Assembly: GCF_900167535.1 (NCBI RefSeq)
Contig: NZ_FUYE01000006.1
Location: forward strand, 248,001-312,000
Source: Prosthecobacter debontii
GTDB taxonomy: Bacteria > Verrucomicrobiota > Verrucomicrobiia > Verrucomicrobiales > Verrucomicrobiaceae
DNA length: 64,000 nt
Direction: 5' to 3'
The notes under the pieces were generated by a model. The model was not told where the DNA came from. It saw only the letters and a program-made list of their open reading frames with translations, and ran no database searches. The translations under genes and the position numbers were made by a program. Shown in pieces: positions 1 through 64,000 of this stretch. The stretch's first letter is position 1; every line of letters starts with the position of its first letter.

Positions 1-2739
1 CACACAGCTGTAGCGCCCGGAGTCTGAGACACGTGGCTTACGGAAGTAGATTCTAGATTCGACACTAGGGGTCACGACGGTGTCCTGAACGAGAGGTTCG
101 CCATCTTTAAACCAGTGAAACTCGATGCCGGGAGTCGTGCGGTAGGCCGGGGAGAGTGTGTAGTCGAGGTCAACCCCTGCAAATCGGTTTTCCACAGGGG
201 GAAGAGTGAGGGAAAGCCTGCGGAAAACGGGGCTCTTGACGGTGCCAAAGTCGTTTTTGACTTCGATTTGGAGATCGTTGTAGCCATCATGGGGGAACGA
301 CAGCCTCAGATTCACACGATTGGCCACGCTTGCGGTCTGCCAGGTGCCTAATCCGGCATCCCCATTGCGGATGACACGGTAGCTCATCGGCAGGGTGCCC
401 AGCAGGCGAAAGCTGGCATAGCCGAGGTCGGGTGTGTTCGCTTCAGTAGCGGGCACGGTATAGAATTCAGGAGCTTTGATCAGGACCCCCAGGCCGGTCA
501 GATTCACCACATAGGGTTCAGCCAGACGGGCGGGGTTATCGATGACCAATTGAGCATGGAGCTGTCTAGCATAGTCGGGATCAAAGGTGATCTGCTGGGA
601 GGATTCTAAGCGGAAACTGGATTGGTCCGCACCTTGGATGGTGGCGGTGAGCCCCACAAATTCGCTGCTGACCACCTGGACCGAATAACTCTGCACGATG
701 CTGGAACCGGGAGTCACGGTGACCGTGCCGAAATCAATCACCCCTGTGCCGGACGGGAGCCCATGACCGTTCGCATCTTTGACCGTGAGGACGGCGGGTG
801 TCGATGCCTTCAGGTTCAATTGAAGGGACGTGGGCTGGGCGACGGGGTGGTCGTAGCGCAAGGTGATCCGTCCCTCGTCTTCACCTGCTTCCGTGCCCGT
901 GAAGCGCAACGTCACCGTGAGGCTTTCTCCCACAGCCAGGGTTTCGGGAATCGGCGTCACGATCTCCAAGCCTGGCAGGTCGATATCCGCGATCTCCAAG
1001 GCCAGGCCCACGGCTTCTTGGTTGCCATTGTTTCGCAGAAGGAGGCTCGCCTCTACACTCCGCCCCACAGCCGCGTCGAAGCTGACGGAGGTGCCGTCGG
1101 CGTTCTTTAGCGGACGGAAGTAAAGAATGGGGGAAGGACCTTCCGCAGCCAGATTGACCGTGAATTCTGGAGCGAGCGGATCATTGGTGGAAAACTTCAG
1201 TACCGCCGTTTTGGTGCCGGGGCTTTGGGGAGTAAAGTGGATCGACAGGGAAGCGGCCTCTCCCACAGCGATGAAGCCAGATTCATTCAAACCGGAGTAG
1301 GAGAACTCAGAGGCATGTTCCCCCGTGATCTCTACGTCCATGATTTGTAATGGAGCATCCCCCGTATTGTTCAGACGGATGCCCTGGCGGTTGCTGGTTC
1401 CCAGGGCGGTGGAGGCATAGGTCAGATCCAACGACGTGCGGCTGTCCGCTCTGCCCGTGCTCGCCCAGAGCTGGGGTTGTGCGGGTTCTGTAGGTTCTGG
1501 CAGAGGGGTGGAGAGGGTCACCAGCGCCTGTTGAGTCACGCCGTTGAAGACTCCTCTCACGATGATTCGGCGGCCATCGGCGCTGATGCAGGTCACCGAC
1601 AAAAATCTCCAGTTGGGCAGACTGAGTCCGTAGTGCTCTTCCAGCGCTTCACGAAGCTCGACTCGGGGACTGTCTGCCTCCGTCGCATGCCACACGCAGG
1701 TTTGCTGGAACCGGTTTTCACCCGGGGCTGGGAAGCCGTAAGTCTGTCCGTAGGCTGCGCCCTGGTTCTGGATCGCTGAGACATTTCTCCAGCTTGTAGC
1801 ATCTGAACCCCCGTAGGGTTGGCCTAACCGACGGTAGCCCACCGGCGTGCTGTCCACCTCCCAGCGTTGGATCGTGGTGGGGGCATTCAGCAGGGGAATC
1901 TCGCCCAAGGGACGGCTGGTGCAGGTGAGCCACCGGCCATTGGGGGAGATGCAATACTCGCGGATAGGAAACTCGCTCGTGCTGAGGTCGTTCCAGATCA
2001 CCTCCTTTTGGGAACCATCGACATCCAGCAGGACGATGCGCGGCGGGCTCTGGATATGGCCGGTATGGAAAACCAAGCGGCCCGTCTCCTTACTGACGGC
2101 CTGGATCCGCCCCAGCGCATTACCGGTCTCTGAAACGATCGGTAAGGTCACATAGTTCCCCGTGTCTAGGTCCAAGCGGAAGGTGCGGGAGCCGCCGCCT
2201 GTGTAGCTGCCGATGGGGCGATAATAGACCCGACCCACCAGACTGGAATTCCCATAAAAGAGATCGGGCGTGAACTCAATCACCTCATGCCCCTCCGGCA
2301 CGGGATAGGGAGGCACGTCCACGGGCTGGCCCGTCGGACGGTCAAGCAGGGTCGTTGGGGGATCGCTAGGGCCGTTGTTTTTAAAGGCGATCAGTTTGGA
2401 GCCATCCGCCGAAACATCCCCCAAGCCATTGAACTGAGTGGTGATGACTTGCCAGCCATTTTCCGGCGTCCATTGGGCCAAACCACCGCTGTTGAAACTG
2501 CCGATGATGACGGGATTCTCCGGCGTGCCCACGATCTGCACGGCAGAAGCCGGGGATCCTCCCGGGGTCAACGTCCCCATGGGCGTTAATTCCGCTGTTT
2601 GCGCCTGCATCCCCGTCGCCACAGCGAGGGCTAAACCGACGCCGGTGAGCCAGCCGCATAGGCCTCGACGGTGTGTGAGGGTTAGGGAAAAGTCAGGGCT
2701 ATGTGCACAAAAGGGGGGCATAGGCGTGAGTGTAGCCAT
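1..2739 (-). CDS. Secreted propeller / choice-of-anchor D / Ig-like protein, 3' end outside window
   Basis: The frame read leftwards from ATG 2739 stays open to the window edge, giving 913 residues without a stop. Residues about 25-48 form a Sec signal (hydrophobic GWLTGVGLALAVATG, then MQAQTA). Residues about 50-400 contain recurring short strand motifs that resemble a TolB/WD-like propeller. Residues about 450-530 match the choice-of-anchor D style (IRLNNTGDAPLQIMDVEITG), and a related beta-sandwich follows near 560-700. The last visible part is Ig-like: HWFKDGEPL and later DSGRYSCV, the classical tryptophan and D-x-G-x-Y-x-C pattern. It is probably an extracellular or surface protein. The ELWxxDGT protein at 4482 has the same type of anchor and Ig domains, so the two may be functionally related. 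No enzymatic motif is visible and the true C-terminus, including any sorting signal, is unknown. Confidence 0.8.
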   Translation of the reverse strand, partial: MATLTPMPPFCAHSPDFSLTLTHRRGLCGWLTGVGLALAVATGMQAQTAELTPMGTLTPGGSPASAVQIVGTPENPVIIGSFNSGGLAQWTPENGWQVITTQFNGLGDVSADGSKLIAFKNNGPSDPPTTLLDRPTGQPVDVPPYPVPEGHEVIEFTPDLFYGNSSLVGRVYYRPIGSYTGGGSRTFRLDLDTGNYVTLPIVSETGNALGRIQAVSKETGRLVFHTGHIQSPPRIVLLDVDGSQKEVIWNDLSTSEFPIREYCISPNGRWLTCTSRPLGEIPLLNAPTTIQRWEVDSTPVGYRRLGQPYGGSDATSWRNVSAIQNQGAAYGQTYGFPAPGENRFQQTCVWHATEADSPRVELREALEEHYGLSLPNWRFLSVTCISADGRRIIVRGVFNGVTQQALVTLSTPLPEPTEPAQPQLWASTGRADSRTSLDLTYASTALGTSNRQGIRLNNTGDAPLQIMDVEITGEHASEFSYSGLNESGFIAVGEAASLSIHFTPQSPGTKTAVLKFSTNDPLAPEFTVNLAAEGPSPILYFRPLKNADGTSVSFDAAVGRSVEASLLLRNNGNQEAVGLALEIADIDLPGLEIVTPIPETLAVGESLTVTLRFTGTEAGEDEGRITLRYDHPVAQPTSLQLNLKASTPAVLTVKDANGHGLPSGTGVIDFGTVTVTPGSSIVQSYSVQVVSSEFVGLTATIQGADQSSFRLESSQQITFDPDYARQLHAQLVIDNPARLAEPYVVNLTGLGVLIKAPEFYTVPATEANTPDLGYASFRLLGTLPMSYRVIRNGDAGLGTWQTASVANRVNLRLSFPHDGYNDLQIEVKNDFGTVKSPVFRRLSLTLPPVENRFAGVDLDYTLSPAYRTTPGIEFHWFKDGEPLVQDTVVTPSVESRIYFRKPRVSDSGRYSCV

Positions 2740-2856
2740 CTATGCATGAAATCTCCCAGAGTGACAATTCCATTGATGATTATTTCTTAATCAGAAAATA
2801 AGGTGACTCTGAGTGCTATTTGCACGGTGGTGACAAGATTTTGATTCTCTTTCACC

Positions 2857-3975
2857 TCACGCCGCTGCCGGAGTTGGGGTGTCATTCACGCCCAGCCGCC
2901 GATTCGCCACATGCTTCCACCAGGGGGGCAGCAGCACCATGGTGATGGTCCAGAAGTAACCCACGGGCAGCTTGGGGGCTTGGGGTTCGGTTTCTAACAA
3001 ATAATACGGCTGCACGGCGATGTGGTGGTGCGAGTGATGGCCGACGCGGAAGGTGAGGTAGCTGGAGAAGTAGTGGTAGGAGTCCCAGGAGTGCTCCGGG
3101 CCGGTCTTCTCATACTCGCCATTCCGCTTCTGGCGCAGCAGACCGTAGTGCTGGATGTAGTTCACACACTCCAGCATGACATGGGCACCGACGATGTGGC
3201 CGAGGTAAAACAGCAGGCCCATGGGACCGGTGAGGAGGATCAGAGCCAGCAGCAGGGCCACCTGACCGATGGCATAGACGGTCATTTGATTGCGCAGGAT
3301 GTGGGCGGGGCCACTGGCCGCCCCTTTGCTACGCAGCAGGCGGGCCTCCAGCTGCCAGGAGCGCACGGCACTGCCGGGGATGGTGCGGGCGAGATAGCTG
3401 TAGATGCTTTCATTCAGCCAGGCCGTGTTTTCATCATGCTCGGTACCGGCATGGATGTGATGGCTGCGGATGTGGATGAGCTTGTAATGGGGGTAAAACA
3501 GGAAGCTGGTGAGCACCCGTTGGATGGCTTGGTCCAGCCCATCTTTACAGTGCAGCAGCTCATGCGCGGCGGCGAAGGCGATGCTCCCTAACAAACTGCT
3601 CGTTGCGAGCATGAGGCCGATCTCCAGCGGTGTGTAGGTCTTCAGATGCCACAGGGCCCACAGCACGGTGGCCATGTAGAGCAGGGCATAGAGGCGGGTG
3701 TTCCAGCGCAGCAGCGCCACCTGAAAAGGCTGGAAGTCTTCCTTGCGGAAGTGACCGCTGTCCTGCCAGCCGGTCAGCGTATCCAGTAAGGGCACGCCCA
3801 GCAGCATGCAGGCGGGGGTGAGGGCCATCCACAGACCTCCGTAAGCGATGCCGAGGGCCGCTGGTATGAACAGGGTCAGCGGCATGAGGCAGGCCAGCAC
3901 GTGGGGCCAGGCACCTGGGGTGACCGAGGGGCTCGATGCCGTCGTAGGTGCACTTGCAGTTAGGTCGGTGTTCAT
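2857..3975 (-). CDS. alkB: AlkB-family membrane di-iron alkane hydroxylase / fatty acid hydroxylase
   Basis: A 372-residue polytopic membrane protein of the length usual for alkane 1-monooxygenases. The histidine boxes of the integral-membrane di-iron hydroxylases are present in order: HELLH (138-142), HIRSHH (168-173) and HHSHHH (313-318). The AlkB signature block is also present as NYIQHYGL (272-279), where characterised AlkB proteins have NYxEHYGL, so the signature Glu is Gln here. The family uses O2 and electrons from rubredoxin to hydroxylate terminal methyl groups of alkanes or acyl chains in the inner membrane. No rubredoxin or rubredoxin reductase is adjacent. The substrate cannot be told from sequence, and a lipid or terpene hydroxylase is an alternative. 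The gene stands alone and diverges from the gene at 4482. Confidence 0.82.
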   Translation of the reverse strand: MNTDLTASAPTTASSPSVTPGAWPHVLACLMPLTLFIPAALGIAYGGLWMALTPACMLLGVPLLDTLTGWQDSGHFRKEDFQPFQVALLRWNTRLYALLYMATVLWALWHLKTYTPLEIGLMLATSSLLGSIAFAAAHELLHCKDGLDQAIQRVLTSFLFYPHYKLIHIRSHHIHAGTEHDENTAWLNESIYSYLARTIPGSAVRSWQLEARLLRSKGAASGPAHILRNQMTVYAIGQVALLLALILLTGPMGLLFYLGHIVGAHVMLECVNYIQHYGLLRQKRNGEYEKTGPEHSWDSYHYFSSYLTFRVGHHSHHHIAVQPYYLLETEPQAPKLPVGYFWTITMVLLPPWWKHVANRRLGVNDTPTPAAA

Positions 3976-4325
3976 GACGTCTCGATTGTTTTTGGGGCCG
4001 TGCCACCCGCATCCTGCTTACGCCACCGGGGGCGCGTTTCGGAGGAGCTGCACTGCCGACACGGCCAGCAGTGGCCAGAGATGATATAGGGTCAGGTCAG
4101 GAAAAATGCAAGATAGCAGCCTGAGGGGAACACAGGATTGGCTGCATGAAAACCAAGGTTTTACGCATGCTTAGAAGTGTTTTCGGATTGCGTTGTAGGT
4201 TAGAGCTGACATGAAATATCGTTCTTCTCACGCCAGGCGCTCCTAGCGGGGTCATTTTTCGGTTTGAGGTAAGAATTTAGGGAAAGCTCTGTCACGTTTC
4301 ACCATCCATAGTGTATCTAAATTTG
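3976..4325. other. Intergenic gap upstream of the structured leader
   Basis: This is the first part of the 506-bp gap between the divergent alkB and ELWxxDGT genes. It has no convincing reading frame. It becomes AT-richer from about 4090 and probably holds the promoters of both genes, but no clear -35/-10 pair could be assigned. The remainder of the gap (4326-4440) holds three inverted repeats that are listed separately. Confidence 0.4.
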
Positions 4326-4402
4326 GGCTTCACCCGCCTGAAGCCGTCACCTCATAACCGTGAGGAGGTGAATGGCCTTCAGCGGGTGAAGCCTGCTTTT
4401 TT
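4326..4402 (+). terminator. Long stem-loop followed by six T residues (terminator or attenuator)
   Basis: The left arm GGCTTCACCCGCCTGAAG (4326-4343) pairs with CTTCAGCGGGTGAAGCC (4377-4393) with one bulged C. An inner stem forms between TCACCTCA (4347-4354) and TGAGGAGGTGA (4361-4371). A run of six T (4397-4402) follows at once, the layout of an intrinsic terminator read on the + strand. No + strand gene lies upstream, so this could be an attenuator in the leader of the gene at 4482 or the end of a small RNA that starts in the gap. Confidence 0.55.
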
Positions 4403-4440
4403 GTATTTTTTCCGAAACAAAAAATACATTGTCATGACAA
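4402..4440. promoter_or_regulatory. 10-bp inverted repeat plus 12-bp palindrome upstream of the ELWxxDGT gene
   Basis: TGTATTTTTT (4402-4411) and AAAAAATACA (4419-4428) are a perfect 10-bp inverted repeat with a 7-base loop. They are followed directly by the perfect palindrome TTGTCATGACAA (4429-4440). A dyad of this kind 40-80 bases before a start fits an operator or RNA hairpins. An alternative ATG at 4434 lies inside the palindrome. Its role is inferred. Confidence 0.4.
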
Positions 4441-4481
4441 AAAACTCGCCATGGAGGGTGAGTCTCTGGCATAACGCAGAA

Positions 4482-7400
4482 ATGAGGAAAACAACCCCTT
4501 TTCGGTTAGGTTTTTTAGTGATTTCGGTGATGGCTTTGCTGAGGCTGGCGGTGCCTGCGGCACAGCCGGAATTGGTTAAAAACATCTACGAGGGAAGTGA
4601 TTATCAGGGGATCTCTCCCGGGCAGATGACGGCGGCAGGGAACCGTTTTTTCATGTGGGGCACGGACCAGGCCCACGGTCGGGAGCTCTGGGTGAGTGAT
4701 GGCACGGGAAGCGGCACCCACAGGGTCAAAGACATCCGTGAGGGTAAAAACGGGCTTGAAGATGCTCTGTTGGTGGCATCCGGAAATCGCGTGTTTTTCC
4801 GTGCCAACGATGGGGAGCATGGAGATGAACTGTGGGTGAGCGATGGCACGGAGGCAGGCACGCGACTGGTGGCGGACCTGCGTTATGGCGAGAAGCCCAG
4901 CTATCCCACCCTCATTCAGCCGATGAAAAATGGCGTGATGTTCGTCGCGGATTCGGATGATCTGCGCACATCCTTGTGGTTCACCGACGGCACAAGTAAG
5001 GGCACCGTCCAGATCAAGGTGCTGGAGACAGGCCATGGCGAAGCGTCGGGGAATTATGAAGCCTTGTCTTGGATGACGGTGAAGGGTTTCTACTACTTCT
5101 TTGTGCGAGAGCCCGCAGATGGCATGCTTGGGCTTTGGGCTTCCGATGGCACAGTGTCTGGCACCAAGCGGGTGCAGGCGTTAGGCATCGCCCCTTTCAC
5201 CGACGAGTGCCTGATTTTAGGGGCGGTCGGCAAAACTATCTATTTCCAAGCTCCCGATGCGGAAGGTCGGCGCTACCTGTGGAAAACCGAAGGCACAGCG
5301 GCCAGCACGATGAGGCTGAAAGAGTTGTTCTACTCGATCTCAGGCGACGTCTTGCAGACCTTCGCTGTGATCGGGAAGCAAGCTTTCATGTTGATGGAAA
5401 ACGAGAACTCGGGGCAATTGGAGATCTGGACCTCAGATGGCACACCGGCGGGCACGCGGAACCTCGCTGACTTTGTCGGGATGCCAGCGCTTCAGCAAGT
5501 GTTAGGTCTCACGGCCCGTGGCTCGCATTTGGATGTCATCTATCAAGGTCCTGAGGACAGCCGTTCCTCGGTATGGAGCTATGATTCGAAAACCCACCAG
5601 GGGCAGTTTTTGTATGAGCCCGCCAGTGAGGATGAGCAGCTCAGGGACTTCGTCGTGGTGGGAGATCAGCTCATCTTCCTCCGGGAGAAAGCCGGGGCGG
5701 CACCCTCTTATCAGCTCGGTCGGCTCGGCCCTCAGGGGGGCGAGCCGCAGTGGCTTCAAGAGTTTCCTGGGGGGCTTTGGGATCTCTCGGAGGGCCGGAT
5801 GTTGGCTCTGAACGGGCATGCCTATCTGGCCATGTATCCGAACGTTGATTCCTGGGCGGGGCTTTGGAAGACGGATGGGACGGAGGCTGGCACTGAGCAG
5901 ATCATCCCCAATCTGGATCAGAGCCCAGCGAGTTCTTACCCCAAGAATCTGCGCACGATTGACGGCCACATCTACTTCGCCGCAACGGATGCCCAGCATG
6001 GCACTGAGCTGTGGCGCAGCGATGGCACCGGCGGCGGCACGGTTTTAGTCGCCGATGTGTGGCCCGGTGAGACTGGCTCGGCTCCGGCGGACATGGTGGA
6101 ACTGAATGGCCTGATTTACTTCACCGCTGAGGACAGTGCCCATGGGCGGGAGCTGTGGTGCACCGATGGCACGGCGGAGGGAACTCGGTTGGTGAAAGAC
6201 CTCATCGAAGGAACTGACAGCAGCAAGCCTGAGGAACTCATTGCCTTTGGAAATCATGTTTATTTCCGGGCGAAGCTTTCCCCCACCGAAGGGTGGGAGC
6301 TGTGGCGCAGCGATGGCACGGCGGAGGGCACCGTGGTTTATGCGACGCTCTACCCAGGCCCGACCACGGGGAGTGGGGCCAACCCTCGGGATTTCTCGAT
6401 TGTGGACGGTTGGCTCTACTTCATCGCGACAAATGATTCTGCACTGAGGCGTGCCTCCGTCTTCCGCACGCAGGGGGCGGATGCTGGCATCACCCTCGCA
6501 GAGGTGGAGCCGACCGTCGAGTTAGTGGAAGGAACGACGGGTGTGACCGACATCGCCGTGCGTCCTCCGCTACCGGGCGTGCCTGCAAACACCGTGCTCC
6601 AGCCCTCTCAATCCATCATCTATTACTGCATCCATAACAGCAACAGCAGTCGCACCCTCGGCTACCTGACCGTGAACGGTGAGCCGACGGAGATCCTCAC
6701 GCAGAGCATGAGGAGTCTCAACAGCTTGGCGGTCAGTGGGGTGCACGTGTTCTGGTTCAGTCCTTGGGGGGATGGCGGCATTTACATCAGCAATGGAACG
6801 CCTCAAAATACCGCGTTGCTCACGAGCTACGGCCGATATGCCGGAGCGGCGATGGATCGAGTGTTTTTCTACAACCCCAGCTCCGATGTGACCCAACTAC
6901 GCTGTCTCCAGACCTCTCCGCGGTTGGTAGAGATGACGGTCTTGGAAGTGAAAGAGGGGGTGACATTCAACCCTCTGCATGCGGAGGAGAATACACTGTT
7001 TTTCTTTTGCTCCAATCTCAATGGGGCTCCCTACCTGATGCGCAGCAGCGGAACTCCGGTGAGCACTCGGCCAGTCATCGAACTGGGGAAAGCGGGGCTG
7101 GGGTGGAATGGGTTAGAATGGAGTCAAGAGCACTTCCAAGTGATGAATGAGCACCTTTACTTCGGCGGGCGAGGTGCCGAAGGGGTGGAGCTCTACGCTC
7201 TGCCTCTGCAGGCGGAGGTCGAAGTCGCCCTGAGATTGCCGGATGGAAGCTCCCAGCTTTTACCGCCAGGGCAGGCCGTGGACTTCGGTGCAGACGGCCT
7301 CGGCATCCCCCGGCAGGCGTTGCTGGAGTTTCGCAATCTGGGTTATAAGACCCTTTATGGCCTGTCCATCACTACCTCCAGCCTCACGCCGGAAGACTTT

Positions 7401-9575
7401 GCCATCGTTGAGCCTTACGAGGGAGTCGGTCACATTGCCCCCGGCCAGGTCGGTTTGAAGGCGATCACCTTCACGCCGAGCCGCAGGGGCCTCCGCACCG
7501 GCTCGCTGGAGATTTCTGGAGAGGGTATCGATCTCGAGCTCCAACTGAAAGGTCGGGGTCTGGGGCCAAATGATCCGCCAGTCTTCGGCGGGATAGGCAG
7601 CCTGAAATCGAGCTCAAGCTTGATTCGAGAGGGAGACTCCTCGATGATCGGTCCACCCATGTATGGAACCCCCGGTGGGAGGGTAGCTTCGGTCTGGATG
7701 AAAGACGACAAGCAGATCTCGGATGAAGAGTACATCTCCTTTTCCTCAACGCAGTTTAAGCATGCCGGCACCTACCGTTATTTTGCCGTGAATGGCGGCG
7801 GTTATACGGAGGCTCCGCCGACCTATATCGCCGTGGTGCGTGAGCTGAGTGACTATGTCCTGGGTATGCTGGGCAAGAGCGTCACTCTCACCTGTCAAGT
7901 GGCCGGTCCGGCCAGTCGGATCAGCTATCAATGGCGGCGCCATGGCAGCCCCCTCTCCAGTAGCGGCCGCATTCAAGGTGCCCAGAGCGCGAAGCTGACA
8001 CTGTCAGATCTCCAGTTAGAAGATGCCGCTTCATACGACTGCGAGGTGACACTTCACACCTTGGACGGCCCGCAGACAGTCATTCATGGCGCCACCCAAC
8101 TCGGCCTGGAAGACGGCCCCTATGCCCGTGCCTCAGAGTTGCACCTGGTCAGTTACCTGGGTGAGCCTGTGGAGTATTACCTGGAACTGAATGTGGAGGG
8201 GCGTATCCAAATCAAAGGCCTGCCTCCCGGCCTGACGATGAATGCCAATGGCGTCATCACGGGCAACCCCACCAAGCTCCTACCCCTGAACCCTGCCACC
8301 GGCCAGCCTCGGCCCTATGTCATCACTACCACAGTGCGGGATGCAGAGACAGGCCGTACGGGCGCGCCGAGCACCTTCACCTGGACCATCCTGCCGCCTC
8401 TCCAGGCGGGAGACTATGAGGGGAATGTGCCCCGGCAGGCAGACGGCTCTGACCCGCTCGATCGCGGTGGGCACGTCCGCTTCACCATCTCGGCGAAAAA
8501 CAGCCTCTCCGGCATCCTCCGCTACCGGGGCAAGGATCACCGCTTCACCGGCACCGCCGGACCAGCCCATGAAGGCACGGCGGTCGGCATCACCATCCCA
8601 CGCAAGGGGAAGAGCCCACTCACGCTCGATGTTTACTACGATCCTTTCACGCGGAACTGTGAGACCGTGCTTGCCGATGTCGAGACTGACTTCGAGGCTC
8701 TCTTCATCGCTCGTTCGCGCGCCTTTACGGACTCCGCCCCAGACCTCCGCTATGAAGGCACGCATCATATCGCGCTGAAGCGGGATGACCTCGAAGCTGA
8801 CGACAATGCCCCCGCTGGTGCGGGCTTCCTGACCCTCACGATCAATCGTCAGGCCCAAGTCAAATGGGCCGGACGCCTGGCCGATGATACCCCCATCACG
8901 GGCAGTGGCATTCTCGGACGTCCCCTGAACTCCCTGGACGAAAGTGGACTGCGGATCGACCTCCATGCAGAGCCTTACAAGCAAGGCGGTGCCCTGCACG
9001 GCTTCATGGATGGCAGCCCGGATATCGCAGGGAGCTTAGTGGGCTGGACTGGCGTCACGACGTGGAACAAAACCGGCCTCAGCAAACCGGGCAAAAAACG
9101 CGCTTACGTCCAGGGCCTCCCCCTCCAGACTCTCAATGTTGACGGCAGCCAATATCTCCCACCCGTCGGGGGAAATCTCATCTTTGGCATGCAAGCGGTG
9201 GCGGAGCTTGGGGGCAATGGCGCTTTCTATCTCAGTGATCCGCAGACTCTGGAGTCTGACATCTCCAGTCACTTTCATCTTCTCGCGAACAACCGTGTGA
9301 CGCTGCTGGGAGATGGCCTCTCCGCTCCCTTGGAAAACCTAACCATTGATGCCCAAAAAGGCCTGTTCTCAGGCACAGTCAAGGTGGAGGATGAAAATCC
9401 CGATAACCCGAGTCAGCCCTTCATTCGCAAAGCCAAATTCCAAGGCGTGCTGCTGAATCTCCAGCAAGAAGGCGTGGGCTTCTGCCTGCTGCCGGAATTG
9501 CCGGATGAATCGGGAGAGACGCTTAGCAACACCCCGCTCAGATCCTTCATGAGCGGCATCCATCTGCTGCGGTGA
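4482..9575 (+). CDS. Giant secreted ELWxxDGT-repeat protein with anchor and Ig-like domains
   Basis: A 1697-residue protein counted from ATG 4482, chosen because MRKTTPFRLGFLVISVMALL begins a good Sec signal; the frame stays open upstream to 4311, and ATG 4434 is an alternative. Residues about 60-650 carry many ELW-x-SDGT-x-x-GT units (for example ELWVSDGT, ELWRSDGT, ELWCTDGT), the ELWxxDGT repeat family, probably a beta-propeller. A choice-of-anchor D type domain lies near 915-1028. Two Ig-like domains follow near 1030-1115 and 1122-1203; the second has a CQV...YQW...YDCEV core. A putative Ig domain with GLPPGLTMNANGVITG is at about 1214-1304. The C-terminal 390 residues form a beta-rich domain that also resembles the end of the protein at 27685. 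No catalytic motif is seen, so a surface or matrix protein is likely. Confidence 0.85.
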   Translation: MRKTTPFRLGFLVISVMALLRLAVPAAQPELVKNIYEGSDYQGISPGQMTAAGNRFFMWGTDQAHGRELWVSDGTGSGTHRVKDIREGKNGLEDALLVASGNRVFFRANDGEHGDELWVSDGTEAGTRLVADLRYGEKPSYPTLIQPMKNGVMFVADSDDLRTSLWFTDGTSKGTVQIKVLETGHGEASGNYEALSWMTVKGFYYFFVREPADGMLGLWASDGTVSGTKRVQALGIAPFTDECLILGAVGKTIYFQAPDAEGRRYLWKTEGTAASTMRLKELFYSISGDVLQTFAVIGKQAFMLMENENSGQLEIWTSDGTPAGTRNLADFVGMPALQQVLGLTARGSHLDVIYQGPEDSRSSVWSYDSKTHQGQFLYEPASEDEQLRDFVVVGDQLIFLREKAGAAPSYQLGRLGPQGGEPQWLQEFPGGLWDLSEGRMLALNGHAYLAMYPNVDSWAGLWKTDGTEAGTEQIIPNLDQSPASSYPKNLRTIDGHIYFAATDAQHGTELWRSDGTGGGTVLVADVWPGETGSAPADMVELNGLIYFTAEDSAHGRELWCTDGTAEGTRLVKDLIEGTDSSKPEELIAFGNHVYFRAKLSPTEGWELWRSDGTAEGTVVYATLYPGPTTGSGANPRDFSIVDGWLYFIATNDSALRRASVFRTQGADAGITLAEVEPTVELVEGTTGVTDIAVRPPLPGVPANTVLQPSQSIIYYCIHNSNSSRTLGYLTVNGEPTEILTQSMRSLNSLAVSGVHVFWFSPWGDGGIYISNGTPQNTALLTSYGRYAGAAMDRVFFYNPSSDVTQLRCLQTSPRLVEMTVLEVKEGVTFNPLHAEENTLFFFCSNLNGAPYLMRSSGTPVSTRPVIELGKAGLGWNGLEWSQEHFQVMNEHLYFGGRGAEGVELYALPLQAEVEVALRLPDGSSQLLPPGQAVDFGADGLGIPRQALLEFRNLGYKTLYGLSITTSSLTPEDFAIVEPYEGVGHIAPGQVGLKAITFTPSRRGLRTGSLEISGEGIDLELQLKGRGLGPNDPPVFGGIGSLKSSSSLIREGDSSMIGPPMYGTPGGRVASVWMKDDKQISDEEYISFSSTQFKHAGTYRYFAVNGGGYTEAPPTYIAVVRELSDYVLGMLGKSVTLTCQVAGPASRISYQWRRHGSPLSSSGRIQGAQSAKLTLSDLQLEDAASYDCEVTLHTLDGPQTVIHGATQLGLEDGPYARASELHLVSYLGEPVEYYLELNVEGRIQIKGLPPGLTMNANGVITGNPTKLLPLNPATGQPRPYVITTTVRDAETGRTGAPSTFTWTILPPLQAGDYEGNVPRQADGSDPLDRGGHVRFTISAKNSLSGILRYRGKDHRFTGTAGPAHEGTAVGITIPRKGKSPLTLDVYYDPFTRNCETVLADVETDFEALFIARSRAFTDSAPDLRYEGTHHIALKRDDLEADDNAPAGAGFLTLTINRQAQVKWAGRLADDTPITGSGILGRPLNSLDESGLRIDLHAEPYKQGGALHGFMDGSPDIAGSLVGWTGVTTWNKTGLSKPGKKRAYVQGLPLQTLNVDGSQYLPPVGGNLIFGMQAVAELGGNGAFYLSDPQTLESDISSHFHLLANNRVTLLGDGLSAPLENLTIDAQKGLFSGTVKVEDENPDNPSQPFIRKAKFQGVLLNLQQEGVGFCLLPELPDESGETLSNTPLRSFMSGIHLLR

Positions 9576-9663
9576 GGGCCTATGGAAAAGGAATGTCTTG
9601 GAGTAGGTGATTTGTGTTGGTCGAGGCACAGCATTTGCTCCAGGATGCCGCCCCTGCATTCTT

Positions 9664-10137
9664 ATGAAATGGCTCTCCCTTTTGGTCTTCACCTCTCTTT
9701 TCCTGACCAGCTGCATCATCAATGATCAGAAGCCGAGGATCACCAAGATCAAACTCCCAGCCCAGTCGATCAAAAGCTTCATTTTGATCGGCGACGATGA
9801 GTATGCGCCTGACATGACGGTGGCCTGCGCTCACTACGGGTTGCAGATCCGCCCGATGGCCTTCCAATACAGCGTGGTGCAGAAGCAGAGCAGCTCACGC
9901 ACGATCAAATACAATGAAGCTGGAGATCGCTATGCGCTGAAAATGACCGTTCGGCGAGAGAAGGAAGGAAAATGCGTCTTCTCAGATGGCCGCTGGGTGC
10001 TCGTCACCGTCGCCGTGGTGGATCTGGAAACGAATGAAACGCTGCTGGTGATCACCCAGGAAGGCCCGACCCGCGAATGCCCTCCCCTGACTCCAGTCTG
10101 GGACCTGCTGGCGAAGCTGATCGCGGCACAGGTTTAG
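9664..10137 (+). CDS. Small predicted lipoprotein, function unknown
   Basis: 157 residues starting MKWLSLLVFTSLFLTSC, a typical lipoprotein signal with lipobox LTSC and Cys17 as the lipidation site. ATG 9664 was preferred over the upstream in-frame ATG 9607 because it places this signal at the N-terminus. The mature part is mixed alpha/beta with no recognisable family motif. It has a stretch YALKMTVRREKEGKCVFSDGR followed by hydrophobic strands. It lies 88 bases downstream of the ELWxxDGT gene in the same direction and may be co-transcribed. It converges on the subtilase gene. Confidence 0.7.
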   Translation: MKWLSLLVFTSLFLTSCIINDQKPRITKIKLPAQSIKSFILIGDDEYAPDMTVACAHYGLQIRPMAFQYSVVQKQSSSRTIKYNEAGDRYALKMTVRREKEGKCVFSDGRWVLVTVAVVDLETNETLLVITQEGPTRECPPLTPVWDLLAKLIAAQV

Positions 10138-10416
10138 AGATGTGCAGCGTGGCAGTAGGGCTGATAATGACAGGGGTCCGAGCGGAGCCTCAGATCCAAG
10201 TGAAATTTAAACGGGTAGAAGCATCGAACCAACCCTCTCCCCGCATGTGAGAGGGGACAATCCACGCAGCGAAGGGTTGGAGCACATAAAGCAATTACAT
10301 CGCCTTTCTGGACATCGTAGGACATAGCGAGAGAGGAGCGTGGACACTCTGTCCGCCGTCTTCAAGTGGCGGCGTCGCCGCGAAAAGAAGGGGGCGGGCA
10401 GGAGTGCCGAAGCTCC
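10138..10416. other. Convergent intergenic gap with nested inverted repeats
   Basis: No supported gene. CCCTCTC (10233-10239) can pair with GAGAGGG (10249-10255), and CCAACCCT (10229-10236) can pair with AGGGTTGG (10273-10280). The two stems are mutually exclusive. No T-run follows on either strand, so a role as bidirectional terminator is only possible. Confidence 0.35.
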
Positions 10417-13400
10417 TCAAGGCCCATCGAGCTCATTGACCACACGCACGCGGATGAAGAGGCGGGGTTGGCTTTCGGCTTCAAGCGTGTGCTGCATGAG
10501 AGCGCCGGTGCCCCGCAGTGGCTGAACTGTTTCAGAGGCGGTCCAGTGCACCAGATCGGATGAGGTCTCGACGATGTAACGGCGGCCGGGTTTGGATTCC
10601 CAGCTCAACTGCATCTCCTCCCCATCGGGGCTGAGGACGCGGGTAGGTTTGACGGTGAAGGTATCCAGGGCGGAGTGGGGGTCCGTATCGGTGAAGAACT
10701 CCATCGCATCGCTCATGCCGTCGAGATCGTGATCCGTGCTTTCCGAAGCGGCGGTGAGGGAGCCGAAGTGCTCGCGTTCCCACCAGTCCGGGAGGTCGTC
10801 ATTGTCCTCATCGGCCAGGGTGTAAGTGGCATTGCGGATGGAGCTGACGTCGGAGCCCTTCACGCTGATGGCGCGCAGGGCCGTGGTTTCCCGCAGGGTC
10901 ACGGTGGTGCCGGACACTATCGAAGGGCTGGCCGGATGCGGTGCGCTGCCATCCAGAGTGTAGTGGATGGCCGCAGCGGGGTCTGCTGCGGTGAGTGTGA
11001 CGGCCACGGGGGCATCAAAGCTGCCCCCGGGAGGTGAGAAAGCGGGGTCAGTGGCGAAAGGATCATCGACAAAGGGGCCGATGAGGATCGTGACCTTCGC
11101 TACCGATGTGAGGCCGCCTGCATCTCTGAGGACGTAGTTGAAGGTGTCCGTGCCGCTGGTGAAGTCATGCGCTGCGATGTAGCAGAGGCTGCCCTCTGGA
11201 TTGAAACTCGCGTTGCCACGAGTGGGTTTGCTGATGCCGATGATTTCAAGGGCATCCCCATCGACATCGCTATCATTCTCCAGCACGGCCAGAGGGCTGA
11301 GCACTTGCCTAGGCTCGGCTTGGAAGGAGTCATTCCGAGCTGTCGGCGCATCATTCACCGAGGTGACATGGAGCGTAGCCGTCGCGGCTTGAGAGATGGC
11401 TTTACCATCGCTGGCGGAGTATTGGAAAGTCTCCAGAGGACTGCCATGCGCATTGGCTGGGGGGCTGTAGATGACCTTGCCCTGGGCATGGGTGACTACC
11501 GTGGGTGTGGTGGTGATGGCTTGCCCCAGCGTGGTGCCGTCGGCCGTCTGATGCAGAGTGCCTGCTGCAGGCAGGGCTGTGATGGAGAGGGTGAGAGCCT
11601 CCTCATCCGGATCCACGGCCTGGAGAGTCACCGTGGCACGGGTGTCTTCAGGGGTGGAGACGCTTTGAGAAAGGGCGATGGGCGGGGCATTGTCTGGCGT
11701 GGAGCCGCTGTAGGCGGTCACGCCTGTGCTGCCAGCGATGTAGAGGGAGTTCCCCGCTAAGCTGATGAAACCACCGGCGGGGATGGTCTGGCGGAGGGCC
11801 CGGGTTTTCAGGTCAAAGACATACGTCTTCGAAGACGACGCGGCGATGACGGAATCCACCGTGACAATGGGCTGAGTGGTGAGGCCGGTATCACTGCCGG
11901 GCAGGGGATAGGTTCCCAGGAAGCGACCGGTGCCGAGATCATAGGCGTGCACAGCTTTCGCCTCGGAGATGACAAACACGGCCTGGTGGGCCACAGCGGG
12001 CGTGCCCGTGTATTTACCCGAGACCTTCCAAGCGGTTGCCTGAGTGGAGAGATTCACACTGATGAGCTGCTGGGTGGTGCCGAGCGTGGCGTCGCTGTAG
12101 TTAAGCACCATGAAGGCATGTCCCTCCGCACAGGCGGTGGTGCGGCCCATGGCGGATGTGCCGGAGCTGGAGGGGTAAGTGAGTGCCCAGAGGCTGGCGC
12201 CGGTCGTCTTGTGATGGCTGCTGAAGGTCCCCGTCACGAAGGAGTAGAGGCCGCCGTTATAGAGCGTCGGCGTCCATCCAGAAACCTGGGCCAAGCTTTG
12301 GAAGAAAAGCTGGCTGCCCGTGTGGCTGAAGCCATACATACCGCCATAGTAGCCGCCATTGATGAAGACACCGGTCTCATCGGCCGCAGGGGCCAGATAA
12401 CTTTCCCATTGGGCCTGGAAAGGTGCGGTCCAAACCACTTGCCCAGTTGTATCTTGAATACGATGCAGGCGGCTGCTGCTGTGGTTGCCTTGCTGGATAT
12501 AGATGCCGTTGTTAAACCAGGTGGGCGGGTTGAGCGTGGTGCCCGAGGTCACACCATAGTTCCAGAGTTGCCCCCCGGTGACAGTGTCGAGGGCGATGAC
12601 GGAGGTTCCGGTCGTGCAGTAAACGCGGCGATTGGCCACGGCGACGGGGTGAGAGTTCACGACACTCGTGTTCGTCCACTTGAGGGTCAGCGGGCTGCTG
12701 CTGGCCAAGGACACCGGTTGATAACCGGTATGGTCCGGCCCTGCACCGAAGGTGGGCCATTGACGCCCCAGGGTGCTGCTGAGGGTAATGACGACATCTG
12801 CGCAGGCGAGGCCGCCTGCGGCATCCTGGATGGTGTAGTTAAAGGTCTCGATGCCGGTCAGGAATTCTGGCGCAGGGGTGTAGGTGAGGGAGCCGTCGCT
12901 ATTCTGCACCACACTGCCAGCGGCGGGCTGGGTGAAGCTGACGACCACCAGCGCATCGCCATCGGGATCACGGTCATTGTATTCGGGGCGGAAACGGGTC
13001 AAAAGGTTTCCAGGGACCAGAGCAAGCCGGTCTGGAACGGCCACGGGCAGATCATTGACAGGGGTGACGTCAAGGGTCACGGAAGTGACGGCGGAAGACG
13101 AGACGACGTCATGCGCGGTGAAGCTGAAGGAACCGACGCCGATGCCTGACACATCCAATGGGGCCTGATAAATGACGGTCCCCGTGGAGCTGAGCACCTG
13201 CGCTGGAACGGTGGTGATGGCGGCCCCTTTGGTGACGCCGTCGGTGGTTTGATACAGGGTGCCTTGGGCGGGCAGGCTGCGGACGACATAACTGAGAGTC
13301 TCACCATCGCCATCGGTGCCTTCCAGTTTGATCGGTATCTGGGCTTCTTCCAAGATGCTGGCATGAGAGGGGAGCGCCACAGGCACCTTGTTGTTAGGCG

Positions 13401-16400
13401 TGCTGCGGCCGTAAACACGCAGTTTTTTATCGGAGCAGGCGAGGTACAGAAGGTCATCGGTGATGGAGACTTGGCTGCTGAAGTTCAGCGTCTGCACCAC
13501 GGACTTGGTCGCCAGGTTGAAGATGTAGGTCTTCGTGTTGGAGCTGACGAATAACAAATCATTGGTCACGACGATGACACCTTGCAGGGAGGTCTCTGAC
13601 CCGGCGGTGAAATCGCTTAACCAACGACCGGTGACACTGTTGTAAGCCTTCACCTTGCCTCCGGCGCAGGCATAGACGATGCCGTTGGCGGTGGCGGGTG
13701 TGCCGTTGAACCCTGCCTGCACCCGCCAAGCGATACCTGCGGGGGCAAGCGTGGCACAGATCAGTTCATTGCCCCCTTCGGTGTTATTCACGACATAGGC
13801 GCGGTCATCATCCATGCACACGAGGCGGTCCATGCTCCAGCCACTCCAGTCCCAGCCAAAGTCGAGGGTCCATTCGGCGACTCCGGTTTCGGGATGATGC
13901 TGGATGAGGCGCCCCTCGACAAAGGAATAGACCCGCCCCTTCCAGATGGATGGCGTCCATTCGTCATATTGAGCGAGGTCGAAGAAAAACTTCTGGATCC
14001 CTGTGAGGTGATTGAAGCCATAGATGCCGCCGTAGTTACCGCCATTGATATACACACCGAGGTCGCTCACCGCAGGAGAGTAGTAGCCATCCCATTGAGC
14101 ACCGTGGGGGGAGTTCCATTTCACACTGCCATCACCGGCATTCAGAGCCCAGAGCTGGGTATCGGTGTTATGATTGCCCCGCTGGAGGTAAACCACGCCT
14201 TTGTGATAGCTGGGAGGATGGAGTGAGCCCGAGGGAAGAAGCTTGCGCCAGATCTCACCGCCTGTGCTGGCATCCAGAGCCACGGTATGCAGATAGCCGC
14301 CTTGGCTGCCGTTCTGGGCCACAAAGACTTTGCCTTCCGCGACCACGACGGGATTGATCGTATTGGCAAAGGTGTATTCCCAGCGCTGCACCCAAGGTGC
14401 CGTACCGAGTGAGCCGGGATAGCGCCCGCTGTGCGCAGCATCATTGCCAAACTGCGTCCACTCGCGCCCGTAGGTGGCACTGATATGCACTTGCACAGTG
14501 GCTGTGGAGGTGAGGGAAGCCGCATCCCGCAGGGTGTATTGGAAGGTGTCCGTACCTTCGGTGAAATTCGACAGCGGCACATACCTTAAGCTGCCATCAC
14601 CATTCTGCGTCACCGTGCCATGGGGCGGCTGGGTAAAGGAGACGATCTGAAGCGCTTCACCATCCACATCGATGTCATTGCTGGTGGGCTGGAAATCTAA
14701 AAACTGGCCTGCACGAAGATAAGCCACATCATCCACGGCCAGAGGGGCATCATTGACATTGGTGATGTTCAACGTGGCTGTGGCCTCTGCGGAAGCGATG
14801 TAGCCGTCATGAACCTTGTATTTGAAAGTGGCGTAGGCGCTCCCAAAGCCTTCGGGCTCAGGGCGATAAATCACCTTGCGAGAGGTGTTTTTCAAAATCG
14901 TGGGTACGAAGGTGATGGCCGCGCCGGTCTGCACGCCATCGGAGGTTTGATACAGCGTGCCCTTGGCAGGTAGAGTGGTGATGATGCCGAGCAGTGGATC
15001 GCCATTGGCATCGGTGCCGGGCAGGGTCAGCGTGACGCCTTGATCTTCCAGGCTGGTGACGGTGAGGTTGCTGGTAGTGGGGGCGGTATTGCCACTGACG
15101 GGCACTCCAAAGCAGCGCAGGATGCCATCCGTCCCTGCCAGAAGCAGTTGGCCGTTGCTCAAGCTCGGGATGCCACCGGCGTTGAGGCTTTGGATCTTCG
15201 TCCCGGTGCTGAGCTGATGAATGGCCGTCGTCGTGCTTGAAGAGGCGATCAGCACGTCTTGCGTGATGATGGGCTGATAAAGACCGCTGGTACCGATTCC
15301 GGTCGTGTAGGTCTGAAGCAGCGCCCCGGTGGTGATGTCATAGGCTTTGACGTTGCCACTGCCATCGAAGGCATAAACGCGCCCGCCCAGGAGAGAGGGA
15401 GTGCCGATGAACCCCGTCTGCACCCGCCAGCGCACGGACTGGGTGGTCAGATTGATGCACACCAACTCGTCTGGGCCTGCACGATTGTTCACCACGAAGG
15501 CATTGTTCGTGGCTGCATCCAGCGCCATCGTGCGATTCATGGAATAACCATCCCAATCCCAGGTCAGATCCAGTGTCCATTCGATGACGCCGGTCAGCGA
15601 AGCATGCTGACGGAATTGACCCTTCACAAAGGAATAAACTTTGTCCCCGAGAACGCCTGGGGTCCACTGATCGAATTGATCGAGATTGCTGTTGAAAAAT
15701 CTTTGCCCCCCAGAGGTGCGGTCATAGCCATACATGCCCCCATAGCTGCCGCCATTGACGTAAACAGTGCTGTCCGTCACCGTCGGAGGCAGATACTCTT
15801 CCCACTGCGCTGAAAAAGGGCTGGACCAACGAGTGCTGCCATCGGCCGTATTCAGTGCCCAGACTTTGGCATTGTCGACTGAGATGCCTTTGCCCACCTG
15901 AACATACACGGCACCTTCGTGATAGGATGGGCCGGTGATGGAGAAGGCCTGCGTATCCCAGACTTTTTTCCAGATCAGGGTGCCTGTCGTCAGATCCACC
16001 GCTGAGAGCTGGGTTTCATTGAAATAAATGTTCGGCGTGGCGAAGACCTTGCCTGCGCCGATGGAAACTTGATTGAGCGGTTGGGGCGAGATTTTTAGAT
16101 TCCAGGCCTCCGTCAGCGTCTGTCCATTCAGGGAGCCCGCATAGTAGCCAGTGTGGGCCGCATTGCCCCCCATCATGGGCCAGGTGCCACCGGCGAGCAG
16201 GCCGACGGAGACATTGACCGTGGCGCTGGCCGTGCCACCGGCACCATCGCTGATGGTGTAGCTGAAGCTGTCCTCACCGGAGGTGAAGTTGGCATTGGGG
16301 GTGAAGGCCAGAGTGCCGTCTCCATTGTTAGTCACGGCACCTCTCAGAGGTTGTGTGAAGGAGGTGATGGTGAGGGATTGCCCATCGGCATCGAAGTCAT

Positions 16401-19400
16401 TGCTGAGGACGGTGATCGGCGTGATCACGGCTCCCGGCAGACCGGATACATAGTCATTGAAGGCCACCGGGATGTCATTCACGGAGCGCACGTTCAGCGT
16501 CACCGTCGCTGGGGTGGATTGCGAGCGCTTATCCTTCATCACAAACTGGAAGCTGGCATAAGGAGTGCCATTGCCATTCGGCGCGGGCTCATAAATCACC
16601 TTCTTATCAGCCTGGGTGATGACGGTGGGCACGGTGGTGATGCTGGTGCTGCGGTTGACACCATCCGTGGTGAGATACAGGGTGCCCTGGGCAGGCAGGG
16701 TCTGGATCTGGGCGGTGAGGGCGTGGTTCTCCGCATCACTGCCGGTGAGGGTGATCACCACTTGATTATCTTCGTCAAATGTGACCGTCTGCGCATTGGC
16801 TACAGGAGGCGTGTTGGGGAGCGCCTGCACGGTCATGGTGGCAGGCACGCTGACGGTGGGGTTGGCGGGATCATTGGAACTGAGATCCACCTGCCCGAGG
16901 TAACTACCTGCCAGGAGGTTCGTGGCATCGAAGGTCACGGTGACATCCGTGGAGGCCCCCGGAGCGAGAGTGCCGTTCAGCGGAGACGGCTTGAGCCAAT
17001 CCAAGGTCTTATCCAACACGCGGATGTCATCCCACCAGGCCTCGGAACCGGTGCTGAAGTTGTAAAGCCACATCTGCGACAGCTCATCGGCATAACTGGC
17101 ATTGCGGAAAGGAATGTCGGCCTTCACCAGGGTGCCATCCACGTAGTAGTCGAAGTTTTTCGCCGTCCAGTCCAGGTTTCGAAACTCGATGTGATACCAG
17201 ACATTGGCCTGATAGCTGTAGCTCTCATCGCCGCCGGAGGAGCCGTTAACGGAAAAATTCCCTGTGCCTCGGGCATAGAACCAGATCACGTCCATGCCGT
17301 AGGTGTTATCCGTGAAGACGACGTAGCTGTCATGCGTGGTGGTGGAGCCGGAGCGCACCCAGAAGGAGATGCTCTGGGGTTTGCTGCCGCTGACAAAGTC
17401 TCGGTGGATGCCGTTGTAGTGGGAGGTGGTCCCATCATATCGATAGTGGAAGCTTTTGCTCCCTGAGGCGGCGGTGGTGGTGACCACCTCGCGGGTGCCG
17501 GTGCCGGAGTCCTGCGTCCAGTTACTGAAGGAGCCGCTTTCAAAACCATCCAGAAAGGGCAGGCCAGTGGAGCCCGCAGCGATGTTTGTCAGACGGCTAA
17601 ACTCATGTGGATGCGTCTCAGCGGCTTCATCGGACGAACTCAAGACTGGTGGTGGCATGAGGATGGCCTGGGCTGGCTGTAGAGAAGCGCCGTTTTCTCG
17701 GGGTGTCGAATTGAGCGTGTAGGTCAGGGGGGTGTCGCCTTCATTGGTGATGCGCAGGGTCTTTGTGGCTACAGCGTCTTCATACTGCGTGGAAGCGAGT
17801 GTGGTGGGGGTGACTTGGATCTTTGAACGGCCTAACGAAAAGTTGAAATTGGATCGATCTGGCGGCAGCGTCACGGATGTCGTCGCCGATGGATTGTAAC
17901 CTGCCGCTGTGGCGCGAAACTCATAGGTGCCATCGGTGAGTTTGAGCTGGTAGCGGCCATCGGCCCCGGCAGTTACGCTGCCGGAAGAGGTGCCTGTGTA
18001 AGTGAGGGTGGCTGAACCGATGCCTGCTCCACCGGTGAGAGCGGTCACGCGTCCGCTGACGGTGCTGGTCGTCTGCACGGTGAGCTGGGCCTGGCTGGTC
18101 CAGCTTTGGTTATTGGCATCCGTGGAGGTGATCACCACGCTGAAGGTGTGTGGGGTGACCGTATCTGGAGCGATGCGGATGATGAAGGGCGAGTTGCCTG
18201 TGGAGACGGTGCTATCCACCGCCACATCCCCCCAGTTCCGGGTGCCGGCCAGCACGCTGACTTTATTGCCGGTGGAGGCTACGGTCACATGGCTCGTTAG
18301 GCCTTGGGCGAGCTTGCCGCCTGCGTTCTTCATGCTGACGCTGAGGGCGATGTCTTCACCCGGATTCAGGATACCGTCATTGTTTCCCGTAGAGCCCTGC
18401 TGCCCGCTGTCGGAGGGCTGGAGGCTGGTGAGGGAGATGTAGGGCTCGGTCGCGATGATGAGCGCGCGGGCCAGGTTCATTCGGCCATTCACCGCCACCT
18501 TGCCCGTCATGCCCGCCACGCTATCTACATTGTTTAATACGGCGCTTTTGACATCCTGCCAGGAGAGGCCTGGTCGGGCGGCTTTGATCAAGGCACAAGC
18601 CCCCGCCACATGTGGGCAGGCCATGGAGGTGCCATTGAGGCTGCGATAGCTATTTCCCGGGGAGGTGGAGTAGATGCTGACCCCCGGTGCCGCCAGATCC
18701 ACAGTGATGGCCCCGTAATTGGTGAAGCTGGCCAGCCCATCGGAGTGATCACTGGCGGCCACGGAGATGATGTTCAGGGAGTCATAGGCGGCCGGGTAAG
18801 AGGGACTGGTGTCTGTGTTGCGTGAGTCATTGCCTGCGGCTGCCACGAAGAGTTGGCCTGCTACACCGGCGGCATCGATGGCGTCCTTCAGTGTCTGCGA
18901 GTAGCCGCCTCCGCCCCAGCTATTGGAGGTCATCGTCACTTGATTCGCCGTGGCATAGAGCACGGCTTCAATGGCGTCTGAGGTGGTGCCGCCGCCGCTG
19001 CTGGAGAGAAACTTCAGTGCCATCAGCTTCACCGTATGGCAGACGCCGACTACCCCGATGCCGTTCCCCCCCACAGCCCCGATGGTGCCCGCGCAGTGGG
19101 TGCCGTGGTAGTGGTCGTCCATCGGGTCTTTGTCATTGGAGACGAAATCCCAGCCATAGACATCGTCGATGTAGCCGTTGGCATCATCATCCACGCCGTT
19201 GTTGGGGATCTCATCGGTGTTCGTCCACATGTTGGCCGCTAGGTCGGGGTGCGTGTAGTCGATGCCGGTATCCACGACCCCCACGACCACGTTGGCGCTG
19301 CCCCGAGACAGCTCCCAGGCCTCGGGGGCATCGATGTCCGCATCTCCCACGCCACCTGTTTGCCCGGTGTTATTCAGGCCCCAGAGAGAGCTATACGAGG

Positions 19401-20082
19401 GGTCATTCGGCGTCAGTGAGGCAAAGACCACGTAATCCGGCTCCACGATTTTCATCGGTGCGCCTTGGAGGCGATAGTCTCGCAGCTTCAGCTCAAAGGC
19501 ATCCAAGCCTGCACTGCCGATCTCCACCAAGTAGGTCTGGGAATTCGGAATGTGCCGCCGCACCTTGCCACTGAGGCTAACTAAAAGTTCATCCAGTGAC
19601 TCACGTGTCACACCTTCTTTCAGCGTCACCAGGAAATGATCCGCGACCATGATCTGCTGATCTTGCAGGGTTTCTTCACCCGTGGCGGGGTCCTTTACCC
19701 ACTGCTCCTCGATGCGCAGCAGCGGATACTTGAAATCCGCCTCCACCACACGTTTGCGCATGTAGCGTCCCTTTTCATCAGGCCTTGTCGCCCTCTCCTC
19801 CACCCGGCGTGCGTTTTGAAGGAAGGCTTCTTTTTCCGAGCGTGAGGGGAGGTCGAGATCCGTGGACGCCTTTGGAGCCTCAGTGATCACGTTCACAGGC
19901 TCGGGTGTCTGCTGACGTGGGCCATCGACCGCGGGTGCTTCGGTCTTAGCCAACGGTAGCGATGGATGGGCCGCTACCACGGCATCACTAACTGGCGTTG
20001 CCTGCTGCCATGCCCTATAGGCAAACCATCCTGCAAGTAGGATCAGTGTGAGAAAAAGCAAGGACCTCAGGGCGCGGCGCAT
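10417..20082 (-). CDS. Giant multidomain subtilisin-like (S8) protease with three PQQ-like propeller modules
   Basis: 3221 residues from ATG 20082, chosen because MRRALRSLLFLTLILLAGWF is a signal anchor; the frame is open to 20220. A long propeptide precedes an S8 peptidase domain with catalytic Asp271 (VVDTGID), His326 (HGTHCAG) and Ser486 (GTSMACPH). Then follow a carboxypeptidase-regulatory-like domain (about 677-754) and a LamG-like sandwich (about 840-1024). Three copies of a module of about 570 residues come next. Each has paired cadherin/VCBS-like domains (SVNDIPVAFND, FDADGQSLTI) and a PQQ-type propeller (near 1296-1660, 1872-2227, 2440-2794). A fourth cadherin pair lacks a propeller. 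The C-terminus has a chitobiase C-terminal-like domain (about 3005-3095) and a calcium-type DEDNDDLPDWWE segment. It is probably a secreted or surface protease. Confidence 0.92.
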   Translation of the reverse strand: MRRALRSLLFLTLILLAGWFAYRAWQQATPVSDAVVAAHPSLPLAKTEAPAVDGPRQQTPEPVNVITEAPKASTDLDLPSRSEKEAFLQNARRVEERATRPDEKGRYMRKRVVEADFKYPLLRIEEQWVKDPATGEETLQDQQIMVADHFLVTLKEGVTRESLDELLVSLSGKVRRHIPNSQTYLVEIGSAGLDAFELKLRDYRLQGAPMKIVEPDYVVFASLTPNDPSYSSLWGLNNTGQTGGVGDADIDAPEAWELSRGSANVVVGVVDTGIDYTHPDLAANMWTNTDEIPNNGVDDDANGYIDDVYGWDFVSNDKDPMDDHYHGTHCAGTIGAVGGNGIGVVGVCHTVKLMALKFLSSSGGGTTSDAIEAVLYATANQVTMTSNSWGGGGYSQTLKDAIDAAGVAGQLFVAAAGNDSRNTDTSPSYPAAYDSLNIISVAASDHSDGLASFTNYGAITVDLAAPGVSIYSTSPGNSYRSLNGTSMACPHVAGACALIKAARPGLSWQDVKSAVLNNVDSVAGMTGKVAVNGRMNLARALIIATEPYISLTSLQPSDSGQQGSTGNNDGILNPGEDIALSVSMKNAGGKLAQGLTSHVTVASTGNKVSVLAGTRNWGDVAVDSTVSTGNSPFIIRIAPDTVTPHTFSVVITSTDANNQSWTSQAQLTVQTTSTVSGRVTALTGGAGIGSATLTYTGTSSGSVTAGADGRYQLKLTDGTYEFRATAAGYNPSATTSVTLPPDRSNFNFSLGRSKIQVTPTTLASTQYEDAVATKTLRITNEGDTPLTYTLNSTPRENGASLQPAQAILMPPPVLSSSDEAAETHPHEFSRLTNIAAGSTGLPFLDGFESGSFSNWTQDSGTGTREVVTTTAASGSKSFHYRYDGTTSHYNGIHRDFVSGSKPQSISFWVRSGSTTTHDSYVVFTDNTYGMDVIWFYARGTGNFSVNGSSGGDESYSYQANVWYHIEFRNLDWTAKNFDYYVDGTLVKADIPFRNASYADELSQMWLYNFSTGSEAWWDDIRVLDKTLDWLKPSPLNGTLAPGASTDVTVTFDATNLLAGSYLGQVDLSSNDPANPTVSVPATMTVQALPNTPPVANAQTVTFDEDNQVVITLTGSDAENHALTAQIQTLPAQGTLYLTTDGVNRSTSITTVPTVITQADKKVIYEPAPNGNGTPYASFQFVMKDKRSQSTPATVTLNVRSVNDIPVAFNDYVSGLPGAVITPITVLSNDFDADGQSLTITSFTQPLRGAVTNNGDGTLAFTPNANFTSGEDSFSYTISDGAGGTASATVNVSVGLLAGGTWPMMGGNAAHTGYYAGSLNGQTLTEAWNLKISPQPLNQVSIGAGKVFATPNIYFNETQLSAVDLTTGTLIWKKVWDTQAFSITGPSYHEGAVYVQVGKGISVDNAKVWALNTADGSTRWSSPFSAQWEEYLPPTVTDSTVYVNGGSYGGMYGYDRTSGGQRFFNSNLDQFDQWTPGVLGDKVYSFVKGQFRQHASLTGVIEWTLDLTWDWDGYSMNRTMALDAATNNAFVVNNRAGPDELVCINLTTQSVRWRVQTGFIGTPSLLGGRVYAFDGSGNVKAYDITTGALLQTYTTGIGTSGLYQPIITQDVLIASSSTTTAIHQLSTGTKIQSLNAGGIPSLSNGQLLLAGTDGILRCFGVPVSGNTAPTTSNLTVTSLEDQGVTLTLPGTDANGDPLLGIITTLPAKGTLYQTSDGVQTGAAITFVPTILKNTSRKVIYRPEPEGFGSAYATFKYKVHDGYIASAEATATLNITNVNDAPLAVDDVAYLRAGQFLDFQPTSNDIDVDGEALQIVSFTQPPHGTVTQNGDGSLRYVPLSNFTEGTDTFQYTLRDAASLTSTATVQVHISATYGREWTQFGNDAAHSGRYPGSLGTAPWVQRWEYTFANTINPVVVAEGKVFVAQNGSQGGYLHTVALDASTGGEIWRKLLPSGSLHPPSYHKGVVYLQRGNHNTDTQLWALNAGDGSVKWNSPHGAQWDGYYSPAVSDLGVYINGGNYGGIYGFNHLTGIQKFFFDLAQYDEWTPSIWKGRVYSFVEGRLIQHHPETGVAEWTLDFGWDWSGWSMDRLVCMDDDRAYVVNNTEGGNELICATLAPAGIAWRVQAGFNGTPATANGIVYACAGGKVKAYNSVTGRWLSDFTAGSETSLQGVIVVTNDLLFVSSNTKTYIFNLATKSVVQTLNFSSQVSITDDLLYLACSDKKLRVYGRSTPNNKVPVALPSHASILEEAQIPIKLEGTDGDGETLSYVVRSLPAQGTLYQTTDGVTKGAAITTVPAQVLSSTGTVIYQAPLDVSGIGVGSFSFTAHDVVSSSAVTSVTLDVTPVNDLPVAVPDRLALVPGNLLTRFRPEYNDRDPDGDALVVVSFTQPAAGSVVQNSDGSLTYTPAPEFLTGIETFNYTIQDAAGGLACADVVITLSSTLGRQWPTFGAGPDHTGYQPVSLASSSPLTLKWTNTSVVNSHPVAVANRRVYCTTGTSVIALDTVTGGQLWNYGVTSGTTLNPPTWFNNGIYIQQGNHSSSRLHRIQDTTGQVVWTAPFQAQWESYLAPAADETGVFINGGYYGGMYGFSHTGSQLFFQSLAQVSGWTPTLYNGGLYSFVTGTFSSHHKTTGASLWALTYPSSSGTSAMGRTTACAEGHAFMVLNYSDATLGTTQQLISVNLSTQATAWKVSGKYTGTPAVAHQAVFVISEAKAVHAYDLGTGRFLGTYPLPGSDTGLTTQPIVTVDSVIAASSSKTYVFDLKTRALRQTIPAGGFISLAGNSLYIAGSTGVTAYSGSTPDNAPPIALSQSVSTPEDTRATVTLQAVDPDEEALTLSITALPAAGTLHQTADGTTLGQAITTTPTVVTHAQGKVIYSPPANAHGSPLETFQYSASDGKAISQAATATLHVTSVNDAPTARNDSFQAEPRQVLSPLAVLENDSDVDGDALEIIGISKPTRGNASFNPEGSLCYIAAHDFTSGTDTFNYVLRDAGGLTSVAKVTILIGPFVDDPFATDPAFSPPGGSFDAPVAVTLTAADPAAAIHYTLDGSAPHPASPSIVSGTTVTLRETTALRAISVKGSDVSSIRNATYTLADEDNDDLPDWWEREHFGSLTAASESTDHDLDGMSDAMEFFTDTDPHSALDTFTVKPTRVLSPDGEEMQLSWESKPGRRYIVETSSDLVHWTASETVQPLRGTGALMQHTLEAESQPRLFIRVRVVNELDGP

Positions 20083-20240
20083 AATGGCCCGGAGGTTAGG
20101 TGATTGACTGATTAATGACAATCTTCTTTCACTCAGAAAAGAGCTCTTGAAACTGGAAGGAAATCTTACGTTTCGGACAACCTTTTGTCTGAAAGTGTAA
20201 GGCCTTCCAAACCAAGCCATTACCTGCGCGACACTGAGTT

Positions 20241-20876
20241 TTAGGGGCTCGTCTCCTCAGCGTCCTCTGTCTGATTTTTGCTTTGATGAAACAGATAATC
20301 CAAGGCGCCTAACAAGGTGCCTTCTTTGACCTGGTGGCATTCGAGACAGCTCTGTTGGGCCAAGAGGGGGGCGATGACGCGGACTTGATCTGTGGTGTCT
20401 TCGTGGGGATTCGGCGGCACCGCCAGCTTTACCCAAGGCTCTCCGGCGCGCAGCTTGGCTACCGCCGCTGTTTCCTCACTCGTGAGCGGGCGGTGGGTGG
20501 CTTCGAGGAGGGCTTCTTTTTTGGGCACACGCCCCGTGAAATAACGGTCTCCATATTCGGGAGTGAGGCCCAGGAGACAGATGCTTTCCTTCCAGTGGGT
20601 GCTGCCTTCGAAGTGAACTGAAAGTTCTCCCCAATACTTGGAGCCATTGACCAAGCGATTGACTCCAAAACCCTTGCTCTCGACAAAGCTGTTGATGGCT
20701 CGTTGATGGGCTTCTGGAAAGGGGGTGTTTGACCGTGGGGTCGTGTAGCCAACAACAGTGACCAGAGAGATCAAATAAACCACCGGAAACCAAATGGGTG
20801 AGAACACTAAGGCCACGATAAAAATGGCCAAGCCTATGCGCCATTTGGATATTTTTCCGGTAGGGATATTGGCCAT
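20241..20876 (-). CDS. Membrane-anchored protein with a single c-type haem motif
   Basis: About 211 residues from ATG 20876 (MANIPTGKISKWRIG). In-frame starts at 20957 (ATG) and 20978 (GTG) would add 27-34 residues. One long hydrophobic region (about 14-45, IGLAIFIVALVFSPIWFPVV) anchors it to the inner membrane. Near the C-terminus is CLECH, a CxxCH covalent haem-binding motif, in the context LLAQQSCLECHQVKEGTLLGALDY. This layout of a TM helix, a soluble domain and one late CxxCH recalls DUF3365-like sensors, but family membership is not certain. The gene ends 158 bases before the subtilase start and reads in the same direction. The LLG in its tail is written TTG-TTA-GGC, one of the dispersed CCTAACAA sites. 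Confidence 0.75.
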   Translation of the reverse strand: MANIPTGKISKWRIGLAIFIVALVFSPIWFPVVYLISLVTVVGYTTPRSNTPFPEAHQRAINSFVESKGFGVNRLVNGSKYWGELSVHFEGSTHWKESICLLGLTPEYGDRYFTGRVPKKEALLEATHRPLTSEETAAVAKLRAGEPWVKLAVPPNPHEDTTDQVRVIAPLLAQQSCLECHQVKEGTLLGALDYLFHQSKNQTEDAEETSP

Positions 20877-21137
20877 GCGTGCGAGGATACCCGAGCCCAG
20901 GTGAAAAACGCCAGTCAAATGACGGGGCAGGGAGGGCCTTTTGCATGAAAGGCTCATCGCAGGAATTTTTTCACCCACGATACAACCGCTTTCACCGTGA
21001 TGCTGCGATGAGGTGGTGACGGCCTTCTCCTTAGAGGTCGATCACTTCAGAAATGTTCAAAACAAAAAACGATCTTTTTTGTTAGGCGGGCTGAAGTTTC
21101 TCATCACGACCCTCAACCTATACACATCCCCTACGAC

Positions 21138-21800
21138 ATGATACGATCATCCATCGCTCTCCTCGCCCTCTCCTTGGCGGCCTCCGACACCTATGCCGGC
21201 ACCCCTGTTGCCCCCATGGGGAAAGCCCCCGTGCAGCAGCCGGTCTATGAGGAGCCTGTGCTCATTTCCTATGACAATGTGTCTCTCTACTATCAATACC
21301 GCACCGCTGACTTCCTCGGTATTGATGTGGACGGGCACGGGGCCGGTCTCGGCCTGGAGATCTCTCCTGTGGATCATCTCTACTTCGCCCTGGGCGGCTC
21401 CTGGACGGATATCGACTTCGGCGTGGACCTGGACTACTGGCAAGCCAATGCTGGCATCGGCGGTTACATCCCGATCACCAACAACATCCACTTCGTCACC
21501 GAAGTGGGCGTCAACTATGCCAATCTGGCCCTGGCTGATTTCGATGACATCAGCACGGATGATTGGGGTGTGTATGTGACCCCACACTTCCGCGCCAAGT
21601 GGGGCTTCTTTGAAACGCACGTGGGTGTCAGCTACACCAGCAACGAGCTCGTGCTCTCCGAGTGGAACGCCTTTGCGAAGTTTCTCTTCGAAGTCTCCCC
21701 TGAGCTGGATCTCTTCGTCGCCGGCACTTACGGTTTCGAAGAAGCCGATGGCTTTGACGACGTCTTCGGTGCTCAGGCCGGTATCCGCTTCAAGTTCTAA
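21138..21800 (+). CDS. Outer-membrane beta-barrel protein
   Basis: 220 residues with a Sec signal (MIRSSIALLALSLAASDTYA) and then alternating amphipathic strands rich in Tyr, Phe and Gly: VSLYYQYRTADF, HLYFALGGSWTDIDF, HFVTEVGVNYANLAL, FFETHVGVSYTSNEL, LDLFVAGTYGF. It ends in AGIRFKF with a terminal Phe, the signature recognised by the BAM machinery. The size fits an eight-stranded barrel of the OmpA/OmpX-like porin superfamily. No ligand can be inferred. It is a single-gene unit with a clear terminator downstream (21862-21897). Confidence 0.85.
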   Translation: MIRSSIALLALSLAASDTYAGTPVAPMGKAPVQQPVYEEPVLISYDNVSLYYQYRTADFLGIDVDGHGAGLGLEISPVDHLYFALGGSWTDIDFGVDLDYWQANAGIGGYIPITNNIHFVTEVGVNYANLALADFDDISTDDWGVYVTPHFRAKWGFFETHVGVSYTSNELVLSEWNAFAKFLFEVSPELDLFVAGTYGFEEADGFDDVFGAQAGIRFKF

Positions 21801-21861
21801 TCGAAGCTGACCCCTTTGACCAGACAGTGATGCCGCCCTGCATGCGCGGTAAGCACTAACC

Positions 21862-21897
21862 AGCGTGCACAGTCTCGAGCGGCTGTGCGCGCTTTTT
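21862..21897 (+). terminator. Rho-independent terminator of the beta-barrel gene
   Basis: AGCGTGCACAG (21862-21872) pairs with CTGTGCGCGCT (21883-21893) with one wobble pair, 10-base loop, then TTTTTG. It lies 61 bases after the stop of the beta-barrel gene. Confidence 0.85.
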
Positions 21898-21958
21898 GTT
21901 TGGATGAGAAGAGGGCTGCAAGCGGGCCGATGCGCCCTCGTGAGGCGCTTGCGAGCTT

Positions 21959-22105
21959 GGAGCCCCGGCTTCAGCCGGAAGGGGTTGGAGGGATCGCAGA
22001 AAACACCCCTGTTCGCTACCCTCGTCTCAAGGTCGGACCTCGATGAGAGGTGAGGATCGCACCGTTAGCATCTTCCTCGCAGATTCCGGCTGAAGCCGGG
22101 GCTCC
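21959..22105. repeat. REP-like palindromic repeat family A, inverted pair
   Basis: The 22-mer at 21959-21980 begins GGAGCCCCGGCTTCAGCC and ends GGAA. It returns as a perfect reverse complement at 22084-22105 (starts TTCCGGCTGAAGCCGGGG). Each arm is itself a small hairpin (CCGGCT/AGCCGG). The same 22-mer occurs at 29696-29717, with degenerate pairs at 39327-39398 and 54584-54653. This is the layout of REP/BIME elements that are moved by RAYT-type transposases. No RAYT gene is in the window. Confidence 0.75.
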
Positions 22106-22150
22106 GAACCTTGAGTTCTCGGACCTGGCGTGTTGGCGAGGTGGATTTGG

Positions 22151-22723
22151 CTAGGACGACGGCACCTTGGTCCCCGGCGGTGGCGCTGGGATCGGGGCCG
22201 GGTCGGGATTTGGCACGGTGACGGGGGCGGCTGGAAGTGAAATGGGGGCCGTGATGATGGTTGCGGATTTAGGGGGCGGTGGCGGATGTGAGGCCCTGAA
22301 GGAATCCAGTTGGGCCGCGCTTTGCATCATCTGCATCTTCATCAGCGCGATTTTGGATTCCTTCAGCTTCCGCTCCGTGGGGCTGAGGTTGGGGTCGTTG
22401 CGCACTTTTTCCAGCATGGCGTCTGTGGATGCCGTGATTTTGTCAAAAGAGCTCTGGCCAGAGCTGGCAGGGACAGGGGCAGAGGAGGCCGTTGTCGTTC
22501 CCGTGCCGGTGGCGGCGCTGGTGGCTGGCGGTGTGTGCGTGGGCACGGGGGCTGGGGCGGGCGCGAGCGAGGAGGTGGAGAGGCTGGTCGAAGACGATGC
22601 TGGGCGGCTGGATGCCGCCGAGTCATCGGAGCCTAAAACTTCCGCGCCTTTGCGGATCTTATGAATGACGGAGACGGCGATGAGGATGCCGATGATGACG
22701 GATACGACGGTAGATCTGTTCAT
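22151..22723 (-). CDS. Single-pass membrane protein with Pro/Ala/Ser-rich linker, unknown function
   Basis: 190 residues. MNRSTVVSVIIGILIAVSVI forms an N-terminal transmembrane anchor. Next comes a low-complexity Ser/Ala/Pro/Thr linker (about 35-90). A short predicted helical segment (about 92-145, FDKITASTDAMLEKVRNDPN, then ERKLKESKIALMKMQMMQ) follows, and the tail is proline-rich (PPPPPKSA, PIPAPPPGTKVPSS). No known domain is recognised. It lies just downstream of the OmpH-like gene in the same direction (gap 71 bases) and could be co-transcribed with it. Confidence 0.65.
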   Translation of the reverse strand: MNRSTVVSVIIGILIAVSVIHKIRKGAEVLGSDDSAASSRPASSSTSLSTSSLAPAPAPVPTHTPPATSAATGTGTTTASSAPVPASSGQSSFDKITASTDAMLEKVRNDPNLSPTERKLKESKIALMKMQMMQSAAQLDSFRASHPPPPPKSATIITAPISLPAAPVTVPNPDPAPIPAPPPGTKVPSS

Positions 22724-22794
22724 GATGAGCCGAGGTAGGACGAGGTGGGTAGCAGCGGATTGCGGATCTGAGATTGGCGATCTGAAATTTCAGA

Positions 22795-23904
22795 TCAGGG
22801 GGCCACCATGGCTTTCACATACGCGGCCACTTGCGGGGTGATGTCCGGCAGGGTCATGCCCTCCATGAACTGGTAAGCGGGAAGGGCCTGACTGGTGATG
22901 TGATCCGAGACGATGGTGTAGGTTTCCTCCGGCTCCATGAGGATGGAGATGGCTTTTTCGATATCGCCCATCATCTGGGCAATGAGGCGATCACGCAATT
23001 CGTTCATGCGCGTTTGGCTTGCGGTTTCCAGCGCGGTTTGTTTGTCACGCAGTTCGGTCTGTCGTTTTGAGATGAGTGCTTGGATCTCTGCTGGGTCGCC
23101 AGCCTCCGTGCTCAGGCGTTTGATCCTCTGTTGGAGGTCGCGGATCTCGGGGTGAGTGGTCAGGCTGTAGGTCTCGGCCTCCTGCACCGTTTGCAGGGTG
23201 GCTTTCACGGTTTCATGGCGTGGGTGAGCCGCGATCAGGGTGACGAAGTTCACCTTGTAGCAGGGGCCGTAGCGTGGGGTGGTCGTGATGCTGGTGAGGT
23301 TCTCCGAATTGGGTTCCTTTTTGAGCTGTTGCACGAGGGCATAGGTGAGGTCAGTCCGAGTGGCGGAGAGGTCGTCACGTTCCTCTGCAGCCGTTGCCGA
23401 GATGAAATGACCCGATTGGTTTTTTCCTAATTTTTGATCATAAACAACGACATAACCGAAGGGGCTGGTGCTAAAGTTCTCCTTCACCTTTTCGCGCACG
23501 TCATCCCAGATCACACCGCTCATCTGTTGCTTCTTTTTCAGGATTTCCTGCTGGTGGGTTTGTTTCAGGGCAGCGTATTCCTTTTGCAGAGTGGCGGCTT
23601 CTTCTGTCTGACCTGCGGCCGTGGCCTTGCGCCATTTTTCCTCAATGGTCCCGAGCTCAGCCCGGGCCAACTCCGCCAGCGACTTCAGGGTGGTCTCAAA
23701 GGCAGCGGCTTTGGGGTAGTCCTTCAGCAGTTGTTGCACATCGACGTAATAAAAAGGATAGTGACTGTCCTTGTCTGGGATGGTGATGTCCGATGCCGTC
23801 GGGGCTGCAGCAGGGGCGGGCGTTTCTTGCGCCATGAGCCTTGGCCCGGTGAGTGCCATCACGAGGATGGCCAGGATCACCGCTTTTTCTCCAGATCTTT
23901 TCAT
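22795..23904 (-). CDS. Secreted OmpH/Skp-like protein with a probable internal duplication
   Basis: 369 residues from ATG 23904, with signal MKRSGEKAVILAILVMALTG and cleavage after LMAQ; an in-frame ATG 23925 adds seven residues. Two similar halves are visible. Each begins with a short strand and helix (YYVDVQQLLKDYPKAAAFE at about 50-70; CYKVNFVTLIAAHPRHETVK at about 213-232). Each continues with long charged coiled-coil helices and ends near a segment like VREKVKENF...YGYVVVYDQ or MGDIEKAISILMEPEETYTIVSD. This resembles the OmpH/Skp periplasmic chaperone fold twice in tandem. The assignment to OmpH is from pattern, not alignment. No BamA or lpx genes are adjacent, so this is probably not the housekeeping Skp. 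Confidence 0.65.
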   Translation of the reverse strand: MKRSGEKAVILAILVMALTGPRLMAQETPAPAAAPTASDITIPDKDSHYPFYYVDVQQLLKDYPKAAAFETTLKSLAELARAELGTIEEKWRKATAAGQTEEAATLQKEYAALKQTHQQEILKKKQQMSGVIWDDVREKVKENFSTSPFGYVVVYDQKLGKNQSGHFISATAAEERDDLSATRTDLTYALVQQLKKEPNSENLTSITTTPRYGPCYKVNFVTLIAAHPRHETVKATLQTVQEAETYSLTTHPEIRDLQQRIKRLSTEAGDPAEIQALISKRQTELRDKQTALETASQTRMNELRDRLIAQMMGDIEKAISILMEPEETYTIVSDHITSQALPAYQFMEGMTLPDITPQVAAYVKAMVAP

Positions 23905-24047
23905 GAGCGTGATCGTTGATCGCATGGGCAGCAGTGTTTCGCCGGGGTTGTCCCTTGGCAATCAATTTAACCGACGCCACCACACTTTAAGTTGGCCGAA
24001 ATTCCGTGGCGAGAGGCCGCTTTCTCAAGATAAAGAAGGCGTTGACC

Positions 24048-24069
24048 TCACGCCTGGAGGCAGGCGTGA
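24048..24069. repeat. Perfect 8-bp inverted repeat in intergenic DNA
   Basis: TCACGCCT (24048-24055) and AGGCGTGA (24062-24069) form a perfect hairpin with a 6-base loop. It lies between the start of the OmpH-like gene and a doubtful small frame. There is no T-run, so its role is unknown. Confidence 0.45.
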
Positions 24070-24094
24070 AAAGATAAGCCTGAGGAGGGACCCA

Positions 24095-24367
24095 CTATAA
24101 TCGACACGAGTCCTGGAGATGATGCCCGTGGCCTTCATCGCTGAGGTTTTGCTGCGCCGTCTCCACATCGGGGTCGGTGAGGTCCCAAGTCTCAAAAGCC
24201 TCGCCATCCCCACAGGCGGGCGGTGTGCGCAGCCAGTGGGCAGGCTGGGGCGGGAGAGTGGGCAGCGGGTGCAGGCGCGAGCACTGCGCCAGGGAATGGG
24301 GGAGGGAATGCGGCTTCATACCCTGGCATCGCTTCCGTGCTGCGGGGTGGACGGGTGGGGGTGTCAC
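24095..24367 (-). CDS. Doubtful small hypothetical protein
   Basis: A 90-codon frame that fills part of an otherwise empty 618-base gap. Its third codon positions are strongly G/C (for example ctg-cac-ccg-ctg-ccc), as in real genes here. The C-terminal part FETWDLTDPDVETAQQNLSD looks like ordinary protein, while the first half is Pro/His/Leu-rich. ATG 24319 (MKPHSLPH) is an alternative start. No family is recognised. It may equally be a decayed gene end. Confidence 0.3.
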   Translation of the reverse strand: MTPPPVHPAARKRCQGMKPHSLPHSLAQCSRLHPLPTLPPQPAHWLRTPPACGDGEAFETWDLTDPDVETAQQNLSDEGHGHHLQDSCRL

Positions 24368-24522
24368 GAGGGCTCAAAAACAAAACACCGTCTCTCCTGC
24401 AAATCATCCAACCCTGGCAAAGTAAATCGGGAGGCCGAAAGATGGGGATGTCGGAGAGACGGTGCGACCCAGCCCTGAGGTCGAAAGTGGAAATGCGGGA
24501 AGTGGGCTACTCCAGACCGAGC

Positions 24523-24936
24523 CTAGGACAGGGCGGCGGCCATGATGCCGGGCGAGGGCTCCCGCCAGGGGGCGAGATCCTCCGGAGAATCGCAGTAGAT
24601 GTGGATGTGGCGGATGCCGCCATCACGCAGGATGAAGAAGCCGGTGTTACGAAAGCGGGTGCCGTCATTGCGCTCGCACTCGTAGGTGACAAAGGCTTCA
24701 TTGCCCTTTTCAAAGATGCGCTCGATGTGGAGGGTGATATGCGGGTTCATGGGCCAGCAGTTGCGAAAGTAGCTATCGCGGTCAACGCGATGATTCAGCG
24801 GACTGCTGAAGCTGAAGTCCTCGGCCAAGAGAGCGGAGACGGTGTCACGATCCCCCTCTTCATAAGCGGTGAAATACGTCTGAATGATGCTCACCGTCTC
24901 CGTGGGAGAGCTGGGCAGCTGGACTGCAGAGCTCAT
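24523..24936 (-). CDS. SnoaL/NTF2-like protein
   Basis: 137 residues from ATG 24936 (MSSAVQLPSSPTETVSIIQT). The alpha-plus-beta cone pattern of NTF2-like proteins is clear: helix VSIIQTYFTAYEEGDRDTVS, then LLAEDFSFSSPL, and later strands with ITLHIERIFEKGNEAFVTYE and GFFILRDGGIRHIHIYC. Families of this type include small isomerases, cyclases and unassigned stress proteins, so no substrate is proposed. The frame continues upstream with good codon usage to 24999, 25077 or 25137, so the N-terminus may be longer. It is one of three NTF2-like genes in the window (also 37060 and 41449). Confidence 0.7.
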   Translation of the reverse strand: MSSAVQLPSSPTETVSIIQTYFTAYEEGDRDTVSALLAEDFSFSSPLNHRVDRDSYFRNCWPMNPHITLHIERIFEKGNEAFVTYECERNDGTRFRNTGFFILRDGGIRHIHIYCDSPEDLAPWREPSPGIMAAALS

Positions 24937-25456
24937 GCCGACGCGTTGCATCTCGTGGGTCTTGATGTCGATGACCGTCTCTTGAGGCGAGAGCGGCATG
25001 GGATACGGAGGATAAAAAAGATCGCGGTGGGAGGCGGGGGACTCAGTCGGGATCAGGAGGCGTGTCGCATAGTTCATGACGAGGGTGCCGGGCGGCGATG
25101 AGTGGTGGGCGGGCAGTCCGTCTTTTGGCATTCCCACTAGGGGTCAGCCGAAGACGTCGTCACCTGCTTGAATGAGCTTTTGTCTTTATCACGGTTTCCA
25201 AATTTATGGAAATTACAGTCATACGTCAACTAAAATGTCGCACTTTTGACGATTATTCCATAAGGGATATGTCTAACACGTTAACCGTCTTTGCTTATGC
25301 CCATCTTCGATAGGGGCTTGGAAGCCAAAGATTTCTCGTCCGTGACGTGCATTTTGCCACGGCCAGCGCGCTTGGAAAGCCTGCCTCCAAAAGCGGGCGA
25401 TCGAAGCATCCTTAGGTGAGCATTTTTCCTGAAACGCGCGCGGCTTCCTGGCGTTC
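24937..25456. promoter_or_regulatory. AT-rich divergent intergenic region with an operator-like dyad
   Basis: The 520-base gap between the divergent NTF2-like and sulfatase genes turns AT-rich at about 25165-25290. TTTCCA (25195-25200) and TGGAAA (25207-25212) flank AATTTA and form a perfect dyad, the size of a repressor site. No coding frame is supported beyond a possible N-terminal extension of the NTF2-like gene. Promoters for both genes are expected here, but none can be fixed. Confidence 0.35.
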
Positions 25457-27436
25457 ATGGCGATCATGCGTTTCCCTACGTTCTTTCTGGTCACGAGTGG
25501 CTTTCTGCTCGCCTGCTTTTGGAAGGCTTGCACACCGGCGGTATCTGCCGCCGAGGCGGCCCCGGCAGCGAGCTCAAAGCCGAATGTGCTCATCATCACC
25601 ACCGATGACATGAGCTGTGACTCGGTGGGCGTCTATGGCTGCAAGCTCGCCGATACGACGCCCAACATGGATCGCCTAGCAGCACGTGGCGTGCGCTTCG
25701 CTCAGGCGCATGTGGTGGTGGGAAACTGCATGCCCTCGCGCAATGTCATGTGGTCGGGCCGCTACCCGCATCACACCGGCATTCAGGGCTTTGATCCACT
25801 GCCGCGTGAAGAGGTCAAGTATCCCGTGCTGGGAGAGCTGATGCATGCGGCGGGCTGGTTCACCGGCATCCGGGGGAAGGTGCCGCACTCCACCCCCTTT
25901 GTGCCGTTTCCCTGGGACATCGTTTTGGACACGAATGCGGAAGGTAAGAAGGTGCACATCAAGGATGCCCCCTCCTATGGGGAAAGTCTGACGCAAGGCA
26001 TTGAGGCCGCACGCAAGGCTGGGCAACCTTTCTGCCTGATGCTGAATGTGTCTGACCCGCACAAGCCTTTCTATGCCGAGGGGAATAAAGGCCAGACGGT
26101 GGACGATCCGCATGTGCCCAGCCGCGTCTTCACGCCGGAGGAAGTGCCCGTTCCGGGCTTCCTGCCCGATGATCCGGTCATCCGCAAGGAACTGGCGCAT
26201 TACTACTCCTCCGTGCGTCGTGCCGATGACGCCGTGGGAGCCATCCTGGCGGCGCTGGAAAAAGCCGGTGAGATGGAGAAGACCATCATCCTCTTTTTGT
26301 CAGATCACGGCATGCCGTTGCCCTTTGCTAAAACTCAACTCTACCACCACAGCACACGCACGCCGATGATGATGGTGTGGCCCGGCGTGACGAAGCCCGG
26401 GCGTGTGGAGGAGACGCACATGGTCTCGGCGGTGGATCTGCTGCCCACCCTGCTGGAGATGCTGAACCTGCCGCTGCCCGAGGGTATGGATGGCCGCTCC
26501 TTTGTCCCGGTGCTGAAAGGTGAGACCCAGGAGGGAAGAGACATGGTTTTCAAATCCTACTACGAGAACTCCGGCGGCCAGATCACCCCCATGCGGGCCG
26601 TGCAGACGAAGGATTTCCTCTACATCTTCAATCCCTGGTCTAACGGTAAGCGTGTTATGAGTGGCGCCACCGCAGGCACCCCCACCTGTCGCCAGATGCG
26701 CGTGCTGGCGAAGACGGATGAGGCGGTGGCTGCGCGGGTGGATCTCTTTGACCATCGCCGCCCAGCCGAGGCCTATGACGTGCGGTATGATCCTGATGCG
26801 CTCACGAACCTGATCGACCTGCCTGCCCATGCCGCTCAAGTGACGATCCTGGAGCAGGCCATAGAAGCCTGGATGGTGAAGACCGGAGATCCACTGCTGG
26901 ACGTCTTCCGCCACCGTCAGGATGCGGCCTATCGTGAGCAGTGGATGCTGGAACGCGAGCAGAACATGAAGAAGGCCCGGGGCAAGGGCCGGAAAGCCGA
27001 CCGGAGTGAAGTGGAGGAAGACGGAGAGATGAAAGACGAGGCTGCACCGAAGAAAGGTCAAGGCCCAGCCAAAGCCAAGGGAAAAGGCAAAGGCACGGCG
27101 ATGTCCACGGCTCAGGCTCATGCAGAGGCCAAGCTCATCGAACTGACGCTTCCCGAGCGCCTCGTGCCCGGCGGACAAGCCGTCGTCAAAGTCGCCCATC
27201 ATCTGCCTGCGGATCTCGGCACCCAACCCGTGCAGATCACCCTGAAGAGTGCCAAGAACGAGCGCCTGGAACGCAAGACCCTGCACCTGCGTGGCGAGGG
27301 CGTGAGTGAGGTCACCTTCGATCTCCCCGCCGAGGTTCCCGGCGGTGCCTTCATCTTCGCTGGGCTGGTGGGTGAGAACATCAGCACAGCCCTCCAGCAC
27401 TGGCAGAGCAAGCTAGTGAAGGTGAGCGGGGAGTGA
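25457..27436 (+). CDS. Formylglycine-type sulfatase (S1 family, heparan N-sulfatase-like)
   Basis: 659 residues with an N-terminal signal (MRFPTFFLVTSGFLLACFW from the second Met). The sulfatase core starts PNVLIITTDDMSCDSVGVYG. Asp50-Asp51 are the usual metal ligands, and Cys91 in CMPSR is the CxPSR residue converted to formylglycine. The DMxxDSVGVYGC...DTTPNMDRLA and GRYPHHTGIQGF blocks recall the N-sulphoglucosamine sulfohydrolase-like branch. Such enzymes remove sulfate from sulfated glycans in the periplasm or outside. The catalytic fold ends near residue 490. A Lys/Gly-rich linker (KKARGKGRKADR...KGQGPAKAKGKGKG) and a C-terminal beta-sandwich follow. The second sulfatase (37874) has a similar basic tail. 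No formylglycine-generating enzyme is nearby. Confidence 0.92.
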   Translation: MAIMRFPTFFLVTSGFLLACFWKACTPAVSAAEAAPAASSKPNVLIITTDDMSCDSVGVYGCKLADTTPNMDRLAARGVRFAQAHVVVGNCMPSRNVMWSGRYPHHTGIQGFDPLPREEVKYPVLGELMHAAGWFTGIRGKVPHSTPFVPFPWDIVLDTNAEGKKVHIKDAPSYGESLTQGIEAARKAGQPFCLMLNVSDPHKPFYAEGNKGQTVDDPHVPSRVFTPEEVPVPGFLPDDPVIRKELAHYYSSVRRADDAVGAILAALEKAGEMEKTIILFLSDHGMPLPFAKTQLYHHSTRTPMMMVWPGVTKPGRVEETHMVSAVDLLPTLLEMLNLPLPEGMDGRSFVPVLKGETQEGRDMVFKSYYENSGGQITPMRAVQTKDFLYIFNPWSNGKRVMSGATAGTPTCRQMRVLAKTDEAVAARVDLFDHRRPAEAYDVRYDPDALTNLIDLPAHAAQVTILEQAIEAWMVKTGDPLLDVFRHRQDAAYREQWMLEREQNMKKARGKGRKADRSEVEEDGEMKDEAAPKKGQGPAKAKGKGKGTAMSTAQAHAEAKLIELTLPERLVPGGQAVVKVAHHLPADLGTQPVQITLKSAKNERLERKTLHLRGEGVSEVTFDLPAEVPGGAFIFAGLVGENISTALQHWQSKLVKVSGE

Positions 27437-27491
27437 TGCTCAGCAGCACACACTCTCCCACTAGCGAAGCAGGCTCTTCATTGGGTGGAGC

Positions 27492-27539
27492 CCCCCAATC
27501 TCAAGGCACGGTCTCAGGATAGCGCCTTGAGTTAGGGGG
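27492..27539. repeat. Long stem-loop downstream of the sulfatase
   Basis: CCCCC (27492-27496) pairs with GGGGG (27535-27539), and CTCAAGGC (27500-27507) pairs with GCCTTGAG (27524-27531), with three unpaired bases between the two stems on each side and a 16-base loop. It lies 56 bases after the sulfatase stop and probably acts in termination or mRNA 3' protection, although no T-run follows. Confidence 0.5.
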
Positions 27540-27684
27540 TAAAAAAGAATGCGTTTTGGCATAGAGCTGGGAGCCTTTGCAAAATGAAATAAAACAGCCT
27601 CTTTTGAGGTTAAATTGTTGGTTAGGGAATGCAAATTGCAGGTGTTGTAACCGACCCTGAAGGACAGGGATTCAGGGGTTACCT

Positions 27685-29262
27685 ATGAAACTATCATCCT
27701 TGGGTGTTGTTCGATTCAGTCTCTTCTTTTTTTCGGTGCTCGGTGGAGCATCTGCTTATGGGCAGACCACGTTTCCGGCGGGGTCCAATACGTTTGCCAC
27801 GGCGACCGTCATTCCGGAGGATACGGTCTATTCGCTGGTGACCAATATCAATGCCTTCACGGAGGAACCGGATGAGCCGGTGCATCGCCCTGGCACCAGC
27901 CTCGTCCATGCCGCAAAGACCGCCTGGTGGCGCTGGACAGCTCCGGAGACGGGCTACTGCACCGTGGATACACTGCGCTCCATCGGTGAGACCAATCCGC
28001 TGAAGAAAAGCATGCTGGCGGTTTACACAGGCACTTCGGTGAATGCACTGACTCCGGTTGCTGCTGGCACCGGTTACAGCACTTCCGGCTCGTTTCCTGA
28101 TGGGGGACTTTCCAAAGTGTCGTTCTACGCTGTCAAAGGCACCGATTACCGCATCGCCGTGGATGGCTTGACGGTTGCGGACGTCACCGCCACATCGTGC
28201 AATGTCATTCTCCAAATACGCCTGCTGAAGCTGCGCAAGACAGGGCGGCAGACCGTGTTTACCTATGGTCACGATGGGGGCAAATTGGGGTCCGCCTCTC
28301 TAGAAATGACGGCGACGGGGAAACTGAGCGGAAAGTTGTTTTTGGGCACCAAGACTTACCCCTATGCGGGTTCCTTCGGTCAAGACGGGTATTTCCGCAC
28401 CAGCATTCCGCAGAAGGGTGCGCCCGGTACCTTGCCGATCAGTCTGGAGATCGATGGGACGGGAACAGGGCTCATCAATGCCACGGTGAATAGCGAGGAC
28501 ATTGCCGTAACGGGCTTTCCTCGGCGCGCCGAATTCACCTCTCTGACACCAGCTTCCACGGCAGGGCAGTTCACCAGTTACATGCTACGCCTCGGTGGAG
28601 ACGATCCTGGGGCGGAGGGCTTCTTGACGATGAAAGTGGCTCCCCTTGGGGCCGTGACGGTGACGGGAATTGCGCCTGATGGCACGCCGATTAGTTTCGG
28701 CTCATATCTCACTGAATACAGCGGGGGGAGATATTATATCCTGGGTTACCGCTCTTTGTTAAAGGGAAAAGCCACCTGTGTGATCGCGGCCGTGGTTCAT
28801 GAAACCGGGGCGCTGGATCGCCTGCACGATGGCATCTGTATCTACAGACGCGCCGCTCCGACGACTCCAGGGACCACGTTTTATCCGGCGGGTTTCACGA
28901 CCAGCTTCTACATCGAAGGCGGCACCTACACCAAACCCACAGCCGGTCAGCGTGCGCTCGGATTCTTGAACCCGACCGGGACAGGACTGATGACGATCAC
29001 CAATTCCGGGGGCGAGCTAGCCGGGGACGTCATGGAAGCGCTGACCTTGGACATCAAGAACAAGTTTGTCTTTGGATCACTGGTCAATAAACCCAGCCTC
29101 AAGCTGAATCCGGCGACGGGTTTGGTCACCGGTGCCATCACCATCCCCCCGGCGAAGAAGCGCGCCATCAAAGGGGTGCTCACCTTGGAGAACTTCGTGC
29201 CGAAGCTCCGCGGTTACGTGACCGGTAGCACCCGGAACGTGGCCATGAAGGTGGAGCCTTGA
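27685..29262 (+). CDS. Secreted beta-rich protein with a PPC-like N-terminal domain
   Basis: 525 residues with a signal peptide (FSLFFFSVLGGASAYG). AGGGG about 7 bases before ATG 27685 may serve as ribosome binding site. Residues about 60-165 contain AKTAWWRWTAPETGYCTVDT and later MLAVYTGTSVNALTPVAAG, the pattern of bacterial pre-peptidase C-terminal type sandwiches. The rest is made of repeated beta-hairpin blocks such as GFLTMKVAPLGAVTVTGIAPDG and TGTGLMTITNSGGELAGDV. Similar blocks (GAGFLTLTINRQAQVKWAGRLAD) occur in the C-terminal domain of the ELWxxDGT protein at 4482, so both probably share an uncharacterised secreted module. No enzyme motif is visible. The gene is followed by a strong terminator. 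Confidence 0.8.
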   Translation: MKLSSLGVVRFSLFFFSVLGGASAYGQTTFPAGSNTFATATVIPEDTVYSLVTNINAFTEEPDEPVHRPGTSLVHAAKTAWWRWTAPETGYCTVDTLRSIGETNPLKKSMLAVYTGTSVNALTPVAAGTGYSTSGSFPDGGLSKVSFYAVKGTDYRIAVDGLTVADVTATSCNVILQIRLLKLRKTGRQTVFTYGHDGGKLGSASLEMTATGKLSGKLFLGTKTYPYAGSFGQDGYFRTSIPQKGAPGTLPISLEIDGTGTGLINATVNSEDIAVTGFPRRAEFTSLTPASTAGQFTSYMLRLGGDDPGAEGFLTMKVAPLGAVTVTGIAPDGTPISFGSYLTEYSGGRYYILGYRSLLKGKATCVIAAVVHETGALDRLHDGICIYRRAAPTTPGTTFYPAGFTTSFYIEGGTYTKPTAGQRALGFLNPTGTGLMTITNSGGELAGDVMEALTLDIKNKFVFGSLVNKPSLKLNPATGLVTGAITIPPAKKRAIKGVLTLENFVPKLRGYVTGSTRNVAMKVEP

Positions 29263-29291
29263 GTTGATCAGGGTTGTAGCCGCTTAAAACT

Positions 29292-29327
29292 AAAAAGCGC
29301 ATGTGTTCATTCACGTGCGCTTTTTTT
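29292..29327 (+). terminator. Rho-independent terminator
   Basis: AAAAAGCGCATGTG (29292-29305) pairs with CACGTGCGCTTTTT (29312 onward) with one wobble, 6-base loop and a run of seven T (29321-29327). It ends the transcription unit of the secreted protein at 27685. Confidence 0.88.
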
Positions 29328-29400
29328 GGTTAGACCTGAGAGCGTGGCAAGAGAAATCCACAAGGCTCCAAACACTAAAAGGCTCTAGCGGATTGAGGAT

Positions 29401-29680
29401 GGATGACTGGATGCCGACGCAGGTGACTTCATGGGGTCCGCACACTCCGTGGGCGGGATACCGTGTGGAAGTCCACGTGAGGTGCCTTTGCTTTTCTCGC
29501 CTGATCTGACCTCGCCTAACGAAAAGATCATGTCAGATCATCCCGCCGCCCTGCCTTTGGAGAGATCGGGGGCCGACCAGGTGCAGGGCACGAGCTGCCG
29601 AGCCGGGCTTTTCGCACACGGAGTGGGCGAGCCACTTTGAGCCGCTTGCGCATTCATCCATCGATCCACTCATCCAACGA
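29401..29680 (-). repeat. Dispersed ~270-bp intergenic repeat element B, copy 1 (reverse orientation)
   Basis: The element contains palindromic cores at 29438-29456 (CCGCACACTCCGTGGGCGG) and around 29613-29630 (reverse complement reads CGCCCACTCCGTGTGCG). A GGATG-rich simple repeat sits at each end. Read in reverse complement it aligns with 37520-37815: AAGTGGC next to the core, AAAGCC after it, CAAAGG in the middle and CACGGTATC near the other end. An internal dyad TGATCTGAC (29501-29509) / GTCAGATCA (29531-29539) encloses a CCTAAC site. No coding frame is supported. It is probably a MITE-like or BIME-like non-autonomous repeat. Confidence 0.6.
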
Positions 29681-29695
29681 ACCTTTTCATCGCTC

Positions 29696-29717
29696 GGAGC
29701 CCCGGCTTCAGCCGGAA
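29696..29717 (+). repeat. REP-like family A, single copy
   Basis: This 22-mer is identical to that at 21959-21980 (GGAGCCCCGGCTTCAGCC followed by GGAA). It lies between repeat element B and the end of the PEP-CTERM gene. Confidence 0.75.
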
Positions 29718-29788
29718 TCTTTGAAGGATCGTGGCTCACCTCCATACCGCATCAAGGCATGGCTCCGCACTCTGAAGGCTGACGACGG

Positions 29789-32700
29789 CTATCTTCTCCG
29801 GCGGAAGATCAGGCCGAGACAGCCGATGAGCAGGAAGAGCACACGGGAGGGCTCAGGGACGAGGAGGACGACGCTGAGGACGCCCTGGCTGTTGAAGAGG
29901 CTGGTATCCCAGCCGAGAGTATCCGGTAGGAGAGCGTTGGTGAAGTCGATGTTATCCACCCAGTTGCTGTCATTGCCTGAGCCGAGGCTCGTCCAGTCCA
30001 GGATGTTAAAGGTGTCCCCAGCTTCCGGGGTGTAACCGAGGTAGAGACGCAGGATGCTGCCGGTTTCAAGGGTGAGGGTGCCGGCGGTGAGGCGGTCCGT
30101 GGCATTGTTTCCCAGCAGGCGGAAATCGGCCAAGCTGCCGGACTCGAGGGTGAGGCCGGAGAGGAAGTCGAAGTTACCTCGGTTGGCCGCAGTGCCCCCC
30201 TGGATGCATCCACCACTCTGGATGGTGGTGTCGCCTGAGATGTCACCGGTGCCGATGAGGCTGGCGCCGCTCTTGACGAGGACCGTGCCGCTGCCGGTGC
30301 CACTGCCAGCGGTGTTGGAAATCCAGAGCGTGCCGCTTTCCACCACGGTGCCGCCGGTGTAGGTGCTGCCGGCTCCGGCGAGGCGTAGGGTGCCGATGCC
30401 TTGTTTGGCCAGGCCGCCGACACCCGAGATGATGTCGGTGACATGGATGGTGCCATTGACGCTTTCCGTGCTGATGAGCGTGCGTGCGCTGCCGAGCACG
30501 AACTCGCGATCAAAGGTGGTCGTGAAGGTGTTATTGGCGGTGGTGGTGCTGCTGGTGAATTGGCGCAGGGCTCCTTCGCCACCGCCATCCCCATTGAGGT
30601 AAAATTTGCCACCCGCCAGAGACCAGGTGCCTGCGGTGTCGTCATCGATGATGAACTGCGCTCCATCGGCGACGGTGAGCTTTTTGGCCCCATTGAGCTG
30701 AGCGGAGGTCATGAGCAGGGAGCCTTGAGAAATGAGGAGTTCACCGGTGAAGGTGCTGGCGTTGGAGCCCACACCCCAGCGGCCATTGCCGGTCTTCACC
30801 ACATTGCCCGTGCCGGTGAAGCCATTGCCGCTAAAGTTCTGGTTAGACTGGAAGTCAAAGGTGGCACCATTCGGGCCGACGGTGACGATGCGACCGGTGG
30901 TGTTGTTCACAGCGCCAAAGTTGCTGGCGGTGAGTTGAAGCGTTCCGCCATTGATATAGACATCCGCAGAGAGAGCTCCCAGGCCGGTGGTGCCGTTGAC
31001 GGAAACTGTGCCGCTGTTGATGATGGTTAGGCCGGTGTAGGTATTACCACTCTTCAGGTAGAGCGTGCCGGTGCCATCCATCTGAATGGCGCGGGTGGCG
31101 GCGCCGCTGATGATGCCGGTTTGATTCACATCACCGCTGCCGATGATACGCAGGGCTCCAGGGGCATCAATGGCTGGGGTGGAGTTGGCCGAGATGTCGA
31201 TGTTTCCGGCCAGGGAGTAAGTATCCGAGCGATGGATCACCAATCCACCGCCGCTCAGGGCAATGTTTCCGGTGATGCTGCCGGTGGTGCCGCCGTTACC
31301 GAGCTGCATCACGCCGCCGCTGATGGTGGTGCCACCGGTGTAGGTGTGATCTCCGGTGAGTTGAAGCGTGCCGGAGCTGGCTTTTTCAAAACGTCCACTG
31401 CCCGTGATGCTACCCGTGCCATTGAAGTAGTAATTGCTGGTGGCTTCGACCACGACGTCGGTGGGGCGGAGTTCGCCGACGAGATTCACGACAATGCTGT
31501 TGGGCGTGTCATCGAAGAGAACTCGATCGGCTTGGATGAAGTTGGTGGTGGCACTAGTGTCCAGGGTCTGCCAATTCATTGTGCCACCGACATTCACGGC
31601 GCTACCCGCATCCCAAGTGCTGTTTTGGGTGCCCTTCCAGACGACGATTTCACCCTGGGTGACGTCGGCGCTGACGGTGGTTCCGGTGGTGTCATACACG
31701 AGGGTGCCGGTGCTGCGACCTTCGATCTCCAGGGCAAAGCCGGAGGTGATGCCCGTGCCTGCGTAGTCGAGCAACGTGTAGAGCCCCGTGCTGAAGGGTT
31801 GCGTATTGTTCAGTCGCAGCACCACTTGGCCCGCGCCATTCCATGTTAGGCCGTTGCTGTCGGTGATGTTGATGAACGGCGTGGTGGGCAGCGTGTTGCT
31901 ATTCAGCTCAAACCGGATCGTGGAACCCCCGGCGAGGCTGAGGGAAGGCGTGGTGAAGCTGCTGCTGCCTGGGTTGACGACGGCTAGGGTGGCACCGCTC
32001 TGGGTGGCAAATCCACCGGCCGCTGTGCCGGGCAAGACGCGTAGCACCCCGGCCTCAGCCGTGGTGAGGCCCGTGGCGTTCAGAGCCCCGTTCAGGTTCA
32101 GTTCACCGGCTCCAGCTTTCACCAGCGGGCCATTGCCTGAGATGGCTCCAGTGAAGGTGAGGGTGGTGCCAGCTTCAACGATATCGACACGACCGCCACC
32201 TGCGGCCAGAGTGATGGGGCGGGAACTAGAGGTGCTGCCAGCGCCCTGGATCTGCAAGGTGCCTTGGGTGGTGGCTGAGCCAAAGTCAAAGCCGGCGATC
32301 GCCCCGCCCGTGACAATGGCGCTGCCTGCGGTCGGCAGGGAAGAGACTGGCATGGCCAGCGTGCCCTCCTGGAAGCGGATCGGGGTCGCACTGGTGAAGG
32401 TGATGCCCGATTGGATAGTCACGGTGCCCGAGGTGGTCTTAGCCACCCAACCGCCACCGCCTTGGCCGATGGCTCCCGCAGAGGTGGTGGTCATTTCCCC
32501 TGAGCGCAGGTCGAAGATCACATCCCCCACGTTGACGGCGGCCCCCGTGCTCCCGGCGGTGGCATGGTAAACGCCGCCATTGAGGGTGAAGCCGCCGTAG
32601 GATTCCCCAGTGTGGATTTCGAAACGACCTCCGGCATTGATGGTGATGAAAGTTGTCGAGGGGAGGTCGGGGTTGTTGTCCGGGCCAAAAATGAAGGTGC

Positions 32701-35700
32701 CGGTGTTATTCACCACGATGGAGACGGCATCGAAGTCACCTGCGGCACCGCGGTCGGTCAATTGAACGATCCCGCCATTGATGTTGAGGGTGCCGGCGAA
32801 GTTGTGATTGCCTAACAAATAAAGATGACCGGAGCCGTTTTTATTGATGATGCCCGTGCCGTCCAGACCTGCGCTCATGTTGAAGACGCCGTCGATGTCG
32901 AGATTCAGTGTATTCGTGCCCAGGGTCAGCACGGAGTTGAAGTTCATCGTGGCTCCCGAGCCGATCTGCTTGATCGTGTTGGTGCCGTTGAGGGTGAGGG
33001 CATTGTTGAAGGTGAAGGTATCACTGCGGTTAAACGCCAGTGTGCTATCGGTCAGGCTGATGGCCCCGGTAACACTGCCCCCTGTGCCGCCGTTACCGAG
33101 CTGAAGCGTGCCGCCGCTGACGGTGGTGCCACCGGTGTAATCATTGGCTGTGGCGAGGATGAGGGTGCCGGTGCCGGTTTTGCTGAGCACAGCGGTGCCG
33201 CTGATCTTGCCTGCGCCGGTGAAGGTGTAGTCGTTGCTGGCATCCACGGTGACGGAGAGCGGACTGACGGTGCCGGGGATCTGCACGCTGCGGTTGGTGG
33301 CCGTGTCATCGAAGCGGACGATGTCCTTCGTGATGAAGTTGGTGGCGGTGCCTGCGTTGATAAGCTGCCAGTTGAAGGTGCCTCCCACGCTCGGGTCCGT
33401 GCCGGTATCCCACACGCTGTTGACGCTGCCGGTCCACTTCACGCTGTCTGTGCCGGTGATGTTCACCTGGATCTGGGTGTTAGCGGTGTCATAGACGAGG
33501 TTGCCACTGGTGCGGCCCTCGAAACGTAGCGTCAGGCCGGAACTGATGGCGGTGCCGGAGTAGTCTAGAAGGGTAAAGAGGCCGTTGCTAAAGGCTTGAC
33601 TGTTGGTTAGGCGGAACACGGGGCTGCCGCTGAAGCTAAAGCCGTTGCTGCCGGTCACCTGCATCAGCGCCACGCCGGGAGTGGTGGAAGAAGCGAGTTC
33701 AAACTGAAGCGTGGAGGCATCCGCCAGCGTTAAGCTCGGCAGGATCATGGTGGCGGGAGTGGCCGTGTTACTGATGGCCAAGACGGCTCCAGTTTCTGCG
33801 GCAAAGCCGCCTGCTGCCGTGCCGGGCTTCAAGCGTAGCGTACCTGCGCTGGCGGTGGTAAGGGCGGTGCTATTCAGAGCTCCTTGCAGATTCAGCGCAC
33901 CGAGGCCGGTCTTCACCAGCGGGCCATTGCCGGAGATGGCTCCGGTGAAGGTGAGGGCCGTATCGGTCTCCACCACATTCACCACACCACCATTGCCAGT
34001 GAGAACAATGCTGCGGGAGGTGGTGGGGGTGCCTGCACCATCGATGCGCAGCGTGCCCTGAGTGCCCGTGCCGCCAAAGGTGAAGGCCGCATTAGCTCCA
34101 CCGCTGACCACGGCCGTGCCGGTGGCGGGAACCGCGCTGGAGACCATGGCCAGCGTGCCTTCCTTGATCTGCACATCCAGAGACGATGCCATGGTCACAC
34201 CGGCTTCCAGCGTGACGGTGCCGGAGGTGGTCTTCGCCAACACACCGCCACCGGATTGATTCAAGATACCGCCATTGCCCGTGCCCGTAATGGCCGTGGT
34301 CGCGCGGCCTGAGCGGAAGTCATACACGACTCGTCCTGCAGTGCCTGCCTCGGCGCCGGTATTGACCCCGGTGTTGCTACTCGTGATCGCACGGTATTCA
34401 CCACCATTGAGGACGATGCCGCCGTAGGATTCACCAGTGCGAATTTCATACAAACCGCCCGTGTTGATGGTGATCATGGTGTTGCTAGGCAGGTCCGGAT
34501 TGCCATCGGGACCGAAGATGAAGGTGGTGCCATTATTGACCACGATGGAGGCGGCATTGAGGTCACCACTGGCACCACGGTCGGTGAGCTGCACGACACC
34601 GCCATTGATGTTCAGGGTGCCCGTGAAACTGGAAAGGCCGAGGAGATTGAGCTGACCGCTGCCGTTTTTATTGATGATGCCAGTGCCGGTGATCCGGCCC
34701 ACTTGATCCCAGGTGCCGGTGCCATCGAAGTTCAGCGTGGCGGAGCCGAAGGAGAGCGCGGAATTCACCGTGGCGGTGCCGGTGCCGTTTTGGCGCAGGG
34801 TGTTGGTGCCGGAGAGGGTGAGAGTGTTTTCAAAGGTGAAGTCCTCGGAGCGATTGAATCCGAAGATGCTGCTGGTGAGGGCGACGGAGCCGACGACACT
34901 GCCCGTCGTGCCGCCATTGCCCAGGATGATGCCACCGCCATTGATGCTGGTGCCACCCATGTAGTCGTTATCCGTGGCCAGAGTCAGGATGCCGGTGCCG
35001 GTCTTGGCTAGGCTGGTGGTGCCGGTGATTTTTCCCGTGCCGCTGAAGGTGTAATCCGTAGCTCCGGTGACGGTCAGGGCCGTGGGAGCCACGCTGCTGT
35101 TGAGCTGCACCGCATAGCGCGTGGCGGTATCGTCAAAGCGGATATTGTCGGTCTGGATGAAGTTGGTGGCCGTGCCGCCGGTCATGAGCTGCCAGTTCTG
35201 CGTGCCGCCTACATTGGCTGCTGTGCCCACATCCCACACGCCATCGGTGGCTCCAGTCCACTTCAGGCTGTCGGTGCCGGTGATCTCCAGTTGGATGCGG
35301 GTGCCCAGTTCATCGTAAATCAGATTGCCCAGAGTGCGGCCTGAGAGCTTGAGATCAATGCCACTGCCAATGCCAAAGCCGGTGTAATCCAGCAGCGTGT
35401 AGGTGCCAGTGGCAAAGTTTTGCGCATTGGTCACATTCAGGGTGAAGCTGTTATCCATGAGGAAGAGACTCCGCACGTTGACCAAGGTCTGGTTAGGCAA
35501 GGTGGTGCGGTTCAGTTCCAGGCTGAGGGTGGCATTATCTTCCAAGATCAGCGTGGGCACATCGAAGGTGGTGGTGGCACTGCCCAGGTTTACAGCCAGG
35601 ATCGCCCCGGTATCCACGATGAAGCCGCCGGTGGAACTGACAGGATTCACGCGCAAGGTGCCCGCAGACACTTGCGTATCGCCCGTGGCCCCGAGTGTGC

Positions 35701-36826
35701 CGGTCAGATGCAGGGTGCCTGCGCCAGTTTTCTGCAGCAGCCCCGCGCCGGAGTTCGCTCCAGAGAGGGTGAGGATAGTGGTGTCCTGTGTCACCTCGAT
35801 GACCCCGGTGCCATCGGCGGCGCGGACGAGGTTGCCCCCGCGGCTGGCGGTGGCTCCGCGATACTCCAGCGTGCCGGTGGTGCCGGTGCTGCCAAAGGTG
35901 AGGGGAGAGCTACCCAGGTTCACCGCATGATTCATGATGATGCGGCCCTCCATGAGATTGATGCCGCCAGAGGTGGTGATGCTGGTGGCCCCAGAGAGCG
36001 TGACAGTGCCTGTCGTGGTCTTGTTGATGGCGGAGGTGCCACTGACGGCATAGGCGGCTCCAGAGTTGGCATTGCCGGTCAGGGTGCCGTGCGTCCAGTT
36101 CAGAGCGGTGGCACCGCTGGGGGTGATGTTACCCGCATTGAGATCCAGATTACCGCCCAGCAGATGAATGCCCCCCAGCGTTTGGGATTCCTGCCAGCTC
36201 ACCTGCCCGCCTTCATTGAGGGTGATGTAGGTGGTGTTAGGCAGGTTGGGATCCCCTGCGCCGGCATTGCCAAATTGATACACTCCGCCGTTGTTCACGA
36301 CGATGGAGACGGGGTTGAAGTTGTTGGTCAGTGCGGTGCTGGAGGTGCCGCCCCAGTTGGAAAACCGACCCTCATTGATGATGATGGTGCCGGTGAAACC
36401 CGCGTTGTCACTGTCATGGATGAAGGTGCCGCTGCCGATCTTCGTGATCGTGGCGGAGCCTGCCATGAAGCCGGTAAAACGCATCGTGCCAGTGATGTCC
36501 AGGGTGGGATCGGTGCCGGCAAAGGTGAAGGCATTGGCCAGTGTGCCCGCTAGAGTGATGGTGTTTGTGCCGGTATTATTAACGGTTAGGCGATTCAGCG
36601 TCATGGCCCCAATGTTATTGGTGCTGGTGTAAGAGCCGCTGGTGGCATTGAAGCGCACCTGCAAGGTATTGCTGCTGACCGGCACGGAGGCGGGCAGCCA
36701 ACTCGCGGCCGTGTTCCAGTTACCGTTGGTCACATTCCAGACCGACTGCGCCTGGAGAGGAACGGCAGCTAGGGTGATGAACAGGGTTGATAGGGCGAAA
36801 CCAAGACGGAAGGACTTGCTCTTCAT
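29789..36826 (-). CDS. Giant autotransporter-associated beta-strand-repeat protein with PEP-CTERM signal
   Basis: 2345 residues. A Sec signal (LGFALSTLFITLAAVPLQAQ) is followed by Gly/Thr/Asn-rich repeats of the autotransporter-associated beta-strand type (GGTTVSGGTLQLGNGG, LSKTGTGTLILATANDYTGG). Three long units of about 600 residues are recognisable from TDSLKWTG (about 517), TDSVKWTG (about 1125) and VVWKGTQN (about 1728), each with GESYGG-type landmarks. The C-terminus VPEPSRVLFLLIGCLGLIFR plus further Arg is a PEP-CTERM sorting signal: VPEP motif, transmembrane helix, Arg cluster. By family knowledge it would be cleaved by an exosortase and released or attached at the surface. No exosortase is in the window. 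It lacks the autotransporter barrel, so the repeat name does not mean type V secretion here. Confidence 0.9.
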   Translation of the reverse strand: MKSKSFRLGFALSTLFITLAAVPLQAQSVWNVTNGNWNTAASWLPASVPVSSNTLQVRFNATSGSYTSTNNIGAMTLNRLTVNNTGTNTITLAGTLANAFTFAGTDPTLDITGTMRFTGFMAGSATITKIGSGTFIHDSDNAGFTGTIIINEGRFSNWGGTSSTALTNNFNPVSIVVNNGGVYQFGNAGAGDPNLPNTTYITLNEGGQVSWQESQTLGGIHLLGGNLDLNAGNITPSGATALNWTHGTLTGNANSGAAYAVSGTSAINKTTTGTVTLSGATSITTSGGINLMEGRIIMNHAVNLGSSPLTFGSTGTTGTLEYRGATASRGGNLVRAADGTGVIEVTQDTTILTLSGANSGAGLLQKTGAGTLHLTGTLGATGDTQVSAGTLRVNPVSSTGGFIVDTGAILAVNLGSATTTFDVPTLILEDNATLSLELNRTTLPNQTLVNVRSLFLMDNSFTLNVTNAQNFATGTYTLLDYTGFGIGSGIDLKLSGRTLGNLIYDELGTRIQLEITGTDSLKWTGATDGVWDVGTAANVGGTQNWQLMTGGTATNFIQTDNIRFDDTATRYAVQLNSSVAPTALTVTGATDYTFSGTGKITGTTSLAKTGTGILTLATDNDYMGGTSINGGGIILGNGGTTGSVVGSVALTSSIFGFNRSEDFTFENTLTLSGTNTLRQNGTGTATVNSALSFGSATLNFDGTGTWDQVGRITGTGIINKNGSGQLNLLGLSSFTGTLNINGGVVQLTDRGASGDLNAASIVVNNGTTFIFGPDGNPDLPSNTMITINTGGLYEIRTGESYGGIVLNGGEYRAITSSNTGVNTGAEAGTAGRVVYDFRSGRATTAITGTGNGGILNQSGGGVLAKTTSGTVTLEAGVTMASSLDVQIKEGTLAMVSSAVPATGTAVVSGGANAAFTFGGTGTQGTLRIDGAGTPTTSRSIVLTGNGGVVNVVETDTALTFTGAISGNGPLVKTGLGALNLQGALNSTALTTASAGTLRLKPGTAAGGFAAETGAVLAISNTATPATMILPSLTLADASTLQFELASSTTPGVALMQVTGSNGFSFSGSPVFRLTNSQAFSNGLFTLLDYSGTAISSGLTLRFEGRTSGNLVYDTANTQIQVNITGTDSVKWTGSVNSVWDTGTDPSVGGTFNWQLINAGTATNFITKDIVRFDDTATNRSVQIPGTVSPLSVTVDASNDYTFTGAGKISGTAVLSKTGTGTLILATANDYTGGTTVSGGTLQLGNGGTGGSVTGAISLTDSTLAFNRSDTFTFNNALTLNGTNTIKQIGSGATMNFNSVLTLGTNTLNLDIDGVFNMSAGLDGTGIINKNGSGHLYLLGNHNFAGTLNINGGIVQLTDRGAAGDFDAVSIVVNNTGTFIFGPDNNPDLPSTTFITINAGGRFEIHTGESYGGFTLNGGVYHATAGSTGAAVNVGDVIFDLRSGEMTTTSAGAIGQGGGGWVAKTTSGTVTIQSGITFTSATPIRFQEGTLAMPVSSLPTAGSAIVTGGAIAGFDFGSATTQGTLQIQGAGSTSSSRPITLAAGGGRVDIVEAGTTLTFTGAISGNGPLVKAGAGELNLNGALNATGLTTAEAGVLRVLPGTAAGGFATQSGATLAVVNPGSSSFTTPSLSLAGGSTIRFELNSNTLPTTPFINITDSNGLTWNGAGQVVLRLNNTQPFSTGLYTLLDYAGTGITSGFALEIEGRSTGTLVYDTTGTTVSADVTQGEIVVWKGTQNSTWDAGSAVNVGGTMNWQTLDTSATTNFIQADRVLFDDTPNSIVVNLVGELRPTDVVVEATSNYYFNGTGSITGSGRFEKASSGTLQLTGDHTYTGGTTISGGVMQLGNGGTTGSITGNIALSGGGLVIHRSDTYSLAGNIDISANSTPAIDAPGALRIIGSGDVNQTGIISGAATRAIQMDGTGTLYLKSGNTYTGLTIINSGTVSVNGTTGLGALSADVYINGGTLQLTASNFGAVNNTTGRIVTVGPNGATFDFQSNQNFSGNGFTGTGNVVKTGNGRWGVGSNASTFTGELLISQGSLLMTSAQLNGAKKLTVADGAQFIIDDDTAGTWSLAGGKFYLNGDGGGEGALRQFTSSTTTANNTFTTTFDREFVLGSARTLISTESVNGTIHVTDIISGVGGLAKQGIGTLRLAGAGSTYTGGTVVESGTLWISNTAGSGTGSGTVLVKSGASLIGTGDISGDTTIQSGGCIQGGTAANRGNFDFLSGLTLESGSLADFRLLGNNATDRLTAGTLTLETGSILRLYLGYTPEAGDTFNILDWTSLGSGNDSNWVDNIDFTNALLPDTLGWDTSLFNSQGVLSVVLLVPEPSRVLFLLIGCLGLIFRRRR

Positions 36827-37059
36827 TGGGGGGGCGGCCCGGTAGCATCACCACCCCGCTCTCGTCTCTCCCTGCTCTGCGACATTATCGTCGCCAGCAT
36901 AGGTGTAACGCTCTGGCGGAATCCACAGGCTGCTCAGAGGCGAGCGTGAAGAAAGGATGTAAGCGGTTGTGAGTGAGGCGGATACTAAGAAGGTGAATAA
37001 CTTCGAAAACGATGAAAGCATCATCCAACCGCGCGACCGATGGCCTGCGAATCAGTGGC

Positions 37060-37515
37060 ATGACTACAACCCTCGAATCCCCACCTGATGTGGCGGCCAT
37101 CCATGCGGAGATCGATGCATGGGCGGATGCCATCCGTCATAAGGACGTGAATAACGCCCTCTCTCACTTTGCGCCTCAGTCGGTGCGTTTTTTCATGGGC
37201 CCGCCCTTGGAAACCGATTCACCGCTCAAGGATAACCTGGAAAACTGGTTCCGTACCTTTGACGGTGAGCTCGGTTATGAAGTCCGTGGCCTCACCATTA
37301 CCGCCAGCGGTGACTTAGCCTACAGCCACAGTTTCAACCACCTCTGCGGCACGAAGACCGATGGTCAGCAGGCGGACGTGTGGTTCCGTGAGACGCTGTG
37401 CTTCCGCAAGATCGGTGGTCAATGGCGCATCGTGCATGCCCATGAGTCCGTGCCCTTTTACATGGATGGCACTCAGCGCGCGGCCCTAGACCTGCAACCA
37501 CCGAGCCTTGGGTAA
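37060..37515 (+). CDS. NTF2-like / SnoaL-type protein
   Basis: 151 residues from ATG 37060 (MTTTLESPPDVAAIHAEIDA); an in-frame ATG at 37012 would add 16 residues. The fold pattern is typical: helix AAIHAEIDAWADAIRHKDVN, ALSHFAPQSVRFFMGPP, then strands LGYEVRGLTITASGDLAYSH, WFRETLCFRKIGGQWRIVHA and HESVPFYMDG. The ending W-R-I-V-H-x-H-x-S-V-P-F resembles the ketosteroid-isomerase-like DUF4440/SnoaL_3 proteins. The substrate is unknown. It diverges from the PEP-CTERM gene across a 233-base gap. Confidence 0.78.
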   Translation: MTTTLESPPDVAAIHAEIDAWADAIRHKDVNNALSHFAPQSVRFFMGPPLETDSPLKDNLENWFRTFDGELGYEVRGLTITASGDLAYSHSFNHLCGTKTDGQQADVWFRETLCFRKIGGQWRIVHAHESVPFYMDGTQRAALDLQPPSLG

Positions 37516-37519
37516 AGCG

Positions 37520-37815
37520 GGGCGGATGAATGGATGATGGATAGGTGGATGAATGGATGGGGCTTTGAGCCCATCCTTCGAAGTGGCCCGCACACTCTGT
37601 GTGCGGAAAGCCAGACTTGGCCGTGCGTCGACGTCCCTCGTGGCTGCTGACCTTGCAAAGGAGCTGCCCTCTGAATCATGATCCAGCAACCGCACTGACG
37701 GATTGAAGACCTTGTTTCCTCGTTTCGGCCTGCGCACGGTATCTCGCGCACGAAGTGTATGGACCACGGGCATGCCATCATCGTGATGAATACATGCATT
37801 CATCCACCTATCCCA
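37520..37815 (+). repeat. Dispersed ~270-bp intergenic repeat element B, copy 2, with 17-bp terminal inverted repeats
   Basis: GGATAGGTGGATGAATG (37539-37555) is repeated as its exact reverse complement at 37797-37813. Between them lie the perfect palindrome CCGCACACTCTGTGTGCGG (37588-37606) and a degenerate second core near 37731-37765 (CGCACGGTATCTCGCGCACG). The order and spacing match the reverse complement of 29401-29680. No gene is supported in this 358-base gap. The two copies are therefore inverted repeats that flank the PEP-CTERM and NTF2-like genes. Confidence 0.6.
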
Positions 37816-37873
37816 TCCCCCACTTATCCGGCAATCCCTGCCAGATCCGCACTTCACCGGCGTTCTCAAAGGC

Positions 37874-39277
37874 ATGAAGTGGAAGTTTACAGCCTGTCTT
37901 GTGTCCTTGTCCTGGTGTTTGTCAGCGGTCCTGTCCGTAGCTGCGGAGGATCGGCCTAACATCATCTTCATTCTCTGCGATGACCTGGCTCAGGGAGATC
38001 TGGGCTGTTATGGGCAGAAGCTGATTCAGACGCCGAATCTGGATCGCATGGCGGCCGAGGGCACGATGTATCCGCAGCTCTACTCCGGCACCAGCGTGTG
38101 TGCGCCCTCGCGTAGCTCCCTCATGACCGGCTTTCACATGGGCCACTGCCCGATTCGCGCGAATCGTGAGATCCAGCCCGAGGGGCAGATGCCTTTACCC
38201 GAAGGCACAAAAACGGTCGCCCACATCCTCAAGGAGGCGGGTTATGCTACGGCCTGCACGGGCAAGTGGGGCATGGGCATGTTCGATACCACGGGCAGCC
38301 CTCTGAAGATGGGCTTTGATCACTTCTATGGCTACAATTGCCAGCGCCATGCCCACAGTTATTTCCCCACCTACCTGTGGAAGGACGACCAGCACGTGGA
38401 GCTGGATGGCAAGACCTACGCGCAGGAGCTCATCATCCAGGATACCCTGGGCTGGGTGCGTGCCCAGGCCGGGAAGCCCTTCTTTCTTTTTCACGCGGTA
38501 ACGCTGCCGCATGGCAAATTCGAGATCGACGACCAAGGCATCTACAAGGACAAGCCGTGGACGGAGTTGCAAAAGAACTACGCCGCCATGGTCACCCGCC
38601 TGGACAGTGATGTGGGGCGGCTCTTGGCCTTGCTGAAGGAACTCAAGGTGGATGAGCGCACGCTGGTCATCTTTGCTGGAGACAACGGGGCTTCCTTTGC
38701 TCCGGATTCTGAGGTGGGGCGTCTGTTTGATCAATCCATGGGCGGCAAACTGCGCGGGTATAAACGCAGCCTGTATGAAGGAGGGCTGCGTCAGGCCGGC
38801 ATCGCCCGCTGGCCAGGGCATGTGCCCGCAGGTCAGGTGAATGAAACCCCGTGGGCCTTCTGGGACTTCCTGCCCACGGCGGCTGAGCTGGCCGGGGCGA
38901 AACTCACGGCGGGTGCCAACAGTGATGGCCTCTCCATGGTGCCGCTGCTGACCGGTGGCGGGGCCCCACAGCACTCCAGCTTTTACTGGGAACTCCATGA
39001 GGGCACCTCCCTCCAGGCCCTGCGTTTTGGCGACTGGAAGGCGGTCAAAAATGGCCCCCAGGCCAAGACCGAGCTCTATGATCTGAAGACCGATCTCAGT
39101 GAGTCCCACGACATCGCTGCGGAGAACTCGGGCATCGTGGCGAAGGCCGAAACGATCATGGCCGCCTCTCGCGCTAAGGATCCTCTCTGGCCTCTGGTGC
39201 AAAAGCAGCCCGGCAGAGGCAAAGGTAAGGGGAAAGCTCCAGTCAAAACGAAGGCCAAGGCCGCGGCGAAAGACTGA
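37874..39277 (+). CDS. Formylglycine-type sulfatase (arylsulfatase-like)
   Basis: 467 residues, signal [20 protein letters not shown]. The core begins [21 protein letters not shown], with Asp36-Asp37 as metal ligands. Cys76 in CAPSR is the formylglycine precursor, followed by [28 protein letters not shown], the second sulfatase signature, supplies the conserved Lys. [10 protein letters not shown] and FAGDNGAS provide further active-site residues. The C-terminus is a Lys-rich tail ([18 protein letters not shown]). It hydrolyses a sulfate ester of unknown identity, probably on an algal or host glycan, in the periplasm or outside. The CCTAAC inside RPNII (37955) is one of the dispersed motif sites. 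Confidence 0.92.
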
Positions 39278-39326
39278 GGCGGAGGGGATTCAGCAATTTG
39301 TATTCAGTGATCCGTCTTCAGAGTTC

Positions 39327-39398
39327 GGAGCCCCGTCTGAGGCGGCGCGAAGAGACGTTCGAGAGGTCAAAGAATTCCGGCTGAAGGACCCTCCGAAC
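39327..39398. repeat. Degenerate REP-like family A inverted pair
   Basis: GGAGCCCCGTCTGAGGCGG (39327-39345) and TTCCGGCTGAAGGACCCTCC (39375-39394) are diverged, oppositely oriented copies of the family A repeat. They lie just downstream of the second sulfatase. Confidence 0.5.
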
Positions 39399-39399
39399 C

Positions 39400-39865
39400 C
39401 AGAAGGCTGTTCCGGATGTCCCTCTCCTGTTCATCGTGCAAATCCTGTCTTCCTGTTAAAAAGTCAGGCGTGGATTGTGCACCCGCACCGCAGAAGCCAC
39501 CGCACTTTCTCACCCAGAAGGCGCATCACGGTAATTAAATAGCGACCAGGGTCGCTTGCGTCTCTGGGTGAGAAGTGGGCGTCGTAAGTGGGTAACGGGA
39601 CTTATCCGCACCCCCCTAAGGAGTCAGCGTGTAAGCGGCAGTTACACCAAAGACAGTGGATAAAACAACGATGCAGGTTAGGTCAAGGATCATATCTGCA
39701 TTTCTTGGAGCTTTTGAGTTCTCAGTTAGAAAAAGGAGTCACCGCCCCGGCTCGACAGAAGGCACTGTAACGGCCTCCCGTAGACGCACAGAAACAACTT
39801 CCGAGCGCGGGGCGGTGAAGGGGGGGGAGGAACTCATGACAGAACAGCGGCTGGCAGGTCAGAGT
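39400..39865. other. Non-coding stretch with two large hairpins
   Basis: No gene is supported. One structure pairs TTCTCACCCAGA (from 39507) with TCTGGGTGAGAA (to 39574) around an inner stem AGCGACC/GGTCGCT (39541-39556). The other pairs CACCGCCCCG plus CTCG (about 39739-39754) with CGAG plus CGGGGCGGTG (about 39801-39816). The stems are long enough for a structured RNA, but no known RNA family is recognised. Segment 39430-39460 (GTGCAAATCCTGTCTTCCTG) looks like a generic dispersed repeat. Confidence 0.4.
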
Positions 39866-39994
39866 TCAGCGTCCCAAAAGGAGATAAAGGATGATGAGGG
39901 TAGGCAGCGGCACACCGAGCACCCAAATCAAAATCCAAGCCAGCCGCCCCGGCAGAGAAGCCGATGGCTCGCGAGGTAGATAGGTGGTTTTCAT
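39866..39994 (-). CDS. 42-residue single-pass membrane protein
   Basis: A small frame from ATG 39994 to TGA 39866 encodes MKTTYLPREPSASLPGRLAW followed by ILIWVLGVPLPTLIILYLLL and GR. It has a short hydrophilic N-terminus, one transmembrane helix with a central GVPLP kink, and an Arg end. The helix composition and the P-L-P-x-L-I-I-L pattern are too ordered for chance, and third positions favour G/C. Similar tiny membrane proteins with a VPLP core are, as I recall, common in Verrucomicrobiota and Planctomycetota, but no function is known. There is no ribosome binding site and no partner gene next to it. Confidence 0.6.
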   Translation of the reverse strand: MKTTYLPREPSASLPGRLAWILIWVLGVPLPTLIILYLLLGR

Positions 39995-40354
39995 GGCGCG
40001 GGGTTTTCATCGTTTATGGCCGCTCGTCTCAAGCGGCGAGATACTCTTATGCAAGTCGAGTGCCATGGATTTAGGTTTTGAATCAATCCTTTGAAAGCCA
40101 ATGAATTACAGCTTCCGACTCACGGCGCTAACACCGTGCCAATTCCCCATTTTGCACGGAAATCGGAGATGCGGATCGGTGAATTGCACGGCGGTTTCTG
40201 TAAGGAAGGCTCCAGATGAGGGCGCATCGATTTCCGATTTACCCTGCGCACCTCCATCCATGTCGTCCGTGGGTTTCCCAGGCCTTAAAGGCAATGAGCA
40301 CGCGTCTCTTTCGAGCGACCTGCAGGCCGCGCTGATGAACGACGGTGAATCGAT
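39995..40354. other. Intergenic gap without recognised content
   Basis: Reading frames here are short and unlike known proteins. The hairpin CCGCT/AGCGG near 40021-40037 is the only structure noticed. Confidence 0.35.
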
Positions 40355-41368
40355 TCAAGACCCGGCCAGCACCACCTTGCCAATGCTGCGTCCGCTTTCC
40401 ACGAGCTGGTGGGCGCGGCGCAGGTTCTCGGCGGTCAGGGGGCTGTAGTCTTCCTTCAGCGTCGTCTGGATCTGATGCGCATCCACCAGATGAGAGACGT
40501 GGTTGAGCAGCTCGCCTTGCTTAGCCATGTCAGCGGTCTGATAGCGCGAGCGGGTGAACATGAACTCCCAGTGCAGGGAGATGCTCTTGGGCTTGAGTTT
40601 GGTCAGCTCCAGGGGGCGGTTGGGATTCTCGATGAGGGCGATGGCGCTCTGCGGGGCCATGGCCTGGATGATCTCATCGTAGTGATCCTCCGTGCGGGTC
40701 AGGGCTAAAACATGCGTGACTCCCTCAGGGGCCAGCGCCAGCACCTGCGCGGCCAGCGGCTGGCTGTGGTCAATGACATGATGCGCGCCCATCTTCAGGC
40801 ACCAGTCCTGCGTCTCAGGCCGTGACGCGGTGGCGATGACCGTGAGATCGGTGAGCTGGCGGGCGAGCTGGATGGCGATAGACCCCACGCCACCGGCACC
40901 GCCGACAATGAGGATGGCTCCCTGATCTCCACGCAGGATGCGCATGCGATCAAACAGCATCTCCCAGGCCGTGATGGTGGTCAGGGGCAGGGCTGCGGCC
41001 TCGGCAAAGCTGAGCGTGCGCGGCTTTTGTCCGACGATGCGCTCATCCACACACTGGAACTCCGCATAGGAACCGGGGCGATCCACATCCCCTGCATAAT
41101 AAACCTCATCCCCAGGGGCAAAGAGTGTGACCTCGCTACCCACCTCTTTGACGATCCCGGCGGCGTCCCAGCCTAGGATCTTCAGGGCAGCGCCTGGAGC
41201 CACCGGCCCGCCTCCGGAGCGGATCTTCGTATCCACGGGATTCACCGACACGGCTTTCACCTCCACCACCAGATCGCGCGGCCCTGGCACGGGCGCAGTC
41301 ACGGTCACGTCCACGAGAGATTGGGGATCACTGCTGGGCAGAGGCTGGTAGAAGCTGATGGCTTTCAT
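40355..41368 (-). CDS. Zinc-type alcohol dehydrogenase family / quinone oxidoreductase (MDR superfamily)
   Basis: 337 residues from ATG 41368 (MKAISFYQPLPSSDPQSLVD); the frame is open to 41452, but the family begins at this Met. The GroES-like half contains VKAVSVNPVDTKIRSGG and ILGWDAAGIVKEVG. The Rossmann half has the nucleotide-binding motif VGGAGGVGSIAIQLAR, followed by the acidic-free GAHHVIDHSQPL, which fits NADPH use. The GHE zinc ligands of true alcohol dehydrogenases are absent (GWD instead), so it is likely a zinc-independent NADPH:quinone or enone reductase. Downstream of, and probably co-transcribed with, the NTF2-like gene at 41449. Confidence 0.85.
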   Translation of the reverse strand: MKAISFYQPLPSSDPQSLVDVTVTAPVPGPRDLVVEVKAVSVNPVDTKIRSGGGPVAPGAALKILGWDAAGIVKEVGSEVTLFAPGDEVYYAGDVDRPGSYAEFQCVDERIVGQKPRTLSFAEAAALPLTTITAWEMLFDRMRILRGDQGAILIVGGAGGVGSIAIQLARQLTDLTVIATASRPETQDWCLKMGAHHVIDHSQPLAAQVLALAPEGVTHVLALTRTEDHYDEIIQAMAPQSAIALIENPNRPLELTKLKPKSISLHWEFMFTRSRYQTADMAKQGELLNHVSHLVDAHQIQTTLKEDYSPLTAENLRRAHQLVESGRSIGKVVLAGS

Positions 41369-41448
41369 AAAAACGGGCAGGGGTGGATGATCGGTTACGG
41401 CACCGATAAGGAAACCAGACGCGTTTTCAATCTCTGCCGTGGCTGATT

Positions 41449-41778
41449 TCAAGGTGCGATCTTCAATTCCGTGATGAGGTGATCCTTCACTTCTAGCTCA
41501 TGTTTCAGCACGATGGGGCTGCCTGGGAAGGTCCCGGAGACTTCCCCGAGAAAAGCCGTGTTTTCACCGGTGGAAAGCACCTCCTGCAAAACCAACTGAG
41601 GCTGATAACACGCCCAGGCTTTTTCAATCCAGCCACGGATTTGCTCTGTCCCTTGATGCCCGTGGCCTTCGTCGTGGACATAGGCCTCTGGATGGAACAA
41701 AGCCAGGTAGGCGGCGCTGTCTTGGGCATTCATGGCGGCGATAAAACGGGTGATGAGGGCAGACGGTTCGGTTTTCAT
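41449..41778 (-). CDS. NTF2-like / SnoaL-type protein
   Basis: 109 residues from ATG 41778; a TTG two codons upstream is also in frame. MKTEPSALITRFIAAMNAQD is the first helix. The text then runs AAYLALFHPEAYVHDEGHGHQGTEQIRGWI, the classical SnoaL helix-loop with His and Asp residues near the pocket. Final strands are ENTAFLGEVSGTFPGSPIVL and HELEVKDHLITELKIAP. Function unknown; small-molecule isomerase or detoxification roles are usual in the family. It sits 80 bases upstream of the oxidoreductase gene and 53 bases downstream of the Dabb gene, all on one strand. Confidence 0.8.
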   Translation of the reverse strand: MKTEPSALITRFIAAMNAQDSAAYLALFHPEAYVHDEGHGHQGTEQIRGWIEKAWACYQPQLVLQEVLSTGENTAFLGEVSGTFPGSPIVLKHELEVKDHLITELKIAP

Positions 41779-41831
41779 GATCAAAGGTAGGTTAACGGTG
41801 AATCCAAATCATTGGTTAGGTGGTGTGCTGC

Positions 41832-42236
41832 TCACTGATCGGTGAAATGATAAAACAGCAGCTTGCGTGAGAGCGGTAGGAAGACCTCCTGGGCGGCCTT
41901 TTCATGCACCGGATGCGCAGCGTAGCGCTGCCGAGCTGCGTCATCGTCGAAGGTCAAAACGAAAGCCACATCGTAGCTGGTATCCGCTAGGCGACTGCCG
42001 ACTGACATCGGTGTTCCCACCGCCGCGCTACGCACCTCAGGGATGTGTTTTCCAAAGTCATGCACCGCCTCAATGATGCGCGAGCGATCCTGCGGATTTT
42101 TCAGCCAGACGAAACCCACCTGATGCAGCTTTCCCTGCGGTAAAGTCGCTGAACTGCAGCTGGCCATGAGCATGACCCCGAGCGTGAGAAGGGCGAGGCA
42201 GGCTTGGTGGAGAGGAGAGATGTGGAGTCGTTTCAT
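41832..42236 (-). CDS. Dabb-domain (stress-responsive A/B barrel) lipoprotein
   Basis: 134 residues from ATG 42236. MKRLHISPLHQACLALLTLG precedes lipobox LMASC, so it is a probable lipoprotein; the ATG upstream adds five residues. The mature part follows the Dabb pattern: LHQVGFVWLKNPQDRSRIIE, HDFGKHIPEVRSAAVGTP, then SYDVAFVLTFDDDAARQRYA and HPVHEKAAQEVFLPL. Dabb proteins are small dimeric ferredoxin-like barrels of mostly unknown function, some linked to stress. It is first in the minus-strand group with the NTF2-like and oxidoreductase genes. Confidence 0.85.
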   Translation of the reverse strand: MKRLHISPLHQACLALLTLGVMLMASCSSATLPQGKLHQVGFVWLKNPQDRSRIIEAVHDFGKHIPEVRSAAVGTPMSVGSRLADTSYDVAFVLTFDDDAARQRYAAHPVHEKAAQEVFLPLSRKLLFYHFTDQ

Positions 42237-42451
42237 AAGGTGAACGTCCACATCCTCACTCCTGCCACTGACAACCCTATGTCAGCAGAGATCTTTTTTC
42301 CCACCGACGTGGGCCGCCTGTCCGCCGAACCCTGTGAGGAGGATGACTTCTCCTGCGCCAGCCGTCGCCCACCTCAGGGGGAGTGAGCTCGGCCTAACGG
42401 ATTGACTTCACGATGGACCTTGGGTGATGATGGGATACTATCCTCGTTGTC

Positions 42452-42871
42452 ATGGATCTCCTCACCCCACTGTTTCCCTCCGCCCTGTATGCATTGGCGG
42501 GAGCCTTGGTGGGGCCTTGGGTCGTGGCGTTGGTGAAACGTGACTGGAGTGGGGGCCGAAGATCGCATTTCTGGCTCGACCATCCCTCGCTCAGGCCGTG
42601 GACCTCTGCTCGAGATGTGGAGTCTCTGAGTCAGACTTTGTTACCGGGTAAACTCATGGTCCTGGGCGGCCTGCCCCTCTCTTGCGCCATCTGGGCGGCC
42701 TACGTTTCTCTGCTGGTGGGATTGCAGACCCATGGGTGGGTGATCCTCATGATTCCTGCGGTGTATGTCGGGACGTTAGAGATCGTCAGTGAGGTCCTGC
42801 GCAGTTTTCTCCTGTGGGGTTTGAGAAAGCAAAAGCGGTTAAGTTTGAAAGACTCGACCCCGCATGCCTGA
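42452..42871 (+). CDS. Small polytopic membrane protein, unknown function
   Basis: 139 residues. Hydrophobic segments lie at about 8-28 (LFPSALYALAGALVGPWVVA), 68-90 (LMVLGGLPLSCAIWAAYVSL) and 95-118 (GWVILMIPAVYVGTLEIVSE), with a hydrophilic loop between the first two and a basic C-terminus. No family motif is seen. It stands alone before the phosphodiesterase gene. Confidence 0.65.
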   Translation: MDLLTPLFPSALYALAGALVGPWVVALVKRDWSGGRRSHFWLDHPSLRPWTSARDVESLSQTLLPGKLMVLGGLPLSCAIWAAYVSLLVGLQTHGWVILMIPAVYVGTLEIVSEVLRSFLLWGLRKQKRLSLKDSTPHA

Positions 42872-43017
42872 TGAGTGGCTCCGTTGCTTGATCTTAGGCC
42901 TTAGTGAGTCGGAAATGGCTGTCGAGATGCCTTTCCCATGGGCGCTGTGCGGAGGTCTCTGAAAGGAATCCCCTCAAGACTCCTTATTCTCCGCACGCTG
43001 ATCCCAACCCACCTGTT

Positions 43018-44394
43018 ATGCGTTCCTCTCTGCTTGTCTTTGCTCTTGCCGCTTTTGTCGCAGCGAACCCTCTGTTGAAGGCCGATCCGGCTCAGGATCA
43101 GCATGTCATCCTCATCAGTGTGGATGGTCTGGCGCACTACTACTTTGACGATCCGAAAGCGCCCATGCCGACTATCCGCAAGCTGGCGGCTGAAGGTGCG
43201 CGGGCCAAGCGGATGAAGACCTCCCTGCCGACGGTGACCTGGCCTAACCATACCACGCTCGTGACGGGGGTGCAGCCCGGGAAACACGGGGTGATTGGCA
43301 ACAGTGTCTTTGATCGGGCCACCCAAAAAGAGATCGTCTATCTCCCAGACCCGGTGTTTGACAAGGACGAGATCGTCAAGGTGCCCACGGTGTATGATGT
43401 GGTGCATCAGGCCGGGCTGAGCACTGCAGGCATCATCTGGCCCGCCTCACGCAATGCCAAGACGCTGGACTGGACCGTGCCTGATGTCGGCACGCAGGAA
43501 CTCTTTACTAAATACGGCACGCCTTCGTTGCTGGAGGAATGCCGTGCGGCGGGCATCCCGGTGGATCGCCAGGAAGAGTGGTGCAAGGCAGGCAATGCTG
43601 GCAAGTTCCCACGTGACAACCTCTACACCCAGATGGCGGTGCATGTGATCAAGAAACACAAGCCGAACTTCCTGGCCCTGCACCTCGTCAGTGTGGATGC
43701 CTTTGAGCATGCGACCGGACGTCAAACCCCTGAGACCTATGCCGCCATCCAGGATAGCGACAATCACATCCGCGACATCGTCCAGGCCGTCGAGGAGGCC
43801 GGGCTGAAGGACAAAACCACCTTCATCATCACGGCAGACCACGGTTTCATCACCTACACGAAGATCATCCAGCCGAATGTGCTGCTGAAACAGCTCGGTT
43901 ACATCAAAGCCTTCGGCCCTCGTCCCACGGAGCGTCAGGTGTGGAGCTTCTCTCAGGGCGTGGCTTACATCTACGTGCTGGATCAGCCTAACAAAAAGAA
44001 AATTATCGAAGACATCACCCCCAAGCTGGCGGCCATGGAAGGCGTGGAGCAGGTGATCGAGGAAAAAGACTTCGCCCAATACGGCATGCAGACCCCGGCT
44101 GAAGATGCCCGCATGCCCGACCTCATCCTCTCCGCCAAAGACGGTTACTACTTCGGCAACAACGTCGCCGGAGATCAACTCATCGAGAAAACCGACGCCC
44201 CGAAAGGGGCCCACGGTTATTCCCCCTCGCATCCGCTCATGGACGCCAGCTTCGTCATCGCTGGTCCGCGCATCAAGCCCGGCACCGTTCTCGACCTCAT
44301 CTCCAACACCGATGTCGCCCCCACCGCCTCGCATTTACTGGGGGTGGAGATGCAAGACGTGGATGGGAAGGTGCTGAGTGAGGTGATGAGGTGA
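43018..44394 (+). CDS. Type I phosphodiesterase / nucleotide pyrophosphatase (alkaline phosphatase superfamily)
   Basis: 458 residues from ATG 43018, which gives a clean signal (MRSSLLVFALAAFVAANPLL). The frame is open upstream to 42904 but without a signal. The NPP pattern is complete: metal Asp35 in ILISVDGLAHYY, nucleophile Thr74 in PTVTWPNHTTLVTGVQPGKH, the VSVDAFEHATG segment (Asp and His ligands), ITADHGF, and the late GAHGYSPSHPLMDASFVIAG with the last His. Such enzymes cleave phosphodiesters or pyrophosphates of nucleotides or lipids outside the cytoplasm. The gene is preceded by a basic leader of about 140 bases and followed by a GC hairpin (44423-44441). Confidence 0.9.
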   Translation: MRSSLLVFALAAFVAANPLLKADPAQDQHVILISVDGLAHYYFDDPKAPMPTIRKLAAEGARAKRMKTSLPTVTWPNHTTLVTGVQPGKHGVIGNSVFDRATQKEIVYLPDPVFDKDEIVKVPTVYDVVHQAGLSTAGIIWPASRNAKTLDWTVPDVGTQELFTKYGTPSLLEECRAAGIPVDRQEEWCKAGNAGKFPRDNLYTQMAVHVIKKHKPNFLALHLVSVDAFEHATGRQTPETYAAIQDSDNHIRDIVQAVEEAGLKDKTTFIITADHGFITYTKIIQPNVLLKQLGYIKAFGPRPTERQVWSFSQGVAYIYVLDQPNKKKIIEDITPKLAAMEGVEQVIEEKDFAQYGMQTPAEDARMPDLILSAKDGYYFGNNVAGDQLIEKTDAPKGAHGYSPSHPLMDASFVIAGPRIKPGTVLDLISNTDVAPTASHLLGVEMQDVDGKVLSEVMR

Positions 44395-44699
44395 TTCCTC
44401 CCGAAGGGAGGGCGGACATTAGCCGGGGGGCCAACCCCCGGAACCACCGGAGAAAAGATCATCCATTCCATGGTCGCGCGCCAGAGGTGCGCGAGACAGG
44501 CCAATCCTTGGTGGATATCGGTGTTTTATGTCCATTCAGAACGGCCACTCAGCCATACCAAATCCGCATGCTCAGGCCAGGGTTCGGGCATTTCCATCGG
44601 GACGGTGGGTTTGATATAACTGGGGCGGCTGAGGACGAACAGATTCGCCATCAACCGCTGAATCCAAGACACCCTTTCAACCCTAACGAATCTAAACTC
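44395..44699. other. Intergenic gap with two GC-rich hairpins
   Basis: CCGGGGG (44423-44429) pairs perfectly with CCCCCGG (44435-44441), and TCGCGC (44474-44479) with GCGCGA (44489-44494). The first may end the phosphodiesterase mRNA, although no T-run follows. The leader of the ycaC-like gene carries CCTAACGAA at 44682. No gene is seen. Confidence 0.45.
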
Positions 44700-45344
44700 A
44701 TGAGCTCTTATCCTTACAATCGCCTCGATAAAAATGACGCCGCGGTCCTCCTCGTGGATCATCAGTCTGGCCTGACCAATCTGGTGCATGATTTCTCTCC
44801 AGACGACTTTAAGAACAATGTGCTGGCCCTGGCCGATGCGGCCAAGTATTTCCAGCTGCCGACGATCCTAACGACCAGCTTTGAAAATGGTCCCAACGGT
44901 CCGCTGGTGCCGGAGATCAAAGAGATGTTTCCCGATGCGCCCTACATCGCCCGACCTGGCAATATCAATGCCTGGGATAACGAAGACTTTGTCAAAGCGG
45001 TGAAGGCCACGGGGAAGAAACAACTCATCATCGCAGGGATTGTCACTGAGGTGTGTGTGGCCTTCCCGGCACTGTCGGCGCGTGAGGAGGGTTTTGAGGT
45101 GTTTGTGGTGACGGATGCCTCGGGCACCTTCAATAAGACCACACGGGATGCGGCCTGGATGCGCATGCAGGCGGCGGGTTGTCAGCTCATGACTTGGTTT
45201 GGTCTGGCCTGTGAGTTGCATCGTGACTGGCGCAATGATGTGGAGGGCCTGGGCACGCTGTTCTCGAACCACCTGCCCAACTACCGCTGCCTGTTCACCA
45301 GCTACAATGCGACGCAGGCGGCCGTGGCTGCGGCGACGAAGTGA
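44700..45344 (+). CDS. ycaC: YcaC-like isochorismatase-family hydrolase
   Basis: 214 residues from ATG 44700. The frame is open far upstream, but similarity starts here (MSSYPYNRLDKNDAAVLLVD). Blocks are almost those of enterobacterial YcaC as remembered: KNNVLALADAAKYFQLPTIL, PYIARPGNINAWDNEDFVKA, TGKKQLIIAG and EVCVAFPALSA, WFGLACELHRDWRNDVEGL. Asp20 and Cys119 are the expected catalytic pair of the cysteine hydrolase (isochorismatase-like) fold. The physiological substrate of YcaC is not settled. Such close resemblance to a proteobacterial gene suggests horizontal transfer, but this family is generally well conserved. Confidence 0.9.
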   Translation: MSSYPYNRLDKNDAAVLLVDHQSGLTNLVHDFSPDDFKNNVLALADAAKYFQLPTILTTSFENGPNGPLVPEIKEMFPDAPYIARPGNINAWDNEDFVKAVKATGKKQLIIAGIVTEVCVAFPALSAREEGFEVFVVTDASGTFNKTTRDAAWMRMQAAGCQLMTWFGLACELHRDWRNDVEGLGTLFSNHLPNYRCLFTSYNATQAAVAAATK

Positions 45345-45366
45345 GTGAGTGGGATGTCCCATCGGT

Positions 45367-45388
45367 GGCTCCTGGGGGACCAGGAGCC
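45367..45388 (+). terminator. Hairpin downstream of the ycaC-like gene
   Basis: GGCTCCTGG (45367-45375) and CCAGGAGCC (45380-45388) are a perfect 9-bp stem with loop GGGA. Only CTTCCT follows, so the T-tract is weak. Confidence 0.6.
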
Positions 45389-45484
45389 CTTCCTGCCGGG
45401 GCTGCCCTGTCTCTCTGATCTCTAGACATGCTCAGACCAAGAAACGTGCATTTTCACCCGGGCCATTCGGTGGCTCATTGACGC

Positions 45485-45979
45485 ATGAAAGAAACCCCAA
45501 CCTCCCCCGCCATCGACCCCGGCGTGCGCATCGGTCATGTGCATTTGAAAGTGGCGGATCTCGAGCGTGCGCTGGCCTTTTACAGCGGCGTTCTCGGGTT
45601 CACGATCACGCAGCGTTATGGCCCGGGCGCTGCCTTCATCTCGGCGGGTGGCTATCACCATCACATCGGTCTGAATACCTGGGAAAGCCGAGGTGGAAAA
45701 CCTCCACCCCCCGGAACCACGGGTCTTTATCACACGGCCATTCTTTACCCCACGCGGGAGGCTTTGGCCGATGCCCTACGGCGGCTCATCGCGGCGGGCA
45801 TCCCGCTGGACGGCGCAGCGGATCATGGCGTGAGCCTGGCGCTGTATCTGCGTGACCCCGATGATAACGGCGTGGAACTGTATTGGGATCGCCCTGAATC
45901 CGAATGGCCGCGCGCTGGCGATGGTTCTCTGGCCATGTTTACCCGCGAGCTGGATCTGGAGGATCTGCTGCGGGCCTGA
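45485..45979 (+). CDS. VOC-family (glyoxalase / extradiol dioxygenase-like) protein
   Basis: 164 residues. Two beta-alpha-beta-beta-beta units are visible: IGHVHLKVADLERALAFYSG with VLGF and LYHTAILYPTREALADALRR. Likely metal ligands are His20, His83 and Glu131 (NGVELYWDRP), the pattern of catechol 2,3-dioxygenase-like CatE proteins. HHHIGLNTW at 58-66 is typical of this subgroup. It probably binds a divalent metal and a small aromatic or oxo substrate in the cytoplasm. The gene reads towards the pirin gene 50 bases downstream. Confidence 0.87.
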   Translation: MKETPTSPAIDPGVRIGHVHLKVADLERALAFYSGVLGFTITQRYGPGAAFISAGGYHHHIGLNTWESRGGKPPPPGTTGLYHTAILYPTREALADALRRLIAAGIPLDGAADHGVSLALYLRDPDDNGVELYWDRPESEWPRAGDGSLAMFTRELDLEDLLRA

Positions 45980-46029
45980 ACGAGCGGCGACCTTTTTTCA
46001 CTCCAACCCCCATGGATAAGGATACCACT

Positions 46030-46896
46030 ATGAAACCTCTCAAACGCATTCATCACAGCACCGCCATGCACTGGGTCGGTAACGGCTTTCCCGTGCGTTC
46101 CGTGTTTGATTACAATGGTCTCGGGCGTGAGCTCAGCCCGTTTCTTCTGCTCGACTACGCACCGCCTTATGACTTCCCACCGGGCGGAGCCAAGGAAAAG
46201 CGCGGTGTGGGAGCCCATCCTCACAAGGGCTTTGAAACCGTGACCGTGGCCTATCAAGGCGAGCTGGAGCATCGTGACTCCAGCGGGGGTGGCGGGAAGA
46301 TCGGCCCGGGCGATGTGCAGTGGATGACCGCTGGGCGTGGCATCGTGCATGAGGAGTTTCACTCCGCGGCCTTTACCCAGAAAGGCGGCCGACTTCAGAT
46401 GGCGCAGCTGTGGGTGAATCTGCGTGCTGTGGATAAAAAGGCAGCACCGCGCTACCAAACATTGCTTCAAAAAGACATTCCCACCGTCACCCTGCCGAAT
46501 GAGGCGGGAAGCCTGCGAGTGATCGCGGGAGATTACTCTACCACGACAGGTCCAGCCAAGACGTACTCCCCCATTCAGCTCTGGGATGTGAGTTTGAAAG
46601 CGGGGCAGGATGTGACGCTCCCTGTGCCAGAGGGGCACACCACGGCTTTTCTGCTCTTGCAAGGCATGGTGACCATCCATGGAGACGCCGATGCTAAGGA
46701 AGGGGATTTGGCCATCTTTGAGCGTCAGGGACAGAGCCTCACACTCCATGCGAAAGAGGAAGCTCGTTTGCTGTTGATGGCTGGAGAACCTCTCAACGAA
46801 CCCATCGCCGGTCACGGTCCCTTTGTGATGAACACATATGAAGAGATCGAAGCCGCCTTCGATGAATTTCAACGCGGTGAAATGGGCGGGCTGTGA
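46030..46896 (+). CDS. Pirin-family bicupin
   Basis: 288 residues. ATG 46030 was chosen because AAGGA lies seven bases upstream; ATG 46012 would add six residues. The N-terminal cupin has the metal ligands His63, His65, His107 and Glu109 (GAHPHKGFETVTVAYQGELE and GIVHEEF), the same spacing as in pirin and YhhW. The C-terminal pirin domain contains SPIQLWDVSLKAGQDVTLPV and AGEPLNEPIAGHGPFVMNTY. Related proteins have quercetin 2,3-dioxygenase activity or act as redox sensors. With the VOC gene it may form a small metal-dependent aromatic-degradation unit, which is an inference from neighbourhood only. Confidence 0.9.
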   Translation: MKPLKRIHHSTAMHWVGNGFPVRSVFDYNGLGRELSPFLLLDYAPPYDFPPGGAKEKRGVGAHPHKGFETVTVAYQGELEHRDSSGGGGKIGPGDVQWMTAGRGIVHEEFHSAAFTQKGGRLQMAQLWVNLRAVDKKAAPRYQTLLQKDIPTVTLPNEAGSLRVIAGDYSTTTGPAKTYSPIQLWDVSLKAGQDVTLPVPEGHTTAFLLLQGMVTIHGDADAKEGDLAIFERQGQSLTLHAKEEARLLLMAGEPLNEPIAGHGPFVMNTYEEIEAAFDEFQRGEMGGL

Positions 46897-46904
46897 GCAG
46901 GCAT

Positions 46905-46975
46905 CAGTTTTCAGTGATCAGTGATAGTGATTCACGGCTGATCACTGCTAACTGGAAGCTGTTGACTGAAAACTG
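46905..46975. terminator. Inverted repeat between convergent genes, probable bidirectional terminator or repeat
   Basis: CAGTTTTCAGT (46905-46915) is the exact reverse complement of ACTGAAAACTG (46965-46975), with a further GATCAGTGAT / GATCACTG pairing inside. It fills the 81-base gap between the pirin and glycosyltransferase stops. Sequences of this CAGTTTTCAGTGATCAG type are often dispersed in bacterial genomes. Confidence 0.6.
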
Positions 46976-46977
46976 GC

Positions 46978-48006
46978 TTACCCATCTTCGCGTCGATTCA
47001 CGAAATAGTTCCTGGCGGCGGTGATGAACTCCGCCGGGGCTTCTTCGGTCCATTCGACGAGGCCATTGCTGGCCAGGCGCAGGTGTTGAGCGGTCTGTAG
47101 GCCAGTGAGGCGCTCATGGCGTCGTGCGTAATCACGATGTTTGCGATCCCCATGCCATTCGTGGACACAGTCGCCAGACACCCATCCCATCTGACCGCCC
47201 GTCCACTGAGCCATCTTTTGGCGCCAGGGTTCGTAAAGATCGGCATCGACCTCGAAGAAGAGGGAGCAGCCGAGGCCAATGTGGTGTTTCGTCAGGGGGA
47301 GATCAAGCGCAGCAGCGGCAAAAGCCATGTCTCCACTGCCCAACGCCATCCAGGGGTAAATGCCACTGTATTCCTGCCACAGCTCTCGCCGTGCAGCCAT
47401 GGCAAAGCCCGGATGGGCACCTGCGGTGAGGATTTCTCCCCGGCTGCCGACGCTGGGGCCGATGCGGTTGATTCGACCCTCGCGATTTGTCCAGAGGGCG
47501 CGCTCAAAGGGTTGCACCACCGCGAACGAATCCAATTTCAGTACGGTTTCCTCTGCCCAATGGGCATTCGTCATCCAGAGATCGGCATCCAGCCAGGCGA
47601 TTTTGCAAAATTGGCTAGGCACTAGCTTTTCCGCTAGATTGAGCAAGGCCTCTTTTTGAAAGAGCAGTTGCCGTTGCGGGTCCACCTGAATCTGTCTCCA
47701 GCCGGGTAGATCCGCCGTTTGAGGCACCTGGCCTGGCAACACGGCCTCCACGCCATACACAGGGATGCCCTGCACCAGCATCTGCCGCAGAAAGCGATGC
47801 AGATGCTGGCGGGGGCGTTCATACCCCTGCCAATTGAAATGACAGGTAATGACCGCCAGTGGAGCCGTCTGCCCGTGATGTAGGGCAGATGGCTCAATGA
47901 CGAAGCCTGGAAGATGGGGATCAGGCGTGTCAGGGAACGAAGGAGGCCATTTCTCGGCCTCCTTAATGGATGCCTGTCGTTTCGGCCAGGGATAACAACG
48001 GATCAT
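46978..48006 (-). CDS. GT-A type glycosyltransferase-like protein
   Basis: 342 residues, no signal peptide. PLAVITCHFNWQGYERPRQH is the first strand/helix. AWLDADLWM (DAD at 140-142) is the metal-binding DxD-type motif of GT-A enzymes. The C-terminal CVHEWHGDRKHRDYARRHERL resembles the late His motif found in several glycosyltransferases. It would transfer a sugar from a nucleotide donor in the cytoplasm. It is the last of three minus-strand genes: the two upstream small proteins are 21 bases away and overlapping. Phages often carry such transferases near tail or decoration genes, which fits the divergent lysis-like genes, but host polysaccharide synthesis is possible. Confidence 0.75.
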   Translation of the reverse strand: MIRCYPWPKRQASIKEAEKWPPSFPDTPDPHLPGFVIEPSALHHGQTAPLAVITCHFNWQGYERPRQHLHRFLRQMLVQGIPVYGVEAVLPGQVPQTADLPGWRQIQVDPQRQLLFQKEALLNLAEKLVPSQFCKIAWLDADLWMTNAHWAEETVLKLDSFAVVQPFERALWTNREGRINRIGPSVGSRGEILTAGAHPGFAMAARRELWQEYSGIYPWMALGSGDMAFAAAALDLPLTKHHIGLGCSLFFEVDADLYEPWRQKMAQWTGGQMGWVSGDCVHEWHGDRKHRDYARRHERLTGLQTAQHLRLASNGLVEWTEEAPAEFITAARNYFVNRREDG

Positions 48007-48027
48007 TGGGCGATTCGGTGAAGCGCT

Positions 48028-48447
48028 TCAGTTGATCCAGGCACCACGGACCCAGAGAACAAGGCCGTAACCATATTCCCCATAAACCGAACCAGCACTG
48101 TTAAAATAAAAGGTGCTTTGGTTCACATATTGAGCCGGTAGCATCATGTTCACGGGGATCTCCGCCACGCCGTTGCTCAGGTAAACCGTCGTGTTCAACT
48201 GGTCGTTGAAATTGCGGTCATGCAAACGAAACGACAACTCGAACGGGGTTCCCCACCATTGATCGAATTCATAGAGAGTGAGGAACATTTTCTCGGCACG
48301 GAAATTCCGTGGAAGTGTAGGCAGCGTGACCGTGACCGGATTCGACGAGTTGATTTCGTTGGCATTCACGTTCGATGACAGGAGCTCAAAGCTGAGCATG
48401 TCCGCACCAGCGCCGCCCGAGAAGGCGGGAGTATTCAGAGTGCTCAT
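48028..48447 (-). CDS. Hypothetical, phage-decoration-like beta-rich protein
   Basis: 139 residues, no signal. The composition is Asn/Ser/Phe/Tyr-rich with alternating strands: ADMLSFELLSSNVNANEINS, RAEKMFLTLYEFDQWWGTPF, DQLNTTVYLSNGVAEIPVNM and a glycine-tyrosine end (YGEYGYGLVLWVRG). It overlaps the stop of the upstream gene by four bases (ATGA), so translation is coupled. No family could be assigned; a virion surface or fibre-associated role is only suggested by the neighbours. Confidence 0.65.
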   Translation of the reverse strand: MSTLNTPAFSGGAGADMLSFELLSSNVNANEINSSNPVTVTLPTLPRNFRAEKMFLTLYEFDQWWGTPFELSFRLHDRNFNDQLNTTVYLSNGVAEIPVNMMLPAQYVNQSTFYFNSAGSVYGEYGYGLVLWVRGAWIN

Positions 48448-48698
48448 GGATCGATGACGAGTTGAACGCCCGAAGCGTAGGTGGTGGATTTGATTTCGAT
48501 GAACTTGGCGTTCGTGGACTGCACCGCGACACTCAGGCCATGGGGCAGAGTGATCTGCTGATTGGCTTGAGTTTCCGTGGCGATCCGCACCTGCATGTCA
48601 TAGCCGGTGCGGTTGAGGATGGAGACGCGACTGCACGCGAGATTCGGCAGAGGCGCATAGGATGTGGTCACAGAGACCGTGCGTAATTGCGAGGTCAT
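48444..48698 (-). CDS. Small hypothetical beta-sandwich-like protein
   Basis: 84 residues from ATG 48698 (MTSQLRTVSVTTSYAPLPNL); the frame continues upstream only with a TTG. Strands such as CSRVSILNRTGYDMQVRIAT, QQITLPHGLSVAVQSTNAKF and IEIKSTTYASGVQLVIDP suggest a compact beta-sandwich. It is the first gene of the minus-strand trio and shares a roughly 110-base divergent promoter region with the lysis-like genes. Unknown function. Confidence 0.6.
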   Translation of the reverse strand: MTSQLRTVSVTTSYAPLPNLACSRVSILNRTGYDMQVRIATETQANQQITLPHGLSVAVQSTNAKFIEIKSTTYASGVQLVIDP

Positions 48699-48810
48699 AC
48701 GAAACCGGATCGGGTGTATCACCTTTGAAGCTGTCAAATGTTAAGATAAATAATTTGTTAGGTTCGATTTTTTGAGAGTGAACAATGAGGTGCAATAATT
48801 TCAGTTGACG
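48699..48810. promoter_or_regulatory. Divergent promoter region of the phage-like gene sets
   Basis: The only AT-rich block in this neighbourhood (48725-48800) separates the two divergent trios. It contains TTTGTTAGG (48754-48762), one of the dispersed motif copies. No exact promoter boxes are claimed. Confidence 0.45.
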
Positions 48811-49044
48811 ATGTTTGGGATGATTCCCCCGATCGTTCAGATGACACTTGAGCAAGCATTGACTGCCGCTGTGGTCGCCCTCGCTGGATGCGTGGGGGGC
48901 CTGTTTACTTGGTTCAAAGGCCAATTCGCCCGTGTGGCGGAAAAACTGGAGGAATGCGAGCGCGATCGAGAGGCGCTCTGGGCCCGCGTGGCGAGCCTAG
49001 CCGCCGCCAGTGGCCTGGATGGCACCGACCTTTCCGCCGAGTGA
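48811..49044 (+). CDS. Small TM plus coiled-coil protein, lysis-cassette type
   Basis: 77 residues from ATG 48811; ATG 48820 and TTG 48805 are alternatives. One transmembrane helix (EQALTAAVVALAGCVGGLFT) is followed by a charged helix FARVAEKLEECERDREALWA and RVASLAAASG. A short TM protein with a cytoplasmic or periplasmic coiled coil next to a holin and endolysin is typical of phage lysis regions (holin-accessory or spanin-like). It lies 59 bases upstream of the holin-like gene. Confidence 0.65.
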   Translation: MFGMIPPIVQMTLEQALTAAVVALAGCVGGLFTWFKGQFARVAEKLEECERDREALWARVASLAAASGLDGTDLSAE

Positions 49045-49103
49045 GGGGCAAGCATCTCACTCAAGACAAAAAGAAAACAAAACGAACGACAACCTAACAA
49101 ATA

Positions 49104-49508
49104 ATGAAAACGAATCTATTGCGCAGTCTCACCGCTCTCTTTGCGGTCTGTTCCTTTATCGCCGGTCTAGGGGCTTACCTGGAGATCTTGCCAGTCGAAT
49201 ACGCCAAGATCGGCGGTCTCATTCTTGCCGCTGTTTTAGGCGTCAAGGAGATCGTCGTCATCATCGGGGACATCGCGGATGATGGTCAGCGCAATGGCTC
49301 CTTTAAGGTGCCGCCCGTTCCGCTCGTGCTTGCCTTTTTCCTGCCACTCTTGGCCTCCTGCTCCATGCGCGTGGATGGCACGAAGACCTTCCTGGGCCTC
49401 GACTCCACACAATGGGGAACGGTAGGGGTGGAAGCCGGCAAGGGGGCGCTGAAAAACGCCCTGCCGGTGTATCTGGAGAGCCGCCAGGGTATGGCTTTGA
49501 GCAAATGA
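49104..49508 (+). CDS. Holin-like protein fused to a lipoprotein-like C-terminal part
   Basis: 134 residues. The first half (1-60) has two hydrophobic helices, RSLTALFAVCSFIAGLGAYL and KIGGLILAAVLGVKEIVVII, the arrangement of small class II holins. After a short charged loop comes PPVPLVLAFFLPLLASC, a signal-like helix with lipobox LASC, and then a soluble tail (MRVDGTKTFLGLDSTQWGTV) as in small lipoproteins. No internal stop separates the parts, so it is either a natural fusion or two genes merged by loss of a stop. CCTAACAAA sits 3 bases before the ATG. A strong terminator follows the gene. Confidence 0.65.
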   Translation: MKTNLLRSLTALFAVCSFIAGLGAYLEILPVEYAKIGGLILAAVLGVKEIVVIIGDIADDGQRNGSFKVPPVPLVLAFFLPLLASCSMRVDGTKTFLGLDSTQWGTVGVEAGKGALKNALPVYLESRQGMALSK

Positions 49509-49522
49509 ATGAAACACCCACG

Positions 49523-49553
49523 AGAGCGGTTCGCTGAACCGCTCTTTTCTTTT
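49523..49553 (+). terminator. Strong intrinsic terminator between holin-like and endolysin genes
   Basis: AGAGCGGTTC (49523-49532) pairs perfectly with GAACCGCTCT (49536-49545), loop GCT, then TTTCTTTT. It ends just before the endolysin start, so the endolysin needs read-through or its own promoter. Confidence 0.85.
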
Positions 49554-49554
49554 G

Positions 49555-50043
49555 ATGAGTATGAATGTCTCAAAACGAACATTGGAAAATCTCTCCAGCT
49601 TGAATGACAAAGCGAGAGCGAAGCTGGAGCCTTTCGTCGCCGCAGCTCAGGAGGTGATGGTCAAATACGGTGTCAAAGTGGAGGTCATCTCAGGCCTGCG
49701 CTCCTGGCAAAAGCAGGCGGAGCTTTATGCCGAAGGGCGGACGAAACCCGGTAAAATCGTCACCAAAGCCAAGCCGGGCTCGAGCTGGCATAACTACGGC
49801 CTAGCCATTGACCTGGGGCTTTTCAAGGACGGCCAATACCTGGACTCAGAGAACCCACGCCAGGCCGATAAACTGTATCAAGAACTCGGCCAACTGGCCG
49901 CAGCTCAGGGCATCGAGTGGGCGGGCACCTGGAAGAGTTTTGCCGAAGGCCCCCATTTCCAAATCACCTTCGGCCTCACCCTGGCCCAAGCACGATCCCA
50001 GATGGAGCGGAATGGACAGGATGTGCAGAAGCTGGTGTTTTAG
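49555..50043 (+). CDS. M15-family peptidoglycan peptidase (phage-endolysin type)
   Basis: 162 residues from ATG 49555 (ATG 49561 also possible). The SxHxxGxAxD zinc motif is complete: Ser77, His79, Gly82, Ala84 and Asp86 in SSWHNYGLAID. The third zinc ligand is His134 in EGPHFQI, and GLRSWQKQAELYAEG is the usual substrate-side helix. This is the VanY/L-Ala-D-Glu peptidase fold of many phage endolysins and of CwlK. It has no signal peptide, so export would need a holin, in keeping with the gene upstream. A host murein hydrolase is less likely for the same reason. Confidence 0.85.
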   Translation: MSMNVSKRTLENLSSLNDKARAKLEPFVAAAQEVMVKYGVKVEVISGLRSWQKQAELYAEGRTKPGKIVTKAKPGSSWHNYGLAIDLGLFKDGQYLDSENPRQADKLYQELGQLAAAQGIEWAGTWKSFAEGPHFQITFGLTLAQARSQMERNGQDVQKLVF

Positions 50044-50050
50044 CAAGGTT

Positions 50051-50275
50051 CGGTAGGCCGGATGTGTCTGGCGCTGAAGACCCTGCAAACACAAGCAAAC
50101 ATCATCGCCAGATGACCCGGCGGCTATGGGTGTGGAGGGCATCTGGAGTTTTTTGCTTTCAGGTGATACTTCGGGCAGAGCTATCTGTGGATCCTCCTGG
50201 GCGGAGTTGGATAGTTTGGCGATATCATGGTGAGGTGAACCACAGCCGTTTGCGCCAAACACATCCGGCCTACCG
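50051..50275. repeat. 225-bp element bounded by 24-bp inverted repeats
   Basis: The 24-mer at 50051-50074 (starts CGGTAGGCCGGATGTGT) recurs as its reverse complement at 50252-50275 with one mismatch. The pair exactly fills the gap between two convergent genes. The sequence is REP/MITE-like (compare the CGGTAGGCCGGAT motif of enterobacterial REP units, from memory). No target-site duplication was noticed. Confidence 0.65.
50108..50154 (+). terminator. Terminator inside the inverted-repeat element, downstream of the endolysin
   Basis: CCAGATG (50108-50114) pairs with CATCTGG (50140-50146), with an inner ACCC/GGGT stem, and is followed by TTTTTT (50149-50154). Confidence 0.6.
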
Positions 50276-50297
50276 CAGTGAAGTCAACCAGACTCGT

Positions 50298-51974
50298 TTA
50301 AACCCCCGGTGGCTCTTGCAGGGGGATATCGGCCACGCAGGGGCTGTGATCGGAAAGGCGGATATTGAGTCCCTCGATCAAGCCGCTCAGAGTCTCGCCG
50401 TAATGCGGAGCGAGGCGATAGCTATCTGGGTGAGGCTGAGCGGATGGGGGTGCCTTGACAAAGATCCAGTCCAGCCGTGAACGACCCAGCGGGCCGATGG
50501 GGCGTTGCACCCGGAAGGTAGGGGTCTGGCCTTTGAGGGCCTTTTCATTGGAGTTGGCTAGCTTCGCTGAGGAGCGGTTGATGGAGCGTTCCTTATCACC
50601 GCGGAAATCAAAGCGTCCGCCATCGCTGAAGCGGAAGTCCTCGATGTTAACGAACATTCGACGTGTTTTGTTAGGCAGGACGACGGGGATGTGCGGGGCT
50701 AGCGGACTGTGGAGGTTCTTGGTCGCATTCAGCAGCACGCGGCCTGAGTTCAGGGCGGCAGGCGCAGCCAGCAGCAGATCCATGCTCACGCTGAGCCAAG
50801 TCTCAGGATCGGTCGTGGTGCGGGAAAAGATGCGGGTGAGGGAGGTGGGGCTCATGTCCGCTTTGGAGGAGTTGTGATCTCCAGCCATGACAACGGTGTG
50901 CGGGATGGTTTGAATCTGCGCCAGGATTTCGGCCATCTGGGCCTCACGATCATGAGGGCGGGCTTTGATTTCGAGGTGATTGTTTACCACCGTGAGGGTG
51001 TTGTCGGGCAGGCCCGGGACATCTAAATCCACGCTGAAAAAGATGCGCCCGCCGATCTTCATCTCGCGCACGATCTCGTTGTCGAAGACGATCTCGGTGG
51101 CGATGCGGCGTGCTCCCTCCGCTAGGTCACGGCGTGCTTTCTCACCGGCATACCAATCGTAAGGTTGAGCCTGAAGCTGGAAGCTCTTGGCACTTTTGAT
51201 AGGATAACGGGAGAGAATGGCCAGACCGAAGACGCCCTTGTAGCGGGCCTCATCCGGCTGATGCCGCACCATGCCACCACGACCATCAGGAATGGACTCC
51301 AGGCCGAGTAAGACGGGGTCGATTTCGAGTTGTTGTGGCGCATAGGCGTAGTTCATGCCGAGAGTGCGCGCCAGTTCTTGAGCCACATTGCGATACTCAG
51401 AGCGGCTGATGCCGATGTCCATCTCTTGCAGCAGCAGCACATCTGCGGTCAGCAGCCGCTCACGTTCACGACGCACTTCTTCATAAGCAGGGCTGCCTTT
51501 GGGCGCACCCCGCTGATCCATGAGTTTTTCAAAAGCGATTTCGGAGCCGAGCATCTCCGTCACTTCCTTCATGCGGATGGATTTCTCCACATTCCAGGTG
51601 GCGATGCGCAGGTAGTCGCCCATCTGCGGGTTCTGCAAGCGTGTCGGGCGCTTGCCTTGATAATAGGCTTCGTTGGAGATGAGGGGGGTGTTCAGCAGCT
51701 TCTCCAGCTTGGCTTGCAGCTTGCCTTCGGGCTTGGGATTCTCCAGCAGTTGCTTGAGCTCCTGGAAGGTCAAAAAATCCGTGCCGCGATAGCGTGGGTA
51801 TCCGCCTGTGAATGAACGCACGGGTGCTGAGCGGGAGGTGATCTGTGTATTGACGATGTTCTTCTTGGGAAGGCTGCCGCAGCTAATCAGCAGTAGGGCG
51901 GATAGCAGGGTGCATGCAGTCTGGGAAAAGAGTGTCGAGGGGGGGCAGGGCATGGAACTGCTAGTTTCCTTCAT
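50298..51974 (-). CDS. Endonuclease/exonuclease/phosphatase (EEP) family lipoprotein
   Basis: 558 residues from ATG 51974. SQTACTLLSALLLISC is a lipoprotein signal with lipobox LISC; the frame is open to 52082. EEP motifs are present in order: RIATWNVEKS (Asn), LLLQEMD (catalytic Glu), VVNNHLEIKA (His), VMAGDHNSS (GDxN), SRLDWIFV and RLSDHSP (last Asp-His). The family hydrolyses phosphodiester bonds of nucleic acids, lipids or inositol phosphates with Mg2+. Membrane anchoring outside the cytoplasm favours nutrient scavenging or DNA degradation. VLPNKT is written with CCT-AAC-AAA, one of the dispersed motif copies. The gene diverges from the LamG gene. Confidence 0.85.
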   Translation of the reverse strand: MKETSSSMPCPPSTLFSQTACTLLSALLLISCGSLPKKNIVNTQITSRSAPVRSFTGGYPRYRGTDFLTFQELKQLLENPKPEGKLQAKLEKLLNTPLISNEAYYQGKRPTRLQNPQMGDYLRIATWNVEKSIRMKEVTEMLGSEIAFEKLMDQRGAPKGSPAYEEVRRERERLLTADVLLLQEMDIGISRSEYRNVAQELARTLGMNYAYAPQQLEIDPVLLGLESIPDGRGGMVRHQPDEARYKGVFGLAILSRYPIKSAKSFQLQAQPYDWYAGEKARRDLAEGARRIATEIVFDNEIVREMKIGGRIFFSVDLDVPGLPDNTLTVVNNHLEIKARPHDREAQMAEILAQIQTIPHTVVMAGDHNSSKADMSPTSLTRIFSRTTTDPETWLSVSMDLLLAAPAALNSGRVLLNATKNLHSPLAPHIPVVLPNKTRRMFVNIEDFRFSDGGRFDFRGDKERSINRSSAKLANSNEKALKGQTPTFRVQRPIGPLGRSRLDWIFVKAPPSAQPHPDSYRLAPHYGETLSGLIEGLNIRLSDHSPCVADIPLQEPPGV

Positions 51975-52087
51975 AAATGTAGGGCTGCAAATGCGCAGCG
52001 CCTTTAGTGTTTCGTTGTTAAGTGAATCGAGAGGTGCATATTGACTTCTCACTCCGGCAGACCACCATGGCATCTCGCTCATTGGTT

Positions 52088-53008
52088 ATGAATTTTTACA
52101 AGGACTTTGGTCTTGTCTTCCGGGTACTGCTCATCGCTGCCGGGTGCATTTGTGGGCAAGTGGAAGCAGGTGCGCAGAGCCCTGTAAAATGGGTGGATCT
52201 GCAGGGTCGTGAGATCATGGCGGAGTTCGTTTCGATCAACGGTGGAGACATCACCTTACGCATGAATGGAAAGCTCGTAACCTTTCCTTTAGGCACCCTC
52301 TCGGTCGAAAGTAAGCAGCAAGCCATCGCTCTGAATCTCGTGGCCAGTTCTGTGGGTGCAGAACCAGTGTCAGGCATGAACGATCGGATCGCGCGTTTCA
52401 CCTTCGATGAGGCAACTCCTCACCGTGATGCTGTTTTAAAGAATGCTAAGCAGTCTGGCGGCTTGCTGGAGCTGAATGGCATTTATGAATTCAGCAACGA
52501 ACCGGATGCCTATCGTGCCGTGCTAGCCTGCCCTCAATTGATCCGGGATCAGTTCACCGTGGCTGTCCGCGTGACGGTTGATCGGCTGGGTGATTGTGTG
52601 TTGGCGGGAGGCACATCTCATCGATGGCTGGCGCTACAGACGGATGAAAAAGGAGCTTTAAGCCTCTCTTTAAACAATGGGGCGGTCAGACTCGAAAGCA
52701 AAAAGGGTGGGCAATTGAAGCGTGGAAAGGTGGCGGACCTTGCCATTACGCACAATGTCGTGGATCACAGCCTGACTCTGTATCTGAATGGCGAAGAAGT
52801 GCAGAAGCATGTGTTGGCGTCCGACTTCCAGTTTAAGCCGATATCGAAACCGGGCGAGCCTGCTGGAGATAGCGTTTTTACCTTTACCAACTATTCCTCT
52901 GGTAGCGCGATGAAGGGCGAGGTGGACGAACTCATCGTTTATAATCGAGTCCTGACCCCTCGCGAGATTCGAGATCTAAAACTCGGTGTCAGGGCTCTGA
53001 ATGAATAG
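52088..53008 (+). CDS. Secreted SHD1-like plus LamG-type domain protein
   Basis: 306 residues from ATG 52088, which gives the signal MNFYKDFGLVFRVLLIAAGC; ATG 52067 adds seven residues. Residues about 33-85 (VKWVDLQGREIMAEFVSING and MNGKLVTFPLGTLS) match the SLA1-homology-1-like repeat common in Planctomycetes and Verrucomicrobia. The rest is a concanavalin-like LamG sandwich with IARFTFDEATPHRDAV, FTVAVRVTVDRLGDCVLAGG and GEVDELIVYNRVLTPREIRD, the standard closing motif. It probably binds a polymer or surface ligand. The gene diverges from the EEP lipoprotein. Confidence 0.87.
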   Translation: MNFYKDFGLVFRVLLIAAGCICGQVEAGAQSPVKWVDLQGREIMAEFVSINGGDITLRMNGKLVTFPLGTLSVESKQQAIALNLVASSVGAEPVSGMNDRIARFTFDEATPHRDAVLKNAKQSGGLLELNGIYEFSNEPDAYRAVLACPQLIRDQFTVAVRVTVDRLGDCVLAGGTSHRWLALQTDEKGALSLSLNNGAVRLESKKGGQLKRGKVADLAITHNVVDHSLTLYLNGEEVQKHVLASDFQFKPISKPGEPAGDSVFTFTNYSSGSAMKGEVDELIVYNRVLTPREIRDLKLGVRALNE

Positions 53009-53062
53009 GCTCCAAGACCGCCGTGAATGAAATCTAGTTAGGTGGTGTTCTTTTGGTGAAAA

Positions 53063-54499
53063 TCAAAACTCACCCCCCAGGGCCAAATGAAGATCGGCGC
53101 GATTGCGCAGGCGATTGGCTTGGGCACTGATCAGGGAGCTGCGGGCGTCAAAGGCGCGCTGGCTGGCATCCAGCAGGGTCAGGACATCGGTGAGACCTTT
53201 CTCATACTGACCGAGAGCAAGCTTTTCCGAGCGTTCCGCTTCGGTGCTGGCGCGGCTGAGGGCGGCGGCTTGATCTCGCAGGAAGCGATCGGCGGCGAGC
53301 GCGGTTTCCACCTCCTGAAAGGCGGTGAGGGTGCGGCTCTTGTAAGTCATGAGCAGCTCATCGTAGCGGCCTCGCTCCAGTTTCACCCCTGCGACGAGGC
53401 GACCGCCTTGGAACAGGGTTTGCACGCCATTGGCGGCGATGGACCACAGGGCGGAGTCTGGGGCCAGCAGGTTATCCATGTCTTGAGAGGTGCGGCCGCT
53501 TTCGCCGGTGAGGCGGATGCTGGGTAGGAAGGCCTTCTTGGCGGCACTTTCCCGATTGAGTGAAGCCTCGATCTGGCGCTCCGCCGCACGCACATCGGGG
53601 CGGCGCAGCAGGAGTTCGGAGGGTAAGCCGACAGGGATGTTGCGATCCAGGCTGGGCAGGTGCGTGAGCCCTGCGGCCTTGCCTGCAGGGTAACCGCCGA
53701 GCAATATCTCCAGCGCGCGTCGGGTCTCATCAGCCGTCGCACGGCGCTGTTGAAGCGTGGACTCGGTGCGGGCGAGGTCGGCGCGGGCGAGGCTCACATC
53801 CAAGGCCGCACGATCTGGATCGATGCCGCGATCCAATTGTTTTTCCAGGATGGAAAGTTGGGTGCGACGTGTCTGCACATTTTGTTCGGTCAGTCGGATG
53901 AGGGATTCGGCCTCTGCCAGGGTGATGGCGGTGCGCACGGTGTTGGCAGCCAGGGAAAGTCGAGCGGCGTGGAAGTTCTCCTCGGCCGCGAGGCGACTGG
54001 CTTTGGCGGCGCGACGCTCATCGGCAATGCGCCCCCAGAAATCAATCTCCCACGAGACGTTGAAGGGCAGGCGGAAGCGATTGTTGATCGGCGTCAGGCC
54101 GGAGAAACGCTGGTCACCTGGGCTCTGGGAGCGTGAAGCGCTGTAACCTGCTGTGACGGTGGGAAACATGGCGGCCCCAGCCTGCACGGTCTGCGCATGA
54201 GCTTGGCGCACACGGGCTGCTGCGGCCTGCAGATCGGGGTTGGCGGTGATGGCTTGATCGACCAGAGCCCGCAGGGCCGGGCTGTTGAAATCCGCGAGCC
54301 AACCGGTGGAGGCTTTTTCAGGGAGGGAGGGCAGGGCGGCCCATTTCTCAGGAGCCAGGTCTTGCAGCGCCCGCATGTCCCGATCCAGACGCTTGCTCCC
54401 CAGCGGCGGCAGCAGCCCGCAGGAAACTAGGCCTACGAGGCAAAGGCAGCGCGTGCTCCATGTGAGCAGGGAAGGGAACCGGAAAGTCAGGAGAGACAT
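53063..54499 (-). CDS. NodT-type outer-membrane efflux factor (OMF)
   Basis: 478 residues. The signal ends in lipobox LVSC, as in NodT/OprM lipoproteins. The TolC-fold duplication is visible: QAHAQTVQAGAAMFPTVTAG, WEIDFWGRIADERRAAKASR, then LLRRPDVRAAERQIEASLNR, ALWSIAANGVQTLFQGGRLV and ALGQYEKGLTDVLTLLDASQ. It forms a trimeric channel and docks to RND or MFS pumps. Unusually no pump or adaptor gene is adjacent in the window, so it may be an orphan serving a remote pump. The neighbours are unrelated. Confidence 0.92.
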   Translation of the reverse strand: MSLLTFRFPSLLTWSTRCLCLVGLVSCGLLPPLGSKRLDRDMRALQDLAPEKWAALPSLPEKASTGWLADFNSPALRALVDQAITANPDLQAAAARVRQAHAQTVQAGAAMFPTVTAGYSASRSQSPGDQRFSGLTPINNRFRLPFNVSWEIDFWGRIADERRAAKASRLAAEENFHAARLSLAANTVRTAITLAEAESLIRLTEQNVQTRRTQLSILEKQLDRGIDPDRAALDVSLARADLARTESTLQQRRATADETRRALEILLGGYPAGKAAGLTHLPSLDRNIPVGLPSELLLRRPDVRAAERQIEASLNRESAAKKAFLPSIRLTGESGRTSQDMDNLLAPDSALWSIAANGVQTLFQGGRLVAGVKLERGRYDELLMTYKSRTLTAFQEVETALAADRFLRDQAAALSRASTEAERSEKLALGQYEKGLTDVLTLLDASQRAFDARSSLISAQANRLRNRADLHLALGGEF

Positions 54500-54830
54500 C
54501 GAGAAAACGAAGAGATAATCGGTTCATCCTTGGCCGAAAAGCCTGAAAAGCGAAAGAGAGAAGTATTGGGCGAGCCGGAGTTTGGAGCACCGCCTTTAGG
54601 CGGAATCAAGGAACCAACGATCATTCACAGATTCCGGCTAAAGTCGGGGCTCCGAACAAACTCTGCCAAGGGCGACCCGAATGATGAGATCCAAACATTT
54701 AGCCCTGCGTCTTTCCATGACTTCCCTCTTTCTGTGAATGAATCCTGAGAATCTTGTCATTCTGTCGAAAAGCCTCTCAGGCGACCGCTCCATCGTCCTC
54801 TTGCGAACGATGGAGTGACTTCCTCACGGG
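54500..54830. repeat. Gap with REP-like family A inverted pair and a further hairpin
   Basis: Diverged family A copies lie at 54584-54605 (GGAGCACCGCCTTTAGGCGG then AA) and, inverted, at 54632-54653 (TTCCGGCTAAAGTCGGGG then CTCC), 26 bases apart. CTCCATCG near 54790 pairs with CGATGGAG near 54810 and may end the M16 peptidase mRNA on the minus strand. No gene is supported. Confidence 0.6.
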
Positions 54831-57452
54831 TTAACCCTCCACCTTGGCTTCTGGCATCACAGTCACCACATGCGCTTGGTCGGCCCCGAAGTAGGTTTGG
54901 GCCACTCGGCGCAGGTCTTGGCTGGTCAGGGCATCCACGGCCTCGGGGAGGCGGCGGAAGTGCTCGTAGCCGTGGCCATTGAGTTCATTCCAGGCATAGG
55001 CATCCGCTAGGCTGGCGTTCCCCTGCTGGGCGCGTAGCCAGCCGGATTTCCAGGTGGTCTTGGCGCGGGTGATTTCATCGTCCGTTAGGCCGTTTTTCAC
55101 CAGATCGGCGATCTGCGTCATCATCTCCTGGCGTGCGAGATCGGCTTTTTCCGGACTGGTGCCCACGTAGAAGTAGAAGGCCCCGGCGCCGAGCGCGGAA
55201 AAGTGCTGCGCCCCGACGTAGTAGGCCAGACCGAGTTCCTCGCGGATGCGGTTGAAGAGGCGGCTGCCCATATCGCTGCAGGCTTCATCAATCAGCGAGA
55301 GGGCCTGGCTGTCGGCATGATGCAGACCCACCGTGCGGAAGCCGATGACGATGATGGCCTGCTCTTTATCCATGTGCAGGTCATGGCGTGCCGGTTTGCC
55401 TTGGTTAGGAGCCTGGGCCACATCATCAGCGTGATAGTGGCGGCTGCCTTTCTTCAGTTTACCCAGCGCTTTTTCCACCTGCATGCGCACCGTGGCGGCT
55501 TTCACATCGCCATGGATGCAGATCACGCCGTTAGCCCCGGTGAGCGAGCGCTCCAGCATGGCGCGGCAGGTATCCACCTTCAGTGCTTTGACAGACTCTT
55601 CCGTGCCCAGTGCGGTGCGGGCAAAGGGGCCACCGGCAAAGATCTCCCGGCGGGCATGGCGCAGGGCCACGGTGAGGGGATCTTCCTTCTCTTCCTGGAT
55701 GGAGGCGACCTGGCGCTTTTGCACTTCCTTCAGCTGAGCCGCGGGCAGGGTGGCGTTCTGGATCAAATCCGCGATCAGGTCCAAACCGAGAGCTTCATCT
55801 CCACGCATGACGTCGGCGCCTAACAAATAACGATGCGCGTCTGAGGTGCACTGAAGCGAGCCGCCCAGGTTTTCCAGCTCGGAGGCGATCTCGAGCGCGC
55901 TGCGTTTCTTCGTGCCTTTCAGCAGCAGAGCCGCCGACACCTGGGTGGCACCCCCATTGGCGGCGGTTTCTGCAGGCACCCCGGCCAGGAAGCTGGCACG
56001 GATGGCGACGAGCGGCAGGCGCGGGTTTTCGCCGATGAGCAGAGTCAGGCCATTGGGCAGGACAAAGCGCTGAAGCACTTGCTTGGCTGTGCTGCCGACA
56101 TCGCTGGTGGTGGAGGTCTCCACATCCGGCCCCACGATGGCGAGGCTGCTGGTGGCCGGGATGAGGTAACGCCGTGCCGCATCACGGATCATCGTGGGTG
56201 TCAGGGCCTTGATGGCGGCGAGGTAGTGGCGGCCATAGTCCAGGCTGCCGACCGCGAGCCAACTGCTGGCCAGAGCTGCGGCTTGGCCCTTGGTGCTGGC
56301 CAGGGCACGCACTTGTCCGGCGACGGTGGCGCGCACGGCTTTGGCGAGTTCGGCGGCGGTGGGGCCCTTGGCTTTCATCGTCTCGACCACGGCCAGCATG
56401 GACTCACGGCAGGCTGTCGCGTCTTTCGGATCACACTCGGCTTCCACATTGAAGATGCCACACTCCTGCGCGCCCCAGGCTCCGGCCCAGACCCAGTGCG
56501 CGAGGTTGCGTTTCTCCCGCACCTCTTGATATAGGCGTGAGCTGCGACCAGCACCCAGCAGGAAGGCCAGCACGTCCAGGGCTGGTTTGTCAGGGTGTCC
56601 CTCACCGGGGATCTGCCAGCCCTGAGCCACGCGGGTGAGCTCGCTGGGGAAGTTCTTGCGCCCTTCACGCGGGCCGCGCTGCACCGGCTCCTGCGGTTGG
56701 AAAACCGGCTCATAGGGGCTGCGCTGCCACTCGCCTAACAAACGTTCGGCCAAAGCGAACGCCTCCTCGGTCTTCACCGCACCGGCAATGACCACAAAGC
56801 AGTTGTTCGGCACATAGTGCCGCTTCACAAAACCGGCCACGTCCGCCTGAGTCAGTTGATCAAACACGGGCCGGTGACCGATGATGGGGTGCTTCAGCGG
56901 GTGCTTGCGGAAGGCGGTGCTCTGCACCAGATGCTGGACCACGGAGCCCGCATCATCATTGTCCATGGCCATCTCGCGGCGGATCACATCCTGCTCTTTC
57001 TCCAGCTCGGCAGCGTCGATCTTGGAGTGCCGCACCATATCCGCCAGGATGTCCAGATAACCCTCCGTGTGCTCCGCCAGACCGTCGATCCAGTAAACCG
57101 TGCGGTTAAAGGTGGTGTAGGCATTCACATAGCCGCCCAGCGCCTGGATGCCCTGAGAGATATCGGCCGCCGTGCGCCGCAAGGTGCCTTTAAAAAGCAT
57201 GTGCTCCACGCAGTGCGCGAGGCCGGCACCGGTCCACTGCTCCTCATGCAGGCTGCCCGCCTTCACCCAGATCTGCACACTCACCAGTGGATGCTCATGG
57301 TCCTCCCGCACGATCACCTCCAGCCCGTTGTCCAGGGTGCGCACCTGGGCCGTCATCGGCGGGATGTCCAGGGCACCGCCGCCCGCAGCGGCAGGAGCGC
57401 GGGCAGGGGATTTCTTCTTGGGGGTTGGGGCTGGGGAACGACGCGCAGGCAT
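54831..57452 (-). CDS. Fused two-unit M16 zinc metallopeptidase
   Basis: 873 residues from ATG 57452; the frame is open to 57713, but the extra 87 residues are low complexity and lack homology. The N-terminus MPARRSPAPTPKKKSPARAP is a basic Pro/Ala tail with no clear signal. The N-terminal unit has the inverted zinc motif HCVEH in GAGLAHCVEHMLFKGT, and the distal Glu in EKEQDVIRREMAM. The second unit (from about 440) has the fold (LVAIRASFLAGVPAETAANG, MGSRLFNRIREELGLAYYVG) but no HxxEH, so it is the inactive partner, as in PqqL-type single-chain M16 proteases. It degrades peptides. Two LLG sites in it (55819 and 56734) are written with the CCTAACAAA motif. Confidence 0.92.
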   Translation of the reverse strand: MPARRSPAPTPKKKSPARAPAAAGGGALDIPPMTAQVRTLDNGLEVIVREDHEHPLVSVQIWVKAGSLHEEQWTGAGLAHCVEHMLFKGTLRRTAADISQGIQALGGYVNAYTTFNRTVYWIDGLAEHTEGYLDILADMVRHSKIDAAELEKEQDVIRREMAMDNDDAGSVVQHLVQSTAFRKHPLKHPIIGHRPVFDQLTQADVAGFVKRHYVPNNCFVVIAGAVKTEEAFALAERLLGEWQRSPYEPVFQPQEPVQRGPREGRKNFPSELTRVAQGWQIPGEGHPDKPALDVLAFLLGAGRSSRLYQEVREKRNLAHWVWAGAWGAQECGIFNVEAECDPKDATACRESMLAVVETMKAKGPTAAELAKAVRATVAGQVRALASTKGQAAALASSWLAVGSLDYGRHYLAAIKALTPTMIRDAARRYLIPATSSLAIVGPDVETSTTSDVGSTAKQVLQRFVLPNGLTLLIGENPRLPLVAIRASFLAGVPAETAANGGATQVSAALLLKGTKKRSALEIASELENLGGSLQCTSDAHRYLLGADVMRGDEALGLDLIADLIQNATLPAAQLKEVQKRQVASIQEEKEDPLTVALRHARREIFAGGPFARTALGTEESVKALKVDTCRAMLERSLTGANGVICIHGDVKAATVRMQVEKALGKLKKGSRHYHADDVAQAPNQGKPARHDLHMDKEQAIIVIGFRTVGLHHADSQALSLIDEACSDMGSRLFNRIREELGLAYYVGAQHFSALGAGAFYFYVGTSPEKADLARQEMMTQIADLVKNGLTDDEITRAKTTWKSGWLRAQQGNASLADAYAWNELNGHGYEHFRRLPEAVDALTSQDLRRVAQTYFGADQAHVVTVMPEAKVEG

Positions 57453-58036
57453 GGATGGAAGGAATACGCACAGTGGCGCAGCCACGGGCGCTGGCAAGGC
57501 GGGGATGGATTTGAAAAAAAAGGATGTTAGTGCGGCTCTCAGAGAGCCAGATGGGGGGACAGCCGCTTGAATGGGATCAAAAGTTTGAGGGGACGGCAGA
57601 TGGCGCCTGACCCGGTCTGGTCGAGCTGCCGGAGGCCCCCGGTGAAACGCTGAGCACCACTCCGCAGCAATCCGGGCGGGTGAGTTTGAGAAGTTCTCGC
57701 TAGCGGGTTCCAAAGCCTTCCTAGAGGGGGGCGGAAAAGTGGAGGATTATCTTTGACCTCCCCAATTTTGTGCTTGGATTCTGACATGACTTTGTGATTA
57801 CATCGTCAATAATCTAAAAATCCGTGATTACCCTGCCTCCAACCAGCATTTTGCAGGTCAGTTTCGCGCCTTTGACGGCGCGGAAACCTTCATTTGCGGG
57901 TGTTTACCGAGGTGGTGGCGAGTCTGTAAGGTGCTGCCAATCAACGAAAAACGCTCTTGTAACTCCGTTTTTCGCGGCAGGCCACAGCCTTCGCTTCTAG
58001 CAATCGCATTCCCCCCAACCTTTTTCTGTTTCTCGT
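57453..58036. promoter_or_regulatory. Divergent intergenic region with palindromes
   Basis: The 584-base gap between the M16 and repeat-protein genes holds GGCTCTC-A-GAGAGCC (57534-57548), two GTGATTAC direct repeats near 57795 and 57823, and an inverted pair CGAAAAACG (57945-57953) / CGTTTTTCG (57966-57974) in the leader of the gene at 58037. It is AT-rich at 57760-57840, the likely promoter area. Frames inside it are not convincing. Confidence 0.4.
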
Positions 58037-61000
58037 ATGAAAACCCCCCCTTCACGGCGCTCCTTCACTGAGCAAATGATGAGTGTCCTGCGTCGTCGGC
58101 TGCGAGTGCCGGTGACCGTGCTCATGCTGGCCTGCAATCTGGTGTGGTCCGTGCCCAGCTACGGGGATACGAGCTCGACCGTGAACGCCAGCACCGCCAC
58201 GAAGGTGCTCCAAATCACAGGCGCTGAAGGCACCGCCAACCTACGGGTGGGGATGCTGCTGGAGGGAAATGGCTTCCCCGTGGGCACCTACATCACGCAG
58301 ATTCTCAGCGGCAATCAGATTCTTGTCAGTCAACCGGTGAGTGCGTCCGGCAATAACATTGCGGTGACCTTCCGCGATGTAGAGGCGGTGACGGAAACGG
58401 CGGGGGGGAACTACACGAAGACGGGGACTGGGCTCGCCATCCTGATGAATGAAAACCTCGGGGGCGGTCTTGTGCAGATCCAAGGCGGAACCTTACAGCT
58501 CGGCGGGGTGAATTTCCAGGCCCGCAGTCGGATGAGCGGGCTGTTGAACGATAACACCAGTATCGCGTTCGATTCAGTGAACCCTTCGGCGCTGAACTTT
58601 GCGACCAACTCCGTCAATTATCTTCCCTTCGAGCGTGTTGGGTCTATCTCAGGTGGGGGCGGTAATGGAGTGACCTCCATCAATCTCGCGGCAGATGCCA
58701 CAACGGCAGTGCTGGCCGTTGGTTCAAACAATTCCAGCACTGTTTACAATGGTGATATTTTCGGTGACGCCGCGACGATGCTGATCAAGGAAGGCACGGG
58801 AAGCTTCACTTGGAACAATAACAATGCGACCTCCATGTCGGGCCTCATGCATGTGGATTCCGGGGCGCTGATCATTGGCGGCACTGAAGGTCTCAATGAT
58901 GCTGTTCGGCTTTCCCTGAGTAATAAGGCTGATACGCGTGTGGAATTGAATACGTCCAATGCCGAAAAGATCTCGGCTCTCTCGGGGGGCGGGCGTGGAG
59001 CGATCACCACCTTCAGCAATGGTAAACTGGGGGCTCTAGGAGGAGCTTATCTAAACGGAGGAACTCCCGAAGTGCGCCTTTCAGGACTGTCATTGACCCT
59101 TGAAAACAACACCTTGAATTCATTTTACAGCTTTGGTGGGGCGATTACCGGCAATGGCGGTTTTGAGAAGAATGGTCCCAATACGCTGGAACTACTGGGG
59201 AACAATACTTACACCGGTAACACCTCGATCGTTGCTGGGCAGACGGATAACACCAACAGCATCCTGCGTCTAGGAGCTTATGGTACCAGTTCGGGTCTCG
59301 GTAGTCTCGCCAGTAGTGGGTTCGGTAGCTTGCCTTCGACAACACGTCTGATTTTGTCCGCTGGCAGTGGGGGCACCAATCGCAATGCCATTTTTGACCT
59401 GAATGGCGCGACTCAAACTGTTGATACCTTGATTTCGGTCAACGCATCGGGCAGCCGCAATGTCTTGATGCGCACAGGCACGCTCAATATCAACACGCAG
59501 AGTGGCAGTGACTCGAGCAATTTTAACGGCACCTTTGTCGGCCGCGGCACGATCAATGTGTTGAACACGCAGGGATCGAACGGCTGGACCCTCTCGGGCG
59601 ACAGCAACACGGCACAGACGGGTGCGCTGAACATTCTCGCAGGTAGGGTGACTCTGAACCGCTCTGGCGGTGCCTTGGGTGATGCTGTGCATGTCACGGT
59701 GAATAACGGAGGCACCCTGGCCGTATCACAGTCAGACACCATCGGCTCCCTCTCTGGAAATGGGACTGTCAGCATCGATTCCAGCCGCTTTTTAACTCTT
59801 TCTGCCGCCCCTGCAGGAGGCATCATGAATAGCTCTTGGTCGGGTAACATCACCGGCTCGGGAGGGCTGGAATTGGGGGCGGGAGCTAGCCTACGACTGA
59901 CGACGGCACAGAATTACCTCGGGGGCACTCGCCTGAATTCCGGTTCGGCCTTGTATCTGGACTATGGCACGGGCAGCACTTCAACGGCCCTGATTCCAGG
60001 CACATTCATCCTGCGTGGCGGTAGCGTGTTCATGACCGGGACGAATGGTCAGACCGTGGCCAACACCACGATTGAGGCGGGAGCGACGAACTTTTACACC
60101 GACTACAATTCAACGGCAGCCATCGGGCTCGTCAACATCACCCGTAACGGTGGTGGCGTGATCAATGTGCACGGCAACGCGCTGAGTATCGACCGCCCTA
60201 ACGTCAATGGCATTGTTGGGGGTTATGCCACGCACCTTTCATTGGATGCGAATGGTAAACCGAAGGTGACCTGGGCGGTAGCCAATGGAACGGCACCTGT
60301 CACCGGACTCAGCACCTTTGAGACAAACTTCAATCTCGCAGGCGGGCTCAGTGGTAAGAATATGCTCGTGGATGCGGCAGCGGCAGTGGCTTCAGGCACC
60401 ACGGCTATTTCTGGTGCACTGGGTTCTCTCTATTTCTCAGAGCCTGTAGCACTCACTTTGAACATCGGAGGAGCGGATGGCTTGAGCCGGACGATGATTG
60501 AGTCCGGCGGTATCCTCGTTTCCCCTGAGGTCGGGCCGAATAACTTGACCATCAAAGGAAAGGTTTCCGGCACGGAAATCACTGGCGGGGTGGCAAACAC
60601 CTACGGGATCACGGATGAGTTGATTGTGCATCAGTATAATGCGCGTGGGTCACTCACCATCGATGCTTCGATTGTCGATAACTCCAATAACACTCGTCTG
60701 ACGAAAGCGGGGCCAGGAACATTGATTTTGACCCGTCCGAACTCCTACACTGGCCAGACGAGCATTCTGGGAGGGGTGTTGGAGTTGGCCAGTGCTAACA
60801 GCACGGAGTTTGGAACGTTGGGTAATAGTTCTGCCGACATCATCAATCATGGCTACCTCAAGTTTAATTTAAACTTGGCTGAAGGCGCCGCTTACAATGT
60901 TGATAACAGCATCACTGGCACAGGGACCATCCGGAAAGACAATGCTTCCAGCGGTCTGGTGATTTTGCGTGGCTCAAACAATACTTACACGGGGCCCACA

Positions 61001-64000
61001 CAGGTGCTGGCTGGCACCTTGGGGATTGCCAATTCGAACACGGGCTTGGGCTCCGTCGCAGGTCTGACGACCGTATCTCAGGGGGCCACCCTGCAATTGC
61101 GCGCCGTCGGCGGAGCGGGTGTGCCAGTGCTAGAGACCGTCGTTTTAGAGGGGGGGGCGCTTTCCTCAGCTGTCGGTGCTTCAAATTTGGGCGGGGCATT
61201 GATTCTCACCAAGGACAGCACGGTCCATACAGATGGTCCAGATTCGCCCCTGACTCTCTCAGGCACGATCTTCACCTACCCTGGAGTGAAGCTCAATGTG
61301 GCCAGTTCTACCCCAGGAGGCCTCGTCATCTTGACCAACACCCTCAATCAACTCGGAGATATCTCCGTCGGTGATGGCGCTGGGCTTCAGATCGGTGGCG
61401 CCACGGTGGGAGGTTATGTCGGGCATGGTGTCATCACCACAGGTGCTGGCAGTCGTGTCATTACCAATACGAATAACGGTCATATGGCGCTTTCCGCCAA
61501 GATCACGGGTGCGGCGGATTTTTATCAGGTGCGCAATACCGTTTATTTGACCGCAGACAATGACTACACAGGCAAAACCTATGTCGGAGGCAACGGCACC
61601 ATCGGATTTGAGAATTCGCCTGCCGAACTGCGGGTGGGCATTGGCGGCTACACGGGGAATGTGGGCACCGGAGACATCATCATTCAAAGCAATTCTCTGA
61701 ATAACAGTGGCACCTCCACTTGGGTGCGTGTGGACGTGCTCCGCGATCTAGTCTGGAATAACCGGATTGAAATCTATCCCTCGACGCCCGGAACCAACAG
61801 TAACAGTCCTATTTCCGGCATCATTCGTTATGGCGTCGGATCTTTGACTTTAAACGGACCGATTGTGGCGGGCGTGCATACGATTGGGGATTCCACCACC
61901 TCAGCCGCCTCTCTACGCACCAGTTCGGGCGGTAAATTGATCATCAGTGGCCAGATCACGAACGGAGCGGATTCACGTCTGGATTTGACCAATGACGGCA
62001 TCATGGTTTTCTCCGGCAGCAATGATCAAACGTTGTGGGGCATTATGAGTTCGGGCACGTCAGCGACGAGCCCCACATCCAGTGCTTTTATCTTTAAGTC
62101 GGATGGGACGATTCGGCTCAAAGGTAACAACACCGCTTTGAGTAACCATTTCATTCAGAAAGGCACCGTTATTATTGATAACGATGATGGCCAAGGGATC
62201 GCAGATAACGCGGACTATTATTTGAGTAACGGTGCCACCCTCCAATTCAATTACAATGAGACGATGGGTGTTCTCGGTGGCATGAAGGGCTCAAACATCA
62301 TCTTGAATCAGGGTTCCACCCTGACTCTCAACGATGCGGTGACGATGGGCATCCATTCGAATATCTCCGGTGATGGCTCGTTGAATATCTCCGCCAGCAG
62401 TGGCAGTGGCACTTTCTGGTATGGTTTGTTTGGGAATAACAGCTTCACGTCTGACATGTCGATCGGTGCCAGCGGCCAGACGATTACGGTGCGGGCGAAT
62501 AACCTGACGAACGCGGGTGAAGTCAGTTCGTTAGGGATGGGAGATGTGATCAATCTTGGCGGGGCCTCTGGCGTGGGTGATTCACGTCTGGAATACATCG
62601 GCGCTGGCCAGGAGACGGATCGTGACATCAATATCACGGGAGGTGGTGGCAACGTCGTGCGTATCGCCGGGAGTGGACGCGGTGCGCTGATCCTCAATGG
62701 CGATATCAAGGTGACGGGGGCCGGAAACAAGACACTTCATCTCCACGGACAGACGAATGGTAACACCGTCAATGGTGTGATCGACGAGAATGGTCAAGGT
62801 GCCCTGTCGCTGATCATCAATAGCGCCGCAGGTAACAATGACATGTATGGTCAGGGCCGCTGGATCTTGTCCAATGACAACAACAACTTCAGTGGGAATG
62901 TGACCGTCAACTTGGGCGTGTTGGAGTTGGCCGGTTCTCTCGGAGATGGTGGTGGAACGACTAGCGTTTTGGGTGATTTGACTAAAAATCGTGTTATCTC
63001 CTTGGGCACGGGTAACTTTGACGGTCGTAAATTCGATGTTTTCAGTGGTGGTGATAACCTGGGGGCAGCCTCAGGTCTGGGCTCCACAGGAAGCCTTGTG
63101 TTCAATGACGCGGAAGACGGGGTGGCTACCCTGGGGGCTAACATCAGCTTCAAGCAAGAATACGATAGCACCTCCAACCCGGGCTGGGGCGAGATCGTCA
63201 ACAACGGCAATAAGGTTGTGGTGCTGGAAGGTGCATTCACTGTCGGTTCCACCGGGGCTCGTAACTGGGTGTTGGATGGCTCCAACGCGGGCACAACGGT
63301 GCTGGGCACTTACATTCCCAACACGATCAAAGGGAGCATCTCCGATACTTCAAACACCGGTAACGTGGTGAGCCTCCTCAAGGAGGGGGCCGGCGTCTGG
63401 CGCTTGTCTGGCGCGAACACCTACGAGGGCACCACCACGATCACTCGGGGCACTTTGGAGCTCTTCGGTGGGCTTGCGATCCAGGATAACGGAATCATTA
63501 ACCTCAGCAATGCGGGTTCCGACGGTTCCTCTGCTGAAGCTGCAACCCTGCGTGTGCTTAGCTCGGAGACCATCGGTGGTCTTCAGGGAGCGGTTGGCTC
63601 ACAGGTCGAAATCGCAGCTGGACAGAGTTTGACGGTTCGTGGCACGGGCCAAACTTTCAACGGTGTCATTTCTGGAGATGGGGGTTTTGTGCGCACGAAT
63701 AGTAGCAGCACGGCGGTGGATACGACCTTCACCAACAATCACACCTATACGGGAGCAACGGTCATCAACACCACGGGCGGTAACTCGGGGGCTCCTCGCA
63801 TCAACGTGCTCTTCCTTGCCAACGGAGGCGAGGCCAGCGGGCTAGGTGCTTCCAGCAGTGCCGCTCAGAATCTGGTGCTCAATACCGGTAGTGTCGCGGG
63901 TGGTCTGCGTTGGATCGGTGCCAACGATCAGTCCACCGATCGCCTTTTCACCATTGGGGTCGGCACCTCAACGATCTGGGCCGAGGGTCAAGTCTTCGGT
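58037..64000 (+). CDS. Giant autotransporter-associated beta-strand-repeat protein, 3' end outside window
   Basis: The frame runs open from ATG 58037 to the window edge (1988 codons). A basic extended signal (RRSFTEQMMSVLRRRLRVPV then TVLMLACNLVWSVPSYG) is followed by Gly/Asn/Thr/Ser-rich beta-helix repeats: GNNTYTGNTSIVAGQ, GTGLAILMNENLGGGLVQIQ, GANTYEGTTTITRGTLELFG. These match the autotransporter-associated beta-strand repeat family. The C-terminus, and with it any PEP-CTERM or barrel domain, is not visible. It is a probable surface adhesin or matrix protein, paralogous in style to the PEP-CTERM protein at 29789. Its repeats are less regular than in that protein and no 600-residue unit was noticed. 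Confidence 0.85.
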   Translation, partial: MKTPPSRRSFTEQMMSVLRRRLRVPVTVLMLACNLVWSVPSYGDTSSTVNASTATKVLQITGAEGTANLRVGMLLEGNGFPVGTYITQILSGNQILVSQPVSASGNNIAVTFRDVEAVTETAGGNYTKTGTGLAILMNENLGGGLVQIQGGTLQLGGVNFQARSRMSGLLNDNTSIAFDSVNPSALNFATNSVNYLPFERVGSISGGGGNGVTSINLAADATTAVLAVGSNNSSTVYNGDIFGDAATMLIKEGTGSFTWNNNNATSMSGLMHVDSGALIIGGTEGLNDAVRLSLSNKADTRVELNTSNAEKISALSGGGRGAITTFSNGKLGALGGAYLNGGTPEVRLSGLSLTLENNTLNSFYSFGGAITGNGGFEKNGPNTLELLGNNTYTGNTSIVAGQTDNTNSILRLGAYGTSSGLGSLASSGFGSLPSTTRLILSAGSGGTNRNAIFDLNGATQTVDTLISVNASGSRNVLMRTGTLNINTQSGSDSSNFNGTFVGRGTINVLNTQGSNGWTLSGDSNTAQTGALNILAGRVTLNRSGGALGDAVHVTVNNGGTLAVSQSDTIGSLSGNGTVSIDSSRFLTLSAAPAGGIMNSSWSGNITGSGGLELGAGASLRLTTAQNYLGGTRLNSGSALYLDYGTGSTSTALIPGTFILRGGSVFMTGTNGQTVANTTIEAGATNFYTDYNSTAAIGLVNITRNGGGVINVHGNALSIDRPNVNGIVGGYATHLSLDANGKPKVTWAVANGTAPVTGLSTFETNFNLAGGLSGKNMLVDAAAAVASGTTAISGALGSLYFSEPVALTLNIGGADGLSRTMIESGGILVSPEVGPNNLTIKGKVSGTEITGGVANTYGITDELIVHQYNARGSLTIDASIVDNSNNTRLTKAGPGTLILTRPNSYTGQTSILGGVLELASANSTEFGTLGNSSADIINHGYLKFNLNLAEGAAYNVDNSITGTGTIRKDNASSGLVILRGSNNTYTGPTQVLAGTLGIANSNTGLGSVAGLTTVSQGATLQLRAVGGAGVPVLETVVLEGGALSSAVGASNLGGALILTKDSTVHTDGPDSPLTLSGTIFTYPGVKLNVASSTPGGLVILTNTLNQLGDISVGDGAGLQIGGATVGGYVGHGVITTGAGSRVITNTNNGHMALSAKITGAADFYQVRNTVYLTADNDYTGKTYVGGNGTIGFENSPAELRVGIGGYTGNVGTGDIIIQSNSLNNSGTSTWVRVDVLRDLVWNNRIEIYPSTPGTNSNSPISGIIRYGVGSLTLNGPIVAGVHTIGDSTTSAASLRTSSGGKLIISGQITNGADSRLDLTNDGIMVFSGSNDQTLWGIMSSGTSATSPTSSAFIFKSDGTIRLKGNNTALSNHFIQKGTVIIDNDDGQGIADNADYYLSNGATLQFNYNETMGVLGGMKGSNIILNQGSTLTLNDAVTMGIHSNISGDGSLNISASSGSGTFWYGLFGNNSFTSDMSIGASGQTITVRANNLTNAGEVSSLGMGDVINLGGASGVGDSRLEYIGAGQETDRDINITGGGGNVVRIAGSGRGALILNGDIKVTGAGNKTLHLHGQTNGNTVNGVIDENGQGALSLIINSAAGNNDMYGQGRWILSNDNNNFSGNVTVNLGVLELAGSLGDGGGTTSVLGDLTKNRVISLGTGNFDGRKFDVFSGGDNLGAASGLGSTGSLVFNDAEDGVATLGANISFKQEYDSTSNPGWGEIVNNGNKVVVLEGAFTVGSTGARNWVLDGSNAGTTVLGTYIPNTIKGSISDTSNTGNVVSLLKEGAGVWRLSGANTYEGTTTITRGTLELFGGLAIQDNGIINLSNAGSDGSSAEAATLRVLSSETIGGLQGAVGSQVEIAAGQSLTVRGTGQTFNGVISGDGGFVRTNSSSTAVDTTFTNNHTYTGATVINTTGGNSGAPRINVLFLANGGEASGLGASSSAAQNLVLNTGSVAGGLRWIGANDQSTDRLFTIGVGTSTIWAEGQVFG

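Follow-up and report, generated by a model that had tools for sequence, protein, structure and literature searches.

The six-gene island at 46978-50043 of the window, the whole 64,000-nucleotide stretch of Prosthecobacter debontii DNA analysed here, is probably an orphaned fragment of a T7-like temperate phage, made up of a lysis block and three accessory or virion genes (B2, B1 and a glycosyltransferase-like gene) that either stayed behind or were inserted where the host genome is rearranged. Orphaned prophage pieces of this kind are common and the origin of the island is ordinary; its new element is a fused holin-lipoprotein, HOL134.

Six intact, tightly packed open reading frames (ORFs) fill 94% of the 3.07-kb island as two divergent trios, with the places and strands given in the first-pass annotation. 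The minus-strand trio consists of a glycosyltransferase-like protein (342 aa), B1 (139 aa) and B2 (97 aa), and the plus-strand trio, which points away from it, consists of CC79, HOL134 and an M15 endolysin. GC content is close to that of the host and is lowest in B1 (52%). The divergent intergenic region (48738-48840, no strand assigned) holds a promoter-like site on the plus strand at 48772-48799, and a 15-nt leader repeat, AACCTAACAAATWAT, has arms at 48750-48764 and 49091-49105, the second of which abuts the HOL134 start; both are consensus matches only. A consensus scan, the only source for this feature, placed a strong terminator-like hairpin with an 11-bp stem on the plus strand between HOL134 and M15 (49522-49546), and it may set the relative expression of both genes. 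The divergent layout was absent from the related prophages, in which all genes are co-directional.

The first-pass interpretation was borne out in part, and its claim of a phage-like character was strongly supported: for five of the six island proteins, prophages of this genome or of the genus encode relatives, and at least three prophages related to the island reside in the genome itself. The M15 endolysin (49552-50043, plus strand; probable start ATG 49561, 160 aa) had been called signal-less, and indeed neither a signal peptide nor a transmembrane (TM) segment was found in it. It matched PHROG endolysins (E=1.8e-29), PDB 2vo9, the L-Ala-D-Glu peptidase of a Listeria phage (3.5e-21), PDB 6akv, and the Pfam families M15_4 (1.7e-13) and VanY (2e-12). 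The zinc-site motifs SxH(6)D ... GPH of Ply500-type M15 endolysins are present as SSWHNYGLAID and GPHF. Its closest relative in the same genome, at C4:165041, is 86% identical (dN/dS 0.07), and proteins 64-72% identical to it occur in 18 IMG/VR contigs; in the contigs inspected, the relative lay mostly amid portal, capsid and tail-type genes, directly after small two-TM holin candidates.

CC79 (48841-49044, plus strand) has one TM segment and a coiled coil. The earlier ORF call began at 48805 (79 aa), but the true start is probably ATG 48841, giving 67 aa, because homology to the copy in prophage C29 begins there. That copy is 94% identical (dN/dS 0.04) and directly follows a scaffold gene. 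CC79 is a candidate i-spanin with a TM segment and a coiled coil; the charges flanking the TM segment, which bear on its topology, differ between the two copies. Strong purifying selection on M15 and CC79, together with six intact frames, is not required of a dead remnant, and this selection may predate the insertion.

Two of the related prophages point to the probable source of the lysis genes. The first, C4:165.0-202.4 kb, is T7-like and complete: it encodes an integrase, a DnaB-like helicase, terminase subunits (TerL), a major head protein, a T7-type portal, tail tubular proteins and an internal virion protein, and it ends in a lipoprotein and M15; part of it is present in IMG/VR as a 36-kb viral contig, identical over the 14.4 kb compared. 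C29 is a second T7-like prophage, whose best-matched structural proteins are 73-88% identical to those of C4. Beyond CC79, the C29 contig ends in a (GGGGTCAA)n tandem repeat. C12 begins with the same repeat in the same orientation, and after it come HOL134 and M15 at 81-82% DNA identity, both broken. We infer that C29 joins C12 across the unclosed repeat gap, giving the order scaffold-CC79-HOL134-M15. Thus the order of the window trio matches that of C29/C12, given this join, and the island M15 matches that of C4; the trio CC79-HOL134-M15 is with high probability a lysis block from a T7-like phage that is whole in the island but decayed in C12. The likeness of the island to C4 and C29 extends from CC79 (94%) and M15 (86%) to the HOL134 lipoprotein tail (45%) and B2 (25-27%), whereas these prophages carry head, tail and packaging genes (the integrase was seen in C4) and their genes are co-directional.

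HOL134 (49104-49508, plus strand) consists of a two-TM holin-like half (residues 1-68) followed by a lipoprotein signal, whose lipobox cysteine is Cys86, and by a periplasmic tail. Its hydrophobic segments span residues 5-23, 28-46 and 72-90, with the internal lipobox in the third; between the two TM segments and this third stretch lies a conserved DDGxxNxS[FYW] tail with basic residues. Among 289 genomes searched within the order, 26 had a match to HOL134. After iterated searching and alignment, 12 fused members were recognised, in all of which a cysteine closes the third stretch, while seven aligned holin-only members stop at the HOL134 junction, just past the DDG...SF tail. The lipoprotein half is encoded alone in prophages C3 and C4. 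The occurrence of the same pieces both fused and split shows HOL134 to be a fusion of a holin-like protein with a lipoprotein. The fused layout is common to at least 11 other gene copies, mostly in related prophages, and most fused members elsewhere adjoin phage terminase genes; a Rubritalea bin has a similar layout upstream of an M15 endolysin. HOL134 probably supplies a holin and an outer-membrane lipoprotein from one chain, cut at the internal lipobox by signal peptidase II. A dual start in place of cleavage was considered and rejected: the fused members have no start codon position in common, one of them having none at all, which makes a nested second protein improbable as a general device.

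We tentatively regard the fused holin-lipoprotein as a possible recurring lysis-protein design in several families of one bacterial order. No fusion of this kind was found in the main text of a spanin survey (PMC6139136) or in a limited literature search, a scope within which absence is not proven, and a tblastn search of 50,697 phage genomes with HOL134, B2 and CC79 returned no match. The well-studied Gram-negative phages encode apart the two functions that the HOL134 family joins. If the fused chain is cut at the lipobox, holin and spanin would be made together in a fixed ratio, and the family would offer a direct test of how disruption of the inner and outer membranes is coordinated. In addition, DDGxxNxSF followed by a lipobox can serve as a marker for lysis genes in poorly annotated prophages of the order.

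The minus-strand genes had been described as a decoration trio comprising a glycosyltransferase and two tiny beta-rich proteins. The 342-aa protein (46978-48006) has a conserved C-terminal region of about 295 residues, and its 45-48% identical relatives lie in prophages of its own genome (C3, 45%, straight after an endolysin) and of its genus (G013:C11, where a tail-fibre-like gene precedes it). It belongs to a conserved family, but it had no Pfam, PHROG or PDB match and carries only a conserved WxDxD-like motif (DxD-like 'WLDADL'); the label glycosyltransferase, which draws on this motif and the length, is plausible. B2 (48444-48737; start TTG 48737 or ATG 48699) appears to be a small beta-sandwich phage protein. 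Its relatives are found in prophages C4 and C29 (25-27% identity), in prophage G046:C3 and in island G046:C9 of a second species, and its model (pLDDT 69) matched small Caudovirales proteins, the best at 42% identity with TM-scores of 0.76/0.85. The PDB matches of B2 were limited to cupin- and Ena-like proteins, all with E above 0.001, and were not used. B1 (48028-48447) is a beta-rich orphan: no convincing relative was found in 68 family or 388 phylum genomes, which gave one marginal match (E=0.009), or in phages or IMG/VR, and its fold model (pLDDT 48) was unreliable. With a phage small-protein fold predicted for B2 and no usable model for B1, the trio is not a clear decoration set. Neither B1 nor the glycosyltransferase-like protein had a direct match in IMG/VR. 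The coupled translation suggested for the two small proteins is plausible, because the B2 and B1 ORFs overlap by 4 nt (ATGA).

On one flank of the island lie pirin, VOC and isochorismatase-type genes; the other holds an endonuclease-like host gene that has orthologues in 18 further genomes of the family. As the first-pass annotation had stated, integrase, capsid and terminase are absent, both from the island and from the ten neighbouring genes scanned, all of which are host-like. No convincing attachment-site repeat was found around the island, where the flanking repeats are short intergenic ones only. In relatives, the block on the endonuclease side is joined to a gene that sits on contig C5 in the P. 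debontii genome, and the block on the pirin side has other neighbours. The island therefore stands at a host rearrangement junction, and since relatives do not have the flanking blocks side by side and the former neighbour of the endonuclease gene has come to lie on C5, no clean empty site can be defined. Among the 68 family genomes the island was found in its own and in none of the other 67. A close M15 occurs in two of the 68, the second being G016, where it lies among Mu-like prophage genes; this distribution, with B1 present only in its own genome, argues for a recent orphaned fragment.

The first-pass annotation had left open a prophage remnant or a lysis cassette domesticated by the host, and the relatives of the lysis trio in C4 and C29/C12, together with the single occurrence of the island in the family and its place at the rearrangement junction, favour the remnant. 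Under domestication, the host would keep a phage lysis block that bursts some cells to release DNA, vesicles or large surface proteins, or lyses cells for another element. In favour of this, large surface proteins are encoded in the window, and all six island frames are intact, whereas the C12 copies of HOL134 and M15, in this genome too, are decayed. In G046:C9 a comparable block, B2-fibre-55aa-HOL134-amidase, likewise stands alone amid host genes, its frames intact. G046:C3, by comparison, is an intact T7-like prophage in which B2 lies directly upstream of the fibre, a HOL134-type protein and an amidase endolysin; dN/dS for the amidase pair is 0.11. Conservation does not support domestication, however: B1 is present in one and a close M15 in two of the 68 family genomes, the locus is rearranged, the block has no regulator gene, the endolysin and the neighbours differ between the two species, and fused HOL134 relatives are normally in prophages. 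Two stand-alone blocks are too few to prove retention by selection, and we consider a domesticated cassette unlikely. The second block makes the choice between remnant and domestication testable in strain collections.

The same two blocks, in two species and at unrelated host loci, would also suit a mobile satellite or lysis module, a small element that relies on resident T7-like prophages for capsids but carries lysis and virion-accessory genes of its own. The related resident prophages are possible helpers, and virion-type genes do travel together with lysis genes here. Against such a module, neither an integrase or replication gene nor a packaging signal or flanking repeat was found, and the genome has only one copy of the six-gene block, which leaves this explanation highly improbable. 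That the genes belong to an intact prophage reaching past the island boundaries is less probable still, to the point of being negligible: nothing was found in its favour, the host genes on both flanks refute it for the neighbouring genes scanned, and terminase, portal, capsid, tail and integrase genes, all present in C4, were not found in the island or in those neighbours. Several points count against the orphaned phage fragment itself: besides the intact frames under purifying selection, the divergent layout and the absence of a flanking attachment-site repeat, they are the C29-C12 join across an unclosed repeat gap, the lack of a known phage relative of B1, and the similar block in G046:C9, a second case that the chance survival of one fragment does not explain.

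If expressed, the island would, as predicted from its genes, act as a canonical Gram-negative lysis system, and a signal-less endolysin does adjoin a multi-TM holin candidate. The holin half of HOL134 would permeabilise the inner membrane, and the cytoplasmic M15 endolysin would exit through the membrane lesion and cut the peptidoglycan. Signal peptidase II is predicted to release the lipoprotein half at the internal lipobox, and a spanin-type activity, from this half with CC79 or alone, would disrupt the outer membrane. The model draws on homology, prophage context, the fused and split family members and the invariant cysteine, from which we infer the cleavage, the spanin role, the order of action and CC79 as the inner-membrane partner.

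Among known systems, the island is most readily compared with the canonical Gram-negative cassettes of lambda (S-R-Rz/Rz1) and T7 (17.5-3.5-18.5/18.7), with which it has in common small membrane proteins beside a signal-less endolysin, a spanin-like lipoprotein layout and a phage late-region context. It differs from them in joining the holin-like part and the lipoprotein in a single chain whose lipobox is internal, in having an M15-type endolysin, and in standing alone opposite a divergent trio. The catalytic domain of its M15 is that of the Ply500/LysB4 L-Ala-D-Glu endolysins (PDB 2vo9, 6akv), but the protein is shorter (160-163 aa) and a separate cell-wall-binding domain was not seen. With the two-component and unimolecular spanins, as described in the main text of the survey (PMC6139136), HOL134 shares a lipobox cysteine followed by a short periplasmic tail, with a gene nearby for a candidate partner that has a TM segment and a coiled coil. 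A two-component arrangement of the Rz/Rz1 type would have a separate small o-spanin lipoprotein gene; the island has none, this part being fused in HOL134 and separate in C3 and C4. The u-spanins in the same text have an N-terminal lipobox and a C-terminal TM segment, whereas HOL134 has two TM segments before its lipobox and none downstream.

Inverted repeats were found in and beside the island. A 15-nt inverted repeat (AACCTAACAAATWAT) lies at window positions 48750-48764 and 49091-49105, 5' of the B2 operon and of the holin-like gene HOL134, and some host genes were likewise preceded by its shorter CCTAACAAAT forms. A strong terminator-like hairpin (49522-49546) was located between HOL134 and the M15 endolysin gene, within the presumed lysis operon, and a 24-nt near-perfect inverted repeat (CGGTAGGCCGGATGTGTCTGGCGC; 50051-50275), whose arms are 177 nt apart, was observed immediately right of the island. 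Elsewhere in the window, two very long minus-strand ORFs of 3267 aa (10417-20220) and 2345 aa (29789-36826) perhaps encode large surface proteins.

A second stand-alone block, B2-fibre-55aa-HOL134-amidase, was found in a different species (G046:C9:277961-280702; L150:8462-11203), surrounded by host genes. In the genome of the window, C29, a prophage contig of 36 kb, carries (GGGGTCAA)n tandem repeats at each terminus (L173, L178), as does contig C12 at one end (L157); the repeats have apparently expanded between CC79 and HOL134 of the C29 prophage. The same genome carries a prophage-like region on a further contig (G000:C3:108000-146000; L085-L086), whose fibre, lipoprotein and adjoining genes matched the intact C4 prophage. 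Its six large genes (603, 774, 437, 675, 587 and 689 aa) gave no PHROG matches at E 0.01, and no significant Pfam matches were obtained for the five of them scanned; the region is possibly an undescribed phage lineage.

An M15 endolysin 73-74% identical to that of the window was identified in another genome (G016:C2:306283-307020; L058:16284-17021), in surroundings that look like a Mu-like prophage, which suggests that the endolysin passes between phage types.
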